Part shown: positions 1-64,000 of the stretch, piece after piece
How the letters are laid out: each line of letters starts with the position of its first letter
Position numbering within the stretch: position 1 is the stretch's first letter
Assembly (NCBI GenBank): GCA_030532825.1
Contig: JAUNKK010000004.1
Location: 23,556 to 87,555 of the forward strand
Direction: 5' to 3'
DNA length: 64,000 bases
From: Propionibacteriaceae bacterium
GTDB lineage: Bacteria > Actinomycetota > Actinomycetes > Propionibacteriales > Propionibacteriaceae
Position numbers and translations under genes: made by a program
Notes under the pieces: model-generated
The model's input: only the letters and a program-made list of their open reading frames with translations
Databases searched by the model: none
Told to the model about the DNA's origin: nothing

Positions 1-526
1 TGACGATGATGCTCTCCGGGTCGTCGGTGGTGGAGTTGGGCTGTGCCCGGTAGGCGATGGTTCCCTCTTGGCCAATCTCGGTGTTGCATTGGGTCGTGTA
101 GTGGATACGGGAGGCGCCGTACACCAGATCCATGGCAGTCATGATCTTGGCGACGGCGGCCGCGACCTCGCCGGTGAAGTTGCGGCCCGAGCGTTTCAAG
201 ACGTCGGGGGTGGTGCGGTGGTCCAGCACCCATTCACGAACCTCGCCGATGGTCATGTTCTTCATCGACTGGTAGCCGGGCTGGTTCAGCCCATCCCAAT
301 TCACACGTGTGACCTCGTCCTCCTCGTAAGGGATCGTCGGGTTCTCGGTTAGGTCCCCGACCGTGAGTTCCGACAGCACGATCTTTGCCGCCACGCGCTC
401 ACTCGCGCTCTGGGCCGCGATGCCTTGCAGTCGATCCGCCGCTTTGGGTTCGTTGGCCTTGGCCAGGACATTCGCTATCCCGGTGAATCGGTAGGTCACA
501 CCGTCCAGGCTGGTACTCAGCTTCAT
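1..526 (-). CDS. eutB: Ethanolamine ammonia-lyase large subunit EutB (5' part only)
   Basis: Catalytic subunit of the adenosylcobalamin-dependent lyase that splits ethanolamine into acetaldehyde and ammonia inside the eut microcompartment. Only the first 175 residues lie in the window; the gene continues past the left edge. The translation starts MKLSTSLDGVTYRF and carries ERVAAKIVLSELTVGDL and ASRIHYTTQCNTEIG, which line up by eye with the amino-terminal third of enterobacterial EutB. The ATG (524-526) overlaps the eutA stop by four bases and is preceded by GGAGAAGAGC. The small subunit gene eutC would be expected further left but cannot be seen. Family identity is firm; completeness is unknown. 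Confidence 0.95.
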   Translation of the reverse strand, partial: MKLSTSLDGVTYRFTGIANVLAKANEPKAADRLQGIAAQSASERVAAKIVLSELTVGDLTENPTIPYEEDEVTRVNWDGLNQPGYQSMKNMTIGEVREWVLDHRTTPDVLKRSGRNFTGEVAAAVAKIMTAMDLVYGASRIHYTTQCNTEIGQEGTIAYRAQPNSTTDDPESIIV

Positions 527-1977
527 TGCTCTTCTCCTTGTCGGTCATTGAAGACGAGGGTCTTCACGACGACCGGCACGGCACGTCCAGCGCCGACCGG
601 AAGTCCGATGTCGATGTAGTCGCCGCCGCCGGTCTGCACCGAGTCGATACAGATGACATCGTCGCGGCGTCCCCGCCGTACCGCCATCGACTGCCCGAGG
701 GCCTTCGCCCGGTCGGACTCAAGCACGACGACCAGGGGGTTCGGCCCCTCAAGAATGACCCGGGCGCCGCTGATCACGGCCTCGGCCATCTGCTGGACCG
801 CGGCGAACGAGGTGAGTCCCCAGCCACGCAACGACAGCGCGGCGGTCTCCCTAGGGTCCTCGGTCTGGATGCTGTGCAGCATCTGGTCGATGACCGCGGG
901 CAGGCTCTCCAGCTGGGCCTCTGCGGATTCTGGGATCGTGACGATCGGGACGTTGCGCAGCGGCAGGGAGGAGCGGGCGTACTCGATGGTTGAGCCCGAC
1001 AACTCGGTGGTGTGGACGCCGGCCCCGACGACGGTCGCCCCGATGGTCTCCGTTCCGGTGTGGCGCCGTACCAGCCCGAGGGCGGAGTCCTCGGCGATGG
1101 CCTGCCCCAGCAGAACACCGATGTCCCCGTACCGAAACGGATCTCCAGTGCCCCGGGTCCCGATCAGGTCGGCCACTCCGCCCGAGAAACTGATATCGCT
1201 TGGGGTGAGTTGAAGGGGTAGCGCCTTCCCCTGATTGGTGTACAGGGACGCATGGATCGCGTCCCGGCTCACCAGACCGATGGCCATCGCCAGTTGCCTT
1301 GCCATGACGGCGGTGAGTGCCCCGAGGCGCTCGCGGCTCACCTGGTCTCCTACCCGGACCGAGATCCCGGTGGCTCGGGCAAGTTGCGCTAGCCGGCTGG
1401 AGACGTAGGTGATCCGGTCATTGGCAACCCGAAGTAGCCGTCCCCCAATATCGAGGCAGCTAGTGCCGAGAAGCTGGCCTTGGTGGTACACCGCAATGTT
1501 GGTGGTGCCACCGCCGATATCGAGATTCGCGACAATGGCCTCCGTGTGTTCTGAATACAAATCCAGACCCGCGCCGCGCGCGGCCAGCACCGATTCCAGG
1601 TGAGGACCAGCGGTGGAGACGACGAAGTCACCAGCCAGAGCGCTGAGCGCTGCTAGTACCTGTTCCGCATTTTCGGCCCGGGCGGTCTCGCCGGTGATAA
1701 TGGCGGCCCCGGTACCGACCTGGTCGGGCGTCACACCAGCCGCGGCGTACTCCTCAACCACGATGGTCCGCAAGGCATCGGCGTCAATCACCTCCGGGTT
1801 CAGGAGCGGTGTGATGTGGATGGCGGAACGGTGGATGATCTGCTTATCGACGATGGAGATCCTGGGCACCGAAAACACGCTGGCCACGTTTTCGACTGTG
1901 AGCCTGCTGAACACCAGTTGTGTGGTCGACGTGCCCACATCGATTCCCACGCTCAGGATGGTTTCGGTGCTCGCCAC
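523..1977 (-). CDS. eutA: Ethanolamine ammonia-lyase reactivase EutA
   Basis: EutA is the chaperone-like ATPase that swaps damaged cobalamin out of inactivated ethanolamine ammonia-lyase. The 484-residue product is close to the usual length of about 470. It starts with an ASKHA-type phosphate loop (SVGIDVGTSTTQLVFSRL), which is diagnostic of EutA, and has a second nucleotide motif NLDIGGGTTNIAVY near residue 150. The GTG start at 1975-1977 lies one base beyond the upstream stop, and the 3' end overlaps eutB by four bases, so lyase and reactivase are translationally coupled. That matches the need for both in the same compartment. Confidence 0.95.
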   Translation of the reverse strand: MASTETILSVGIDVGTSTTQLVFSRLTVENVASVFSVPRISIVDKQIIHRSAIHITPLLNPEVIDADALRTIVVEEYAAAGVTPDQVGTGAAIITGETARAENAEQVLAALSALAGDFVVSTAGPHLESVLAARGAGLDLYSEHTEAIVANLDIGGGTTNIAVYHQGQLLGTSCLDIGGRLLRVANDRITYVSSRLAQLARATGISVRVGDQVSRERLGALTAVMARQLAMAIGLVSRDAIHASLYTNQGKALPLQLTPSDISFSGGVADLIGTRGTGDPFRYGDIGVLLGQAIAEDSALGLVRRHTGTETIGATVVGAGVHTTELSGSTIEYARSSLPLRNVPIVTIPESAEAQLESLPAVIDQMLHSIQTEDPRETAALSLRGWGLTSFAAVQQMAEAVISGARVILEGPNPLVVVLESDRAKALGQSMAVRRGRRDDVICIDSVQTGGGDYIDIGLPVGAGRAVPVVVKTLVFNDRQGEEQ

Positions 1978-1978
1978 G

Positions 1979-2263
1979 TCAGCCCTGCCATACCTTGGCG
2001 ATGACCTGGTCTAGGTCGGCCGGTTCGTACCCGAGGGCTGCGATGACAGCGGCCCTGACATCAGTGGGCGTGGGATCTGCCAGAGCAGGCTCGCGAGCCG
2101 TCCTCTCCCCCAGCGCAGTGGAAACCACCAGGTCCAGTCCCAGCTCTTGGGCACGGTCGCGCGCCAGAGGCGTGATGACATCCCCTGGAGCGAGGCGCAG
2201 TTCCGAGCGTCCAGCTACCTGCAGCTCCTCGATGGTCGAGGCCGACACCAGTCGTCTTGTCAC
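1979..2263 (-). CDS. Small BMC-associated protein resembling the EutT N-terminal segment
   Basis: A 94-residue protein between eutT and eutA. I do not recognise it as a named Eut protein. Its first half reads ELRLAPGDVITPLARDRA followed by a short hydrophobic strand. This resembles the segment VRVPAGARLTASATDFV near the start of the neighbouring EutT and similar stretches in other microcompartment-associated proteins. The second half (TDVRAAVIAALG...LDQVIAKVW) is predicted helical. The GTG start overlaps the eutT stop by four bases and the stop is one base before eutA, so it is a fixed operon member. A scaffold or targeting role inside the capsule is a guess. Confidence 0.7.
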   Translation of the reverse strand: MTRRLVSASTIEELQVAGRSELRLAPGDVITPLARDRAQELGLDLVVSTALGERTAREPALADPTPTDVRAAVIAALGYEPADLDQVIAKVWQG

Positions 2264-3081
2264 TCCTCTTCTCCTTCACTCGGCGGGGTGGTTGTCATCG
2301 ACTCCCGCCCAGTTGCCAGACGCAGTTGCAGGAAGTAGTAGGCGCTCGAAAGCCGGTTGAACGCATGGCAGATGCTGGCCCCGTATGGGTGATCCGGTTC
2401 CGGGAAAGTCTCCATCGCCGTGATCTCGATCTCACGCGACATCGTGCGAGCCAGATTGAGCCAGTGCTGAAGCTCGCTGTCGGTGTCGTCTATGGTGAGG
2501 TGCTCCACCTGAAGCGTTCCCTGCGGATCGTGCGTGACGTGGTGGATCTCGTCGAGGCTCCAATTGTTCAGACGTAACTCGGCCACTCGACGCCCGTGAA
2601 ACTCCGCGGAGGTGAGTTCCCGACAGTAGGCTGCCAACGTCCCCAGGTCTCGCGTCATGTCGCGGCGCCCTAAGTTTCGGGCCACTCGGCCCGCCATCAA
2701 GGTCAGTGCGTGCAGTGAATCGACTCTCCCACGCAGCTTGATCCGCGGATGAGATTTTGCTGCATAGTGGCGGACATCCACCTGGGTGAGCGCCGACGGC
2801 TTCTTCTGCAGTGGCGTGCCACAGGTCAAGCACCTGGGGAGTTCTCCCGCGAGGTTCACTGGGAACTCCGCGGGCTTGTCCCAGGTGGTGTCCATCGCGC
2901 CACTCGCAGACGCCGACCGGGATTCCTCCGTGGCGGACTGAACCTCGCGGAGCACCAACCTCCACTGATTCACAAAGTCCGTGGCTGACGCGGTCAGCCG
3001 CGCACCGGCGGGAACCCTAACCTCGGCGCCCAAGCTCGGGCGGCGGAGTTGATCACGCAACTCCGCTTCCGTGACGTACAT
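2260..3081 (-). CDS. eutT: Ethanolamine-specific cobalamin adenosyltransferase EutT
   Basis: Transfers the adenosyl group of ATP to cob(I)alamin, making the coenzyme for EutB/EutC. The 273-residue protein follows EutT throughout: MYVTEAELRDQL, VPAGARLTASA (about 24-34), a cysteine pair CLTC at 84-87, KKPSALTQVD, AAKSHPRIKLRGRVDSLHAL, and the terminal FNRLSSAYYFLQL helix. The Salmonella enzyme is described with an HX11CCX2C metal motif. Here only the last two cysteines are present; the first is Arg83 and no His lies about twelve residues upstream, so metal use may differ. It overlaps the next gene by four bases and follows eutM. Confidence 0.92.
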   Translation of the reverse strand: MYVTEAELRDQLRRPSLGAEVRVPAGARLTASATDFVNQWRLVLREVQSATEESRSASASGAMDTTWDKPAEFPVNLAGELPRCLTCGTPLQKKPSALTQVDVRHYAAKSHPRIKLRGRVDSLHALTLMAGRVARNLGRRDMTRDLGTLAAYCRELTSAEFHGRRVAELRLNNWSLDEIHHVTHDPQGTLQVEHLTIDDTDSELQHWLNLARTMSREIEITAMETFPEPDHPYGASICHAFNRLSSAYYFLQLRLATGRESMTTTPPSEGEEE

Positions 3082-3118
3082 CGGCTCTGCCTCTTCGCTC
3101 GGCCATCACCCGCCCTGG

Positions 3119-3409
3119 TCAGGCACGAGGCTTGGGCAGGATCGTCTCGACATCGCCGTGCGGGCGCGGGATGACGTGGACCGAGATGAGTTCGCCGACA
3201 CGCGCGGCAGCAGCCGCCCCCGCATCGGTTGCGGCCTTGACGGCGCCAACGTCACCACGAACCATCACGGTGACATACGCGGCCCCAATCTGCTCCTTGC
3301 CGATGAGCCTGACGTTGGCCGCCTTGACCATGGCGTCTGCGGCCTCAATGGATCCGATGAGTCCCTTGGTCTCCACCAAGCCGAGGGCGCTCATGTTGAC
3401 ATCCGACAT
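3119..3409 (-). CDS. eutM: Microcompartment hexameric shell protein EutM (single BMC domain)
   Basis: A 96-residue shell protein of one BMC domain (Pfam 00936 type). Such proteins form flat hexamers that tile the capsule facets and let small substrates through a central pore. Diagnostic stretches are [20 protein letters not shown] and [20 protein letters not shown], followed by the [12 protein letters not shown] terminus. I chose the ATG at 3407-3409 because AAGGAG sits upstream at normal spacing and the protein then has the family length. A longer reading (from 3499) would add 30 low-complexity residues and run into the eutE stop. Confidence 0.96.
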
Positions 3410-3495
3410 TTCATTACTCCTTGTAGTGTTGGTTTTCTTCGTAGTCTCTTCGACGGGTTCGGCCCTCTCAGCCGCCGCGGTTCGTGCTTCTGGGC

Positions 3496-5004
3496 TCACG
3501 GCTTATTCCTCAGCTCAGCCAGCACTTGACGAACGAGCTGGTCGATGAGCGTGGACTCCTGGGCGCCCTGCTCCGCGGTTTCGGATGCCTCAGGCGACGT
3601 CCGTCCCAGCAGTTCGCCACGGAAAGCGCGGGCCACCTCGGGGGCCGGAGTCATGTGATAGGCGATGCGTTTCACGTTGAGCACGTTCTCCACGGTGATG
3701 TTGTCACTGACCACGGCGCCTCCGAGCCCGCCAGGCGCCAGGGTCAGAGACGGCCTGAGACCCGTTGTGTACCCGATAGCCCCGAGCGACCCCCATGTGT
3801 TGACGAGAATCCTGAAGGCCGGTTTCTCCACACCAAAAGCCAAGATGGCTTCGTCATCGCGGCTGTGGATCACCACTGAGTGCCCGTCCCCACCGAAGGT
3901 CAGCAGATCGATGGCTCGTTCGCAGCCCTCACGCCAGCCATCAACCACCATGAACCCGAGGACTGTGGTGAGTTTCTCCCGTGACAGTGGGTGCTTCGGA
4001 CCGATCCCGTGGAGATCGGCGACGAGAACTCTGGTGGTGTCTGGAACCTTAATCCCCGCTGCCTTCCCCAGTGCTTGGGGAGAACGTCCAACGTAGTCAG
4101 CGATCATCAGACCGTTGGGACGGAACATCAATGCGGCCAGCCGATCCGCCTCATCGGGGCTCAGCCACTGAGCACCGCGAGCCAGCATCTCGGCCTTGAG
4201 ACGATCAGCGATGGGGGCGTCCGCGATGACGACCTGCTCTGTGGCACAGATGGTGGAGCAGTCGAAAGACTTCGACTCTACGATCATCTGGGCGGCTCGC
4301 ACCACGTGAGCGGAGCGGTCGACGTAGGCCGGAACATTGCCCGGACCCACACCGAGCGCCGGTTTCCCACAGCTATGCGCCGCCTTCACCATCCCCGGCC
4401 CGCCCGTGGCGAGGATCATTGAGGTGGCGTGGTGATTCATAAGTTCGTTGGTGCCCTGGATGGTCACCTCCGTCAGACAGCCCACTAGACCTTTCGGCAT
4501 CCCGGCTGCCTCCCCGGCCTCACGCATTACCCGAACCGCCTCGGCTGTGGACTTTCTCGCCGACGGGTGCGGGGCGATGATGACCGCGTTACGAGCTTTG
4601 ACCCCGATCAGGATCTTGAAAATCGCCGTGGACGTTGGGTTCGTCGAGGGGGTCAGCGCACACAGGACCCCGACCGGCCAGCCGATCTCAACGATTTTGC
4701 GCTCTTCGTCCCGCCGCAGGATCCCGCAGGTGGGAACGTCTTTGATCGAGTCCCACAGCGCCTGGGCGGCGAACTCGTTCTTGAGGCGCTTGTGGTTGGG
4801 GAACCCAAATCCCGTCTCCTCGTGGGCAAGTTGCCCGAGTCGTTCCGCCTCCTGCATCGCGGCCGTAACCATGGCCTGACAGATCGCATCAACCTGCTGC
4901 TGGGAGGCGAACTGGAACGACCGCATCGCCTCGCGGCCAGCGCTCGCCAAGTCACGAGCCTGCTGTACTGACAGCAGATCCGGGTCGACGCTCATGACGT
5001 TCAT
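3496..5004 (-). CDS. eutE: CoA-acylating aldehyde dehydrogenase EutE, with a C-terminal encapsulation-type helix
   Basis: Oxidises the acetaldehyde made by ethanolamine ammonia-lyase to acetyl-CoA with NAD, inside the capsule. The 502-residue protein has the acylating ALDH fold: [20 protein letters not shown] at about 122-141, [12 protein letters not shown] at 218-229, and the catalytic cysteine in [11 protein letters not shown] (Cys253 by family alignment). The last 35 residues are a Ser/Glu-rich linker and an amphipathic helix ([15 protein letters not shown]), the shape of an encapsulation peptide. In characterised EutE/PduP proteins this peptide is usually N-terminal, and I see none there. 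It sits between eutL and eutM. A propionaldehyde-type specificity cannot be excluded from sequence alone. Confidence 0.93.
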
Positions 5005-5022
5005 GTCTTTACTCCTTAAAGT

Positions 5023-5679
5023 TCAGTACTCGATAGGACCGCGCGCCACTGCGAGGACGGCTTCTTGGAAGGCCGAGCAGGCTGCCCGGCAGGCGCTCTG
5101 CGTGCCGGTCAGTCGGCCGCCCGAGTAGTTCGTCGGGCTGGGGGGCTCGAAATACTCACGTAGTTCTACTTCCGCTGCCTTCAGCGCAAGGTCGATGCCG
5201 TAGACCGCTTCTAGGGGCGGTGCGATCAGGTAGGCCATGGGGGTGCCCAGTGCGATACCGGCCTCGCGAGACAGATAGCTGCCGGTAGCGGAGATGAGGT
5301 GAGCAAAGAAGGTGAGTTTCCCCGCGTCATCGGCTGTGTAGAACCAGGCCTGGTCTTGGGCGTAACTGATGCATGCATCCATCCCGGCGCGCACTTCCGC
5401 GGGACTCGATCCCGCGAGCATGCCGACGACCTCACCCGAATATGGCCCCGACGCATGGGCAGCGCCCGCGTAGAAGCTACGCGCATACACGACATCTACG
5501 TCGGCGAACTTGGTGGCCTCATCAAGAGCCACGTAGAACGAGTCATCAATGTCGCAGGTCAGCAGGCCCAGCGACCTGTGGCGTGGGGCGAGCTTCATGC
5601 GTTCTGCCAGGGATCGGTCGACGTTCGCGATGAGGCGGGTCGCCAAGATTGTTGGTTTGACTGGCTCCAAGATGGCCAT
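5023..5679 (-). CDS. eutL: Microcompartment trimeric shell protein EutL (tandem BMC domain)
   Basis: The 218-residue product matches EutL, the tandem BMC-domain shell protein that forms pseudohexameric trimers with a gated pore. Shared stretches are RSLGLLTCDIDDSFYVALDEATK, YARSFYAGAAHASGP, TGSYLSREAGIALGTPMAYL, APPLEAVYGIDLALK and the terminal GTQSACRAACSAF. Length equals the E. coli protein (about 219). The ATG at 5679 follows AAGGAG at good spacing, and the gene lies 18 bases after eutN. Conserved cysteines near the C-terminus suggest the Fe-S or redox-sensitive pore discussed for some shell trimers, but that is inference. Confidence 0.96.
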   Translation of the reverse strand: MAILEPVKPTILATRLIANVDRSLAERMKLAPRHRSLGLLTCDIDDSFYVALDEATKFADVDVVYARSFYAGAAHASGPYSGEVVGMLAGSSPAEVRAGMDACISYAQDQAWFYTADDAGKLTFFAHLISATGSYLSREAGIALGTPMAYLIAPPLEAVYGIDLALKAAEVELREYFEPPSPTNYSGGRLTGTQSACRAACSAFQEAVLAVARGPIEY

Positions 5680-5697
5680 GGCTGGCTACTCCTTCAC

Positions 5698-5988
5698 TCA
5701 GTGCTTGCGGTAAGTGGTGTGGCCATCGATCTCAAGCGAGTCGAGGATCGCTACGATCGCTGCATCCACTGGGGTTTCGGCAGTGAACTCGGTGTGACGT
5801 CCGCTGCTGCCTTGGGTGACTAGGACAACCTCACCTTCGCCCGCACCAACGGCATCGACCGCCACGAAGGGGTCGCCTTGCAGATCATCCGACAAGGTCA
5901 CCGGACGGACCACCAGCAGTTTGCGACTGGGCAGGGAACTGCACTTGGCAGTCGACACGGCTGTCCCAATCACACGAGCGATGCGCAA
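5698..5988 (-). CDS. eutN: Microcompartment pentameric vertex protein EutN
   Basis: A 96-residue protein of the EutN/CcmL family, whose pentamers cap the capsule vertices. It begins RIARVIGTAVSTAK, the conserved first strand, and continues LLVVRPVTL, FVAVDAVGAGEGEVVLVTQGSS and ETPVDAAIVAILDSLEID, all typical. It is the first gene of the eut operon. The start must be TTG (5986-5988) because the frame closes upstream at a TGA and no nearer ATG fits the family start. No Shine-Dalgarno precedes that TTG. A short leader reading frame with a good ribosome site overlaps it, so translation is probably coupled. Confidence 0.93.
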   Translation of the reverse strand: MRIARVIGTAVSTAKCSSLPSRKLLVVRPVTLSDDLQGDPFVAVDAVGAGEGEVVLVTQGSSGRHTEFTAETPVDAAIVAILDSLEIDGHTTYRKH

Positions 5989-6026
5989 GGGTCTGAGAGA
6001 TTGTGGGGATCAGTGGAATTGTTCAC
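5970..6026 (-). other. Possible 18-codon leader ORF overlapping the eutN start
   Basis: On the minus strand AAAGGAG (complement of 6033-6039) stands six bases before a GTG (6024-6026). This opens an 18-codon frame, MNNSTDPHNLSDPCASLV, stopping at TGA 5970-5972. The frame runs across the TTG start of eutN in another register and ends 14 bases after the first codon. eutN has no Shine-Dalgarno of its own, so ribosomes loading here could feed eutN by overlap coupling. Seen in sequence: the site, frame and overlap. Inferred: that it is translated. Confidence 0.45.
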
Positions 6027-6078
6027 TGGACTCTCCTTTGAGTTCATTCCGCGGGGCAGGTGGATTTCAACCTAACAT

Positions 6079-6093
6079 GTGATCACAGATCAC
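6079..6093. promoter_or_regulatory. Candidate operator upstream of the eut operon (GTGAT-N5-ATCAC)
   Basis: A perfect 5+5 inverted repeat, GTGATCACAGATCAC, about 55 bases upstream of the leader ORF and 90 bases upstream of eutN. It contains the ten-base palindrome TGTGATCACA (6078-6087) and a tandem GATCAC. Position and symmetry fit a regulator site for the eut promoter. GntR/FadR-type and Crp-type repressors both use half-sites of this kind. No regulator gene is in view to match it. Confidence 0.4.
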
Positions 6094-6119
6094 GCAAGAG
6101 CCCCGAACACGACTGCAAA

Positions 6120-6142
6120 CGGCCGGTGCCAGGCACCGGCCG
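6120..6142 (-). terminator. Intrinsic-type terminator after the tricorn gene
   Basis: Perfect 11-bp inverted repeat CGGCCGGTGCC / GGCACCGGCCG with a one-base centre, starting 8 bases after the tricorn stop codon on the minus strand and followed by TTTGC. It separates the tricorn transcript from the eut promoter region just downstream. Confidence 0.75.
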
Positions 6143-6150
6143 AAGCTTCC

Positions 6151-9100
6151 TCAGACGAACCTGGGTGGAGGCAGGTCCGGCGCCCCGGCGGCCGGCGTGG
6201 CCTTCAGCCGGGCCAGAGCCTCAGAGACCGCCACGTCCAGCTGCAGGTCTTCGCCTGACTCCCAGTCCTGGGGATCAAGGGGCACCTCGATGTCTGGATC
6301 GGTGCCGTGATTCTCCACATCGAAGCCCTGCCGGTAGAACGCAAACCCGTAGCGGGGCTGCGTAACCACCGTCCCGTCGACTAGTTCGAAGCGACCGTCG
6401 ATGCCGACCACCCCTCCCCAGCTCCGCTCCCCCACCACGGGCCCAAGGTCCAGGTTCTGGGCGGCCGCGGTCACAATGTCCCCGTCGGAGGCTGCGTAGG
6501 GGTTCGTGACGAATACGACGGGGCCGCGCATGCCCTGGCTGGGGTAGGGTTCAGGAGCGTCCAGGTGGCGGGCATAGCCCCAGCCGACCACGGTGCGCAT
6601 GAGACGCTCCAGCACCAACTCCGAGGTATGGCCGCCTCTGTTGAAACGCACGTCAACCACCACCGCCTCGCAGCGCGACGCGGCGTCAATCAGTCGGTGG
6701 AACTCGGCCCAACCGTTGGCCGACATGTTGGGAACATGCACGTAGCCGACACGCCCCTTGGAGCGCTTGGTCACCCGAGCAACGCGAGAGGCCACCCATT
6801 CGTGGTAGCGCATGGCGGACTCGGAGGGCACGGGCACCACCGCGACCCGGCGCTTCATGCGTCCCCGCACCAGAGTCAGCTCGACAGGCTTGCCGGCCGC
6901 CCCCAACAAGAGCGCCCCAACATCGGGGGCTTTCGACGTCGGCTGGCCGTCGATGGCGGCGATGACATCGCCGGGTTGAGCAGCAACACCCGCCGCCCGC
7001 AACGGAGAACGCGCCGCGGGATCGGAGGACTCACCCTGAAGGATGCGTTGGATGGCCACCTCCCCCTTGGAGTTGCGGCGCAGTTCCGCCCCCAGCCACG
7101 CGACCTTCGCCTCTCCGGGCCCATCAGGCGCAATCACATAGGCGTGGGAGGTGTTGAGCTCGGCATTGGCTTCCGTCAGCACGTCCACTAGCTCATCATG
7201 AGTGGTGATCTGCTCCAGCAGCGGCCGATAGCCGGCACAGAGCCGATCCCAGTCGAGGCCGTCCATGTCCTCACGCCAAAAATGGTCCCGCATCAGACGG
7301 GCATTCTCGTCGAACATCTGACGCCACTCGTCACGCGGATTCTGCTGGCGACGGAGCCGGGTGGCGTCCACGGCGATGCGGTCCTCCTCCTCGGCCTTGC
7401 TCCCACTGCCTTGCACCCACAGCTCGTCGCCGTTACGGACCACCAGCTGGCGTCCGTCGCCGCTCAAGGCTACGTCATCGCAGGCCTCGACCAGCACCAC
7501 CAACTTCCGCTTGGCGAGGTCGAACGCCTCGACGCTGTCCTTGACCTCTTGTTCCGGGAGCCTCCCTGTCCCCAGCACCCCCATCGTAGGAGCGAGCCGA
7601 CGCCAGGCGACGCCGGAGGCCGTGGCCATCAACGCGTCGTAGCGCCCCGCAGGCACGGGCAACGGAGCCATCCGATCCTCGGCGCCCGCCACGTCGAAGA
7701 CCACGGACTCAGGCTTCGCGTCATCCTCGGCTGGCTCGGGCTTGTCCTCACTGATGGCCCAGCCATCAGCGGTAGGACCAAAAGGCACCGGGTCCTCAGC
7801 GCGCAACGGTATGACATACGGCCGGACCGTGTTCGTGAATCCCAGATCGAACCCGATCTCGTCGTAGCTAGGGTCGATGGTGCGGCTCGACAAAAGGTAC
7901 AGGTACTTTCCGTCCAGGCTGAACGTTGGGCAGAAGTCGTTGAACTGGCCGCGGGTCAGGATGAAAGCAGAATCCTCGCTCAGGTCGTAGCCGACCAGCC
8001 GACCGAAAGCCCCTTCAGCACGCACCGCGTCCCGCCACACCAGGTAACGGCCACACGGGCTGAACACCAGCGCCGTGGCCTCCCCCTGCGTGGAGCGGCC
8101 CACCTTCTTGACCGAGCCAAGAGCCACGTCCACCACGGAGACCGTGCCATCGTGGGAACCCACCGCCACCTTGCTGCCATCGGCGTTGGCAACCAGAGCC
8201 AGCACTCGGCCCAGGCGACCTTGAGCGATACGCAGCGGGTCGCCGTCGCCGTCAAGGGGCATGATCTCCAGGCAGTCCTCGCCGTTGACGTCGCTGGCCC
8301 AGATGCCCTTCCCGGAAGACCCCAGTACAGTGACCTCCCGGACCCGCACCCCCGGCTGGCCGCTCAGGGTTCGAGCCGGCCCAGCACGATGGGTCAGAAA
8401 CCAGGCTTGCCCGCGCCATTCCACGAGCGACCCATCGCCACCCTGGTCGGGGGCAACCGTCTCCAAGCGATCCCCGGCCGCGATCGTCACCGGCTCGGGC
8501 TCCCCCAGACCGAGCGTAACGGGGATGGGCCGCGGCTTCTCGTTGAGATTGTCCAAAATGTACAGCCGTCCTCGGGCGTGATAGACGACGCGCCGCCCAT
8601 CGGTGGTGGCATCACGGCAGTAGCCCTCCGCGAACGTATGGGCCGTGTGGGCTCGCAGGTTACGACCGTCGTGAGTGACGCTCCACACCTGGGCCTGCTC
8701 CTCCGCCGCCTCCGGCACCTTAGCCCCAAGGTCCGAGGTGAACACCACGCGCTCCCCAACCCAACAGGGCCCTGCCATGCTGGCGGTTTCGTCGGGTAGC
8801 AGGCGGCTCCACTGACGGCGTCGCGAATCGGACACCCAGACCCGGTTGGCCATGCCACCGCGGTACCGCTTCCAAGCTTCTGGGCCCTGAAAGTTCGGCG
8901 AGGCCAGCACCACGCGGCCATCACCGCGGCGGTCCGCCGCCATGCCCGGCCCCCAGGGAAGGCGCTCTAGGTCTCCCTCAAGCGAGACCGAATACAGCCA
9001 CGACAACGCACGCAGCGCTTCGTTGTGCATAGCGGCCAGCAGAACGTGCCCGTCGTCAAGCCAGCCGGAGACCTGCATCCGCGTCGCACTCAGCCACGTT

Positions 9101-9339
9101 AAACGGCGGCGGCCACCGTCGAAGTCGAACACGTAGAGGTCCTGATTACCGACGTCACCGGCCACGAAGGCGACCTGCCTGCCCGACGGCGAAAACCGTG
9201 GGCTGCGAACCGGGATCCGGTCGAAGGTGAGACGATGGGCTCGCCCACCAGAAGTGGTGGTTTGCCAGAGGTCATCGTCGGCTACGAAAACTACCTGGTC
9301 GCCGTGGACATGGGGGTAACGCAGATAGCCAGAGGTCAT
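6151..9339 (-). CDS. tri: Tricorn-type serine protease
   Basis: A 1,062-residue homologue of the archaeal tricorn protease, a large cytosolic peptidase that trims peptides released by energy-dependent proteases. Domains in order: a beta-propeller region (about 1-300), a second propeller (about 300-640), a helical core with Ser731-His732 in the TSHAYV motif, a PDZ domain (about 755-850), and a second core with the nucleophile Ser951 in YAASDGDIV. These match the Ser-His and Ser-Asp-Gly-Asp signatures of the Thermoplasma enzyme. No signal peptide. It is monocistronic, with a strong hairpin behind it, and lies next to clpX, which fits a role downstream of ClpXP; that link is inference. Confidence 0.93.
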   Translation of the reverse strand: MTSGYLRYPHVHGDQVVFVADDDLWQTTTSGGRAHRLTFDRIPVRSPRFSPSGRQVAFVAGDVGNQDLYVFDFDGGRRRLTWLSATRMQVSGWLDDGHVLLAAMHNEALRALSWLYSVSLEGDLERLPWGPGMAADRRGDGRVVLASPNFQGPEAWKRYRGGMANRVWVSDSRRRQWSRLLPDETASMAGPCWVGERVVFTSDLGAKVPEAAEEQAQVWSVTHDGRNLRAHTAHTFAEGYCRDATTDGRRVVYHARGRLYILDNLNEKPRPIPVTLGLGEPEPVTIAAGDRLETVAPDQGGDGSLVEWRGQAWFLTHRAGPARTLSGQPGVRVREVTVLGSSGKGIWASDVNGEDCLEIMPLDGDGDPLRIAQGRLGRVLALVANADGSKVAVGSHDGTVSVVDVALGSVKKVGRSTQGEATALVFSPCGRYLVWRDAVRAEGAFGRLVGYDLSEDSAFILTRGQFNDFCPTFSLDGKYLYLLSSRTIDPSYDEIGFDLGFTNTVRPYVIPLRAEDPVPFGPTADGWAISEDKPEPAEDDAKPESVVFDVAGAEDRMAPLPVPAGRYDALMATASGVAWRRLAPTMGVLGTGRLPEQEVKDSVEAFDLAKRKLVVLVEACDDVALSGDGRQLVVRNGDELWVQGSGSKAEEEDRIAVDATRLRRQQNPRDEWRQMFDENARLMRDHFWREDMDGLDWDRLCAGYRPLLEQITTHDELVDVLTEANAELNTSHAYVIAPDGPGEAKVAWLGAELRRNSKGEVAIQRILQGESSDPAARSPLRAAGVAAQPGDVIAAIDGQPTSKAPDVGALLLGAAGKPVELTLVRGRMKRRVAVVPVPSESAMRYHEWVASRVARVTKRSKGRVGYVHVPNMSANGWAEFHRLIDAASRCEAVVVDVRFNRGGHTSELVLERLMRTVVGWGYARHLDAPEPYPSQGMRGPVVFVTNPYAASDGDIVTAAAQNLDLGPVVGERSWGGVVGIDGRFELVDGTVVTQPRYGFAFYRQGFDVENHGTDPDIEVPLDPQDWESGEDLQLDVAVSEALARLKATPAAGAPDLPPPRFV

Positions 9340-9373
9340 GGGGCAAACCTACCCCAATGCTGGAGCTGCCTGC

Positions 9374-10657
9374 CTAAGCCGAGAGGTCCCGACGGCGAGC
9401 TACGCGCGCATGCCCCACCAACTCCGGGGTCCCCTCGCCGAGGACGGCCTCGCGGGTCACGACCACTTGAGCTACATCGTCAGCGGAAGGCACGTCGAAC
9501 ATGACGTCAAGGAGCAATTCTTCGAGGATCGCCCGAAGGCCACGTGCCCCGGTACCGCGCTCAAGCGCCAGGTCAGCGATGGCCCCCACCGCGTCGTCGG
9601 TGAAGTCCAGTTGGACGCCATCCAACTCGAACAGGCGGGCGAACTGCTTGGTCAGTGCGTTTCGCGGCTCGACCAGGATGCGCACTAGCGCGGCGCGGTC
9701 GAGGGGCGATACCGTCGAAATCATGGGCAGACGCCCGATGAACTCTGGGATCAAGCCAAACTTGTGGAGGTCTTCAGGACGCACCGCCGAGAAGGGGTCA
9801 ACCAGGTCTTTGCGGGCCGTCGAGTCAGTGCTGAAACCCAGGGGGCGCTTGCCCACGCGGGAGTTGATGATGTCCTCTAAACCTGCGAAGGCGCCACCGA
9901 CGATGAACAGCACCTTGGTGGTGTCGATTTGCAGGAAATCCTGGTGAGGATGTTTGCGGCCGCCCTGCGGCGGCACGGAGGCGACGGTGCCCTCAAGAAT
10001 CTTCAAGAGCGCCTGCTGCACACCCTCACCCGAGACATCGCGGGTGATCGACGGGTTTTCCGATTTGCGGGCCACCTTGTCGATCTCGTCGATGTAGATG
10101 ATCCCGGTCTCCGCTTTTTTGATGTCGAAGTCGGCGGCCTGGATCAGCTTGAGCAGGATGTTCTCAACGTCCTCGCCCACGTAGCCAGCCTCCGTCAAGG
10201 CAGTGGCATCAGCCATGGCGAAGGGCACGTTCAGCATCTTGGCGAGCGTCTGCGCCAAGTAGGTCTTGCCACAACCCGTCGGGCCGATGAGCAGGATGTT
10301 CGACTTGCCCACCTCAACTGGATCGTCGCCCTGACGCGTGCGCGCGGGCCGGGAGGCCTCTGAGGTGATGCGCTTGTAGTGGTTGTAGACCGCAACGGAC
10401 AGGGCCTTCTTGGCCGCATCCTGTCCAATCACGTACTGGTCAAGGAAGTCGCGAATCTCACGCGGTTTGGGCAGTTCCTCCTGCAAACCGATGGTCTCGG
10501 TACGCGGGAACTCCTCCTCAATGATCTCATTGCACAACCCGATGCATTCATCGCAGATGTAGACGCCGTCGCCTGCAATGAGGCGCTTCACCTGCTTCTG
10601 CGATTTGCCGCAGAAGTTGCACTTGAAGATCTCGCTGGTCTCGCCGATGCGCGCCAC
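9374..10657 (-). CDS. clpX: ATP-dependent Clp protease ATP-binding subunit ClpX
   Basis: Unfoldase that recognises, unfolds and threads substrates into the ClpP barrel. The 427-residue protein has the N-terminal zinc-binding domain (Cys13, Cys16, Cys35, Cys38), Walker A GPTGCGKT at 125-132, Walker [10 protein letters not shown], and the ClpX C-terminal domain with [17 protein letters not shown]. The start is GTG at 10655-10657 with a weak GTGGGAT site. It lies downstream of clpP2 in the same direction, separated by a strong inverted repeat that may lower or separate its transcription. Confidence 0.98.
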
Positions 10658-10705
10658 TCGTTATCCCACACTTTCCGTCAATTAACGACTGGGCACCAGC
10701 CTACC

Positions 10706-10741
10706 CGTCAGGGTGTCAACGCGCGGCACAACACCCTGACG
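10706..10741 (-). terminator. Stem-loop between clpP2 and clpX
   Basis: Perfect 11-bp inverted repeat CGTCAGGGTGT (10706-10716) / ACACCCTGACG (10731-10741) with a 14-base loop, 12 bases past the clpP2 stop in the direction of transcription. No T-run follows, so it may act as a partial terminator or an mRNA 3'-end stabiliser. Confidence 0.6.
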
Positions 10742-10752
10742 AGTTGACCAGT

Positions 10753-11397
10753 TCAGTTCTGAGCATCCTTCAAGGAAGTCAGGATGTCATCGACAATGCC
10801 GTAGTCAACCGCCTCTTGGGCGGTCAAATACTTATCGCGTTCGATATCGCGGCTGACCTTAGCGGCTTCCTGTCCCGTATCCTCGGCGAGCATGGTCTCC
10901 ATCAGCTCCCGGATCCTCAGGATCTCCTTGGCTTGAATCTCCAGGTCGGAGGACTGGCCGTAGCCGCCTTCGGTCGCCGGCTGGTGGATGAGGATACGCG
11001 AGTTCGGCAGCGCCAGACGCTTGCCCTTCGTGCCGGCCGCCAGGATCACGGCCGCCGCGGAGGCGGCCTGGCCCAGGCACACGGTCTGGATGTCGGGCTT
11101 GATGTAGCGCATCGTGTCGTAGATCGCAGTCAGCGCCGTGAACGAGCCACCGGGCGAGTTGATGTACATCGAGATCTGCCGCTCCGCATCCATGGACTGG
11201 AGGCACAGCAACTGCGCCATGACGGCGTTGGCGATCTCATCGTTGATGGGGGTGCCGAGGAAGATGATGCGGTCCTCGAACAGCTTGGTGTAGGGGTCGA
11301 CGCGGCGCACACCGTAGCTGGTGCGCTCTTCCCACTGGGGGATGTAGTAGTTCATGTCGAGCGAGGTGGGCGCGATGCCCTGGGGCAGGTTGGTCAT
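10753..11397 (-). CDS. clpP2: ATP-dependent Clp protease proteolytic subunit ClpP2
   Basis: One of two adjacent ClpP peptidases. Actinobacteria typically build a mixed ClpP1-ClpP2 tetradecamer that needs both subunits. The 214-residue protein has [19 protein letters not shown], catalytic Ser113 (GQAASAAAV), His138 (ILIHQP) and an Asp in ERDKYL (about 187). The ATG at 11395-11397 overlaps the clpP1 stop by one base (TGATG), so the two are co-translated. A longer frame to 11490 exists but lies inside clpP1. The N-terminus [18 protein letters not shown] is typical of ClpP2. Confidence 0.97.
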   Translation of the reverse strand: MTNLPQGIAPTSLDMNYYIPQWEERTSYGVRRVDPYTKLFEDRIIFLGTPINDEIANAVMAQLLCLQSMDAERQISMYINSPGGSFTALTAIYDTMRYIKPDIQTVCLGQAASAAAVILAAGTKGKRLALPNSRILIHQPATEGGYGQSSDLEIQAKEILRIRELMETMLAEDTGQEAAKVSRDIERDKYLTAQEAVDYGIVDDILTSLKDAQN

Positions 11398-11993
11398 CAC
11401 TGGTTCGGGGCCTCCGAGTTGATCTGGGACGCACGCTCGTAGACGTGGTCGATGAAGCCGTACTCGAGTGCTTGATCGGCTGTGAACCACCGGTCGCGAT
11501 CGGAGTCGGCTTCGATCTGCTCGATGGTCTGGCCCGTGTGCTTGGCGATGAGCTGAGCCATGGTCTTTTTGATGTGGAGCGACTGTTCTGCCTGGATACG
11601 GATGTCCGAGGCGGTGCCGCCGAGACCGCCCGAAGGCTGGTGCATCATGATTCGGCTGTGGGGCAGGGCGTAACGCTTGCCAGGAGTGCCAGCAGACAGC
11701 AGGAACTGGCCCATGGAGGCTGCTAGGCCCATGGCCACCGTAGCCACGTCGTTACTGATCCACTGCATGGTGTCGAAGATCGCCATGCCAGAGTCAACGG
11801 AGCCGCCCGGACTGTTGATGTACAGGTAGATGTCCGAGTGCGGGTCTTCGGCGTTGAGCAGCAGCATCTGAGCACAGATCGCGTTGGCGTTCTCGTCGCG
11901 AACCTCCGAACCCAGAAAGATGATGCGGTTGGCCAGCAGGGACGAGTAGACGTTGTCGGTCAATCCCAACCCTGCGCCCTGCGGCGCCGCCAT
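11397..11993 (-). CDS. clpP1: ATP-dependent Clp protease proteolytic subunit ClpP1
   Basis: Partner peptidase of ClpP2. From the ATG at 11991-11993 it is 198 residues, with [19 protein letters not shown], Ser93 (GLAASMGQF), His118 (RIMMHQP) and DSDRDRWF near the C-terminus. The start is uncertain: a GTG at 12020 would add nine residues, and neither start has a convincing Shine-Dalgarno. A further GTG at 12080 overlaps the stop of the upstream membrane-protein gene. I chose the ATG because its N-terminal length is close to mycobacterial ClpP1. A seven-base inverted repeat (TGTCGGT 12011-12017, ACCGACA 12033-12039) lies in the start region. Confidence 0.95.
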
Positions 11994-12072
11994 GGAGATG
12001 TCGTTTCGCTTGTCGGTCACGGCATACAAACTACCGACATTCCGCTGTTTTCCAAGGGCACACCCGCCAGGT

Positions 12073-13176
12073 TCACGCACCGGAAGTGTTCGGCTTCAGG
12101 TCGTCGCAGTCACTGGTGTCGACGGTGTCAGGGTCGGCAGCGATCAACGCCCCTACCCAGCGGGCCTTTGGATCGTTGTCGAGCAACAACGATTTCACCA
12201 TCAGCGTCAGCGGCAGGGCTAGCAGTGCCCCGAGGGGTCCGAAGATCACTGTCCACAGCAACAACGACAGGAACGAGACCACGGGCGTGACCCCTACGGC
12301 ATCGCCTGTGAACTTGGGCTGGATGATCGACTGGATCACGAAGTTCAAGACGCTGTAGGCCACCACCACGATGAGCGCCTCCCAGGGCCCCCGCTCAAAC
12401 AGGGCCAGCAGGGCAGGCGGCAACAGGCCCAGCACAAAGCCGATGTTGGGGATGTAGTTCGTGATGAAGCTGAGGATCACCCATACGAGCGGTAGCGGCA
12501 CCCCGACCAGTAGAAGCACCACGCCGTCGAGCACCGCGACGATGAGCCCGAAAACCGTGGTGACCAGCCAGTAGCGGCGAATGCCGCCCGCGAACGCCTC
12601 CAGGGAATGGGTGAAGCTCGGGTGAAGCCTGTCAGTGATCGCTAGGCGCTTGGCTACCGAAGGTAGATCGAAAACCATGAAGGCCATGCAGATCAGGACC
12701 ACGAGCAGCACGCCGGTAGCGCCCGAGATCTCCGAAACCACGTTGCCGACCACATCGATCACGCTGGTTGGCGAGACGGACTTCAGTTGCGCCAGCAACG
12801 CCATCTCGTCGAATCCGATGGAGGCCAGCAGATTGATGGCCTGGCGATAAAGGCTCATGAACTGCGAGTTGTAGCCCTGCAGCGAGGACACCATGGCGGT
12901 ACCACACCACACGAGCGCCCCCATCCCGATCACGAGGATGAGAAACATCACCAGCCCGGTGGCGGTGGCTGACAGTAGCCGCGGGACACGCCTACGATCC
13001 AACCACCGGTACAGCGGATAGGCAGTGATCAGCAGGTTGACGGCTAGAAAGGTTGGGGCGATGACCGAGCTGAGTTGCTTGAAGAGCCCCAGGGTGAGCG
13101 CGATGGCTCCCAAAACGATCGCCACCGTCCCAACGAGGGGCAGCTTCTGCATCCGTGGCTGGTCACCAGACCCCAC
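12073..13176 (-). CDS. AI-2E family multi-pass membrane protein
   Basis: A 367-residue integral membrane protein of the AI-2E/PerM family. It shows paired N-terminal helices ([36 protein letters not shown]), a long soluble segment (about 95-150), and a C-terminal block with the family motif [21 protein letters not shown] and [23 protein letters not shown]. Family members have been linked to export of small molecules, sodium/proton exchange or autoinducer-2, so function cannot be fixed here. It starts with GTG three bases after the trigger factor stop and sits between tig and clpP1, a place usually without a membrane gene. Confidence 0.85.
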
Positions 13177-13179
13177 AGA

Positions 13180-14595
13180 TCACTCCGCCTCGTCGGCTTC
13201 TGCCGGGCCGTCGGCCTCCGCCAGATCCTCGGCAGTCTCCGATTCCTCGGCGGTCTCCGGCTGTTCGGCCTTTGGGGCAGCCATGTCGACCACGGCACCG
13301 TTTTCATCGGTGACCTTGGCCGCCTCACAAATGGCTGCCAAGGCCTTCCCGCGGCGAATCTCCTGCATCCACTCGGGCCCGTGATTGTGCTCCATCATGT
13401 GGTTCAGCACGTCCTGAGGGGTGCTGCGTTCCTCGGAGGCCTTGCGGAAGATCAGTTCAGTCAACTCTTCCTGGGCCACCGTCAGTTCGTTGTCCTCGGC
13501 GTACTTGTCCAAGAGCAACTGCGCCCGCAGCGCCTGGGTGGAGCGCTCGTCGACCTGAGCCCAGAAAGCCTCGGCGTTCTCGGCATCCTCGTTTTCCGCC
13601 TGCTCCAGGTAGGTCTCGACAGTCAGGCCAGCGCGGGCCAGCTGCTCAGAAACCTGAGCCCGCCGCCCCTCCAGTTCCCGAGTGTGCACACCCTCTGGCA
13701 GCGGGAAATCGACCTTCGTCAAAGCCTCTTCCAGGACCTTGTCGCGGGCTTGGACTGCCTGCTCGGCCTTCAACTGGGCCTCGACGGCCCTGGTGAGGTC
13801 GGCGCGCATCTCCTCGACCGTGTCGAACTCGGAGATCATCTGAGCAAACTCGTCGTTCACCTCAGGCAGCTCCTCTTCGGCGACCTGGGTGACGGTGACG
13901 GTGATATCTGCCTCCTGGCCGCGGTACTGGCCGCCGAGCAGCGTGGAACTGAAGGTAGCGGACTCGCCGACCTTGAGGCCGCGGACGGCTTCGTCGAGCC
14001 CCTCCAGCATTCCGGCGTCCTCGCCGACGATGAGTGTCAGGCCCGAGGCGGAGGCATCTTCCAGTTCCTCCCCGTTCTGGGCGGCGACGAGATCGAACGT
14101 GAGGTGGTCGCCCTCTTGCGCTTCACGGTCGAGTTCGGTGGTCGTGGCAAACCGCTTGCGCAGCAAGGTGATGCGTTCCTCCACCTGATCGTCGAGGGCA
14201 GGAAGGGCGTCCACGCTCACTTCGACGGTGCCGAAATCCGGAAGCTCGAACTCAGGCCGAACATCAACCTCAGCGGTGAACTCGACAAGTTCCCCGTCTT
14301 CAAGCTTCGTGACATCAATCTCGGGTTGGGCGAGGGGGGCCACCCCCGCCTCCCTGATCGCCTGGTCGTAGGCGGGCGGGAGGGCCTCGTTGATGGCCTC
14401 CTGGAGAACCACCCCCCGCCCGAAACGCTGATCGATGATGGCGGCGGGCACCTTGCCCTTGCGGAACCCAGGGATGCTGACCTGTTCAGCGATCTCCTTG
14501 TAGGCCTTGTTGAGGTGCGGCTTGAGATCAGCGAATGGGATCTCGACGGTGAGCTTCACCCGCGTGGGGCTCAGCTTCTCTACGGTGCTGGGCAC
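13180..14595 (-). CDS. tig: Trigger factor (ribosome-associated chaperone)
   Basis: Ribosome-bound peptidyl-prolyl isomerase and folding chaperone. The 471-residue protein has the ribosome-binding domain with the conserved IPGFRKGKVP loop, an FKBP-type domain (EGDHLTFDLVAAQNGEELEDA, about 155-240), and the C-terminal chaperone arms, ending in a long acidic Glu/Ala tail. The start is the GTG at 14593-14595, behind CAGGAG at ideal spacing; a longer frame to 14811 would cross the promoter. It heads the series tig, AI-2E protein, clpP1, clpP2, with clpX beyond a hairpin, linking folding and degradation. Confidence 0.97.
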   Translation of the reverse strand: MPSTVEKLSPTRVKLTVEIPFADLKPHLNKAYKEIAEQVSIPGFRKGKVPAAIIDQRFGRGVVLQEAINEALPPAYDQAIREAGVAPLAQPEIDVTKLEDGELVEFTAEVDVRPEFELPDFGTVEVSVDALPALDDQVEERITLLRKRFATTTELDREAQEGDHLTFDLVAAQNGEELEDASASGLTLIVGEDAGMLEGLDEAVRGLKVGESATFSSTLLGGQYRGQEADITVTVTQVAEEELPEVNDEFAQMISEFDTVEEMRADLTRAVEAQLKAEQAVQARDKVLEEALTKVDFPLPEGVHTRELEGRRAQVSEQLARAGLTVETYLEQAENEDAENAEAFWAQVDERSTQALRAQLLLDKYAEDNELTVAQEELTELIFRKASEERSTPQDVLNHMMEHNHGPEWMQEIRRGKALAAICEAAKVTDENGAVVDMAAPKAEQPETAEESETAEDLAEADGPAEADEAE

Positions 14596-14631
14596 GAATG
14601 GTCTCCTGAAACTTGAGATGGTCGCCCGCCA

Positions 14632-14660
14632 GTTTAACCACGGGTTTTCCGGCCCTCCAA
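14632..14660 (-). promoter_or_regulatory. Sigma-70-type promoter for tig
   Basis: Minus strand -35 TTGGAG (14655-14660), a 17-bp spacer and -10 TTAAAC (14632-14637). Transcription would start near 14625, leaving about 30 bases of leader before the tig GTG. The match and position are good, though only sequence-based. Confidence 0.6.
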
Positions 14661-14816
14661 GCTCACCACGTCCGCCGAATGTCCCCGCGGTGACGGAATC
14701 GCCTGTGATACCCACCCGGCCACTGCGCCTCGGCGCCCGAAGTGTCCTCATCAACAGGGCCCGTTCGCAACCAACTAGGGCGAACGCGGCAGAACTGCTA
14801 GACTTTGGCACGCTTC

Positions 14817-14887
14817 GCGGATGTAGCTCAATGGTAGAGCCCTAGTCTTCCAAACTAGCTACGCGGGTTCGATTCCCGTCATCCGCT
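14817..14887 (+). tRNA. tRNA-Gly (anticodon TCC)
   Basis: A complete cloverleaf can be drawn. Acceptor GCGGATG pairs with CATCCGC, the anticodon stem CTAGT/ACTAG encloses the loop CTTCCAA with anticodon TCC at 14849-14851, and the T-arm carries GGTTCGATTCC. The discriminator is T and no CCA is encoded. A TAGACT -10-like element lies at 14799-14804, twelve bases upstream. Confidence 0.97.
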
Positions 14888-14945
14888 CTTAGGCCCCACC
14901 GAATTGCCGTCGGTGGGGCTCGTCGCCACCGGGTACCGTGGATAC

Positions 14946-15320
14946 ATGACCATGCTTCTCAAGCTGATAACGGGGGCCATCGCCGCCGCGGCCGCAGTGT
15001 GGCTGGTTCCCGGACTGCGCATTGAGGCCCAAGACAATCAGCATTATGTCCTCATCTTGCTCGGAATCGCCGCTATCATGGGCCTGGTCAACGCCATCGT
15101 GAAACCGATCACCCAAGCCTTGTCGTTCTGCCTGGTGGTGCTCACGCTCGGTTTCTTCCTCCTCGTGATCAACGCCGCGATGCTGACGCTCACCGCCTGG
15201 CTGGCCCAACAAGTCAGCATCGGCTTCTACGTCGATGGGTTCTGGCCGGCGCTGCTCGGAAGCATCATCATCAGCCTGGTCGGGTCGGTGGTCGGCGGGA
15301 TGCTGGGCACCAGGGACTGA
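14946..15320 (+). CDS. Four-helix phage-holin-family membrane protein
   Basis: A 124-residue, very hydrophobic protein of the actinobacterial '4 TMS phage holin, superfamily IV' type. Four segments are visible: LKLITGAIAAAAAVWLV, YVLILLGIAAIMGLVNAIV, ALSFCLVVLTLGFFLLVINAAML and FWPALLGSIIISLVGSVVGGML. The NAIVKPI turn after helix two is characteristic. These are chromosomal housekeeping membrane proteins of unknown function, not lysis genes of a prophage. No other phage gene is nearby. The ATG at 14946 is chosen; ATG 14952 is equally possible and neither has a strong ribosome site. Confidence 0.85.
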   Translation: MTMLLKLITGAIAAAAAVWLVPGLRIEAQDNQHYVLILLGIAAIMGLVNAIVKPITQALSFCLVVLTLGFFLLVINAAMLTLTAWLAQQVSIGFYVDGFWPALLGSIIISLVGSVVGGMLGTRD

Positions 15321-15377
15321 GCAATTACGCAGGCCATCGGCCGGTGCAGTAGACTCGCATCGTGCCCATAGGGGTAC

Positions 15378-15453
15378 CGGGATGTAGCGTAGTGGCTAGC
15401 GCGCCTGCTTTGGGAGCAGGAGACCGCAGGTTCGAGTCCTGTCATCCCGACCA
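15378..15453 (+). tRNA. tRNA-Pro (anticodon TGG), CCA encoded
   Basis: Acceptor CGGGATG pairs with CATCCCG. The anticodon arm CCTGC-TTTGGGA-GCAGG holds TGG at 15411-15413, the T-arm is GCAGG-TTCGAGT-CCTGT, and the discriminator A is followed by an encoded CCA (15451-15453). A TAGACT -10-like box lies at 15350-15355. Confidence 0.97.
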
Positions 15454-15720
15454 CGGCGATCCCGACAAACGGCACCTTCTGAGCGAACGAACGGATGTCA
15501 GCCACCCCCCGTTCTCGATTCCGCCTAGTTTTCTACGAGTTGCGAAGCACGGCTTAGCGCCCCACTGGATAATCACAAGCTTGACCAGCCAATCCCCCTG
15601 CCTTAGGTCAGCCCTGCCGTCATCGCAAGGCCGTACGCCCACACCTACCCCGAGTCTTTCGGGCACCGGCGAGAATGATCAGCGTATTATGCGGGGGTAC
15701 CAATTTCCTAGCGACGGCGG
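15454..15720. other. Non-coding gap between tRNA-Pro and the deoR-type gene
   Basis: I see no supported gene here. The stretch is somewhat less GC-rich than its surroundings and presumably carries the promoter of the regulator gene (for example CGTATTATG near 15680-15690). No tRNA-derived direct repeat marking an integration site is evident by eye. Confidence 0.4.
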
Positions 15721-16536
15721 ATGATGAATTCAACTGATCCACACCAGGGTGAAATCGTTCGAGCGCAAGGAATGCCCGATCCCCAGGGCCGCCGCCAGAT
15801 CATCGCCGAATACGTCATGGCCCACGGCGGCGCGCGCGTGGAATCACTGGCAACGATCGTCGGCGTCTCGGCAATGACTATCTATCGAGACGTCGCCAGC
15901 CTGGAGCAGGCGGGCATCGTGCGCCTGGATCGCGGGGTAGTCAATGCCGTCGCTACCAGCCTGAGCGAAGCCGACGCGGAGTTCCGGTTGCAGCAGAACC
16001 CACACAAGAAACGCGCGATGGCCGAGGTGCTCGCGCCGCGCATCTCCCCTGGCAGCTCGGTGATGATCGATGACTCGACGTCGGCCCTGTGGGTACTGCG
16101 CGCCTTGGCGGGAAGCCACCGCCTGACAGTCATCACCACATCTCTGCTCGTTGCAAACGAGGCAAAGAACATGGACGGGGTGCGGCTGCTCATGGCAGGT
16201 GGCGAATACGAGCCCTGGGCCCATGCCACCATGGGGCCGACGGCGGCGGCGAACCTGCGGGCCTGGCAGGCGGACTACTGCATCATGTCCGCCTCGGGCA
16301 TCGTCGGGAGGCGCTGCCAGCACCCGTACGAGAACGCCGTGCAGGTCAAACGCGCCATGATCGAGTCCTCGACCACCCGGTTCCTGATGATGGATCACAG
16401 CAAGTTCACGCGGAAAGCCCTCCATACGTTCGCCGAGCTGACCGACTTCGACGCCGTCGTGGTCGACCCCGAGACCCCGCAGCGGACCCGCGACGAGGTG
16501 GCCGGCTATGGGGTGGAGGTCCTCGTCTCCAGCTAG
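15721..16536 (+). CDS. DeoR-family transcriptional regulator of the adjacent sugar/polyol operon
   Basis: A 271-residue DeoR-type repressor. The N-terminal winged helix-turn-helix (RRQIIAEYVMAHGGARVESLA, SAMTIYRDVASLEQAGIVRL, about 24-75) is followed by the sugar-phosphate-binding DeoR C-terminal domain with VMIDDSTSALWVLRAL, LTVITTSLLVANEA and VQVKRAMIESSTTRFLMMDHSKF. Such repressors are normally released by a phosphorylated sugar from the pathway they control. It stands 109 bases upstream of an operon of kinases, an isomerase and a dehydrogenase in the same direction. The start is uncertain: ATG 15721 lacks a clear ribosome site and ATG 15772 is possible. Confidence 0.9.
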   Translation: MMNSTDPHQGEIVRAQGMPDPQGRRQIIAEYVMAHGGARVESLATIVGVSAMTIYRDVASLEQAGIVRLDRGVVNAVATSLSEADAEFRLQQNPHKKRAMAEVLAPRISPGSSVMIDDSTSALWVLRALAGSHRLTVITTSLLVANEAKNMDGVRLLMAGGEYEPWAHATMGPTAAANLRAWQADYCIMSASGIVGRRCQHPYENAVQVKRAMIESSTTRFLMMDHSKFTRKALHTFAELTDFDAVVVDPETPQRTRDEVAGYGVEVLVSS

Positions 16537-16573
16537 GGGCCTCCCACCGACCCGCCCTTGGTCCCCAAAAAAC

Positions 16574-16616
16574 ACAACAAAAACCCTGTTGTAATTCACA
16601 TCACGTCTGTTACGCT
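16574..16616 (+). promoter_or_regulatory. Candidate operator and promoter of the polyol-type operon
   Basis: Inverted repeat ACAAC (16574-16578) - N9 - GTTGT (16588-16592) in an A-rich stretch overlaps a possible -35 TTGTAA (16589-16594). A possible -10 TACGCT (16611-16616) follows after 16 bases. A GGAGAG ribosome site precedes the rpiB-like ATG at 16646. The layout suits repression by the DeoR protein encoded upstream; binding itself is inferred. Confidence 0.45.
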
Positions 16617-16645
16617 GCTGTCCCCACAAGGAAGTAGGAGAGAAC

Positions 16646-17107
16646 ATGGGTCTCACCGTCGTCGTAGGCGCCGACATCGCCGGCGTGAGTTACAAGGAAG
16701 CCCTCAAGCAAGATCTAGAAGCCGACCCGCGGGTTGAGCACGTCATTGATGTTGGCGTCGCTCCAGGCCAGGACGTCGACTACCCCCACGTGGCCGTCGA
16801 GGCGGCCCGGAAGGTAGCGGCTGGGGAGGCTGACCGGGCTCTGCTGGTGTGCGGTACGGGCATGGGCATGGCCATCGCAGCCAACAAGGTGCCCGGTATC
16901 CGCGCCTCGGTCGCCCACGACAGCTTCTCCGTGGAACGCCTCGTCCTGTCGAACAACGCACAGATACTCACGCTGGGCGAACGGGTCATCGGCCTGCAAC
17001 TCGCCCGGCGGCTAGCCAAAGAGTGGCTCGGCTACGCCTTCGACCCTGAGTCCTCGTCCGCCCCCAAGGTGGCCGCCATCCGCTCCTACGAACCCATCAC
17101 CCCCTAA
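16646..17107 (+). CDS. RpiB/LacAB-family sugar-phosphate isomerase, divergent
   Basis: A 153-residue isomerase of the RpiB fold: VVGADIAGVSYKEALK at the N-terminus, DYPHVAVEAARKVAAGEADRALLVCGTGMGMAIAANK with the catalytic-base cysteine in the CGTGMG loop, and GERVIGLQLARRLAKEWLG near the end. Aligned by eye to E. coli and mycobacterial RpiB, the conserved Asp-His of the first loop reads Asp-Ile here. The histidine that opens the furanose ring (before Asn-Asn/Asn-Asp) is serine in LSNNAQ. Loss of the ring-opening residue would suit an open-chain substrate such as a tetrulose phosphate. First gene of the operon. True ribose-5-phosphate isomerase activity is unlikely but not excluded. Confidence 0.85.
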   Translation: MGLTVVVGADIAGVSYKEALKQDLEADPRVEHVIDVGVAPGQDVDYPHVAVEAARKVAAGEADRALLVCGTGMGMAIAANKVPGIRASVAHDSFSVERLVLSNNAQILTLGERVIGLQLARRLAKEWLGYAFDPESSSAPKVAAIRSYEPITP

Positions 17108-17125
17108 CCCCTCAAAGGAACAACG

Positions 17126-18235
17126 ATGTTCAATCCAGACACCGCACACCTGTTGCTGGGCCTCATCGTCGCCATCGCCGGCGGTTTCTTCGGCGCCGCG
17201 ATCGGAGGTAACTTCGCCTTTGCCGTCACCGGCCTGACGGTCCTGACCGCCTTCGGTATCTATCTCGGCACCGACTCCACGGCGGGCTTCACCTATCTGG
17301 CCTTCGGACCCTTCGTCGGCCCCCACATCGCCTTCGCCGGTGGCGTTGGCGCGGCCGCCTACGCGGGCCGCCGTGGCTATGCCGACAGCAAGGACGCCAC
17401 TACCCCGTTAGCGCGGCTCGGGAAGCCCGACGTGCTGTGGGTGGGTGCTGCCTTCGGCGTGTTCGGCTACGTCGCCCAAAAGCTGGTCCTCCTCATCCCG
17501 TGGTTCGGAACCAACACCGACTCCGTGGCTTTCACGGTCGTGCTGTCCGCCATCGTCGCGAGAATCGTCGCGGGTGGCAATTTCCTCAACAAGGAGAAGT
17601 ACAACGACGCCAAGACCTTCATGGGCAAAATCGCCCCCACCGAGGATGCGGCCTGGCTGCGCTACCAGGAGAAGGGCCCGCAGTATCTCTCCCTCGGCGC
17701 CATGTTCGGGATTCTGGCCGGCGGCGCCACCCTGTTCATTGCCTTGTCCTTCCCCGGCCTAGCCGCAACCGGTAACGCCCAGACCTTCATGTTCGCGATT
17801 TCCGCGGTCTGCGTCATGTTCCTCATCCTGGGCGCCTCCATGCCGGTCACCCATCACATCACCATCAGCGCCGGCCTCGCTGCCATCGCCTTCCTGCCCG
17901 TGCTGGCAAGCAAGGTCGTCGAGTCCCTGCCGGGTGACGGGGGCTTCTGGCAGAAGCTGGACGCCAGCGGCTTCTCGATTCTGCCGGCACTCGACCCGGC
18001 GCACCCAACCTACGGGATCTTGTCCCAGGAGGCCATTGGGCAACTGCTGATCCTGTCGTGCGTAGCGCTTCTCGCGTCTGTCGCAGCCGGAATCATCGCC
18101 GCGTGGCTGGCCGAGTTCCAGGCCCGGCTGTTCCACAACCGCGGGAACACCCATTTCGACCCTCCGGCGGCAGCCATTTGGATCACCAACACCCTCATCG
18201 TGGCGCTAGCCGGCATCACTGCACCACTGTTCTAG
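17126..18235 (+). CDS. Unrecognised multi-pass membrane protein, probable transporter of the operon
   Basis: A 369-residue hydrophobic protein with roughly nine to ten membrane segments. It opens LLLGLIVAIAGGFFGAAIGG and LTVLTAFGIYLG, then has a loop with AYAGRRGYADSKD and a cluster of further helices (FVGPHIAFAGGVGAAAYA, VAFTVVLSAIVARIVAGG, YLSLGAMFGILAGGATLFIAL, ITISAGLAAIAFLPVLA, LLILSCVALLASVAAGIIAAWL). I do not recognise a characterised transporter family. It has a clear AAAGGA ribosome site, starts 18 bases after the isomerase gene and is the only membrane protein in the operon. An uptake role for the substrate is therefore a reasonable inference, not a demonstration. Confidence 0.7.
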   Translation: MFNPDTAHLLLGLIVAIAGGFFGAAIGGNFAFAVTGLTVLTAFGIYLGTDSTAGFTYLAFGPFVGPHIAFAGGVGAAAYAGRRGYADSKDATTPLARLGKPDVLWVGAAFGVFGYVAQKLVLLIPWFGTNTDSVAFTVVLSAIVARIVAGGNFLNKEKYNDAKTFMGKIAPTEDAAWLRYQEKGPQYLSLGAMFGILAGGATLFIALSFPGLAATGNAQTFMFAISAVCVMFLILGASMPVTHHITISAGLAAIAFLPVLASKVVESLPGDGGFWQKLDASGFSILPALDPAHPTYGILSQEAIGQLLILSCVALLASVAAGIIAAWLAEFQARLFHNRGNTHFDPPAAAIWITNTLIVALAGITAPLF

Positions 18236-18244
18236 GAGAAACCC

Positions 18245-19081
18245 GTGCACGCAACGGAGTTGCATCAGGCCTATGTCTTCGACCTCGACGGCACCATCTA
18301 TCTGGGCGATCACCTGCTGCCCGGTGCCGCCCGGCTGATTCAGGAATTGCGCCGACGCGACATCCCGGTGCGTTTCCTCTCCAACAATCCAACCAAGGAT
18401 CCTCAGCAGTACGTGGCCAAGCTCGAACAGCTCGGACTACCGACGGATATCTCCGACATTGCCAACACGGTGGTCACCACCACCCGCTGGCTGAAGGAGC
18501 ACCGGCCGGATGCGACGCTGTTCGTGGTGGGTGAGGCCCCCCTCAAGGGGGCCCTCACCCAGGCTGGATTCCGGCTCAGCGAGGATCCCACCGAGATCGA
18601 CATCGTGGTCGCCTCCTACGACCGCACCTTCGACTACCGCAAGCTCCAGATCGCCTTCGACGCCATCTGGGTGCATCGCCGCGCTGTCCTGATCCAGACC
18701 AACCCGGATCGCTTCTGCCCTTTCCCGGGCGGACGTGGTGAACCCGACTGCGCCGCCATCACGGCCGCCATTGAGGCCTGCACTGGCACAAAGTCGATGG
18801 TGAATCTGGGCAAGCCCTCCCCCATCATGCTGGAGGAGGCCCTCCGCGGTTTGAACGTCGACCCCACGCAATGTCTGATGGTCGGGGATCGACTCGGCAC
18901 CGACATCCAGATGGCCCTCAACACCGGAATGGCCTCGGCCCTCGTCCTCACGGGTGAGACGACAGCCGAGGACATCGCCGCCTTGGGCGAGGATCACCTA
19001 CCCACCTATGTACTCGACCGCATCGACCAGCTCATTCCCCAGCAGATCTGGGATGAGCTCGGCTGGAGCATCTCAGACTGA
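18245..19081 (+). CDS. HAD-superfamily IIA phosphatase (AraL/NagD-like)
   Basis: A 278-residue HAD hydrolase of subfamily IIA. Motif I VFDLDGTIYLGD holds both catalytic aspartates, motif II is FLSNNPTKD, the C2 cap spans about 80-190, motif III is the lysine of NLGKPSPIML, and motif IV is MVGDRLGTDIQMA. B. subtilis AraL, a member of the arabinose operon, is a promiscuous sugar-phosphate phosphatase thought to relieve toxic intermediate build-up. A similar safety-valve role here is inference. The GTG start follows AGGAGAAACCC. It lies between the membrane protein and the first kinase. Confidence 0.87.
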   Translation: MHATELHQAYVFDLDGTIYLGDHLLPGAARLIQELRRRDIPVRFLSNNPTKDPQQYVAKLEQLGLPTDISDIANTVVTTTRWLKEHRPDATLFVVGEAPLKGALTQAGFRLSEDPTEIDIVVASYDRTFDYRKLQIAFDAIWVHRRAVLIQTNPDRFCPFPGGRGEPDCAAITAAIEACTGTKSMVNLGKPSPIMLEEALRGLNVDPTQCLMVGDRLGTDIQMALNTGMASALVLTGETTAEDIAALGEDHLPTYVLDRIDQLIPQQIWDELGWSISD

Positions 19082-19090
19082 AAAGGATCA

Positions 19091-20656
19091 ATGATGACCG
19101 ACAACACCTACCTCCTGGGCATCGACTTCGGGACCGAAAGCGTCCGGGCCGCTATCTTCGACCTGGCTGGACGCCCCATCGCCTTCGCCGCAACGGCGTA
19201 TCGCACCACCCATCCTCATCCCGGCTGGGCGGAACAGGACCCGAACGAGTGGTGGGAGGCGCTGCAGGCCTCCTGTCACAAGGTGATCGCAGCCTCCGGA
19301 GTGTCACCCTCCACCATCAAAGGCATCTCCTACGACGCCACCACCATGACGGTCGTCGCCATGGACAAGCGCGGCGAAGCGCTGCGGCCCGCCATCATGT
19401 GGATGGATGTGCGGGCCACCGAGCAGGCGGCCCGCGCCGAAACCTCTGACTCAGTGGCCCGGCTCTACAATGGCCAGGGCACGGCCCCTGCCACCGCCGA
19501 ATGGTATCCCTTCAAGGCCGCATGGCTGCGCGAGAACGAGCGCGAGACCTACGACACGGCTTCTCGGCTGGTCGATGCCCCCGACTGGGTCACATACAAG
19601 CTGACTGGCGAATGGACCACCAACATCAACTCAGCAGCGCTGCGGATGTACTACAACCGCGACCATGGCGGCTGGCCCGTCGACTTCTACGAAACCATCG
19701 GCTGCGGGGATGTTTTCGACAAGATCCCGGAGAACGTGGTTGATCTTGGAACCCCCGTCGGAGAGCTGTCCGTGATTGCCGCGCAGCTACTGGGGCTACG
19801 CCCCGGCACCCCCGTCGCACAGGGCCCTGCTGACGCCTGGGCCGGCCAGATCGGGCTGGGCGTCGTCGAGCCGGGCGTGATGGCCCTCATCACAGGCTCC
19901 TCCCATGTCCTCACGGGCCAGACAGACAAGCCCATTCACGGCAAAGGCTTCTTCGGCGCCTACACCGATGGCGTGGTCAAAGGGCAGTACACCGTCGAGG
20001 GCGGGCAGGTGTCCACGGGTTCGGTGCTCAAGTGGTTCAAAGACAACTTCGCCCGGGATCTGGTGCAGGCGGCCGAAGTGACCGGCCTCAACGTCTATGA
20101 CCTGCTCAACAAGCAGTCCCGGGATCTACCGCCTGGCTCGGACGGCCTGATCATTAACGAGTACTTCCAGGGCAACCGCACCCCCTACACCGACTCAAAG
20201 GCCCGCGGAATCGTCTGGGGTCTGTCGCTGCACCACGGCCCCGCCCACATTTACCGCGCTATCCAGGAGTCGGTGTGCTACGGCACCGCCCACAACCTAC
20301 GCGCCATGTCGTCGGCTGGGTTCGAGGTGAAGAAGATCGTCGCGGCGGGTGGCGCCATCAAGAGCCGCGACTGGATGCAGATGCACGCCGACGTGACGGG
20401 GGTGCCGATCGCCTTGACGGAGGTCGGCGACGCGGTGGTGCTCGGCAGTTGCATGCTCGCCGCTGTCGGCGCGGGCCTGTACCCGGACCTGGGAGCCGCG
20501 GCGGCGAACATGGTGCACGAGATCGACCTGCTGGAGCCCAACCAGCAGCGCCACGAGGAGTACCAGTACTACGTGGACGCCTACGCCAACACATATCCCC
20601 AACTGCAGCCCATGATCCATGACATGGTGGATCATCAGAACGCCAAGCGAGGCTGA
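19091..20656 (+). CDS. FGGY-family carbohydrate/polyol kinase
   Basis: A 521-residue ATP-dependent kinase of the FGGY family. The N-terminal ATP loop is LLGIDFGTESVRAAIFDLAG, the substrate half has AIMWMDVRATEQA and DAPDWVTYKLTGEWTTNINSA, and the C-terminal half has the family signature IKSRDWMQMHADVTG and DAVVLGSCMLAAVGAG. Family members phosphorylate glycerol, xylulose, ribulose, erythritol or ribitol. Subfamily and substrate cannot be read reliably by eye. It is followed at four bases by an AraM-type polyol-phosphate dehydrogenase, so its product may be a polyol phosphate. Two ATGs (19091, 19094) follow AAAGGA. Confidence 0.9.
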   Translation: MMTDNTYLLGIDFGTESVRAAIFDLAGRPIAFAATAYRTTHPHPGWAEQDPNEWWEALQASCHKVIAASGVSPSTIKGISYDATTMTVVAMDKRGEALRPAIMWMDVRATEQAARAETSDSVARLYNGQGTAPATAEWYPFKAAWLRENERETYDTASRLVDAPDWVTYKLTGEWTTNINSAALRMYYNRDHGGWPVDFYETIGCGDVFDKIPENVVDLGTPVGELSVIAAQLLGLRPGTPVAQGPADAWAGQIGLGVVEPGVMALITGSSHVLTGQTDKPIHGKGFFGAYTDGVVKGQYTVEGGQVSTGSVLKWFKDNFARDLVQAAEVTGLNVYDLLNKQSRDLPPGSDGLIINEYFQGNRTPYTDSKARGIVWGLSLHHGPAHIYRAIQESVCYGTAHNLRAMSSAGFEVKKIVAAGGAIKSRDWMQMHADVTGVPIALTEVGDAVVLGSCMLAAVGAGLYPDLGAAAANMVHEIDLLEPNQQRHEEYQYYVDAYANTYPQLQPMIHDMVDHQNAKRG

Positions 20657-20659
20657 TAC

Positions 20660-22039
20660 ATGAGCGAACTCATTGCCCAAGCCCTCTCGGAAGCCACCGA
20701 TACGAAGGCAGTCGTCCTCGGCGAGGGCGTCATCGCCCGCGTGGGGCAGGTCTTCAAGGAACTGTTCGGCGCCTCCCAGGCCGTCGTCGTCGCCGATGAA
20801 CGAACCTTCGAGTTGGCAGGACGGCGCGTCTGTGAAGCCCTGGCCGAGGCCGGGGTGGCGCTGGCGACACCGCATGTCTTTCCCGGCGAACCGGAACTCT
20901 ACGCCCGTTACGAAAACTGCGAGGCGCTTCGAGACGTCCTGGCCGGGGTCGACGCCGTGGCCGTGGCCGTCGGGGCGGGCACGCTAAACGACATCGTCAA
21001 GCGCGCCTCTGGTGAACTCGACCGCCCCTACCTGGTGGTCGGGACTGCCGCTTCCATGGATGGCTACACAGCTTTCGGGGCCTCCATCGCCCTCGACGGG
21101 TTCAAGCAAACCCTGAGTTGCCCCGCGCCCTGCGGTTGCGTCGCCGATGTCACCGTGATGGCGGCGGCACCGCAGGTGATGACGGCCTCCGGATACGGGG
21201 ATCTGCTCGGGAAAGTCCCCGCCGGAGCGGACTGGATCATTGCTGATGCTCTGGGGACGGAGGCCATCGACGGTGGCGTCTGGGAACTGGTGCAGGGCCC
21301 GCTGCGGGGCGCGCTTGCCCGGCCCGCGGACCTAGCCGCTGGTGATGTCACCGCCACGACGGGGCTAGCTGAGGGGCTCCTCATGAGTGGTCTTGCCATG
21401 CAAGCCCACCAGTCCAGCCGCCCCGCCTCGGGGGCCGAGCATCAGTTCAGCCACCTCTGGGAGATGGAAGGGCACGGCGTGGATGTCACTCCGCGACGCC
21501 TGTCGCACGGCTTCAAGGTGGGCATCGGGTCGGTGGCCATCGCCGCCCTCTATGAGCGTCTGCTGGAGCGTGATCTCACCCGACTTGATATCGATCAGGC
21601 CGTGGCGGCCTGGCCAACTCGGGAGGCTATGGAGGCTGAAGTCCGTCGGCTCCATCCAGACCCGAAGCTCGTGGAGGAGACTGTTGTCCAGGCCCTGGCG
21701 AAGTGGCTGACCCCGGACGAACTGCGGTCGCGGCTGACGCTGCTCACCCGCGTCTGGCCGGAACTGGCGAGGAAGTTGCGGGACCAGTTGCTCCCCGCCG
21801 CCGAACTACAACGGATGCTACGCGCCGTAGGTGCTCCAGCACACCCATCGGACATTGGCCTGGGTTGGCGGCGGTTCCGCGACACCTATGTTCGTGCTCA
21901 GATGATCCGCAAGCGCTACACCGTGCTGGATCTGGCCCTGGAGGCCAACCTGTTGCCAGAACTGGTGGACGAGTTGTTCACTCCCACCGGGTTCTGGGGC
22001 TCCCAAGAACCAACCGAGTCTTCTAAGGAACTGTCATGA
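20660..22039 (+). CDS. AraM/EgsA-like polyol-phosphate dehydrogenase
   Basis: A 459-residue member of the iron-containing alcohol dehydrogenase-like group that holds B. subtilis AraM (NAD-dependent glycerol-1-phosphate dehydrogenase). Features are VAVGAGTLNDIVKRAS (nucleotide binding), GTAASMDGYTAFGASIALDGFKQT, YGDLLGKVPAGADW, and metal-binding histidines in SGAEHQFSHLWEM and LSHGFKVGIG. It would oxidise a polyol phosphate to a ketose phosphate or the reverse. It is longer than AraM by about 60 residues, mainly in the C-terminal helical part. It ends in an ATGA overlap with the next kinase. The chirality and chain length of the substrate are unknown. Confidence 0.88.
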   Translation: MSELIAQALSEATDTKAVVLGEGVIARVGQVFKELFGASQAVVVADERTFELAGRRVCEALAEAGVALATPHVFPGEPELYARYENCEALRDVLAGVDAVAVAVGAGTLNDIVKRASGELDRPYLVVGTAASMDGYTAFGASIALDGFKQTLSCPAPCGCVADVTVMAAAPQVMTASGYGDLLGKVPAGADWIIADALGTEAIDGGVWELVQGPLRGALARPADLAAGDVTATTGLAEGLLMSGLAMQAHQSSRPASGAEHQFSHLWEMEGHGVDVTPRRLSHGFKVGIGSVAIAALYERLLERDLTRLDIDQAVAAWPTREAMEAEVRRLHPDPKLVEETVVQALAKWLTPDELRSRLTLLTRVWPELARKLRDQLLPAAELQRMLRAVGAPAHPSDIGLGWRRFRDTYVRAQMIRKRYTVLDLALEANLLPELVDELFTPTGFWGSQEPTESSKELS

Positions 22040-23703
22040 GCAAAACCGTCATCGGAATCGACTTCGGGACGCTGTCCGGACGGGCTGTGGTCGTGGCTGT
22101 GAGCGACGGCCAGGTGTTGGGCAGCGCCGAGCACGCCTATCGGCACGGCGTCATTGATCGCGAGTTGGCTGGCCAGCCGTTGCCGCCCGACTGGGCACTG
22201 CAGGTGCCGGCCGATTACGTCGAAGTGCTGGGGAAGGTGGTACCGGCGGCCCTCACGGACTCGGGAGTGGACCCGTCGAGCGTTGTTGGGCTGGCCATCG
22301 ACTTCACGTCCTGCACCGTCTTCCCCACGGACATGGACTACGAGCCACTATGCGAGAAACCAGAGTTCCGGGAGCGGCCGCACGCCTACGTGAAGCTGTG
22401 GAAGCACCACGCCTCTCAAGCGCAGGGCCGGATCGTCAACCAGGTGCTGGCTGAGAAGGCACCGGAGACCCTGACCCGCTACGGCGGTGAGGTGTCGGCG
22501 GACTGGCAGCTGGCGAAGGCTCTGGCTGTGTTCCAGGAAGACCGCGAGGTTTGGGACGCCACGGCGCATTTCGTGGAGGCCGGGGACTGGATCGTGCAGC
22601 GTCTGACGGGGAAGCTGACGGGCGCCAGGTCGCTGGCCGGATATAAAGGCAACTTCGTGGACGGCGCTCATCCGGCGCCTGAGGTGCTGGAAGCCATGGC
22701 CCCCGGGTTCTCAAGGCTGCTGGACATCCTGCCGGAGCCGACGGCGCACCCCGGCGACAAGGTCGGTGAACTGACAGCTGAGGCCGCGGACTTGACTGGC
22801 TTGCCTGCCGGGATCGCGGTGGCCGCCGCGAACATCGACGCCCACGCTACGGTGCCGGCAGCTAATGCCTGCGAGCCGGGGCAGTTGACGCTTATCATGG
22901 GCACCTCCACCTGCCACATGATGACCTCGGAGAGTTTCGGCGAGGTGCCAGGAATCGGCGGCATCGTCCCCGACGGCATCGTGAAGGGGCTGTGGGGTTA
23001 CGAAGCCGGGCAAGCCGGGGTCGGTGACATCTTCGGTTGGTTCGTGAACACGTGTGTCCCGGCGGAGTATGTCGAAGCTGCTGCTGCTCACGGACTTGGG
23101 GTGCATGAATACCTGACCGAGCTGGCGGCTGCTCAGGAGGTGGGCGAGCACGGCCTGCTGGCCCTTGATTGGCACTCGGGCAATCGTTCGATCCTGGATG
23201 ACACCGAGTTGACGGGTCTGATGGTAGGCACGACTCTGACAACGACCCCTGAAGATCAATACCGGGCGTTGCTGGAAGCAACAGCCTTCGGCACCCGCGT
23301 GATCATTGAGTCTTTTCGGAAGGCTGGGGTCGAGGTGGGTGACCTGGTGATCGCCGGGGGCCTAGTGAAGAACCCGTTGCTGATGCAGATTTACGCGGAT
23401 GTCACGAACCTTCCCCTTGCTATCTGCGAGTCGGTGGCCTCGGGCGCCCACGGATCGGCCATCTATGCCGCTGTCGCGGCTGGCGAGTACGCGGACGTGC
23501 GGGAGGCCGCCCCCAGGATGGCGAGCCGCGAGGCAAGTTCAGAGACGACGTTCACCCCAATCCCAGAGAACGTCGCCGCCTATGATGCGCTGTACCGCGA
23601 GTACCGCACCCTTCACGACTACTTTGGTACGGGAAGCAACGAGGTCATGCACCGGCTCAAGGCACGCAGGCGAGAGATCCTCATCGCCAAAGCCTCCAGC
23701 TGA
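22036..23703 (+). CDS. AraB-like ribulokinase family kinase
   Basis: A 555-residue FGGY kinase of the L-ribulokinase type. It opens VIGIDFGTLSGRAVVV and carries the AraB hallmarks LAIDFTSCTVFPTD, KLWKHHASQAQ, GDWIVQRLTG, GTSTCHMM, WGYEAGQAGVGDIFGWFV, LDWHSGNRS, IESFRKAGVEV and GGLVKNPLLMQIYADV. The L-ribulokinase family also accepts ribitol, L-arabitol and other ketoses. No araA isomerase or araD epimerase is in view, so the classical L-arabinose route is not encoded locally. Last gene of the operon, followed by a stem-loop. It has a four-base overlap with the dehydrogenase gene. Confidence 0.9.
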   Translation: MSKTVIGIDFGTLSGRAVVVAVSDGQVLGSAEHAYRHGVIDRELAGQPLPPDWALQVPADYVEVLGKVVPAALTDSGVDPSSVVGLAIDFTSCTVFPTDMDYEPLCEKPEFRERPHAYVKLWKHHASQAQGRIVNQVLAEKAPETLTRYGGEVSADWQLAKALAVFQEDREVWDATAHFVEAGDWIVQRLTGKLTGARSLAGYKGNFVDGAHPAPEVLEAMAPGFSRLLDILPEPTAHPGDKVGELTAEAADLTGLPAGIAVAAANIDAHATVPAANACEPGQLTLIMGTSTCHMMTSESFGEVPGIGGIVPDGIVKGLWGYEAGQAGVGDIFGWFVNTCVPAEYVEAAAAHGLGVHEYLTELAAAQEVGEHGLLALDWHSGNRSILDDTELTGLMVGTTLTTTPEDQYRALLEATAFGTRVIIESFRKAGVEVGDLVIAGGLVKNPLLMQIYADVTNLPLAICESVASGAHGSAIYAAVAAGEYADVREAAPRMASREASSETTFTPIPENVAAYDALYREYRTLHDYFGTGSNEVMHRLKARRREILIAKASS

Positions 23704-23716
23704 CAGAACCTGCGAC

Positions 23717-23747
23717 GGTGGGGTGCGCTCAGCGCGCGTGCCCCACC
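23717..23747. terminator. Stem-loop between convergent genes after the kinase operon
   Basis: GGTGGGG (23717-23723) pairs with CCCCACC (23741-23747), with a further GCGC/GCGC pairing inside an internal loop. It lies 14 bases after the kinase stop and 20 bases before the stop of the convergent gene, so it could end transcription from both sides. There is no T-run. Confidence 0.55.
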
Positions 23748-23766
23748 TTGGCTCTCTGGCAACTTC

Positions 23767-24345
23767 TCAGTCGATGCGTTCCAGGAACTCGAGTACGTGG
23801 GTCAGCACCTGTCCGGTTGCCTTGGCGTCGTATTCGGGTCGACTGCTGTCGGTGAAGAGGTGGCTGGTGCCGGGATACAGGAAGCACTCAAGGTTGGTGT
23901 GGCTACTCGCCACCTCCTCCGCCGCAACGATGTCCCCGTCCTCAAGGGCAAACGGGTCAGCGTCCATGGTGTGGTACTGCACGGGGATTGAGTCGGGCCA
24001 CTGCCCCGGTAACAGTTTTGGGGCTCCGAATCCGTGCAGTAACACCCCGCCGAGAGCCTCGGCGGAGGTCTGCAGCAGCCCCTGAGCCGCCATAGCCCCC
24101 ATCGAGAAGCCGGCGTAGACAACCCGTTGGGGCAGCGACTCGGCCGAGGTCAGGGCTCGCTGGGTGATGGTGTCGAATCCGATCTCTTTCGCATTGCCGA
24201 GGGCTGCATCGTAGGCGTCGAAGGTTTTGCCCTCCAACTGATCGGGCGTGTGCACGATGTGCCCGGCGGCCCGGAGCTGGTCGGCGAAAGCTTCCACTCC
24301 TGGGGTCAGCCCCAAGAGATGATGGAATAGCACGATCTCCGTCAT
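23767..24345 (-). CDS. Dienelactone-hydrolase-like alpha/beta hydrolase
   Basis: A 192-residue single-domain alpha/beta hydrolase close in length to the DLH family: EIVLFHHLLGLTPGVEAFADQLRAAGH, nucleophile elbow YAGFSMGAMAA, acid in MDADPF and the catalytic His in PGTSHLFTD. Classical dienelactone hydrolases use a cysteine nucleophile, but here the elbow residue is serine. This points to an esterase or general carboxylic-ester hydrolase rather than a dienelactone enzyme. It stands alone, convergent with the kinase operon. Substrate unknown. Confidence 0.82.
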   Translation of the reverse strand: MTEIVLFHHLLGLTPGVEAFADQLRAAGHIVHTPDQLEGKTFDAYDAALGNAKEIGFDTITQRALTSAESLPQRVVYAGFSMGAMAAQGLLQTSAEALGGVLLHGFGAPKLLPGQWPDSIPVQYHTMDADPFALEDGDIVAAEEVASSHTNLECFLYPGTSHLFTDSSRPEYDAKATGQVLTHVLEFLERID

Positions 24346-24376
24346 GCCGTGAGTCTACGGATCGGCTAGAGTTTTT

Positions 24377-24808
24377 TCAGCGTTCGCACGCCACGCCGTC
24401 ACCATCGCGGTCCAGGTCGGAACGGTACCCAGGGTCGCCTCGGTGTAGTGGCGCTGCTCCGGCCGCCTTGGCTTCCCGGCAATTGGCGTAGTAGACCGAC
24501 TCCTCAGCGGTGGAGGCTGGGGCTGCCACCTGCCGGGACGGCGGGCGCGTCTCCTCAGCCGTAACCGTCTCCGTCGCCACGGCCGTCTCGGTGACAACCT
24601 GCGTCGCGACCTCCGTCGCGGTGGCGGTCACAGTAGCGTGAACCGTCTCCTGGACTGGCTCCGGCGTGACGACCACGGTCTCGGTGGCCGTCGGCACCGC
24701 CTTGGAACCCGTCGAATCACATCCGGCCAGGCCAAGGCTGATCCCAATCAGTCCTGCCGCACCTGCAACCACCCACCAATTCCTGGTCCATCTCGTGACA
24801 TCGGGCAC
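24377..24808 (-). CDS. Excalibur-domain lipoprotein
   Basis: A 143-residue secreted protein. The N-terminal segment WWVVAGAAGLIGISLGLAGC is a lipoprotein signal with the acylated cysteine at about position 30. It is followed by a Thr/Val/Glu-rich unstructured stretch (ETVHATVTATATEVATQV and similar). The C-terminus is an Excalibur calcium-binding domain: YYANCREAKAAGAAP, then DLDRDGDGVACER. I place the start at GTG 24806-24808 because AGGGGGG lies seven bases upstream; the open frame extends to 25135 but has no better site. It is divergent from the tannase-like gene. Role at the cell surface unknown. Confidence 0.85.
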   Translation of the reverse strand: MPDVTRWTRNWWVVAGAAGLIGISLGLAGCDSTGSKAVPTATETVVVTPEPVQETVHATVTATATEVATQVVTETAVATETVTAEETRPPSRQVAAPASTAEESVYYANCREAKAAGAAPLHRGDPGYRSDLDRDGDGVACER

Positions 24809-24839
24809 TGTAAATCCCCCCTGTTTTTCATTTATTGTG

Positions 24840-24850
24840 ATGTGCCACAT
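24840..24850. promoter_or_regulatory. Inverted repeat in the divergent promoter region (ATGTG-C-CACAT)
   Basis: A perfect 5+5 inverted repeat with a one-base centre in the 169-base AT-richer gap between the divergent Excalibur and tannase-like genes. It could be an operator serving one or both promoters. No matching regulator is adjacent. Confidence 0.3.
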
Positions 24851-24977
24851 GGAATTGTACGGCGCCTCCCGGTGGCATCGCGCCTGGGGCGACATAGGAA
24901 AGGCACAGAGCCCCGACAGGAGGCTCACAGCCCGGCTGACTACTGTCCAAGCCAGAAAGACCTCACCAGGAGAATTC

Positions 24978-26810
24978 ATGAACCTCAACCGCAGATCTTT
25001 ATTCAAGTCAGCTGTGGTTCTTAGCACAGTCAGCACTTTCGGGATGACCGCTTGTAGCGGAACTCTTCCGAGCAACTCGTCCACACCGTCGACGGGCAGC
25101 ACTCCCGCAGGGGGCGGATCGCTTACGATCAACAACGCCGCCTGGAACTACGACGCCGAACATGATGTCTACTATCAGCTGGCGCTGAGTTTTGTCGCGG
25201 CCCCAGCGGCGCCCGAGATCGAGACCCTGGGGATCTACGTGCCCGGACCCTATTTCAGCGGCACCAACAATGGTGACGGGACCTACACGGTGACCGTGAA
25301 CCCTTCTGGAGGGGTGAACTCCTTCACCGCCAAGACAGCTCCCATCGTGCTGCCTGTCAACACCCCTGGGTATTCGGGCCAGCAGCCGCTCTCGGAGTAT
25401 TCCTATGATTCCGTCGCCGACTACCTGACCGCCGGCTTCATCTACGTGCACGCCGGGTTACGCGGCAAAGATACGAATACAGAGGCTTACAGTGGAAACG
25501 CTCCCTGGGGCGTCACCGACCTCAAGGCAGCCGTTCGCTATCTGCGTTTCAACGCGGCTTCCCTACCAGGTGCGATGGACAAGGTGTTCGTCTTCGGCCA
25601 CAGCGGCGGCGGAGCACAGAGTTCTGTCATGGGAGCTTCCGGGGATTCGCCTCTATACACCCCGTATCTGGAGCGTCTGGGGGCCGCCATGACCACCCCA
25701 GACGGCGCGGCCCTCAGCGATGCCATCGCGGGTGTCATGGCGTGGTGTCCTATCACGAGCTTGAACCACGGCAACTCGGCCTACGAATGGAACATGGGTC
25801 AGTTCGCCAGCGACGGCACCCGTGCCGAAGGCACTTGGACCGCGGCCTTCAGCAAGGATCTGGCGGCGGCATTTGCCGCCCACCTCAACGACCTCAAGCT
25901 CACCGACGCCAACGGCACGGCGCTGACGCTGACTGAAAGCAGCGACGGCGTTTTCCTGGCAGGCAGCTACTACGACTACGTGCTCGCTGAGGTCAATACC
26001 TCCCTGAACAACTTCTTGGCCGACACCACCTTCCCCTACACCCCAAGCAATACCCACATGGCCGGCATGGAACCGGGCGGCGCTCCCCCAGGTGGCAGCG
26101 GGGCTCCCGGTGGTGGCACCCCACCTTCGGGCGAAGCTCCCGGTGGTGGCGGCCCCGGGGCTAGCCCTTCAGAATCATCGGTCACCTACAACACCGTCGA
26201 CGAGTACATCGCTTCCCTGAACTCCGACGGCGAATGGGTGGTCTACGATGCGGCCACCAACACGGCCACCATCACCAGCCTGAGGGATTTCGTGGTGAGC
26301 CAGAAGAGTCCCAGCAAGGATGTCGGCGCCTTCGATGCCCCGGACCGCAGCGCCACGGAGAACATCGTCATGGGGCAGGGCGCGGAGGGGCGACACTTCT
26401 CTGAGAGTTCCCGCCAGGTGCTGGCGACGCATGAATCCACCTATCAGTCGCTCACCAATTGGTCCGCCGATTACGCAGCCTCGACCTGGGAGGCAGATTT
26501 CTCCGAGATCGACGAGGTGGGCGGTACTGTGACCGGCCGCGAGCACATGTACGAGCCGCTCTACTATCTGGTTCAGTCCCAAGCGGGATTCGGCACCTCT
26601 CAGGTGGCACCCCATTGGCGCATCCGCACCGGCCTCAAGCAGGGTGACACGGCCAGCACGGTCGAGATCAATCTGGCCCTTGCGCTACAGCAACTTGGCT
26701 CTGCCAGCGTCGATTTCGCGACGGTATGGGGTCAGGGACACACCATGGCGGAGCGAACCGGCGAGGCTACCGGCAACTTCATCGCCTGGGTGAAGGAAAG
26801 CGTGTCCTGA
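24978..26810 (+). CDS. Secreted tannase-like alpha/beta hydrolase (Tat lipoprotein)
   Basis: A 610-residue exported hydrolase. The N-terminus NRRSLFKSAVVL resembles a twin-arginine signal and ends in FGMTAC, a lipobox with Cys26. After a Ser/Thr/Pro linker the catalytic domain shows HAGLRGKD, WGVTDLKAAVRYLRFN and the nucleophile elbow FGHSGGGAQS (Ser209). The likely catalytic His588 is in GQGHTMAER. A Gly/Pro-rich insert spans about 362-395. Layout and motifs resemble bacterial subtype tannases, which hydrolyse galloyl or other phenolic esters, but no gallate genes are nearby, so the substrate is open. ATG 24978 follows AGGAG; a longer frame upstream would cross the promoter. Confidence 0.75.
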   Translation: MNLNRRSLFKSAVVLSTVSTFGMTACSGTLPSNSSTPSTGSTPAGGGSLTINNAAWNYDAEHDVYYQLALSFVAAPAAPEIETLGIYVPGPYFSGTNNGDGTYTVTVNPSGGVNSFTAKTAPIVLPVNTPGYSGQQPLSEYSYDSVADYLTAGFIYVHAGLRGKDTNTEAYSGNAPWGVTDLKAAVRYLRFNAASLPGAMDKVFVFGHSGGGAQSSVMGASGDSPLYTPYLERLGAAMTTPDGAALSDAIAGVMAWCPITSLNHGNSAYEWNMGQFASDGTRAEGTWTAAFSKDLAAAFAAHLNDLKLTDANGTALTLTESSDGVFLAGSYYDYVLAEVNTSLNNFLADTTFPYTPSNTHMAGMEPGGAPPGGSGAPGGGTPPSGEAPGGGGPGASPSESSVTYNTVDEYIASLNSDGEWVVYDAATNTATITSLRDFVVSQKSPSKDVGAFDAPDRSATENIVMGQGAEGRHFSESSRQVLATHESTYQSLTNWSADYAASTWEADFSEIDEVGGTVTGREHMYEPLYYLVQSQAGFGTSQVAPHWRIRTGLKQGDTASTVEINLALALQQLGSASVDFATVWGQGHTMAERTGEATGNFIAWVKESVS

Positions 26811-26827
26811 ACCTTCGTGGGGCGGAG

Positions 26828-27802
26828 CTAAAAGGTGCCGAACATCATGGCCCCCACCACCGCCGCTGACCAGACACAGATCAGCAGGGTCAGCGGCATG
26901 AACCGGGAGGCAAACCTCATCCCGAAGGCACCGGACTGCATGGCGAACAGCTTGATGTCTACCATCGGCCCCACAACGAGGAATACCAGTTGCGCTGTGG
27001 GTGATACCCCAGGCAGCGAGGCAACCACGAAAGCATCAGCCTCAGAACACAGCGACAAGATGACAGCCAGCAATGCGAGCACGATGATCCCTAGCCAGGG
27101 ATTCTCGGTCAGCATCGCCAGCACCCCGACGGGTACCACCACCTTCATCAGGGCCGCCACGGCCGCGCCGATCACCAGAAATCCACCGGCCTGCAGTAGA
27201 TCATGGACGGCTGTTTCCCGGAAAGTAGCGGCCCGGGATTGCCCGTCGTGGCTGTGCCCGCCTTGGGGCTTCATCCACTCCTTCTTGCCCACGCCCAACC
27301 ACACCCAGCCAACCGCGACGACGGCGACGAGCGATGCGATCAGCCTGGCCCACACCATCGTCTGGTTACTGCCGGCGAAGGCGACAGCCGTGGCGACGAG
27401 CACGATGGGATTCACGGCTGGCGCGGCCAGCAGAAACGCTAGGGCGGCCACCTGGGGCAGGCCACGGCGCATCAGCGACTGCGACACCGGCACGGATGCA
27501 CATTCGCAGCCGGGCAGGACCATTCCAGCAAGCCCCGCGGTCGGCACCGCAAGAAACGGGGACCGCGGGGTGATGCGGGCGAGCAGGTCCTTGGGTAGGA
27601 AGGCCGCAATCGCCCCTGACACCAGCACTCCCAGCACGAGGAAGGGCAAGGCCTGTGCCACGATCCCGAGAGTCAGAGTGGCCCATGTCGCCGCGGGACC
27701 TTGAAGCTTAACCAGGGGGCTGCCGTCGAGCGTGAAGAAGAGCAGCAGGAGGAGCACCGTCACCCCGCAGAAGGGCAGCCCCCACACTCGGAACCACCTC
27801 AT
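26828..27802 (-). CDS. DUF318/UPF0718-type permease
   Basis: A 324-residue membrane protein with about eight helices in two repeats. It carries the family motif MVLPGCECASVPVSQSLMRRG with its paired cysteines, AAPAVNPIVLVATAV, and CSEADAFVVASLPGVSP. The cytoplasmic linker is His-rich (GGHSHDG). The ATGA overlap at 27799-27802 couples it to the TIGR03943-type partner. B. subtilis YcgR/YcgQ form the same pair. The family has been linked to metal or oxyanion handling, but its substrate is not settled. Confidence 0.85.
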   Translation of the reverse strand: MRWFRVWGLPFCGVTVLLLLLFFTLDGSPLVKLQGPAATWATLTLGIVAQALPFLVLGVLVSGAIAAFLPKDLLARITPRSPFLAVPTAGLAGMVLPGCECASVPVSQSLMRRGLPQVAALAFLLAAPAVNPIVLVATAVAFAGSNQTMVWARLIASLVAVVAVGWVWLGVGKKEWMKPQGGHSHDGQSRAATFRETAVHDLLQAGGFLVIGAAVAALMKVVVPVGVLAMLTENPWLGIIVLALLAVILSLCSEADAFVVASLPGVSPTAQLVFLVVGPMVDIKLFAMQSGAFGMRFASRFMPLTLLICVWSAAVVGAMMFGTF

Positions 27803-28578
27803 AGATAGGGTTCCTCGGGCTCGGCTGCCGGGTCTACACGGTCAACCAGAAGCACGGGCAGCCGCCAGCTGGCGTCAAGATCGATGGTGCCTTCCACCTC
27901 GACCCAGGTGTCGTCACCGACGGGCTGCTCGGGACCGGTGACGACGACGCTGTACAGCGAAGCATCTGCGACGCAGCAAAAGATGCGGAACCGGTTGATG
28001 CTCCACTGCCCTTCGGGGAGGTTGTCCTGACGGGCGACGAAGCCCAGCAACCGTACCCGTTTACCCACCAGCAGCTGCGGATCCCCAAGCTCGTAGCGTT
28101 CCACGAATTCCAGGATCGACAGCTCGTTGACGGCCGTGTCGGATAGAGCCGGGAAGGCGACGGGCTCGGTGGTGCTGCGTTCCAGCGGGGGCAGCTCTGT
28201 GACAGCATCCGCACCTAGCGACCGGGGGGTGGCGACGGCGAAGAGGAGCACGGGAACCAGCAGCAGCACCCCGATCCGCGGCAAGCCATGGCTGTGGTGG
28301 GCTTCGGTGGCGCGACCCTCGCTGCGGTCTGTGGCATCCAGCAACGTCCACAGCCCGAGTGCCCCGACGGCGACGGCGGCCACCAGCAGGTAGGGGCCGA
28401 ACCATTCCTGAAGGTAGTTCTGGTAGCTACCAGAGATCACCAGAACGAAGGCGACCGTGGCGAGCGTCAGCAGGACGGTCGCGGCCGCGGCCATGCTGAG
28501 CACCGATTGCCGGCTCGCTCGGGTGGACTCGGCGTCGGTCGGCGCCTGATCGGCACGCCGGGGTGTGGTTTCTGACAT
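27799..28578 (-). CDS. TIGR03943/YcgQ-type membrane-anchored protein
   Basis: A 259-residue protein from the chosen start. Two or three N-terminal helices (AATVLLTLATVAFVLVISG; YLLVAAVAVGALGLWTLL; IGVLLLVPVLLFAV) precede a soluble domain of the family: ELSILEFVERYELGDPQLLVGKRVRLLGFV and FRIFCCVADASLYSVVV, with a conserved Cys-Cys. A His-rich loop (EAHHSHG) sits between helices. It is the invariant partner of the adjacent permease. I chose ATG 28578 behind ACGGGAAC; a longer start at 28623 behind AAGGA is possible. Confidence 0.82.
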   Translation of the reverse strand: MSETTPRRADQAPTDAESTRASRQSVLSMAAAATVLLTLATVAFVLVISGSYQNYLQEWFGPYLLVAAVAVGALGLWTLLDATDRSEGRATEAHHSHGLPRIGVLLLVPVLLFAVATPRSLGADAVTELPPLERSTTEPVAFPALSDTAVNELSILEFVERYELGDPQLLVGKRVRLLGFVARQDNLPEGQWSINRFRIFCCVADASLYSVVVTGPEQPVGDDTWVEVEGTIDLDASWRLPVLLVDRVDPAAEPEEPYL

Positions 28579-28644
28579 CGAAGTTCCCGTTTCATCGGAC
28601 ATAAACGAAAGTTGATCCTTCACGCATTATGCCGCGGCTAGCAA

Positions 28645-29988
28645 TCACACTGCCCCAGGCGCCAACGAGCGGCCGGTGAGCAGCCACGCTAACGGCACAG
28701 CTTGCGGCTCCGCCGACAGCCCCGACAATAGGCGCCGCTGGGCGGCCTGTACCACGGGGGTGAGGCTTAGATGGGTGACTGAATCGGGTCGCGTCGCTAG
28801 CCATAACTGCGCCAAAGCCACATCCTTTGCGGTGTAACTGATTGGCCCTGAGGTCGGTTCGCCACCTTCCAGGCGCGCCCGGATGCTCTGGGCGGCGGTC
28901 TCGTCATCGATGGTCAGCAGATCCCAGGCCTCGCCTCGTGCCTGACGCGGCGGCGACAGCAGCCCTGAGGCGAGCTCCAGTTCCCCCGCGAGCATTGCCT
29001 CGGCGGCCAGGAAGGCCACGTGATCGGAATCAGGGTCGGCCTCGATGAGCCGGGCGGCCGCGGCCACCGCGTCGTCCCGGACGGGTAGTTCCGTGCTGCG
29101 GGCGGCATACAGTCCCGCGAGTACGCCCCACAGGGTCGGATGCTCGAAGCAGCGTCCGAGAGCCACATCGAGGCGGTCCAGTAGCTGTTCTACTTGGGCC
29201 GCTGGCGGCCCAGCATTGCCGCCCGCTGTCGGGACTTCCCCCGGCTCCAGGCTGCCCAATCCGGGCTGGGCGAAAAGCCTCGTGAGGAACCAGGCCTCCA
29301 GATCCGCTCGGTCCCCGACGCGCGCCAGGGCCGTGGGAACGAGCCACGGCAGCGGGTAGTACCAGCCGATCTCAAGGACGCTGCGTCCGGTCGGCCCATA
29401 GACCTGTAGTTGGTGCTGGCCGACAGAGCCGCGAACGAGCGTGCCCTCCTCAACCGTCTCAAACCCAAGTCCCTGCCCCGTCAAAGCGACATCCAAGTCG
29501 GGGATCAGAAGCTTCTCCCCCGCCGGGAGGTAACGCTCCGTCGGCACCCATCGCGGCAACTCGGGCGTCTGGTCAGCGGGTACCCAACGCCAGCGAGCCC
29601 ACACCCGCTGGCCCGGCGCCAACCGCACCTCGGCGCCGAAGACCAGCGCCGTGCGGGCCACGGCGTCACCGCCACCGTCCGCGCACCAGCCGCTGACCTG
29701 TACCCAGACGCCGCCCGCGGAAAACAACCGTCCCTCAGCGCCAGCCAGCCACGCACGCGCCGGGGCGGGCACACCCAAGTGGAATCCGGGAACGGTCACG
29801 TCCCCGTCGCCGAGGTTATGCAGCACGAACTCAAGAGCGGGTCGCCCGCCGCAGCTAAGCCGCACCTCGGCCAGCACCTGCCCACGCGAGTACGCCCACG
29901 TCTCGGGCTCGTCCGATCCCATGGGCCAGAAGCCCTCGGGCGGCCCCACCAGAACGGGGCCTTGGTCCAGGATGATCTCCTTCACCAA
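28645..29988 (-). CDS. Hypothetical protein, 447 residues
   Basis: I do not recognise this protein. The first 200 residues look beta-rich and tryptophan-rich (GFWPMGSDEPETWAYSRG, GVWVQVSGWCADGGG, QRVWARWRWVPADQ). The second half is Ala/Leu-rich and helical, with repeat-like stretches (VEQLLDRLDVALGRC, VAAAARLIEADPDSD, AFLAAEAMLAGELELASGLL) that may be TPR-like. No signal peptide or membrane segment is seen. It starts 18 bases after the GH65 gene in the same direction, so the two are probably co-transcribed. Low-complexity codon use matches its neighbours, and nothing suggests recent transfer. Confidence 0.65.
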   Translation of the reverse strand: MVKEIILDQGPVLVGPPEGFWPMGSDEPETWAYSRGQVLAEVRLSCGGRPALEFVLHNLGDGDVTVPGFHLGVPAPARAWLAGAEGRLFSAGGVWVQVSGWCADGGGDAVARTALVFGAEVRLAPGQRVWARWRWVPADQTPELPRWVPTERYLPAGEKLLIPDLDVALTGQGLGFETVEEGTLVRGSVGQHQLQVYGPTGRSVLEIGWYYPLPWLVPTALARVGDRADLEAWFLTRLFAQPGLGSLEPGEVPTAGGNAGPPAAQVEQLLDRLDVALGRCFEHPTLWGVLAGLYAARSTELPVRDDAVAAAARLIEADPDSDHVAFLAAEAMLAGELELASGLLSPPRQARGEAWDLLTIDDETAAQSIRARLEGGEPTSGPISYTAKDVALAQLWLATRPDSVTHLSLTPVVQAAQRRLLSGLSAEPQAVPLAWLLTGRSLAPGAV

Positions 29989-30006
29989 CGTGACCGATGG
30001 CTGCCG

Positions 30007-32499
30007 CTAGTCGGTGACAAGGTCGCTCGAATGGGCCTCGGGGACGTTGGCCGTGATGACGGACCCGTCCGCCCGGCGTCCGCCTGTGACCGGATGGCGG
30101 CCGCGCAGCGACGGCAGATCCTCACCCTGATGGGCCAGGGGCACCACGGTGGTGACGCCCGGTTCGATGACGAAATGCTGTCCGCGAACGGTGAGTTCTA
30201 CGGCCTCGCCGGTCTCCACGTCGAAAGTGATCGAGTCGCGCTCCAGCAGAACCCGTAGCCTGGAGCCGCGGATCTGCAACGGGAAGCGCATGCTCTCCCA
30301 TTCCCTCGGCAGGCGCGGATCAAAGCTGATGGCGCCGTGGTAGTCCCGCAGCCCACCAAACCCAAACACCATGGCGTTCCAGACACCGCCCGTGGACGCG
30401 ATATGAACCCCGTCGCGGGTGTTAACGTGCAGGTCCGCCAGATCGACGTACAGGCCCGTCAAAAAGTACTGCATGGCCATGTCCTGGTAGCCCACCTCGG
30501 CGGCGATCACCGACTGCACGACCCCCGAGAGCGTCGAGTCCCCGGTCGTGATTGGGTCGTAGTATTCGAAATCGGCGCGTTTCTCTTCCAGAGTGAACTC
30601 ATCCCCCTGCAGGAAGAGGGCCAGCACCACATCGGCCTGTTTGAGCACCTGGAAGCGGTAGATCACCAGCGGGTGGAAGTGCAGCAGTAGCGGAAACTTG
30701 TCCGCGGGGGTGTTCTCCAAATCCCACAGCTCGCTGAACAGGAACTTCTCGTCCTGCGGGTGAATACCGAAGGTCTCGTCGAATGGGATCACCATGCCCT
30801 TTGCACAGCGCTCCCACTCGACTACCTCGGCCTCGTTGAGGTTGAGCGTGTGCACCAGGCGCTCCCAGCTCATGGGGTCCTGATCCTGCAACTCCCGGAC
30901 GAGGTTCACCGCCGAACGGAGATTGGCCCGTGCCATGACGTTGGTGAACATGTTGTTGTTCACCACTGCGGTGTACTCGTCGGGGCCTGTGACGCCGTGG
31001 ATATGGAAGCGCTGCGAACCGTCGGCCTCGGTGCGCCAGAACCCGAGATCCGCCCAGAGCCGGGCGGTTTCCACCAGCACGGCGACGCCGTCGCGATAGA
31101 TGAAGTCCACATCGCCGGTGATATCGCGGTATTTTGCAAAGGCATGGGCCACGTCCGCGTCGATGTGATACTGGGCGGTGCCTGCGGCGTAGTAGGCGGA
31201 TGCCTCCTCGCCGTTGATGGTGCGCCATGGGAACAGCGCGCCGTCCTGGTTCAGCTCGCGAGCGCGTTCCCGAGCCTGGGGCAGCAGGCCGACGCGGTAA
31301 CGTAGCGCGTTGCGGGCAACTCGGGGGGCGGTGTAGATGAGGAACGGCACGAGGTAGATCTCGGTGTCCCAGAAGTAGTGTCCCTCATAGCCGGAACCGG
31401 TCACGCCCTTGGCGGGGATGCCGAGCTGGTCCGAGCGAGCGGTCGCCTGCGCCAGCTGGAACAGACACCAGCGGACGGCCTGCTGGATGGCCGGCTGCCC
31501 CCCGAGTTCAATGTCGGTGTTTTCCCAGAACTCGTCGAGCCAGGCCCGCTGGGCCTCAAAGACTGCCTCGAAGCCCCGCTCCCGAACCCGGTCGAGGGTG
31601 CGGCGGCAGCGGTCGAACAGCTCCGTGACGGGCACGCCGCGCGACGTGTGATAAGCCACGGCCTTGCGGATCACCACAGGCACCCCGGCCCGCGCTTCAA
31701 CTCGGTAGACCTGCTTGCCCAGGTCCTCGCTGACGTGGGATTCCGCCTCGTGCAGGTTGGCGGTTTCGATGCTGTGGTCCACGGCAACGCCCAGGGTCAT
31801 GTGGGAGTTGGTGGTCTCGTACCCCAACGCCATGCGCTGTTCGTCCAGCCAGTGGCCGCGGGGCTGCAGCACGCGGCCGTTGAACTTGCCAGCGCGGCGT
31901 GGATCAAAACCCTCCGCACCCTCTGGCTGCCGCAGGTCGTCGAAACCATCTTGGCGGTTGACCACCTGCGAGGAGAACACGACGGGGGCATCTCCGTCGA
32001 TCATCGTCAACTCGATCTCGAACAGCGCCAGGTGACGGTCGGTGAAACTCACCAGACGCCGGGAGCGGATCTGCACGCGTTTGCCGGACGGGGTGCGCCA
32101 GATGAGGTCACGCGTCATGCAGCCGCTCCGCATGTCCAAGGCGCGCTCGTAGAAATCCAAGTCGGACTGCCCCAGCGTCAGGGGCTCGTCGTCGACGTAG
32201 ATCTTGATGAGCTTGCTATCCGGCACGTTGACGATGGTTTGGCCAGTGCGAGCGAAGCCGAAAGCCTCTTCGGCGTGCTTGATGGTCCAGGTCTCGTGGA
32301 ACCCGTTGATGAAGGTTCCGTGGGCGTAGGATTTTCGGCCCTCTTCGGGATTGCCGCGCAGCCCCAGATAACCGTTGCCGACGGAGAAAAGGGTCTCGGT
32401 CACGCCGAGATCCTCCAGGCTGGGCTCCGTCTCCACCAGTCGCCATTCCTCAGCCGGGAAGCGGAACCGATTAAGCGGGTCGGCAGCTATCCAGCGCAT
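30007..32499 (-). CDS. Glycoside hydrolase family 65 disaccharide phosphorylase
   Basis: An 830-residue GH65 enzyme. It has the N-terminal beta-sandwich (TLFSVGNGYLGLRGNPEEG), the (alpha/alpha)6 barrel with GSGYEGHYFWDTEIYLVPF, the catalytic acid Glu508 in HGVTGPDEYTAVVNNN, and the phosphate-loop region GDSTLSGVVQSVIAAEVGY. These enzymes cleave trehalose, maltose, kojibiose or nigerose with phosphate to glucose plus beta-glucose 1-phosphate. Specificity among them is not readable by eye. The start ATG shares one base with the stop of the beta-phosphoglucomutase-type gene, giving the classic pair that converts the product to glucose 6-phosphate. Intracellular, no signal peptide. Confidence 0.92.
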   Translation of the reverse strand: MRWIAADPLNRFRFPAEEWRLVETEPSLEDLGVTETLFSVGNGYLGLRGNPEEGRKSYAHGTFINGFHETWTIKHAEEAFGFARTGQTIVNVPDSKLIKIYVDDEPLTLGQSDLDFYERALDMRSGCMTRDLIWRTPSGKRVQIRSRRLVSFTDRHLALFEIELTMIDGDAPVVFSSQVVNRQDGFDDLRQPEGAEGFDPRRAGKFNGRVLQPRGHWLDEQRMALGYETTNSHMTLGVAVDHSIETANLHEAESHVSEDLGKQVYRVEARAGVPVVIRKAVAYHTSRGVPVTELFDRCRRTLDRVRERGFEAVFEAQRAWLDEFWENTDIELGGQPAIQQAVRWCLFQLAQATARSDQLGIPAKGVTGSGYEGHYFWDTEIYLVPFLIYTAPRVARNALRYRVGLLPQARERARELNQDGALFPWRTINGEEASAYYAAGTAQYHIDADVAHAFAKYRDITGDVDFIYRDGVAVLVETARLWADLGFWRTEADGSQRFHIHGVTGPDEYTAVVNNNMFTNVMARANLRSAVNLVRELQDQDPMSWERLVHTLNLNEAEVVEWERCAKGMVIPFDETFGIHPQDEKFLFSELWDLENTPADKFPLLLHFHPLVIYRFQVLKQADVVLALFLQGDEFTLEEKRADFEYYDPITTGDSTLSGVVQSVIAAEVGYQDMAMQYFLTGLYVDLADLHVNTRDGVHIASTGGVWNAMVFGFGGLRDYHGAISFDPRLPREWESMRFPLQIRGSRLRVLLERDSITFDVETGEAVELTVRGQHFVIEPGVTTVVPLAHQGEDLPSLRGRHPVTGGRRADGSVITANVPEAHSSDLVTD

Positions 32500-33212
32500 C
32501 AGTTCACCAACTCCTTCAGGTCCTTGACGACGAGTTGGGCCCCGGCTTGGGTCAGGGCCTCAACACCCACACCGCGGTCTACCCCAACGACCAACCCGAA
32601 ACCTCCAGTAACTCCAGCGGCGACGCCCGAAAGCGCATCCTCGATCACCACGGCCTGGGCGGGCTGAACGCCTAACTGCCGGGCGGCATACACGAAGGTG
32701 TCGGGGGCTGGCTTACCGGGCAGCTGCTGGGCATCGGCGACGTTGCCATCCACGATCACGGGGAAGGCCTCATCCAACTGAGCCGCTCGCAACACAGGCA
32801 CCGCGTTGCGCGAGGAGGACACCACCGCCAGCTTCGCCCCCGCCGCTAGGATGGCCTCGATCAGCGCCTTCGATCCGGGAAAGGGGGCGACCCCATCGCG
32901 CCGAATGATGTGGTTGAAGGTGGCGTTCTTGCGGTTCCCCAGCCCGCAGACGCTCTGCTGACCGGGGTCGTCGTCGGGGCTGCCTTCGGGGAGGCTGATG
33001 CCGCGCGAGGCAAGGAAGTCGCGAACCCCGTCATAACGGGGTTTGCCATCAACATAGGCGAAGTAGTCGGCGTCGCTCCAAGGCGGCTGGTCGCCGCGGC
33101 CGGCGAGATATTCATTGAACATCTCGGCCCAGGCCTTCATGTGGACTTCGGCGGTTGGGGTGATCACCCCATCCAGGTCAAAAAGGTAGGCGGAATAGGC
33201 ACTTAGGCGCAT
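32499..33212 (-). CDS. Beta-phosphoglucomutase-type HAD enzyme
   Basis: A 237-residue HAD protein: motif I YLFDLDGVITPTAEVH with catalytic aspartates, cap residues FAYVDGKPRYDGVRDFL, motif II VVSSSRNA, Lys in LPGKPAPDTFVYAA, motif IV VIEDALSGVAAGVTGG. This is the beta-PGM/trehalose-phosphatase-like branch usually partnered with GH65 phosphorylases. It interconverts beta-glucose 1-phosphate and glucose 6-phosphate. It overlaps GH65 by one base. I start at the ATG at 33212; a TTG nine bases earlier is less likely. Confidence 0.88.
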   Translation of the reverse strand: MRLSAYSAYLFDLDGVITPTAEVHMKAWAEMFNEYLAGRGDQPPWSDADYFAYVDGKPRYDGVRDFLASRGISLPEGSPDDDPGQQSVCGLGNRKNATFNHIIRRDGVAPFPGSKALIEAILAAGAKLAVVSSSRNAVPVLRAAQLDEAFPVIVDGNVADAQQLPGKPAPDTFVYAARQLGVQPAQAVVIEDALSGVAAGVTGGFGLVVGVDRGVGVEALTQAGAQLVVKDLKELVN

Positions 33213-33257
33213 GAGGTACAAGCGTAGTAGCGCGTCGCTAAAAAGTCTTGCGCACTG

Positions 33258-34082
33258 CTAACGAGTTGCCCGGCGCGATCGCTGGCACGACCCGCACCAG
33301 TACAGATTGCGGCCCTCGACCGTGGTGGCCTTAACCGGAGCCCCGCACACGAGGCACGGCTGGCCAGCGCGCCGGTACACATACACCTCCCCGCCATGAG
33401 GATCTTCCCGTGCGGGCCGCTGCTGGGCCTCGGGGCTGTGTTCCGGCGCGACAGTGTCGATGCGCCCAACCTCAACCGCCTGAGACATGAGGGCGACGAG
33501 ATCCCGCCACAGGATCTCCCACGTGGTCTCGTCAATCTGCTTGCCGGGTGTCATCGGGTCAAGGCCGTGGCGGAATAACACCTCGGCGCGGAAAATGTTG
33601 CCCACCCCAGCAGCGACCCGCTGATCCATGAGCAGGGCGGCCACGGATTTGCCGGAGCGCTGAACCCTGGCCAAGCCGCGCTCCGGGTCCGCATCGGCGC
33701 GCAGCGGGTCTGGACCGGCTGCCGCGAGCACCTCGGCGTATCCCTCGTCGGAGATCATCCGGCACCACTGCGGGCCGCGAAGGTCCGCGGCAATTCGGTC
33801 GTTCGCAATGCGAACCCTGACCTGCCCAACCGCTTCGGCCAACGGTGCAAAATCCAGACGCCCAATCAGGCCTAAATGGATGTGGATGCGACGGGGATCA
33901 GGGACATCGAATTCAACGAACAGGTGCTTCCCCACAGCCTCCGCACCTGCTAACACGCTGGTGTCTAGACGCTCGGCCTCCTCGGCGAAGCGTCCCTGGG
34001 GCGAGGAAACCCGCACCGGATTTCCAGCGAACTCGGTGGTGAAGGCGCGCGCTAGGCGATGTATGACGTGTCCCTCGGGCAT
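33258..34082 (-). CDS. nei: Fpg/Nei-family DNA glycosylase
   Basis: A 274-residue base-excision-repair glycosylase/AP lyase. It has the invariant N-terminus MPEGH (Pro2 nucleophile, Glu3), the H2TH region SVAALLMDQRVAAGVGNIFRAEVLFR (about 145-170), and a C-terminal zinc finger of four cysteines (CLVC, then CGSC, about 244-268). The second residue set and PEGHVIHRLA start are typical of actinobacterial Nei2-type enzymes acting on oxidised pyrimidines. In mycobacteria nei lies beside lhr; here lhr is about 13 kb away. Single gene, with only a 45-base gap to the next operon. Confidence 0.93.
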   Translation of the reverse strand: MPEGHVIHRLARAFTTEFAGNPVRVSSPQGRFAEEAERLDTSVLAGAEAVGKHLFVEFDVPDPRRIHIHLGLIGRLDFAPLAEAVGQVRVRIANDRIAADLRGPQWCRMISDEGYAEVLAAAGPDPLRADADPERGLARVQRSGKSVAALLMDQRVAAGVGNIFRAEVLFRHGLDPMTPGKQIDETTWEILWRDLVALMSQAVEVGRIDTVAPEHSPEAQQRPAREDPHGGEVYVYRRAGQPCLVCGAPVKATTVEGRNLYWCGSCQRSRRATR

Positions 34083-34116
34083 CGCAGCAGCCTATCGCCT
34101 CGGCTAGCCTTGCCGT

Positions 34117-38931
<4,815 letters not shown>

Positions 38932-38979
38932 GCGACGTAGGGTAAGGGGCGGAGAGACTCTGAGGCGATGGGAGGCGCA

Positions 38980-39516
38980 ATGGGCCAGGAGCCCCGGGGA
39001 GTGATGTCCGCTGAGGAGATCAGTCTTGTCGTGACGCGGATGGCCCACGAGATCCTTGAGCGCACCCATGGTGGGGAGGACGCGGTGCTGCTGGGCATCC
39101 CGACGCGGGGCGTGCCCCTGGCTCGGCGGCTGGGCGAGGTCATGGCCCAGGGCGGCAGCACCGTGCCGGTTGGCCAGCTCGACATCACCATGTATCGCGA
39201 CGATCTCCGCCGCAACCCCACCCGGCCTGTTGGTCGGAGCCACGTGCCGCCCATTGATGGACGCACCGTGGTGCTCGTGGACGATGTGCTGAACTCGGGC
39301 CGCACGGTGCAGGCGGCGATGCTGGCGCTGGCGGACCTTGGGCGGGCCCGAGCTGTTCTCCTCACGGTTCTCGTCGATCGGGGATTACGAGAGTTGCCCA
39401 TCCAGGGCGATGTGGTCGGTAAGTCGCTGCCGACGGCACGCTCGGAGCGCGTCCGGGTGCAGTTGGCGGAGATCGATGGCGTCGACCGCGTCACCATTGA
39501 GCGGAGCACCTCGTGA
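38980..39516 (+). CDS. pyrR: Pyrimidine operon regulator / uracil phosphoribosyltransferase PyrR
   Basis: RNA-binding regulator of pyr genes with residual uracil phosphoribosyltransferase activity. 178 residues with [26 protein letters not shown] and the PRPP loop [18 protein letters not shown]. The start is ATG 38980 behind GGGAGGCGCA; ATG 38968 would put the ribosome site inside the gene. Only 48 bases separate it from pepN, too short for a B. subtilis-type attenuator. If PyrR regulates this operon it would more likely be at translation initiation, as described for mycobacteria. It overlaps pyrB by four bases. Confidence 0.95.
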
Positions 39517-40445
39517 AACACCTCCTCAGCATCAGCGACCTCGACGCCACCCAGATCACGCGGCTGCTGGATACCGCCGAGGAAATGCACGATGTTCAGT
39601 CCCGACCCGTGAAGAAACTACCGGCGCTGCGCGGCCGCACCGTGGTCAACCTGTTCTTCGAGGACTCCACACGCACCCGCTCATCGTTCGAACTGGCCGC
39701 TAAGTGGCTGTCGGCCGATTCGATCAACGTGTCGGCGAAAGGATCCAGCGTCTCCAAAGGCGAGTCGCTGCGCGACACCCTCATGACGCTCGACGCGATG
39801 GGGGTCGACGCAATCGTGATGCGGCACGCGGGCTCCGGCACCGTCGCCCAGGCGGCAGGCTGGGTGCGCGCGTCGATGATCAATGCCGGGGACGGCATGC
39901 ATGAGCATCCCACGCAGGCGCTCCTCGACGCGCACGCCATCCGGCGGCATCTTCGTGCTCATGGGCTGGGCGAGATCGCTGGCAAGCGTGTTGCCATCAC
40001 CGGCGATCTGCTGCATTCCCGTGTGGTGCGATCCGACGTGCTGCTGCTGAGCACGCTGGGGGCCTTCGTGTCGCTGGTGGCGCCGCCCACGCTCATGCCT
40101 CCGGGCGTCGAGTCCTGGGGGGTGGACTACGGTCATGATCTTGATGTAGTGCTGCCCGAGGTGGATGTCGCCATGATGCTGCGGGTGCAGCGGGAGCGGA
40201 TGAGTGGTGGTTTCTTCCCATCGGAGCGCGAGTACGTCGACGCCTACGGCCTCACTCCCCGCCGCCTCGCCCTGCTGCCGCCCAGCGCGTGCATCGCGCA
40301 CCCGGGCCCCATCAACCGGGGCCTTGAGCTGTCCTCCGAGGCGGCCGATTCAGCCCGATCCATCATCCTCGACCAGGTCTCAGCAGGCGTGGCGGTGAGG
40401 ATGAGCGTCCTTTACCACTTGCTGGCGGGAGAGGAATCCCGATGA
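39513..40445 (+). CDS. pyrB: Aspartate carbamoyltransferase catalytic subunit
   Basis: Condenses carbamoyl phosphate and aspartate in the first committed pyrimidine step. The 310-residue protein has the carbamoyl-phosphate motif [19 protein letters not shown], the second-site loop [36 protein letters not shown], and the aspartate-binding VQRERM and HPGPINRG. The GTG start (39513) overlaps pyrR (GTGA). No pyrI is present. Complete. Confidence 0.98.
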
Positions 40446-41707
40446 CCGCCCTCACCATCACCGGTGTCACTCTGCCGGGAGGAAACCGCACCGACCTGCA
40501 CATCGCTGACGGCCGCTTCGTCGACGAAGCCCCCATAGGCGCACGCACGCTGGAAGGCGACGGGCTCGTCGCGCTTCCCGGCCTGGTTGACCCGCACACG
40601 CACCTGCGGGAACCCGGCCGGGAGGACGCGGAGACTGTGTTCAGCGGATCTCGCGCAGCTGCCCGGGGCGGCTACACCTCGGTGTTCGCCATGGCAAACA
40701 CACAGCCCGTCACCGACACGGCAGAGAGAGCCGAGCATGTGCACCAGTTGGGGACCGCCGCCGGCCTCGTCGACGTGGTGGTGGTCGGCGCCATCTCTAA
40801 GGGGCTGCGCGGTGAGGAACTCGCCGAGTTGGGGCTCATGCACCGCTCCCGGGCTGCCGTCACCATGTTCTCCGACGACGGCATGTGTCTGATGAATCCG
40901 CAGCTGATGCGGCGTGCTCTGGAATGGGTCAAGCCCTTCGACGGGGTGATCGCGCAGCATGCGCAGGACTCCCACCTCGCCGGCCCGGGTGCCTGCTGCC
41001 ACGAAGGTGAGTTGTCAGGGCGGCTTGGCCTGGGAGGCTGGCCGCCGGTCGCTGAGTCCACCATCATCGCCCGCGACGTGCAACTGGCGGAAGCCACCAG
41101 TTCCCGGCTGCATGTGTGCCACGTCTCGACGGCGGAGGGCGTCGATGTGCTGCGGTGGGCCAAAGCGCGCGGCGTGCAGGTCACGGCGGAGGCGACTCCC
41201 CACCACCTGCTGCTGAGCACGGCTGAGCTGGTCGGCTACGACACGACCTTCAAGGTGAATCCACCGCTGCGCACCTCGGAACACATCGAGGCGGTGCGGG
41301 CCGCGCTTGAGGACGGCACCATCGACATGGTGGGCACCGACCATGCCCCCCACGCGCCGCAGGACAAGGACCATGCCTTCGTTGATGCCCGACCCGGCAT
41401 GATCGGGCTGGAGCAGGCCCTTGGTGTTGTGATCGAGACCATGGTGAAGCCTGGCCGTCTTGATTGGGCCGGGGTGGCCCAGCGCATGAGCCACGCCCCG
41501 GCGCAACTGGCCCGCTTAGCCGGGCAAGGCCGCCCCCTTGCTGCCGGAGAGCCCGCCAACCTGGTGCTCGTCGATCCGGATCGCGTCGCTGTCGTCGATC
41601 GGGACGCCTCCCAGTCGCTGAGCCGCAACAATCCGTACCACGGCCGCACTCTGCCGGACCCGGTGGTGGCGACGTTCCTGCGGGGGCGCGAAAGCTACCG
41701 CCGCTAG
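40442..41707 (+). CDS. pyrC: Dihydroorotase (class I)
   Basis: Closes carbamoyl aspartate to dihydroorotate. 421 residues with the metal motif [15 protein letters not shown], the lid/loop [23 protein letters not shown], a second histidine pair VCHVST and ATPHHLLLS, and the catalytic GTDHAPHA. The length is right for class I enzymes that stand next to pyrB in actinobacteria. The ATG overlaps pyrB by four bases. It is the last gene of the local pyr operon: carA, carB, pyrF and pyrE are not in the window, and the next gene is convergent 10 bases later. Confidence 0.97.
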
Positions 41708-41717
41708 CGCACCAGTC

Positions 41718-42626
41718 TCAACCCTTGACGGCGCCGGCGGCGAGTCCGGACTGCCAGAAGCGCTGAAGGAACAAGAACAGCACGATCAGCGGCAGCACGC
41801 CGAGCACGGCACCCAGCATCACCGCCCCCTTGTCAGGGGAGAAATAGCTCATCATGCCGTAGAGCCCCTGCGTGACGGGCTGAAGCGAGGCGTCCGTGAT
41901 CATCATCAACGGCAGCAGGAAGTTGTTCCACGTGGCGACGAAGATGAACAGGAAGATCGTCACCATGGCCGGGGCCAAGAGACGCAGCACCATCGTGAAG
42001 AAGATGCGGGCCTCCCCCGCCCCATCGATCCGGGCAGCCTCCAGCAACTCGGTTGGAACCGATGACTGGGCATAGACGTTGCCGAGGAAGACCCCAAAGG
42101 GGCTGACCATGGACGGGATCAGCATGGCCCAGACGGTGTTGACGAGCCCCAGCTTGATGAACAGCAGGTATAGCGGAACGGTCAGCAACGCCACCGGCAT
42201 CAACAGGCCGGTCATGATCACCACGAGCAATACGCGGCGTCCCGGGAACTGGAACTTGGCCATGGCGTAGCCACAGGCCACCGATACCACCGTGCCGACC
42301 GCGGCAGCCGTCGTCGAGTAGAACAACGAGTTCAACACCCAGCGTGGAAACTGCCCCTGCGTCCAGGACATGAGGGCTTGCCAGTTGGAGTCCCAGTTCA
42401 GCTGGGCGAAGGAGAAGCCGAAGGTGCTCACCAAGTCGGTGTTGTCCTTCGACGAGGCGATGATGAGCCACACGATGGGTAGCAGGAAGTACAGCCCCAC
42501 GCAGCTGAGCAGGATCAGAGTGAGGGTCCGGGCGGTCCGGGATGGGGCGATGGAGCGGGGTGGCATTCCCGGCTCGGAGGGACGATAGGTCTTGCCGTCG
42601 GCGGTGGTTGCGGTCTTCAGGGCCAT
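41718..42626 (-). CDS. Carbohydrate ABC transporter permease (MalG type)
   Basis: A 302-residue inner-membrane permease of the CUT1 sugar importer class. It has six helices from LTLILLSCVGLYFLLPIVWLI onward, and the EAA loop that docks the ATPase reads LLEAARIDGAGEARIFFTMVLRLLAPA (about 195-220). The N-terminal tail is cytoplasmic. It follows its partner permease by two bases. As with many CUT1 systems no ATPase gene is present, so a shared MsiK-type ATPase encoded elsewhere is likely (inference). Substrate unknown. Confidence 0.92.
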   Translation of the reverse strand: MALKTATTADGKTYRPSEPGMPPRSIAPSRTARTLTLILLSCVGLYFLLPIVWLIIASSKDNTDLVSTFGFSFAQLNWDSNWQALMSWTQGQFPRWVLNSLFYSTTAAAVGTVVSVACGYAMAKFQFPGRRVLLVVIMTGLLMPVALLTVPLYLLFIKLGLVNTVWAMLIPSMVSPFGVFLGNVYAQSSVPTELLEAARIDGAGEARIFFTMVLRLLAPAMVTIFLFIFVATWNNFLLPLMMITDASLQPVTQGLYGMMSYFSPDKGAVMLGAVLGVLPLIVLFLFLQRFWQSGLAAGAVKG

Positions 42627-42628
42627 AG

Positions 42629-43570
42629 TCAGTCCGCCTTCCGCTGAACGAGGGCGTACAGGGCCGCCAAAACACCGGCGACCAGGGCCATCAGGATGGT
42701 CACGGCCGAGGCCGGGCCAGAGCCGCTAGGGGTGATTTTCCCGTAGGCGGTGTTGTAGGCCATCATCATGGGCGTGTAGCCTTTGGGAATCCAGGTCGCG
42801 ATGCTCTGCAGCACCGTCGGTTCGTTGAACAGCTGGACAGTGCCGATGATCGACAGCAGCACCGCCAGCAGTGCTGCGCCCCGCACGAGGGGGATCTTGA
42901 TGTGCGTGGTGATCTGCCAGCCCGATGCCCCGTCAATCCGCGCTGCCTCGTAAAGGTCGCCCGGGATGGCTTGCAGAGCTGCCAGGAAAACCAGCATGTT
43001 GTACCCGGTGAAGGTCCACGTGGTCATGTTGGCCATCGACCCCAGGAGGACCTGCGGGGATAGCAGGTCGAAACCCAGATACTTTGCGAAAGGCGACACC
43101 TCGGGGATGTAGAGATAGCCCCAGATAATGGCAGCCACGAGGCCTGGGATAGCGAAGGGTAGGAAGTAGGAGAGACGCCACAGGGCGCGGCGGCGCACCA
43201 AGTAGGAGTCCAACAGCAAGGCGAGGAAGAGCGCCGCCCCGATCATGATGGGGATCTGGATGGCGCCGAACAGCAGAACCCGGCCCATCCCCTCCCAGAA
43301 GCGCGGATTGGCCGCCACCTCCTGGAAGTTCTGCAATCCAACGAAGGACTCGACCTGTTCACCGCCGCCAAACAGCCCGCCGCCCGAGGAGACCATGCGA
43401 TAGAAACCTGCCCGAACGGACTCCACGATGGGTGCCAGAAACACCAAGCAAAACAGCAGCACGAAGGGCAGCGCGAACAGCCAGCCTGTGACGGCCTGGT
43501 GCCTCGCCTGGCGACTGATCCGCGGCCTCATGCGCGTCTGAGTTGTCGTAGACAATTTTTCTCTTCCCAT
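42629..43570 (-). CDS. Carbohydrate ABC transporter permease (MalF type)
   Basis: A 313-residue permease with six membrane helices (WLFALPFVLLFCLVFLAPIVESV, IPIMIGAALFLALLLDSYL, LSYFLPFAIPGLVAAIIWGYL and others). The EAA loop is LYEAARIDGASGWQITTHIKIPLVRG. It is the partner of the downstream MalG-type permease. Its ATG (43568-43570) lies only three bases beyond a very strong stem-loop that covers the normal ribosome-site position. Its translation may therefore be low compared with the binding protein, which matches the excess of binding protein usual in such systems. Confidence 0.92.
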   Translation of the reverse strand: MGREKLSTTTQTRMRPRISRQARHQAVTGWLFALPFVLLFCLVFLAPIVESVRAGFYRMVSSGGGLFGGGEQVESFVGLQNFQEVAANPRFWEGMGRVLLFGAIQIPIMIGAALFLALLLDSYLVRRRALWRLSYFLPFAIPGLVAAIIWGYLYIPEVSPFAKYLGFDLLSPQVLLGSMANMTTWTFTGYNMLVFLAALQAIPGDLYEAARIDGASGWQITTHIKIPLVRGAALLAVLLSIIGTVQLFNEPTVLQSIATWIPKGYTPMMMAYNTAYGKITPSGSGPASAVTILMALVAGVLAALYALVQRKAD

Positions 43571-43573
43571 ACT

Positions 43574-43611
43574 GGGGCCGGGCGTGACGTCACGGCGTAC
43601 CGCCCGGCCCC
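43574..43611 (-). repeat. Strong stem-loop between binding-protein and permease genes
   Basis: Perfect 11-bp arms GGGGCCGGGCG (43574-43584) and CGCCCGGCCCC (43601-43611). The 16-base loop contributes to a 12-base palindrome CGTGACGTCACG (43583-43594). No T-run follows. It lies between the binding-protein stop and the first permease ATG, a typical place for 3'-end stabilisation and lowered downstream expression. Confidence 0.8.
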
Positions 43612-43624
43612 TGTTTGATCAGGA

Positions 43625-44950
43625 TCAGCTCTCAGCGACGGGGAGGCCCGCGTCCTTGAGCGCCTGGACTGAGCTGTCCTTGGCGACGATGAGGATGTCG
43701 GCCACCTTGGCGCTACCGGCGACAACGTCCGATGCCTTCTCCGTCATCTTTGGATGAACAGCGGAGTAGCCGGGGATGTAGCCCCAGTCAGCCACCAGCT
43801 GCGTGTTGGCTTCGGCCAGCACCTGGAACACATCCTGATCGCCGAACTGGCGCTTGGTCTTCTCCGGCGTGGCGACGGTGCCCTTCGCCGCGGGCATCAG
43901 TCCCTGGGTAGCCAGATCGTCGAGCTGGGTGTTGAACCAGTCGTTGAACTCCATCGCCTCGGGGATGTGAGCGCACCCCTTCATGACCGCCACGCCGGAA
44001 CCCCCGTCGGGGCCGGTTGCCGCCGAGCCGCCGAAGCTGGGAAGCAACGCCACCCGCCACTGGCCCTCGGCAGGAGTTCCGTCGAGCTTGTCTAGGGCGA
44101 ATCCGACCTCCCAGGCCGGGGCGATGTTGCCAATCAGAGTGCCGGCCACCACGGCTTGATCGTAGGCGTCTGTCCAGCGGGCATGGGTTAGCGCGGCCTT
44201 GGAATCGAGCGCGTCCTGCCAGAACTGGGCGACCGCTTGGGACTGCGCGTCGGTGGTGTTGACCACCCAGTTGTCCCCTTCAGCTGAGAACCACTTGGCG
44301 CCTGCGGCAGCCGCCTGGGCGGAGAACCAATAGCCCATCTCGTCAGGTTCGAAGTCGAGGATGTACTTGCCGGAGGCGGCGGCGGTCTTGGCGGCCGCCA
44401 GCAGCTCATCCGAGGTCTTGGGCACCTCAAGGCCGAGGGCTTTGAACTCAGCCTCGTTGTAGAGGTAAACGAGCGGTCCCGTATCCTGCGGCAGCCCAAC
44501 CATCTTGCCGCCGACGGACATCTGGCCGTAGGCGCCGGTGTAGTGCTCCTTGTATTTCTCCGCCTCGCCTGTGACGTCCTCCAGGAGTCCCTTGACGAAG
44601 AGCTCCGGGGCCTCCCCGTAGCCCACCTGGGCGAGGCAGGGCGCGGTCCCGGCCTTGACGTCGGCTTCCAGCTTGGTGATCATCTCGTTGGCGGCACCGG
44701 CGAACTTGGTGGACTTCACCTGAATGTCCGGGTGTTCCGCGTTCCACTTCGCGACGATCTCCTCGACGGTGGTCATTCCCTCCCCATCCGGCAGCCGGTG
44801 CAGATACTCGATCTGGACCGTCTCGCCCGGGGCCTTCGACTGCACCGGGGAGTTGCTCGTTGCCGGAGTTCCGCCGCCAGAGCAGGCGGAGAGAGTCAGG
44901 GCAGCGGCGGACAGGAGTCCCGTGACAGCCAACAGGCGCTTGGTCTGCAT
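43625..44950 (-). CDS. Extracellular sugar-binding lipoprotein (SBP family 1)
   Basis: A 441-residue solute-binding protein. The lipoprotein signal peptide LLAVTGLLSAAALTLSAC is acylated at Cys23 and followed by a Ser/Thr/Pro linker. The mature fold is that of the MalE-like family: EIVAKWNAEHPDIQVKSTKF, LAQVGYGEAPELFVKGLLEDVT, GLPQDTGPLVYLYNEAEFKALGLEVPKT and GSGVAVMKGC. It delivers a sugar or oligosaccharide to the permeases downstream. I start at ATG 44950; GGAGGG lies 12 bases upstream, which is slightly long. The open frame further upstream (to 45184) crosses the regulatory region. No nearby glycosidase identifies the sugar. Confidence 0.92.
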   Translation of the reverse strand: MQTKRLLAVTGLLSAAALTLSACSGGGTPATSNSPVQSKAPGETVQIEYLHRLPDGEGMTTVEEIVAKWNAEHPDIQVKSTKFAGAANEMITKLEADVKAGTAPCLAQVGYGEAPELFVKGLLEDVTGEAEKYKEHYTGAYGQMSVGGKMVGLPQDTGPLVYLYNEAEFKALGLEVPKTSDELLAAAKTAAASGKYILDFEPDEMGYWFSAQAAAAGAKWFSAEGDNWVVNTTDAQSQAVAQFWQDALDSKAALTHARWTDAYDQAVVAGTLIGNIAPAWEVGFALDKLDGTPAEGQWRVALLPSFGGSAATGPDGGSGVAVMKGCAHIPEAMEFNDWFNTQLDDLATQGLMPAAKGTVATPEKTKRQFGDQDVFQVLAEANTQLVADWGYIPGYSAVHPKMTEKASDVVAGSAKVADILIVAKDSSVQALKDAGLPVAES

Positions 44951-44979
44951 TTCAGTCGTATTCCCTCCAAGTCTACTTT

Positions 44980-45062
44980 GAACAGGAGCTGTTCTTTTGC
45001 TGCCCATATCTTTTTGGAAACAACTCAATTTGCGCAATTTCTGCACGCCTGTTTGCGCGAAC
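44980..45062. promoter_or_regulatory. Cluster of palindromes upstream of the ABC importer operon
   Basis: Three inverted repeats lie in the 222-base gap between the importer and gnd: GAACAG-GAG-CTGTTC (44980-44994), TTGCGCAA (45030-45037) and GTTTGCGCGAAC (45051-45062, one mismatch). The last two have a central CG like LacI-family operators, and their centres are 23 bases apart. They probably control the importer; no LacI gene is adjacent. Confidence 0.45.
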
Positions 45063-45172
45063 CACGCACCTTCGGGTGCGCACTTCGTTACGCTACCGTG
45101 ACCGTTTGTGCGATCTATCCGAAGGCCTAGACTTGAGCCGTCGGCCGCTAGGGCCGTGGATCGGGAGGAAAC

Positions 45173-46606
45173 ATGACGGAGCACCTGGCACAGGTCGGCG
45201 TGATTGGGATGGCGGTGATGGGGTCAAACCTGGCCCGAAATCTCGCCCACAAGGGATTTCGGGTAGCCATCTACAACCGAACGCCCGCTCGGACCGATGA
45301 GGTCATGGCGCAGCATGGCACTGAGGGCGATTTCAGGCCTGCCCGGGATCTGGCGGAGTTCGTCGCCTCACTAGAACGGCCACGCAGCATCATCCTCATG
45401 GTGAAGGCTGGCGGCCCAACCGACGCCACAATCGAAGCTCTCGTGCCCCTGTTGGAGGAGGGCGACATCGTGGTCGACGGCGGGAACGCTTTCTTCCAGG
45501 ACACCAGGCGCCGCGAACAACAGTTGCGTGCTCTCGGCCTCCATTTCGTGGGTGCCGGCATCTCAGGCGGCGAGGTCGGGGCCTTAGAGGGTCCCTCCAT
45601 CATGCCGGGTGGCTCCCCGGAATCCTATGCCGTGCTCGCCCCCATGCTGGAGCGGATTGCTGCGCAGGCCGACGGCGAGCCCTGCTGCACGTATATCGGC
45701 ACCGACGGTGCGGGGCACTTCGTCAAGATGGTCCACAACGGCATCGAGTATGCGGACATGCAGTTCATTGGCGAGGCCTGGACGCTGCTGAAGGCCCTGG
45801 GGCTCAGCCAGGAGGAGCAGGCCGATGTGTTTGCGTCCTGGAACCGCGGGGACCTCGACTCATATCTCATTGAGATCACGGCCGATGTCCTGCGCAAGAA
45901 CGACCCCCGCACCGGCGCACCGCTCGTCGATGTGATCGTCGATGCGGCCGGCATGAAGGGAACCGGCACATGGACCGTGCAGTCGGCCCTCGACTTGGGG
46001 ACCCCGGTGAACACCATCGCGGAGTCGGTCTTCGCACGGGCTGTCTCCTCCAGTCCGGAGTTGCGCACCGCCAGCCAGAAGGCGCTCACTGGACCCGCGG
46101 GGTCGTTGCACGAGGACCGCGAGTCTTTCGTCGAAGCCGTCCGGCAGGCGCTGTGGGCCAGCAAAGTCGTCGCCTACGCTCAGGGGCTGGACGAGATCCG
46201 CATGGCCGCGGCCGAATATGGCTGGGAAATCAACATCGCCGAGGTGGCGAAGATCTGGCGGGCGGGTTGCATCATCCGTGCCCGGCTGTTGGAGCGGATC
46301 CGTTCCGAGTACGCCGCGGGCAATTTGATCACTCTCCTGGAAGCTCCTTCCGTAGCCACGGAGCTGGCGAAATGTCAGGAGGCGTGGCGGCGGGTGGTGG
46401 CCGCAGCTGTGCAGGCCGGCATTCCGGTCCCCGGTTTCTCCGCCGCCCTGGCCCACTACGATCAGGTCCGGTCACCGCGTCTGGGTGCCGCGCTGACCCA
46501 GGGGCTGCGGGATTACTTCGGTGCACATACCTACCGTCGTATCGACGCTGAGGGATCGTTTCACATCAACTGGTCCACCGACGGCGTCGAGGTCGCCGCG
46601 GATTGA
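45173..46606 (+). CDS. gnd: 6-phosphogluconate dehydrogenase (decarboxylating)
   Basis: Oxidative pentose-phosphate enzyme making ribulose 5-phosphate, CO2 and NADPH. The 477-residue length is that of the long, E. coli/eukaryote-like form. It has the Rossmann motif VGVIGMAVMGSNLARNLAHKG with NRT at the cofactor 2'-phosphate site (NADP preference), catalytic Ser/Gly loop GAGISGGEVGALEGPSIMPGG, Lys and Asn in VKMVHNGIEYADMQ, and C-terminal YFGAHTYRRID. The ATG follows CGGGAGGAAAC. It ends in a TTGA overlap with lhr. The gene is divergent from the importer. Confidence 0.97.
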   Translation: MTEHLAQVGVIGMAVMGSNLARNLAHKGFRVAIYNRTPARTDEVMAQHGTEGDFRPARDLAEFVASLERPRSIILMVKAGGPTDATIEALVPLLEEGDIVVDGGNAFFQDTRRREQQLRALGLHFVGAGISGGEVGALEGPSIMPGGSPESYAVLAPMLERIAAQADGEPCCTYIGTDGAGHFVKMVHNGIEYADMQFIGEAWTLLKALGLSQEEQADVFASWNRGDLDSYLIEITADVLRKNDPRTGAPLVDVIVDAAGMKGTGTWTVQSALDLGTPVNTIAESVFARAVSSSPELRTASQKALTGPAGSLHEDRESFVEAVRQALWASKVVAYAQGLDEIRMAAAEYGWEINIAEVAKIWRAGCIIRARLLERIRSEYAAGNLITLLEAPSVATELAKCQEAWRRVVAAAVQAGIPVPGFSAALAHYDQVRSPRLGAALTQGLRDYFGAHTYRRIDAEGSFHINWSTDGVEVAAD

Positions 46607-49600
46607 CGGGGTTCTCGCCCCCGACGCAGCACTGGTTCGACGAGACCTTCCCGGCCACAACGGCTGTCCAGCAACAAGCCTGGGATGCGATCCGGTCGGG
46701 CGAGCATGTGCTCGTTGTGGCACCCACTGGCTCTGGTAAGACGCTGGCGGCTTTTCTTCAGGCCCTGGACGGGCTTCTCACCCGCCCAGGGCAGGCGCGG
46801 GGAACCCGGGTGGTCTACGTGTCACCGCTCAAAGCCCTCGGGGTGGACGTTGAACGCAACCTACAGGTCCCCTTAGCGGGTATTCGGGCCCAGGCGGCGC
46901 GGCTCGGCGTCGATGTGGCTGACGTGACAGTCGGGGTTCGTTCTGGGGACACGACAGCGAGCGACCGGGCGCGCTTGCGACGCAACCCGCCCGACGTTCT
47001 CATCACGACCCCAGAATCCCTGTATCTCATGCTGACCTCCTCCGCGCGGGAAACCCTGCGGGAGGTCGAGGTAGTGATCGTCGACGAGATCCACGCCGTC
47101 GCCAACTCCAAGCGAGGCACGCACCTGGCGCTCAGCCTGGAGCGCCTGGATCTGTTGGTCGGGCGCGACGTCCAGCGCATCGCTCTGTCGGCCACAGTGC
47201 GTCCGGTCACGAAGGTCGCGCATTTCCTCGGCGGCGATCGGTCTGTCGTAACCGTTCATCCCGACACCCCAAAACGCTGGGATGTGGCGGTGGTCACGCC
47301 CCCGCTGACGGATCCGTGGCCGCACATCGAACGGGATGTGCTGGATCGCATCCTGGCGGCGCGTGCCACGCTGATATTCACCAACGCCCGGCGGGTCGCG
47401 GAGCGGCTGACGGCGCGCCTCAATGAACTCTGGGTCGAGGATGGCGGGCAGGGCGAGATCGCCCGCCCTCACCATGGCTCGGTCAGCAAGCAGCTGCGCA
47501 CTGAGATTGAGGAAGCGCTGAAACACGGAGAGCTGAAAGCCGTCGTGGCGACCTCGTCGCTGGAGCTGGGAATTGACATGGGGGCGGTCGACCAGGTGTT
47601 GCAGATCGGGACGCCGATGTCGGCCTCCAGCGCGCTACAGCGCATCGGCAGGGCCGGACATCAGGTGGGGGCCAGTTCCGTCGGCCGCATCTACACCCTC
47701 CACCGCGGAGAACTGGCGGGGGCCGCCGTAACGACCGGTGACCTACTGGCCGGGCAGATCGAAGAACTCCGCATCCCGACTGGCGCGCTCGACGTCCTAG
47801 CCCAGCAGACGGTCGCCGCCGTCGCCGCAGCAGGCGAGGCCGGCCTGCCGGAACAGACTTGGCTGGCAGCCGTGCGCCGCAGCTACCCATACGCGCACCT
47901 AGACGATGCCGCCTTCGGGGCGATCCTGCAGCTGCTGCTTGGCGCCTATCCGAGCGCCGATTTCGCAGAGCTCCGCGCCCGATTGGAGCGCCGCGACGGC
48001 CGGCTACACGCGCTCCCCGGCGCTGTCCGGGTAGCCGTGACTTCGGGCGGCACCATCCCAGACCGGGGACTCTATGGCGTGTTTCTGGCCGAGGGCGACG
48101 GGCCGGGGCGCCGGGTCGGTGAGCTGGATGAGGAGATGGTGCACGAAACCCGGGTAGGCGAAACCTTCGCGCTGGGTGCCACATCCTGGACGGTGGTCGG
48201 CATCACCCGCGATCAGGTGCTCGTGATCCCTGCCCCGGGCCAACCGGGAAAGCTCCCGTTCTGGGTGGGTGAGGAACAGTCCCGCCCCGCGGAACTCGGG
48301 CGGCGGATCGGCGCGCTGGTCCGGCAACTCGGCGAGGCATCCGGGGCCGCCGAAACCCCCTGGCTGGACGAGCGAAGCCGCGTGGAGCTGACGGCATTCA
48401 TCGCCGAGCAGCAGCAGGCGACGGGCGTGCTACCGGATGATCGCACCATTGTCGTCGAGCGGTTTCGTGACGAGCTAGGAGACTGGCGGATCGTGGTTCA
48501 CAGCGCCCTCGGGCGGGCCGTGCTGGCTCCCTGGGCGGTCGCCGTGGCAGCCTTGATCGAGCAGCGCTCAGGCGTGGATGCTCGGCCTGTGGCAGCCGAC
48601 GACGGCTTGGTCTTGCGGCTGCCCGATGGCGAGTTGCCCGGGCTCGTGGCAGAGTTCCTGCGCATCACTCCGGATCAGGCAGAACAGCTTGTGACGAATC
48701 ATGTCGGCAGCACTTCCATGTTCGCCGCGCGCTTCCGCGAGTGCGCGGCCCGGTCGCTGCTGTTGCCCAGACGGCACGGCCGCCGGATGCCGCTGTGGCA
48801 GCAACGCCATCGCGCTGCCCAGTTGTTGCAGGCTGCTCGCGGCCACCCAAATTTCCCTGTCACGTTGGAGGCGGTCCGTGAGTGTCTCCAGGACTACTGG
48901 GATCTTCCCGGCCTGTTGGACGTGTTGCGGCAGATTCGGACCGGGCAGATCCGGCTGGTGGACGTGGTCAGGCCCGGTCCTAGCCCGTTTGCCGCTTCCC
49001 TGCTGTTCCACTACGCGGGCAGCTTCATGTACGAAGGGGACCTACCGATCGCCGAGCGCCGCGCCGCCGCGCTAGCTCTCGATCCTGCGGTCTTGGCGCG
49101 GGTGTTGGGCGACCTCGACCTCAGCACAATGCTCGACCCCGCGGTGATGGCGGAGCTGCTGGCGGAACTCCAATTCACGGCTCCCCGGCTGCGCGCCGAC
49201 ACTCCCCAGGCACTGGCGGAACTGCCGCGGCGGCTCGGCCCCTTGACGCGTGAGCAACTCGCCGCGCGGAGCACCGTCGGGCTGCCGGATCCGCTCCCGG
49301 ATTCCCTGTCCGAGGTCCGCATTGGCGGGCAGCAGCGCATTGCTGCGACGGCCGACCTGGGGCTGCTGCGGGATGCGCTGGGCGTGGTGGTTCCGGACGG
49401 CGTGGTTTCTGAGACGGGTGGCCGCGACCCACTGGTGCAACTGATCGCTCGCTTCGCGCGCACCCACACGCCCTTCGCCGCCCGGGACCTGGCCGCGGCC
49501 CTGGGGCTGGCGGAGGCCGTGGCCGCCCGCATCCTCGACGACGAGGTGGCGGCCGGGCGCCTGATCCAGGGCACGTTCACCGGTATGGCAACCGCAGAGT

Positions 49601-50853
49601 ATTGCGATCCGGAGGTGCTGGAGCGGCTCCGGGCACGTTGCCTGGCCGCGGCCCGGGCTTCCCTCGCGCCGGTCGAGGGCATCGCCTACACCCGGTTCCT
49701 TCTGAATCGCCACGCGATCACTCATCCCCCGCGGTCCTCTCCGGGCGAGGTGCTGCTGGCGCTACAGCGGCTGGCCGGAGCGGTGCTACCCGCCAGTCTG
49801 TGGGAGTCGCACGTGCTGCCGACGCGGGTGGCCGGGTATCAGCCGTCGCACCTGGACCAACTGCTGGCCGAAGGCGAGGCGTTGATTCGGCTCCGCGGCG
49901 AGGGCACCGACCCACCGCTAGCGATCGTCGCTGCCGAGGATCTCGACTTGGTGCCGCCCGCATCGGAGAGCGACGAGGCATCCCGCCAGTTTGCAGCTGA
50001 GTTAGGTGATGGCCTGGTGCCCGTGACGCGGGCCGAAGAACTGTGGCGAGCGGCAGCAACTGGCCTGGTGGCCCCGGCCGGCATGATCTCGGTGAGGGCC
50101 AAGCTGGCCGGGGCGGTGATCACGCGGCACGCACCCCAACCGCGCCCACGCTCGCGCCGTGTGCGGCTGGCTCGGCCACGTCCCGTGCTGCCGTCTGCCC
50201 TGCCGGGCCGCTGGTATGCGGTCACCGAGGAACCCGGCGATCCGACCTCCAACCGGATAGCCCAGTTGTCCGGTTGGCTGGAACGATACGGCGTCGTCAC
50301 GCGCCAGGTAGCCTCCGATGCGGTGGGCGGGTTCTCGTCGGCCTATCGCCTGCTGCGTGAGTTCGAAGATCGGGGTGCGGTGTGCCGTGGGGTGCTCGTG
50401 GCGGGGCTGGGAGCGGCGCAGTTCGCCGCCCCCGAAACCATTGAGACCCTGCGTGAGTTTCGTGACCCTGGTAATGCGCAAGCCGTGCTGTTGGCGGCAG
50501 CTGACCCAGCCAATCCGTTCGGACATGTCCTGCCGTGGCCAGAGCACCCCGCGGGCAGGCCGTCACGCGCCGCGGGATCGCTGGTGGTGATCGCTGACGG
50601 CGCCTGCCTGGCCTATCTCAGCCGTGGCGGACGGAGCCTGGTCCTGTTCGATACCGACTCGCCGGAGTTCGCGGCGCGCCAAGTGCTGCAGGTGCTGGCT
50701 GACGCGGTAACGGTGGGCAGGATGAGCCGTTTTCGGATTGAGGAAATCGACGGCAAGCGCGCCGACACTCACCAGCTGGCCCAGGTGTTGCGTGCTGCCG
50801 GGGCGAAGCGTCACCCGCAAGGGCTCGTGGTGGAGCCCGCTATCCCTGGTTGA
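46603..50853 (+). CDS. lhr: Lhr-type large helicase
   Basis: A 1,416-residue superfamily 2 DNA helicase of the Lhr type, an ATP-dependent 3'-5' translocase involved in DNA repair in mycobacteria. It has Q-like motif TTAVQQQAWDAI, Walker A VAPTGSGKTLAAF, motif II VIVDEIHAV, SAT motif ALSATVRP, and domain 2 motifs TSSLELGIDMGAVDQV and QRIGRAGHQ (motif VI). These are followed by the Lhr winged helix and the long C-terminal domain. The start is TTG (46603-46605), overlapping the gnd stop by four bases; the helicase core begins 15 residues later as expected. The 3' end overlaps the convergent thioesterase gene by 14 bases. Confidence 0.95.
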   Translation: MTGFSPPTQHWFDETFPATTAVQQQAWDAIRSGEHVLVVAPTGSGKTLAAFLQALDGLLTRPGQARGTRVVYVSPLKALGVDVERNLQVPLAGIRAQAARLGVDVADVTVGVRSGDTTASDRARLRRNPPDVLITTPESLYLMLTSSARETLREVEVVIVDEIHAVANSKRGTHLALSLERLDLLVGRDVQRIALSATVRPVTKVAHFLGGDRSVVTVHPDTPKRWDVAVVTPPLTDPWPHIERDVLDRILAARATLIFTNARRVAERLTARLNELWVEDGGQGEIARPHHGSVSKQLRTEIEEALKHGELKAVVATSSLELGIDMGAVDQVLQIGTPMSASSALQRIGRAGHQVGASSVGRIYTLHRGELAGAAVTTGDLLAGQIEELRIPTGALDVLAQQTVAAVAAAGEAGLPEQTWLAAVRRSYPYAHLDDAAFGAILQLLLGAYPSADFAELRARLERRDGRLHALPGAVRVAVTSGGTIPDRGLYGVFLAEGDGPGRRVGELDEEMVHETRVGETFALGATSWTVVGITRDQVLVIPAPGQPGKLPFWVGEEQSRPAELGRRIGALVRQLGEASGAAETPWLDERSRVELTAFIAEQQQATGVLPDDRTIVVERFRDELGDWRIVVHSALGRAVLAPWAVAVAALIEQRSGVDARPVAADDGLVLRLPDGELPGLVAEFLRITPDQAEQLVTNHVGSTSMFAARFRECAARSLLLPRRHGRRMPLWQQRHRAAQLLQAARGHPNFPVTLEAVRECLQDYWDLPGLLDVLRQIRTGQIRLVDVVRPGPSPFAASLLFHYAGSFMYEGDLPIAERRAAALALDPAVLARVLGDLDLSTMLDPAVMAELLAELQFTAPRLRADTPQALAELPRRLGPLTREQLAARSTVGLPDPLPDSLSEVRIGGQQRIAATADLGLLRDALGVVVPDGVVSETGGRDPLVQLIARFARTHTPFAARDLAAALGLAEAVAARILDDEVAAGRLIQGTFTGMATAEYCDPEVLERLRARCLAAARASLAPVEGIAYTRFLLNRHAITHPPRSSPGEVLLALQRLAGAVLPASLWESHVLPTRVAGYQPSHLDQLLAEGEALIRLRGEGTDPPLAIVAAEDLDLVPPASESDEASRQFAAELGDGLVPVTRAEELWRAAATGLVAPAGMISVRAKLAGAVITRHAPQPRPRSRRVRLARPRPVLPSALPGRWYAVTEEPGDPTSNRIAQLSGWLERYGVVTRQVASDAVGGFSSAYRLLREFEDRGAVCRGVLVAGLGAAQFAAPETIETLREFRDPGNAQAVLLAAADPANPFGHVLPWPEHPAGRPSRAAGSLVVIADGACLAYLSRGGRSLVLFDTDSPEFAARQVLQVLADAVTVGRMSRFRIEEIDGKRADTHQLAQVLRAAGAKRHPQGLVVEPAIPG

Positions 50854-51694
50854 CCAACCGCTCCGCCAGGGCGGCGCGGGGCCCGCTGGGTAATGCTGTC
50901 GGGGTCATCTTCTGGTCAGCGGCCACGAGGATGGTGCGGCCGCGCGCGAAGGTGGTGCCGTCGTTGGGGTTGAAGATCTCGGATCCTAGCGTGACCGAGG
51001 TACGTCCCAGCGCAACCGGGGCGGTGCGCACCGCGTAGGGCGCGACCCGGTAGGGGATCTGGTTGATGTAGTCCACGTCTTGCCGCACGATCAGCCAGTT
51101 CAGCGTCGCCCCCGCCACGCCGGAGCGGGCCATGCCGGGATGCCAGGAGGTGGTGGCAGTGATGCGGGCTTGCATCAAGTAGTCGAAGACCTTGACGTTG
51201 TTCACGTGGCCGTAGGAGTCGAGATCGGACCAGCGGACCGGGCAGGGCGTGACCGTCCCGTAGCGCTCCAGGCTAGGGGTTTTCAGGTCCCGGAGCGGCT
51301 CGACTTGTATCGCGTGCGAGGCGAGCCACTCGCGATCCGCCAGGCCGAGACGCGTGGGGCGCTGGGCCTCGAAATCAAACGGACACAGGACAGTCCGGGC
51401 CCGAGCGACGCGCCCGGCATCCTGGAAGAGGGCGTAGGCCACCTCGAACCGGGCGCCGCCCAACTGCACGATGCCCAAGTCCGCCACGAGGCCCGCGTCG
51501 GAGTAGGTGATCGGCGCCTCATACTGCACTTGATGCCCGACCACCACCAGGCCAGAGTCCAGGAGGTCCGAGCACGGCCCAGCCCTGAAAAACGCGGCCC
51601 GGGCCTCCTGCAGATAGTCCGCGAACAGGGCATTGTTCACGTGACCTTGGGCGTCCAGGTCCGACCAGCGGAGCGGGATACCGACGCGGTACAC
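50840..51694 (-). CDS. Double-hotdog acyl-CoA thioesterase
   Basis: A 284-residue protein made of two 4HBT hotdog domains in tandem. Domain 1 has LRWSDLDAQGHVNNALFADYL and domain 2 has VRWSDLDSYGHVNNVKVFDYLM; both keep the catalytic Asp and the GHVNN motif. Such proteins hydrolyse acyl-CoA esters. It starts with GTG 51694, one base after the stop of the acyl-CoA synthetase, behind a good GAGG site. The operon therefore both makes and hydrolyses acyl-CoA. No signal peptide. A frame extension to 51736 would overlap the synthetase. Confidence 0.88.
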   Translation of the reverse strand: MYRVGIPLRWSDLDAQGHVNNALFADYLQEARAAFFRAGPCSDLLDSGLVVVGHQVQYEAPITYSDAGLVADLGIVQLGGARFEVAYALFQDAGRVARARTVLCPFDFEAQRPTRLGLADREWLASHAIQVEPLRDLKTPSLERYGTVTPCPVRWSDLDSYGHVNNVKVFDYLMQARITATTSWHPGMARSGVAGATLNWLIVRQDVDYINQIPYRVAPYAVRTAPVALGRTSVTLGSEIFNPNDGTTFARGRTILVAADQKMTPTALPSGPRAALAERLVNQG

Positions 51695-51695
51695 G

Positions 51696-53528
51696 TCAGT
51701 CCTCGGCGTCGTAAAGGGAGGCCACCACGTCGGCATAACGCTGGGTGACGGCGGCCCGCCGGATCTTCATGTTGGGAGTCACGCCGTCATTGTCGACCGT
51801 CAGTTCGTGATCCAGGATCGCGAACCGCTTCACGGTCTCCCATCGCTCCAAACGGCCGTTGGCCTTGGCCATCTGCTTTTCGATGGAAGCCCGGATCTCC
51901 GGACGCTGGGTGAGCTCCGCATAGCTCAGATGGCCGAGCTGGCGCTTGTCCGCCCACTTCTGCAGCAGCGCCGGGTCGAGCACCAGCAGCGCAGAACAGT
52001 ACTTTCGCCCATCTCCGACGGCGACGGCCTGCGAAACGTAGGGGATGTTGGCGGTGATGGCCCCCTCTACCTTCTGTGGCGCGATGTACTTGCCGCCCGA
52101 GGTCTTGAACAGGTCTTTCTTCCGGTCAGTGATGGTGAGGTTGCCCTGGTCGTCGAAGACCCCGAGGTCCCCGGTGTGATACCAGCCGTCTTCCTGGATG
52201 GCCTCGGCGGTCTGCTCGGGCAGGTTGTGGTAGCCGGGGGTGATGATCGGGCCTCGAAGCAGCACCTCGCCGTCGTCGGCCAGCTTCGTTTCGATGCCGG
52301 GCAGGACCTTGCCGACCGAGCCAAGGCATGGCTCGCCCGGCACGTTCAAGAAGGCGATAGCGGAGGTCTCGGTCGAACCGTATCCCTCGACGATCAGCAG
52401 ACCGGCCGAGTAGAACCACTCCTGGACTTGGGGTGACAGCTTCGCTGAACCTGAGATCATGAACTTGATCCGCCCCCCGAGTCTTGCCTTCAGCTTGGAG
52501 AACACCAGGGCATCGGCGATGCGGTATTGGAAGGCGAGCCGCCCGGGAAGGGGCTTATCCGCGAGGCGGTAGCTCCGTGACGCCCGCCCGACCGCGAAAG
52601 CCCAGCGGGCGATCCGGGCCTTGAAGCCAGTAGCGCCCGTCATGACGGCGCCACGCACCTTCTCGAAGATCCGCGGGGCCCCGCACATAAACGTCGGCTT
52701 AACCTCACCCAGCCCGTCCACGATCCGGTCGATGCGGCCATCAACGGCAGAGGCGAACCCGTAGGCCAGCTGGCAGGCAATCAGCGCCTTCCCGAACACG
52801 TGGCTCAGCGGAAGCCACAGGTACTGCAGGTCAGTGTGGTCGATGATCTTCCAATACTCGGTACCAGCCCCCTCATAGACCCAGGAGGCGTGGTTCAGGC
52901 GCACGCCCTTCGGCTGCCCGGTGGTCCCCGAGGTATAGATGAGCGTGGATAGGGTGTTGTGGTCGGTGGTGGCGATGGTCGCATCGACGACGCTGGGGTC
53001 TTGGTCCAGCAACTCGGCACCGAGACGTTGCAGTTGCTCGTAGGAGATGACGCGCTCGTTCAACTCGACATCCGCCGCGTCGATGACCACGACCGTGTGG
53101 ATGGCTTCACGCAGCACCGCGCTAGACTGAACCTTCTCCAGCTGGGTGGCGTTCTCCACCACGACGATGACGCTCTGCGAGTCGGTCAGGATGAACTCGA
53201 CGTCCCCAACAGCAGTATTGGGATAAACCGTGGTTGTTGCCCCGGCCGCGCACGCGACTCCGAGGTCGATGAGAATCCACTCGAGGCGCGTCGAGCTGAT
53301 GATCCCGACGCGCTGCTCGCGTCTCAGCCCCCGGGCGAGGAACCCAGCAGCGAGCTGGTCCACCAGCACCCGCGATTCCGCCCAAGTGAGCCTTGACCAG
53401 TGGTTTGGCCCCTCCGGAGCACGATCCGGGTCTAGGAAGGCCAACGCGTCTGGGGTCTTCGCCACCCGGTTGCGGAACATGTCACCAACCGAGTTGGCGA
53501 AACTGAGTATTTCTTCCTGAAGACTCAT
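51696..53528 (-). CDS. Long-chain acyl-CoA synthetase (FadD15 type)
   Basis: A 610-residue AMP-forming ligase that activates fatty acids with ATP and CoA. It has the P-loop motif LIYTSGTTGQPKGVRLNH, the A4/A5 region FMISGSAKLSPQVQEWFYSAG and VEGYGSTET, adenylate-binding WYHTGDLGVFDDQGNLTITDRKKD and the terminal lysine-containing TVDNDGVTPNMKIRR. This is the mycobacterial FadD15-like branch. ATG 53528 follows AAGGAG at good spacing. It is divergent from the marR gene, so MarR may control it (inference). Possibly associated with the membrane, although no helix is predicted. Confidence 0.94.
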   Translation of the reverse strand: MSLQEEILSFANSVGDMFRNRVAKTPDALAFLDPDRAPEGPNHWSRLTWAESRVLVDQLAAGFLARGLRREQRVGIISSTRLEWILIDLGVACAAGATTTVYPNTAVGDVEFILTDSQSVIVVVENATQLEKVQSSAVLREAIHTVVVIDAADVELNERVISYEQLQRLGAELLDQDPSVVDATIATTDHNTLSTLIYTSGTTGQPKGVRLNHASWVYEGAGTEYWKIIDHTDLQYLWLPLSHVFGKALIACQLAYGFASAVDGRIDRIVDGLGEVKPTFMCGAPRIFEKVRGAVMTGATGFKARIARWAFAVGRASRSYRLADKPLPGRLAFQYRIADALVFSKLKARLGGRIKFMISGSAKLSPQVQEWFYSAGLLIVEGYGSTETSAIAFLNVPGEPCLGSVGKVLPGIETKLADDGEVLLRGPIITPGYHNLPEQTAEAIQEDGWYHTGDLGVFDDQGNLTITDRKKDLFKTSGGKYIAPQKVEGAITANIPYVSQAVAVGDGRKYCSALLVLDPALLQKWADKRQLGHLSYAELTQRPEIRASIEKQMAKANGRLERWETVKRFAILDHELTVDNDGVTPNMKIRRAAVTQRYADVVASLYDAED

Positions 53529-53625
53529 CGGAACTCCTTGCGAGATTGCCGCCGAGCCTATACCGAAACCTGCGTGAGCGTTCCGGATCGACCCATGTGA
53601 CAAACAATATGGTTAGGATTGCTCA

Positions 53626-54090
53626 GTGACTGGGGTGCAGTGGCTAGACGACGATCAGCAGCGAATCTGGCGTGCTTGGCTGCGCGCCACCCATCGCGTT
53701 CAGAGCTATCTTGACGCGGACCTCAGACGCGAGGGGCTGGATCTAGCGGAGTACGAGATCCTCGTCACGCTCTCGGAAGCCCCAGAGCAGCAACTGCGGA
53801 TGAGCGAATTGGCCCATGCGGTGAGCCAGTCGCGTTCCCGCCTAACGCACACCATCAAGCGTCTAGAGGCACGCGGCCACGCGGAGCGGATCAACTGCGC
53901 GGACGACGGCCGTGGGGTGCTGGCGGCTCTCACCCCCGCGGGCGTGGCCTTTCTGGAGGATGTGGCGCCCGGACATGTGTCGGCGGTCCGTCGGATCATC
54001 ATCGACGTTGTAGAGCCATCGGACCTGGAAACGCTGGGGCGGGCGTGCGAAGCCATCCTCAACGTCCCGGACTACGATGGGGGTTCGTGA
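53626..54090 (+). CDS. MarR-family transcriptional regulator
   Basis: A 154-residue winged-helix repressor: LAEYEILVTLSEAPEQQLRMSELAHAV, recognition helix SQSRSRLTHTIKRLEARGHAERI, wing CADDGRGVLAALTPAG, and the C-terminal dimerisation helix. MarR proteins usually bind small phenolic or lipid-like ligands. It is divergent from the acyl-CoA synthetase and overlaps the following oxidoreductase gene by four bases (GTGA). A half-site pair CAAT...ATTG lies in the 97-base promoter gap around 53609-53620. Confidence 0.92.
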   Translation: MTGVQWLDDDQQRIWRAWLRATHRVQSYLDADLRREGLDLAEYEILVTLSEAPEQQLRMSELAHAVSQSRSRLTHTIKRLEARGHAERINCADDGRGVLAALTPAGVAFLEDVAPGHVSAVRRIIIDVVEPSDLETLGRACEAILNVPDYDGGS

Positions 54091-56903
54091 ATCCCGTCGA
54101 CCACCTGCGTCATCGGCTCGGTGAACTCAGCTATCTCATCGACGATTCGACCCTGAGCCGAGGGCTGTATTCGTCGGACGCCTCCCTATACCGGGTCCCC
54201 CCGCAGGCCGTGGCCCGGCCTGAAACCCGAGATCAGTTGACCACGCTCGTGAAGGCAGCCTTGTCCTGTCGGCTACCCGTGACTGTGCGGGGTGCCGGCA
54301 CCTCCTGCGCTGGCAACGCCGTCGGGGAAGGCCTAGTCATTGACGTCGCACGGCATCTGAACCGCATCCACAGCATTGATCCCGAAGCCCGAACCGCCAT
54401 CGTCGACCCAGGTGTGGTGCAGGAGGCGCTACAACAAGCCGCAGCGCCCTACGGGTTGCGGCTTGGTCCCGACCCATCCACCTCGTCACGCTGCACCGTC
54501 GGCGGCATGATCGGCAACAACGCCTGCGGGCCGCGGGCGCTGGGTTATGGCCGCATGGCCGACAATGTCGTCGAACTGGAGATCATCGACGGTCGCGGCG
54601 AACAGCGCACACTGGGGCGTGACGACTTTCCGCAACTCCGCGAGCTGGTGATGGCCAACCTGGGGGTGATACGTACCGAGTTCGGCCGGTTCTCACGGCA
54701 GGTCTCGGGCTATTCGCTGGAGCATCTGCTTCCCGAGCAGGGCTTCAACGTGGCGAAGTTCTTTGCCGGCACGGAGGGGACCCTCGGCATCATCACCCGC
54801 GCAACCGTGCGGCTGGCACCCGACCCGGCCCACCGCCTCATGGTGGCGCTCGGCTATCCGTCCATGGACCGCGCCGGCGACGACATCTCCCGGCTGCTGC
54901 GGTTCCGCCCCACCGCCTGCGAAGGGCTCGATAAACGCATCGTTGATGTCGTGATCCGCAAACGGGGCGCTGGCGCCGTCGGGGAACTGCCCGCCGGCGA
55001 GGGCTGGATGTTCGTCGAGCTGGCTGGCGATGATCCGGTGGCGGTTCGGGGCCGAGCGGAGGCGTTGCTTGCCGAAGCCGAGACCGATGCCGGTTGGATC
55101 GTCGAGGACGCCGCGCAGGCAGCATCGCTGTGGCGGCTGCGAGCCGACGGCGCCGGGCTGGCAGGAGTATCCCTGGATAAGCCCGCTTACGGCAGTTGGG
55201 AAGACGCCGCGGTGCCACCCGGGCGGCTGGGCGATTACCTGCGCGACTTTGAGGCGCTGCTGAGCAGGCACGGTCTCCATTCTCTGCCCTACGGGCATTT
55301 CGGCGACGGCTGCGTCCACGCGCGCATCGACTTCCCATTCGAGGCCGCCGACGGCCAGGCCCGGTATCGGGCGTTCATGCTGGATGCCGCCGACATGGTT
55401 GCCTCCCACGGTGGCTCCATGTCCGGGGAACACGGGGACGGGCGGGCCCGCTCCGAGCTGCTGCCCAGGATGTACTCCCCCGAGGCGCTGCGCCTATTCG
55501 GTGCCGTAAAACACCTCTTCGATCCCGAAAACCTGTTCAACCCTGGCGTTCTGGTGGACCCGGACCCTACGGATCACAACCTGCGCATGGTGGCGGTCAC
55601 CCGCTCCCCCCTCAATTTGGAGGACCCGGAGTTTGTGCAGCAGGTGCATCAGTGCTCCGGGGTTGGGAAATGCCTGGCGAACAACACCGTCGGCGGTGGG
55701 GTCATGTGTCCCAGCTACCAGGCCACGCGGGATGAGAAGGATGCCACGCGCGGCCGTGCCCGGGTCCTCCAGGAGATGGTCAACGGGTCGCTCATCACGG
55801 GCGGATGGCGCTCCCCCGAAGTAGCCAAGGCCCTTGACCTTTGCCTGTCCTGTAAGGGCTGTTCCCGGGATTGCCCCACCGGCATCGACATGGCCGCTTA
55901 CAAGGCCCGCGTCACGCACGAGCGGCTTCGAGGGCGACTGCGCCCACGGAATCACTACTCGCTGGGCTGGCTGCCCCGCTGGGGCAGGCTCATCACGAAG
56001 GTCCCAGGGCTCGGGCCGCTCATCAACCTGGTGGGCGCCGCGCCTGGCTTGGGAGCGCTCTTGAAATGGGGCGCGGGGGTCGATGGCCGACGTCAGATCC
56101 CGCGCTTCGCTTCCCGTTCTGCGCGCCGCCGCACTCCTCTGCCCGCCGCGGGTTCCAAGGGTCCGGTGCTCGTGTGGGTGGATTCCTTCAGCGACTGCTT
56201 CGAGTCCCAGTCGTTCGCGGCGATGGTTCAGGTCTTGGCAGGGCTGGGCTACGAGCCACGCGCCCTCAACGAGAAGGCCTGCTGCGGCCTGACGTGGATC
56301 TCCACGGGCCAACTCGACGGGGCGCGCCGCCAGCTCGCCGCTGCGGCAGCCGTCCTCGCCCCGTATGCCGCCCACGGAATCCCGATCGTCGGTGTCGAGC
56401 CCAGCTGCACGAGCGTGTGGCGTTCGGACGCACCGGAGTTGCTGCCCGACAACGCGGATGTCGCCCAGTTGGACGGCGCCGTCCTGACCCTGGCGGAGTT
56501 CCTGGTCCGCGACCCGGATTTTCGCGTTCCGGATCTGAGCGGCCACACCATCCTCGCCCAGCCGCACTGCCACCATGCATCGGTGATTGGCTGGGAGACC
56601 GATCATCGACTGTTGCGGCAGACCGGGGCGGACGTGATTCGGGTCGGTGGGTGCTGCGGGCTGGCGGGTAACTTCGGCGTCGAGATCGGCCACCACGATG
56701 TGAGCGTCAAGGTCTTCGAGCACGATCTCGGCCCCGCCGTCTCGGCCCACCCCGATGCCATCGTCCTAGCCGACGGGTTCAGTTGCCAAACTCAACTGAA
56801 GGGTCTGGCGGGCCGTGCGTCGATGAGTCTCGCCGAGCTTCTCGCCACCCACCCAGTGACAGGAACGCCCGGCGAGCCGCTAGCGGGACAGCAGCGGGGC
56901 TAG
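54087..56903 (+). CDS. FAD-linked oxidase fused to an Fe-S/GlpC-type domain
   Basis: A 938-residue flavoprotein of the D-lactate/D-2-hydroxyacid dehydrogenase (Dld/YdiJ-like) group. The FAD_binding_4 domain (about 30-245) has [20 protein letters not shown] and [20 protein letters not shown]. The FAD-oxidase C domain spans about 250-500. The iron-sulfur part follows (CSGVGKC, then [19 protein letters not shown]). A CCG-type C-terminal module ([31 protein letters not shown]) ends it. It probably passes electrons from a 2-hydroxy acid to the quinone pool; the substrate is not readable. The GTG start is coupled to marR. The 3' end overlaps uvrA by 24 bases. Confidence 0.88.
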
Positions 56904-59735
56904 GAACTCGCCGGTGGCGGAGCCCGCCGCGGCAGCCACCTGCTCCGGGGTGCCGGTTGCCACCACCTCGCCGCCGCGCGACCCCCCGCCCGGCCCCATG
57001 TCGATGATCCAGTCCGCTGCCTTGATGACATCAAGGTTGTGCTCAATCACCACCACGGTGTTGCCCGCGTCCACTAGGCGGTGCAGGACCGCCAGGAGTT
57101 TGCGGATGTCCTCGAAGTGGAGGCCGGTGGTCGGCTCGTCGAGGACATAGAGGGTGCGACCCGTGGAGCGCTTCTGCAACTCAGCGGCGAGCTTTACCCG
57201 CTGGGCCTCACCCCCGGACAGCGTCGTGGCGGGCTGGCCGAGCCGGACGTAGCCAAGCCCCACTTCCTCAAGAGTCTTCAGGTGACGGGCGATAGCCGGG
57301 ATCGACTCGAAGAAGTGAACGCCCTCGCTGATGGACATCTCCAAAACCTCAGAGATCGACTTGCCTTTGTAGTGCACCTCCAGGGTCTCGCGGTTGTAGC
57401 GGGCGCCATGGCACACCTCACAGGGCACGTACACGTCCGGCAGAAAGTTCATCTCGATGCGGATGGTGCCATCGCCTGAGCAGTTCTCACAGCGCCCGCC
57501 CTTGACGTTGAAGGAGAACCGGCCCTGCTGATAGCCGCGGACCTTCGCCTCGGGCGTCGTGGCAAAAAGTTTGCGGATCTTGTCGAAGACACCGGTGTAG
57601 GTGGCCGGATTCGACCGCGGGGTGCGCCCGATGGGCGACTGGTCCACCTGGATGACCTTGTCCACGTGTTCGAGACCCCGCAACGCCTTGTGCCGCCCGG
57701 GCACGGCCTTGGCCCCATAGATCTGCTTGGCCGCGGCGGTGTAGAGGATCGAGTTGACCAACGACGACTTCCCGGAGCCGGAGACGCCGGTCACCGCAAT
57801 CAGTCTGCCCAGCGGGAACTCGACATCAACCCCCCGCAGGTTGTTCTCCGCGGCGCCGACGACCGTCACGGCTTTACCATTACCCGGGCGTCGCACCGCC
57901 GGGGTCTCGATGGTGAGTCGGCCGGACAGGTAGCGGCCCGTGATCGAGTCGTCGCTGGCCAGCAACCCGTCGACGGGGCCTGCGAAGACGACCTCGCCGC
58001 CCCACTCCCCCGCTCCGGGACCGATGTCCACCACCCAGTCAGCCGCCCGGACGGTGTCTTCGTCGTGCTCAACGACGATGAGCGTGTTGCCGAGGTCGCG
58101 TAGCCGGATCAGGGTGTCGATGAGCCGCAGGTTGTCGCGCTGGTGCAGACCGATGCTGGGCTCATCCAGCACGTAGAGGACCCCGACAAGACCCGAGCCG
58201 ATTTGGGTAGCCAGGCGGATCCGTTGCGCCTCGCCGCCCGATAGGGAGCCGGCGGCACGGGACAACGTCAGATAGTCCAGCCCCACGTCCAGCAAAAAGC
58301 GCAGCCGCTCGCGGATCTCCTTGACCACGCGCTTTGCGATGCGGGCCTCCCGTTCGTTGAGGTGGAGGGCATCAAGGTAGCCGTAGGCCTCCCCGATCGA
58401 CAACGACGCCACTTCGGCGATGTTCTTGTCGGCGACGGTCACGGCCAGCGTCTCGGGGCGCAGCCGGGAACCGCCGCACGCATGGCAGTGGATCTCTCGC
58501 ATGTATCCGCCCCAACGCTCCCGCCCCGCGTCGGTCTCGGCCTCCGCGTAGCGGCGCCGGATGAAGGGCACCAGCCCCTCATACTTCTGGGAGAACGAGC
58601 GCACCCGGCCGAAGCGGTTGCGGAAGGAAACGGTAACGGCCCCCGGGACCCCGCCCAGCAACAGCTTTCGGTGCTTGGCCGACAGGTCCTGCCAGGGGGT
58701 ACGCATGTCGAAGCCGTACTCGACGGCCAGCGCCTCCAGTACATGTTCGAAGTGCCCCTTGAGGTGCGGAGTATTCCAGGGGGCGATGGCGCCCTCCGCC
58801 AGGCTAAGGGTTTCGTTAGGGATCAGCAGCTCCGGGTCGGGCTCCAGCATGGTGCCCAAACCAGAGCATTCGGGGCAGGCCCCCCACGGGCCGTTGAAGG
58901 AGAACTGCCTCGGCTCCAGCTCATCAATGGCCACATCGTGTTCGTTGGGGCAACCGAGCTTTTCGGAGAACCGTTTCTGCCGCTCGGGATCGTCGGCGGG
59001 CAAATCCACCAGATCAATGCCCACCACCCCGTGAGCCAACTGCAGGGCCGCTTCCACGGACTCGGTGATGCGCTGCTTGGCGGCAGGTTTGACCACCACC
59101 CGGTCCACCACGACGTCGACGTCGTGTTTACGCTTTTTGTCGAGGGACGGCACCTCCGTCAGTGCATGCGTCTCGCCATCGACCCGGACCCGAGCGTAGC
59201 CGTCGGTCACCAGTTGCCGAAGCGTCTCTTGAAACTCCCCCTTGCGCCCGCGCACGATCGGGGCCAGCACCTGGAAGCGCGTGCCCTCCGGCATTGCCAA
59301 GAGCCGGTCAACGATCTGCTGGGGGGTCTGTTTGCCGATAGCGGCACCACACTCAGGGCAGTGCGGGATGCCGATTCGCGCGAACAGCAAGCGAAGGTAG
59401 TCATAGACCTCGGTGATCGTGCCCACAGTGGAACGCGGGTTACGAGAAGTGGACTTCTGGTCGATGGACACCGCGGGCGACAGCCCCTCGATGAAGTCAC
59501 AATCGGGTTTATCCATCTGCCCCAGGAACTGGCGCGCATATGCCGAGAGCGACTCAACGTAGCGACGCTGCCCTTCCGCGAAGATGGTGTCAAAGGCCAG
59601 CGACGATTTCCCTGATCCGCTCAGCCCAGTGAAGACGATCAGGGAATCCCGCGGCAGATCCAGGGAGATGTTCTTCAGGTTGTGGACGCGAGCACCGCGC
59701 ACGAGCAGGCCACGTTGAGCAGGTCGAGCAGTCAC
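56880..59735 (-). CDS. uvrA: Excinuclease ABC subunit UvrA
   Basis: Damage-sensing ATPase of nucleotide excision repair. The 951-residue protein has two ABC modules: Walker [17 protein letters not shown] near 36-51 and [14 protein letters not shown] near 640, signature [12 protein letters not shown] and [12 protein letters not shown], and two zinc-finger cysteine sets (CPEC, CHAC, CENC, CEVC). The start is GTG 59735. No mycobacterial-type SOS box is obvious upstream. It is convergent with the oxidoreductase gene, overlapping by 24 bases, and is about 3 kb from uvrB on the other strand. Confidence 0.98.
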
Positions 59736-59848
59736 GAGAACCCATAGTATGCGAACAGATCAACGAAAACGCGGGGAAAACGCGGAGGCTGGTCCCTGGC
59801 CACCTCCCCACCTGCCGACGGCCTGGCGGCTCCTGGTAGGTTGGCGAC

Positions 59849-60544
59849 ATGGCGAGCACCCCACACGATGCTTCGAACCCCAGTTTTGAGGCAGTCATGC
59901 ACGCCGTCCGTGAGCACACCCACGCCCTGTTGGGGCGCACCATCACGTATTCGGCTGAGGATTGGGCGGCCCCGACCCGCCTGCCCGGCTGGACCCGCAG
60001 CCATGTCGCTGCGCACCTCATCAAGGGGGGGCGGGCGATCGCCCGCCTGTGCCGGAGCGTGCTGGCCGGCTTCTTGCCTGGCCCCTATGACACGGCCTTG
60101 GGCAAACAGTGCGAGTTGTTGTCCCTCGCAGACGGGCTGCGGCTCCAGATCGAACTGGACACCACCGCTGGCGAGTTGGACGGTCTCCTGGCGCAGCTAG
60201 CTGGAGCGAGCGGCACCGCGCAACTCCGCCCCGAGCTGGCTGTCCCTGTGGCGGCCCTCCCGCTGGTGCGGCTGCGCGAGTTGGTGCTCCATACCTTCGA
60301 CCTTGAGCCTGACGAGCCACGCCTAGAGGTGGATCCTGGGGCAACCCTTCCGTTGCTGGTCTTCGAAGCGGACGTCTCACCACCGGCTCAGCCGACGCGG
60401 CTCATTACTCCCGAGGGCCCGGTCCCCGGCCATGCCCCGGCCAACGCCCAATGCACCGCCGAAGGCCCCGCCGCCGATCTCCTGGCATGGCTGGCGAGGG
60501 ATGTGGTCTCGGAAAGCTTGACGCTCACTGGGCATCACGAATAA
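59849..60544 (+). CDS. Mycothiol-dependent maleylpyruvate-isomerase-like (DinB/MDMPI) protein
   Basis: A 231-residue actinobacterial protein of the mycothiol maleylpyruvate isomerase N-terminal family. The signature RLPGWTRSHVAAHLIKGGRAIARL includes a conserved His in a DinB-like four-helix bundle, and a second metal-site motif VRLRELVLHTFDLE is present. Members use mycothiol as cofactor for isomerase or S-transferase reactions, though most are uncharacterised. The ATG at 59849 is divergent from uvrA. Its presence supports the actinobacterial assignment. No partner gene suggests a pathway. Confidence 0.82.
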   Translation: MASTPHDASNPSFEAVMHAVREHTHALLGRTITYSAEDWAAPTRLPGWTRSHVAAHLIKGGRAIARLCRSVLAGFLPGPYDTALGKQCELLSLADGLRLQIELDTTAGELDGLLAQLAGASGTAQLRPELAVPVAALPLVRLRELVLHTFDLEPDEPRLEVDPGATLPLLVFEADVSPPAQPTRLITPEGPVPGHAPANAQCTAEGPAADLLAWLARDVVSESLTLTGHHE

Positions 60545-60624
60545 CCGATAACCAAGGTCTATTCGCTCAGCCGTCGCAAACACGGCATTGGGGCAGGCAG
60601 TCGGGCAATCACCGTACTCGCATG

Positions 60625-60652
60625 TTGACCGCCGCCTCCAAACGAGTATCCT
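60625..60652 (+). promoter_or_regulatory. Promoter of the first eight-cysteine membrane protein
   Basis: -35 TTGACC (60625-60630), 16-bp spacer, -10 TATCCT (60647-60652). The start codon lies 41 bases downstream with AGGGA ahead of it. This is the clearest sigma-70-like promoter in the window. Confidence 0.6.
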
Positions 60653-60692
60653 GCCGCTTGCTTCACAACAAACAAGAGAACAGGGAAACGAG

Positions 60693-61307
60693 ATGACCCA
60701 GCCTCATAACCCGAACCAGCCAATGGACCCCAACCAGTACGCGCAGCAACAGCAGTACCTGGCCCAGCAGGAGTATGCGGCCCAGCAGGCCGCACCCAAA
60801 CGCCGCTTCGGCCCCAAGCAGATCCTCAGCGCCATCCTCATCGTGGCGGCCGCGGGCTTCATCGGCTGGCAGCTGTGGTCGACCTTCCAAACGAATCAGG
60901 CGCTCCAGGTCGGCAAGTGCATCACGATCAGCGGCGAGTCGTCCGACAACGTCTCGGAAAAGGAGGTGGATTGCTCCGACGCCACGCAGACCTCCTACGA
61001 GGTGGTCCAGATGGCCGATTCCGCATCTCAGTGCCCCGCTGACACCAGCAGTTACTCAATCACGAGCACGCGCCGCGGCACGACGAAGACGGTGAAGGTC
61101 GCCTGTCTCATCGAGAACCTGCACAAGGACACCTGCTACAGCTTCGACGCGAACAACAAAGTCAACAGCCTCGCGGTGAGCGAGTGCACACCGGGCACCG
61201 TCAAGGTCACCGAGCGCATCGACCAAGCCGACGCCACCTGCGCCGAGGGCGAGCCCTTCTCATACCCCGTCCCCGGCCGCACCTACTGCGTGGTCACCAA
61301 CGAGTGA
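60693..61307 (+). CDS. Membrane-anchored LppU-like eight-cysteine protein, copy 1
   Basis: A 204-residue protein with a Gln/Asn/Pro-rich cytoplasmic N-terminus, one membrane helix (ILSAILIVAAAGFIGWQLW, about 48-66) and an extracytoplasmic domain of about 130 residues. That domain has eight cysteines (KCIT, DCSD, QCPAD, ACLI, TCYS, ECTPGTVKV, TCAEG, YCVV). The spacing resembles actinobacterial LppU/SCO3897-type domains, judged by eye. Function unknown. The eight cysteines and the GTVKVT motif recur in the second copy 180 bases downstream, so the two are paralogues. ATG 60693 is placed behind AGGGA; the upstream extension is not typical. Confidence 0.8.
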   Translation: MTQPHNPNQPMDPNQYAQQQQYLAQQEYAAQQAAPKRRFGPKQILSAILIVAAAGFIGWQLWSTFQTNQALQVGKCITISGESSDNVSEKEVDCSDATQTSYEVVQMADSASQCPADTSSYSITSTRRGTTKTVKVACLIENLHKDTCYSFDANNKVNSLAVSECTPGTVKVTERIDQADATCAEGEPFSYPVPGRTYCVVTNE

Positions 61308-61329
61308 CCGGGTGAGCCTGGCGCCAGCT

Positions 61330-61377
61330 ACAGCGCCCGTCTGGCCGGGGCACCTGCCCCGGCCAGACGGGCGCTGT
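61330..61377 (+). terminator. Very long perfect stem-loop between the two paralogues
   Basis: A 23-bp perfect inverted repeat: arms 61330-61352 (ACAGCGCCCGTC...GGGGCA) and 61355-61377 (TGCCCCGG...GCGCTGT), with a two-base centre. It begins 23 bases after the stop of copy 1. There is no T-run, in line with the non-canonical terminators of high-GC actinobacteria. Confidence 0.75.
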
Positions 61378-61486
61378 CATGTTCACGCATTCGCCCCGCG
61401 CCCTCCCCACTGGCCAGCCCGGACAGATGCCCCCGATCGAGCTTTTCGGTTAGCATTCATAGACTGCAGTGGGAAGGAACAAGACG

Positions 61487-62287
61487 ATGACTCAGCCTCC
61501 GAATCAACCCTACGGCCCCCAAGGCGGGCAGCAGTACCCGCAGGGTCAGGGGAACCAGCAGCAGCCCTACGGCCAGCAGTACCCACAGCAGCCATATGGC
61601 GGGCAGCAGTACCCGCAACAGCCCGGACAGCCGTACCCACAACAACCGCCGCCCTATCCCCCGCAGGCCGCCCCGAAGAAGGGCATGGGCCCGGTGCAGA
61701 TTTCCATTCTGGTCGCCTGCGTCCTGGTGATCGCAGTGGGTGGGTATTTCCTATATCAACACTTCGCGGGTAGCCCCGGAACGCAAGGCAGCGCCACGCC
61801 TACGCCGACGACGCGTTCTTCGAGCGCTGACCCAACCGAACAGAGCCCGTCGCCCAGCAAGTCGTCCTCCGCACCAGCCACCAAGGATTACCCCGAGTTG
61901 GCGGTCGGGAAATGCGTCACTGTCTCCGGCGACCAAGTCAGCGCGTCCCACGAATCGGTGGAGTGCAGCGACACCTCCATCTTCTCGTGGGAGGTGGGTC
62001 AGCAGGTCAGCGACTCCTCCGAGTGCCCCGACGATACGTTGTGGTATTGGATTACCCAGCCTGATGGCAGCAAGCTGACCACATGTCTGGTCCCCAATAT
62101 GGCCGAGGGCGTGTGTTACGCCGAGCAGGACGACAACGTCGAGCCGTTCGTGGTGGATCCCAGTTGCGCCGCGGGCACCGTCAAGGTCACTGCGCGCATC
62201 GACGAGGCCAATGCGACGTGCACCACAGGCCAGGAGATGTACACCTACGAGAAACCCGCACGCACCTACTGCGGCGCTTTGAACTAG
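61487..62287 (+). CDS. Membrane-anchored LppU-like eight-cysteine protein, copy 2
   Basis: A 266-residue paralogue of the preceding gene. Its N-terminus is a Pro/Gln/Tyr-rich repeat region of about 65 residues (QQYPQ and QPYGQ units). It is followed by a membrane helix (ISILVACVLVIAVGGYFLY), a Ser/Thr/Pro stalk and the extracytoplasmic domain with the same eight cysteines (KCVT, ECSD, ECPDD, TCLV, VCYA, SCAAGTVKV, TCTTG, YCGA). Pro/Gln-rich tails like this often interact with other cytoplasmic proteins in actinobacteria. ATG 61487 follows GGGAAGGAAC; an upstream GTG at 61469 is less likely. Confidence 0.8.
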   Translation: MTQPPNQPYGPQGGQQYPQGQGNQQQPYGQQYPQQPYGGQQYPQQPGQPYPQQPPPYPPQAAPKKGMGPVQISILVACVLVIAVGGYFLYQHFAGSPGTQGSATPTPTTRSSSADPTEQSPSPSKSSSAPATKDYPELAVGKCVTVSGDQVSASHESVECSDTSIFSWEVGQQVSDSSECPDDTLWYWITQPDGSKLTTCLVPNMAEGVCYAEQDDNVEPFVVDPSCAAGTVKVTARIDEANATCTTGQEMYTYEKPARTYCGALN

Positions 62288-62347
62288 GAGACCCCCTTGG
62301 GACATGCCCAGGGCGAGGATGGTGCAACGCTAGGCTCTGAGCCCGAC

Positions 62348-62383
62348 ATGAGGAGCATCGTGACCGAGATCGCTACGCTATGA
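62348..62383 (+). other. Possible short leader ORF overlapping the uvrB start
   Basis: ATG 62348, or GTG 62360 behind GAGGAG, opens a frame ending TGA 62381-62383 (11 or 7 codons, [11 protein letters not shown]). The stop overlaps the uvrB ATG at 62380 as ATGA. uvrB has no Shine-Dalgarno of its own. The overlap suggests reinitiation coupling; translation of the leader is inferred. Confidence 0.4.
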
Positions 62384-64000
62384 GGCCACTCGACGAGATC
62401 CAACGCCAAGTGGCGCCGCTGCGCGTGCAGGCAGACTTCGCCCCATCGGGCGACCAGCCAACGGCGATCGCCGAGCTGGAACGGCGCATCCGCGCTGGGG
62501 AACAGGACGTGGTGCTGTTGGGCGCCACTGGCACGGGCAAGACTGCGACGGTGGCGTGGCTGGCCGAACGGTTGCAACGTCCCGTGCTGGTGATGCAGCC
62601 CAACAAGACCCTGGCAGCCCAGTTCGCCACCGAGCTGCGGCAGTTCTTCCCGGACAACGCCGTCGAGTATTTCGTCTCCTACTACGACTACTACCAACCC
62701 GAGGCCTATGTCCCGCAGACGGACACCTATATCGAAAAGGACTCCTCCCTCAACGAGGAGGTCGAACGGCTGCGCCACTCCGCCACCAGTTCCCTGCTGA
62801 CCCGGCGCGATTGCATCGTGGTGGCCACCGTATCCGCGATCTACGGGCTTGGGACGCCCCAGGAGTATCTGGAGCAGCGCCTGACGCTGCGCGTCGGCGA
62901 AGAATACGAGCGTTCGGCGCTACTTCGGCACCTCGTCGACATTCAGTACAATCGCAACGACCTGAGCAGCGACCGCGGCACCTTCCGGGTCCGGGGCGAC
63001 ACCCTGGAAATCTTCCCCATGTATGAAGAGAATGCCGTACGAATCGAGTTCTTCGGCGACGAAATCGAGCGCATCTCCACGCTGGTGCCGCTGACGGGCG
63101 AGGTCCTGTACGACGAGCAGGAGATCTATGTCTTTCCCGCCACCCATTATTCCGCTGGGGCCGAGCGGATGGAGCGGGCTATCACGGGAATTGAGGCCGA
63201 ATTGGCGACGCGCTTGCAGGATCTGGAAACCCAGGGAAAGCTCCTGGAGGCGCAGCGGCTGCGAATGCGCACCAGCTACGACATTGAGATGATGCGCCAA
63301 ATCGGCACCTGCTCGGGGATCGAGAACTATTCGCGCCACATTGATGGCCGAGCCCCGGGCTCCGCCCCCGCCTGCCTGCTGGACTATTTCCCGGAAGACT
63401 TTTTGTTGGTGGTGGACGAATCCCACGTCACGGTCCCACAGATCGGCGGCATGTACGAAGGGGATGCATCCCGGAAGCGCACCCTCGTCGAGCATGGCTT
63501 CCGGCTCCCCAGCGCGCTGGACAACCGGCCCCTGAAGTTTGACGAGTTCTGCGAGCGCATCGGGCAGACGGTGTACCTGTCCGCCACCCCCGGCCCCTAT
63601 GAGCTGGAGCGCAGCGACGGTTTCGTGGAGCAGATCATCCGCCCCACTGGCCTGGTGGATCCGGAGGTGGTTCTCAAACCGACCAAAGGCCAGATCGACG
63701 ACCTCATCGGCGAGATTCGTACCCGGGCAGAACGCGACGAACGCGTGCTCGTCACCACGCTGACCAAGAAGATGGCCGAGGACCTCACCGACTACCTGAT
63801 GGCCGCGAACATCCGCACCCGTTACCTGCACTCGGACATCGATACCCTCAAGCGCGTCGAACTTCTCCGGGAGTTGCGGCTCGGTGACTACGACGTGCTG
63901 GTGGGCATTAACCTGCTGCGTGAGGGCCTAGATCTGCCCGAGGTCTCGCTCGTCGCGATCCTCGACGCCGACAAGGAGGGGTTTCTGCGTTCGGAACGCT
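62380..64000 (+). CDS. uvrB: Excinuclease ABC subunit UvrB (C-terminal part cut by the window)
   Basis: Damage-verifying helicase-like subunit of nucleotide excision repair. The visible 540 residues start [20 protein letters not shown] and include Walker [17 protein letters not shown] (about 47-62), the beta-hairpin [21 protein letters not shown], motif [31 protein letters not shown], and helicase motifs V and VI beginning [20 protein letters not shown]. The reading frame is open to the last base, so the UVR domain that binds UvrC lies outside. It is entered by an ATGA overlap with a short upstream frame. Confidence 0.97.

Follow-up and report, generated by a model that had tools for sequence, protein, structure and literature searches.

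A conserved operon of propionibacteria and their relatives with a predicted role in sugar alcohol catabolism

Operon organization and conservation

Which substrate is served by an operon that joins AraB-, AraL- and AraM-like enzymes to an RpiB-like isomerase and a second kinase? We studied such a locus in a 64-kb stretch of Propionibacteriaceae DNA (the window). The ORFs and family models confirmed the seven-gene operon of the preliminary description in the positive strand at 15721-23703, with all seven ORFs in place: a DeoR-family regulator gene (15721-16536; PF00455 (DeoRC), 136.7 bits; PF08220, 32.6 bits), followed after 109 bases by six packed genes coding for the RpiB-like isomerase, a membrane protein, a HAD-IIA phosphatase, an FGGY kinase (FGGY1), an AraM-like dehydrogenase and an AraB-like kinase, which are spaced by 18, 9, 9, 3 and -4 bases. 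A promoter scan was uninformative, with no sites (1.4 expected) and one terminator-like site (4.3 expected). The gaps before the DeoR and RpiB genes contained one 10-base direct repeat in two copies, and a repeat search found no inverted repeats in them.

The search for the same gene order elsewhere, proposed in the preliminary description, covered 80 loci fetched with the operon's membrane protein; loci with a HAD-IIA gene plus an AraM-like and/or FGGY gene, each up to ~21 kb long, were taken as operon-type. This gene set was present in 53 of the 80 loci; all six genes from RpiB to AraB were found in 32 and, in the window's order and on one strand, in 29, so that the association goes far beyond chance. 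The main genes kept the same order across many propionibacteria and Actinomyces relatives, a widespread occurrence that the preliminary description had not anticipated. Within the operon-type loci, RpiB was present in 45 of 53, AraB in 37 and DeoR in 36; HAD, FGGY1 and AraM-like genes stayed together in 12 of the 16 loci without AraB.

The dehydrogenase and the phosphatase

The AraM-like protein (20660-22039, positive strand; PF13685 (Fe-ADH_2), 111 bits) had the glycerol-1-phosphate dehydrogenases as its best family match, with 158 bits against the NAD(P)-dependent glycerol-1-phosphate dehydrogenase model, far below the cut-off of 413. Residues D181, H261, H265 and H283 were invariant among seven aligned sequences, and alignment to solved enzymes showed that the Asp and two His positions that are presumably metal ligands were kept. 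In six of 12 further loci with an AraM-like gene (C83 of this same genome, G018, G035, G059, G001 and G087), this gene lay behind SrlA, SrlE, SrlB and GutM, i.e., in a glucitol-type PTS operon, and at L123 it was on the opposite strand from these genes. The C83 paralogue was 48-49% identical, and at G018 and G035 the adjoining HAD-IIA gene was 74-76% identical to that of the window. None of the six PTS loci had an RpiB or AraB match. Since the PTS there takes the place of the membrane protein and FGGY1, the best interpretation of the AraM-like enzyme is as a predicted polyol-phosphate dehydrogenase, which in either setting would oxidise a polyol phosphate. This link of AraM paralogues with a sugar alcohol PTS had not been foreseen. 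A GpsA-like gene was also present in 17 of the 53 operon-type loci and beside three of the six PTS loci.

The HAD-IIA protein (18245-19081, positive strand) is of the AraL/NagD type, a predicted sugar- or polyol-phosphate phosphatase that scored 126 with the HAD-IIA subfamily model (cut-off 100) and 159 with TIGR01457 (below its cut-off of 247.65). A HAD gene was found in 79 of the 84 family genomes holding an AraM-like gene, and within 10 kb of it in 53; this co-occurrence of phosphatase and AraM-like genes was likewise unanticipated.

The membrane protein

The membrane protein (17126-18235, positive strand) was assigned to DUF7973 through the precomputed PF25928 label of its relatives. A Pfam search with E up to 10 gave no useful match for it or for two PF25928-labelled relatives; as even the labelled relatives went unmatched, the search used seems blind to this family. 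Structure prediction yielded a confident model, for which neither Foldseek against the PDB nor a fold search against viral proteins returned anything at E 0.001. On a second look at the fold search, the top ten matches were urea transporters, with the channels Mep2, Amt1 and AmtB at ranks 13-15, a weak resemblance of the predicted fold to the urea transporter (UT) and Amt/Mep families. At two loci, L074 and L082, DUF7973 adjoins glycerol-kinase-like and GlpD-like genes. Neither the family assignment nor the weakly urea-channel-like fold had been anticipated, and our literature search found no paper connecting erythritol with DUF7973. The operon function proposed below would suggest a role for this family, as a channel-like facilitator of small polyols.

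The isomerase

The RpiB-like protein (16646-17107, positive strand) matched LacAB_rpiB with 147 bits and TIGR02133 with 179.3 (cut-off 168.2), fell under the RpiB equivalog cut-off (112 versus 138.65) and scored 144.7 with the DerI model, whose cut-off is 240 and whose name points to rhizobia. The second RpiB of the genome, a housekeeping copy, showed the reverse pattern on those models. In a phylogenetic tree the window RpiB grouped, with support of 100/99, with RpiBs encoded beside dihydroxyacetone-kinase genes and apart from the housekeeping RpiB; members of this actinobacterial clade on Arthrobacter and Streptomyces plasmids were 62-69% identical to it, and the RpiB of a Rhizobium ery-type cluster fell outside. 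We tentatively regard the protein as DerI-like, a predicted D-erythrulose-4-phosphate isomerase; the DerI and LerI reactions are described in the consulted sections of PMC10733421, on the tetritol pathways of Mycobacterium smegmatis.

The two kinases and the arabinose genes

FGGY1 (19091-20656, positive strand; PF00370/PF02782, FGGY_N/FGGY_C), a predicted polyol kinase, fell under every listed NCBIfam cut-off. The AraB-like kinase (22036-23703, positive strand), whose first 4 bases lie within the end of the AraM-like gene, scored 662.5 with the L-ribulokinase model TIGR01234 (cut-off 583). AraD occurred in 17 of 37 AraB-bearing loci and in none of the 16 without AraB (Fisher 8e-4, not corrected for kinship). 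AraB thus behaves as an optional module together with AraD, and from these sequence data it is more likely a kinase of L-ribulose, or of a related ketose, than a second polyol kinase; the preliminary description, which had this kinase act on a related ketose or polyol, did not anticipate the module.

The character shared with the ara operon of Bacillus subtilis was borne out, as AraB, an AraL-type HAD-IIA protein and an AraM-type dehydrogenase occur together, and so was the lack of araA and araD in the operon. No araA match was found in the genome (assembly 97.5% complete; a control of this search gave matches in 5 of 14) and no araD match within the window; the genome has a single AraD-like frame outside the window, at C82, which appears to end early. 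Among 16 genomes chosen for holding AraM-like and HAD genes, araA was not found in 11, this genome included, which speaks against a role in L-arabinose use.

The locus in Propionibacterium freudenreichii and other genomes

Erythritol breakdown by a propionibacterium was reportedly examined biochemically in the 1960s (one title dates from 1968), and P. pentosaceum is said to have shown erythritol kinase and erythritol-phosphate dehydrogenase activities. In the P. freudenreichii genome G120 the genes run in one direction in the order DhaK-TIM-DeoR-RpiB-DUF7973-HAD-FGGY1-AraM-AraB-TK; araA lies elsewhere (G120:C1:728357), next to a gene of the AraD family (G120:C1:727603). According to the consulted sections of PMC4437456 (2015), each of the study's 21 P. 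freudenreichii strains ferments erythritol as well as adonitol, the pathway genes were not found, and an araBML locus (two araB, araM and araL) was taken as accessory arabinose genes. This locus is very likely the same operon, as G120 matches it in gene content and map position; those sections put it down to L-arabinose and do not mention RpiB, DUF7973, TIM or DhaK. The operon was therefore nearly, though not wholly, "undescribed", as first stated; our literature search found no paper on an operon of AraM, FGGY and RpiB. In one table from the literature, all Acidipropionibacterium strains ferment erythritol and adonitol. A plasmid of Rubrobacter radiotolerans carries together an FGGY gene, DhaK, HAD-IIA (64%), AraM-like (61%), RpiB (47%) and FGGY (49%) genes, and the genome studied here has a one-protein DhaK at C52, outside the window.

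Proposed pathway and alternatives

We propose, with about even confidence and from comparative sequence evidence, that the conserved operon serves to import a small sugar alcohol, with erythritol the likeliest, and to degrade it through FGGY1, the AraM-like enzyme and RpiB to D-erythrose 4-phosphate. DUF7973 would let the polyol in and FGGY1 would phosphorylate erythritol to D-erythritol 4-phosphate, at the end that suits the handedness of the sn-glycerol-1-phosphate dehydrogenase family (worked out by hand). The product of the AraM-like enzyme would slightly more likely be D-erythrulose 4-phosphate, a direct substrate of a DerI-type RpiB; were the ketone formed next to the phosphate (L-erythrulose 1-phosphate), a TIM-type isomerase would also be needed. 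RpiB would isomerise the ketose phosphate to D-erythrose 4-phosphate for entry into the pentose phosphate pathway, with which a transketolase linked to the operon in some genomes would assist. Phosphates in excess would be removed by the HAD phosphatase. Free L-ribulose would be brought in as D-xylulose 5-phosphate by AraB, joined by AraD in loci that have it, and this points to a second substrate derived from a pentitol, e.g., ribitol. This reading draws on the conservation of the gene set, the paralogues in PTS operons, the HAD linkage, the RpiB clade, the DhaK and TIM linkage in G120, fermentation by P. freudenreichii and Acidipropionibacterium, the Rubrobacter plasmid and the DUF7973 neighbours at L074 and L082. 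The route of uptake, phosphorylation, oxidation and isomerisation sketched in the preliminary description is thus partly supported, fitting the gene linkage and the PTS paralogues; of its candidates erythritol, threitol, ribitol and arabitol, our best guess is erythritol, with ribitol next.

A pentitol such as ribitol could instead be the main substrate, in a phosphate relay: FGGY1 would form D-ribitol 5-phosphate, whose carbon beside the phosphate would be oxidised by the AraM-like enzyme to give L-ribulose 1-phosphate, HAD-IIA would release L-ribulose, AraB would form L-ribulose 5-phosphate and AraD D-xylulose 5-phosphate. The phosphatase and AraB/AraD would then have a job without AraA, and the relay agrees with the stereochemistry worked out by hand, the AraB score above the TIGR01234 cut-off, the tie of HAD to the AraM-like gene, the 11 of 16 genomes without araA, the use of adonitol by all 21 P. 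freudenreichii strains (consulted sections of PMC4437456) and AraD occurring only with AraB (17/37 versus 0/16; Fisher 8e-4, kinship uncorrected). However, it gives no role to RpiB (45 of 53 loci), nor does it fit the joint presence of HAD, FGGY1 and AraM-like genes in 12 of 16 loci without AraB, or the window's lack of an AraD match and the apparent early end of the assembly's sole AraD-like frame. We consider it unlikely, though the strongest of the alternatives.

Much less probable is a reverse flow, in which a ketose phosphate is reduced and dephosphorylated and the polyol leaves through DUF7973 as an electron sink: a channel would work both ways, and dehydrogenase and phosphatase are found as a pair in differing gene contexts, but these contexts include two kinases here and an uptake PTS elsewhere. 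An accessory L-arabinose locus, as araBML was placed in the consulted sections of PMC4437456, seems very improbable despite the AraB, AraL-like and AraM-like genes grouped as in B. subtilis, since araA is missing from this genome and 10 more of 16, the P. freudenreichii araA lies elsewhere with its AraD-family neighbour, and RpiB and FGGY1 stay unexplained. Hardly more credible is a reading of the AraM-like enzyme as an ordinary sn-glycerol-1-phosphate dehydrogenase at a locus for glycerol phosphates or lipids; the family match and conserved metal positions agree with this, against which stand the 158 bits versus 413 and the association of the gene with a polyol PTS, with RpiB and with kinases of the pentulose type.

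Comparison with known systems

The B. subtilis operon is araABDLMNPQ-abfA. The window operon resembles it in the grouping of AraB, HAD-IIA and AraM-type proteins, and differs in having RpiB, DUF7973 and a second kinase in addition, in a genome with no araA match and a window with no araD match, and in an AraM-like protein that scores far below the family cut-off; an arabinose operon as the main reading was rejected because no araA match was found in this genome or in 10 more of 16. A possible likeness to the tetritol pathways of M. smegmatis (EltD, LerK, LerI and DerI; consulted sections of PMC10733421) is that the window RpiB belongs to a clade with DhaK-linked members and that DhaK and TIM genes join the P. 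freudenreichii copy; no LerK-type (DhaK) kinase or LerI-type TIM match was found in the window, and here phosphorylation of the polyol would come first and its oxidation second.

The ery operon of Brucella and rhizobia comprises EryA, EryB, EryC, TpiA2/EryH, RpiB/EryI and EryD and feeds D-erythrose 4-phosphate. The likeness lies in an FGGY kinase, a polyol-phosphate dehydrogenase and an RpiB leading toward D-erythrose 4-phosphate; the window RpiB shared 49% identity over 108 residues with its counterpart in a Rhizobium leguminosarum cluster that we took for ery on account of the order of its genes. The FGGY kinase of that cluster was only 24% identical to FGGY1 (79 bits), so that FGGY1 is not of the EryA type, and its GlpD-type EryB, EryC and TIM-type proteins had no match in the window (tblastn, E 1e-3); a plain Brucella-type operon was rejected on these grounds. 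EryA is confined to Alphaproteobacteria in the consulted sections of PMC3245297. An AraM-like enzyme stands here in place of GlpD-type EryB, and DUF7973 in place of an ABC transporter; by hand-worked stereochemistry, the handedness of EryB would suit the opposite end of erythritol.

A bolder reading, offered tentatively and as rather doubtful, is that these are the erythritol-fermentation genes of propionibacteria, acting on the mirror end relative to Brucella through a dehydrogenase of the sn-glycerol-1-phosphate (archaeal-lipid) family, with DUF7973 as new urea-channel-like polyol facilitators and AraB/AraD as an add-on for ribitol. Erythritol is a common sweetener, and the operon offers candidate genes for a fermentation that has been under study since the 1960s, predicts a dehydrogenase family for which no erythritol link was found in the literature consulted and calls into question the arabinose label of the P. 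freudenreichii locus. If this reading is true, the choice between the ends of a symmetric polyol would be set by two enantiomer-specific dehydrogenase families.

Organization of the operon

The seven genes of the preliminary description (encoding a DeoR regulator, RpiB, a DUF7973 membrane protein, a HAD-IIA phosphatase, the FGGY kinase FGGY1, an AraM-like dehydrogenase and an AraB-like kinase) were confirmed at 15721-23703 of the plus strand. The gap between the DeoR and RpiB genes was 109 bases and the five later joints measured 18, 9, 9, 3 and -4 bases, a spacing so tight that the six genes from RpiB to AraB very likely form a single transcription unit; a promoter scan found no promoter-like site. 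Only two of the seven proteins exceeded a curated equivalog cut-off: RpiB (TIGR02133, 179.3 against 168.2) and AraB (TIGR01234, 662.5 against 583; PRK04123 also matched). FGGY1 stayed below every listed cut-off, with almost equal scores for ribulokinase (282 bits), xylulokinase (275) and pentulose kinase (266). The AraM-like protein scored 158 with the glycerol-1-phosphate dehydrogenase model (cut-off 413) and retains Asp and His positions aligning with those of solved enzymes, which we take to have a metal role. A dienelactone-hydrolase-family gene (23767-24345, minus strand) converges on the operon end.

Conservation of the operon

An alignment of 41 DUF7973 proteins, run against genome contigs, detected 439 relatives, and the best 80 of these were retained. 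Loci with HAD-IIA plus an AraM-like or FGGY1 gene were classed as operon-type (53 of the 80), DUF7973 and HAD thus being present in all 53 by construction. The other components were AraM-like (51), FGGY1 (48), RpiB (45), AraB (37), DeoR (36), transketolase, GpsA-like and AraD (17 each), a SorC-type regulator (12) and DhaK (5); TIM was matched in none of the 53, some of which are cut by contig ends, so that gene absences are upper bounds. The hosts were Cutibacterium, Acidipropionibacterium, Propionibacterium, Arachnia, Micropruina, Actinomyces, Schaalia, Varibaculum, Winkia, Mobiluncus, Arcanobacterium and their kin. The seven-gene order had been proposed as something to seek elsewhere. Among the best 80 relatives, 32 loci had all six genes from RpiB to AraB, 29 of them on a single strand and ordered as in the window, and three (L017, L027 and L054) with FGGY1 upstream on the opposite strand.

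Related arrangements were seen further afield. Two Rubrobacter plasmids group FGGY, DhaK, HAD-IIA, AraM-like, RpiB, FGGY and GpsA-/glycerol-3-phosphate-dehydrogenase-type genes, the R. radiotolerans proteins being 64% (HAD), 61% (AraM-like), 47% (RpiB) and 49% (one FGGY) identical to those of the window. On Sinorhizobium and Rhizobium plasmids (L144 and L145), HAD-IIB, FGGY, SorC-type and ABC transporter genes accompany an AraM-like gene (about 30%), and L145 also contains GlpD, giving an opposite-handed dehydrogenase pair plus a phosphatase. The dehydrogenase-phosphatase-kinase theme therefore extends beyond DUF7973 loci. In five loci of Microbacterium, Mycolicibacterium and Herbiconiux (L043, L048, L049, L051 and L057) DUF7973 and a set of glycerol-kinase-like, HAD-IIA and AraM-like genes are arranged divergently. 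A TIM-like gene is nearby, joined in some of the loci by GlpD-like and RuBisCO-like genes; this is possibly another tetritol cluster. At L076, L077, L081 and L062 DUF7973 lies near bacterial-microcompartment genes (family search identified EutJ in L081 and aldehyde dehydrogenase in L076; the remaining assignments are by cluster only), which suggests a polyol or diol facilitator there.

The AraM-like enzyme and its HAD-IIA partner

AraM-like matches (E 1e-30, paralogues counted) occurred in 84 of 198 Propionibacteriaceae genomes, with two in the window's own. The second protein, 48-49% identical to the window's, is encoded on contig C83 (L114, 1878-8834) at the end of a glucitol-type PTS operon ordered GutM, SrlA, SrlE, SrlB, AraM-like; a large regulator and a GpsA-like gene are also there. 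SrlA (285.7 against 150) and SrlE (510 against 400) exceeded the glucitol-PTS cut-offs, and GutM and the IIA unit matched below theirs. Six of 12 further AraM-like loci had this PTS gene set (L114, L117, L119, L123, L147 and L148), with the AraM-like gene on the strand opposite the PTS genes in L123 and an adjoining divergent HAD-IIA, 74-76% identical to the window's, in L147 (genome G035) and L148 (G018). No PTS match was present in the other six: L121 and L150 had a different FGGY kinase (the AraM-like match of L150 being split in two pieces); L122, from G121 of the same family, had adjacent AraM-like, glycerol-kinase-like, RuBisCO-like and TIM-like genes (7883-13135) and no DUF7973 match within that stretch; in L151 HAD was accompanied by a weak SorC-type match; L149 had HAD, after which the contig ends; and no gene was recognised near the AraM-like gene of L124.

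Since a PTS hands over its polyol already phosphorylated, a polyol phosphate is the expected substrate of the AraM-like enzyme encoded downstream. DUF7973 and FGGY1 occupy the place of the PTS in the window operon, so a polyol-phosphate dehydrogenase is the best reading of its AraM-like enzyme. HAD was found in 79 of the 84 genomes with an AraM-like gene against 25 of the 114 others (Fisher 2e-26, uncorrected), and within 10 kb of that gene in 53 of the 79.

The RpiB clade

The DerI and actino models outscored the RpiB equivalog model for the window RpiB and scored below it for the genome's other RpiB, the housekeeping copy (L001 on C143, 1495-1953), which is flanked by apparent elongation-factor genes (EF-G end and EF-Tu). 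According to an excerpt of PMC10733421, LerI converts L-erythrulose 1-phosphate to D-erythrulose 4-phosphate and DerI converts the latter to D-erythrose 4-phosphate. A tree of 63 rows grouped the operon RpiBs (support 100/99) with Arthrobacter and Streptomyces plasmid RpiBs adjoining a dihydroxyacetone-kinase-family gene; two Streptomyces RpiBs adjoining aminotransferase and radical-SAM genes also belonged to this clade, and those of a Rhizobium ery-type cluster and of Rubrobacter plasmids fell outside. The clade is therefore not tetritol-only, nor does it contain every tetritol-type RpiB. On Streptomyces plasmids (L127 and L128), genes of the aminotransferase, radical-SAM and nucleoside-phosphorylase types lie beside relatives of the operon RpiB; these may be natural-product clusters.

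Propionibacterium freudenreichii and the extra TIM and DhaK genes

The methylmalonyl-CoA mutase of G120 is identical over 727 residues to PDB 1req, presumably the P. freudenreichii protein, and the genome was assigned to that species for this reason. Along one strand it carries DhaK, TIM, DeoR, RpiB, DUF7973, HAD, FGGY1, AraM-like, AraB and transketolase genes, with an SDR-like frame on the opposite strand between DeoR and RpiB. Among 16 genomes with AraM-like and HAD genes, compared for TIM, DhaK and araA, nine had one TIM, six had two or three and G000 had none. In G120 an additional TIM is next to the operon; in G118 and G117 one lies some 17 and 22 kb, respectively, from the AraM-like gene, and in the three g2 genomes, apparently Acidipropionibacterium, the additional copies are far from it or on a different contig. 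All 16 had a one-protein DhaK, and in six of them (G120, G117, G118, G001, G002 and G005) it lay no more than 12 kb from the AraM-like gene. Near the G118 operon (L155, 11066-18154), apparent sugar-acid catabolism genes surround DhaK, TIM and a further RpiB gene (39%).

In the portions of PMC4437456 available, erythritol and adonitol were fermented by all 21 P. freudenreichii strains and D-arabitol by none, and no pathway could be reconstructed for erythritol or for adonitol. That paper counts a locus near 2.414 Mb, containing araM, araL and two araB genes, as part of L-arabinose use. In G120 the operon is found at 2.39-2.40 Mb. The araA gene of G120 maps to 0.728 Mb, and that of the paper's strain to 0.757-0.768 Mb. 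A table note in the accessible part of PMC6920887, on Acidipropionibacterium, has erythritol, adonitol and both arabitols fermented by all tested strains.

Proposed pathway

Erythritol would enter through DUF7973 and be converted by FGGY1 to D-erythritol 4-phosphate, which the AraM-like enzyme would oxidise to D-erythrulose 4-phosphate for predicted isomerization by RpiB to D-erythrose 4-phosphate. This places the oxidised carbon away from the phosphate, the position we slightly favour, in line with TIM in none and RpiB in 45 of the 53 operon-type loci. Oxidation next to the phosphate is nonetheless a strong contender: it is the precedent of the AraM-like family, a TIM adjoins the P. freudenreichii operon, and a 1968 paper reportedly names L-erythrulose 1-phosphate for P. 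pentosaceum in its title. For P. pentosaceum, PMC10733421 (in excerpt) also mentions a suggestion that erythrulose 1-phosphate is cleaved.

A different use of the operon would be a ribitol relay through L-ribulose, AraB and AraD. AraD occurred only alongside AraB (17 of 37 operon-type loci with AraB vs none of 16 without; Fisher 8e-4, kinship ignored), and araA had no match in 11 of the 16 genomes chosen for AraM-like and HAD genes, where an AraB/AraD module therefore needs L-ribulose not derived from L-arabinose; the ribitol relay is one answer to that supply. On contig C82 of the window's own genome (L125/L083, about 3900-5810 of L125) an apparent ascorbate-type sugar-acid cluster contains an AraD-like frame that seems to stop short and is either broken or misassembled.

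Comparison with the ery operon

With erythritol breakdown as the main reading, an old pathway without genes becomes testable in P. freudenreichii, a harmless bacterium used in food. We read the window operon as working like an erythritol operon, yet not as a member of the Brucella/rhizobial kind, because the three genes that define the latter, EryB (GlpD-type), EryC and TpiA2, have no match in the 64-kb window and FGGY1 belongs to a branch other than that of the Brucella/rhizobial ery kinase.
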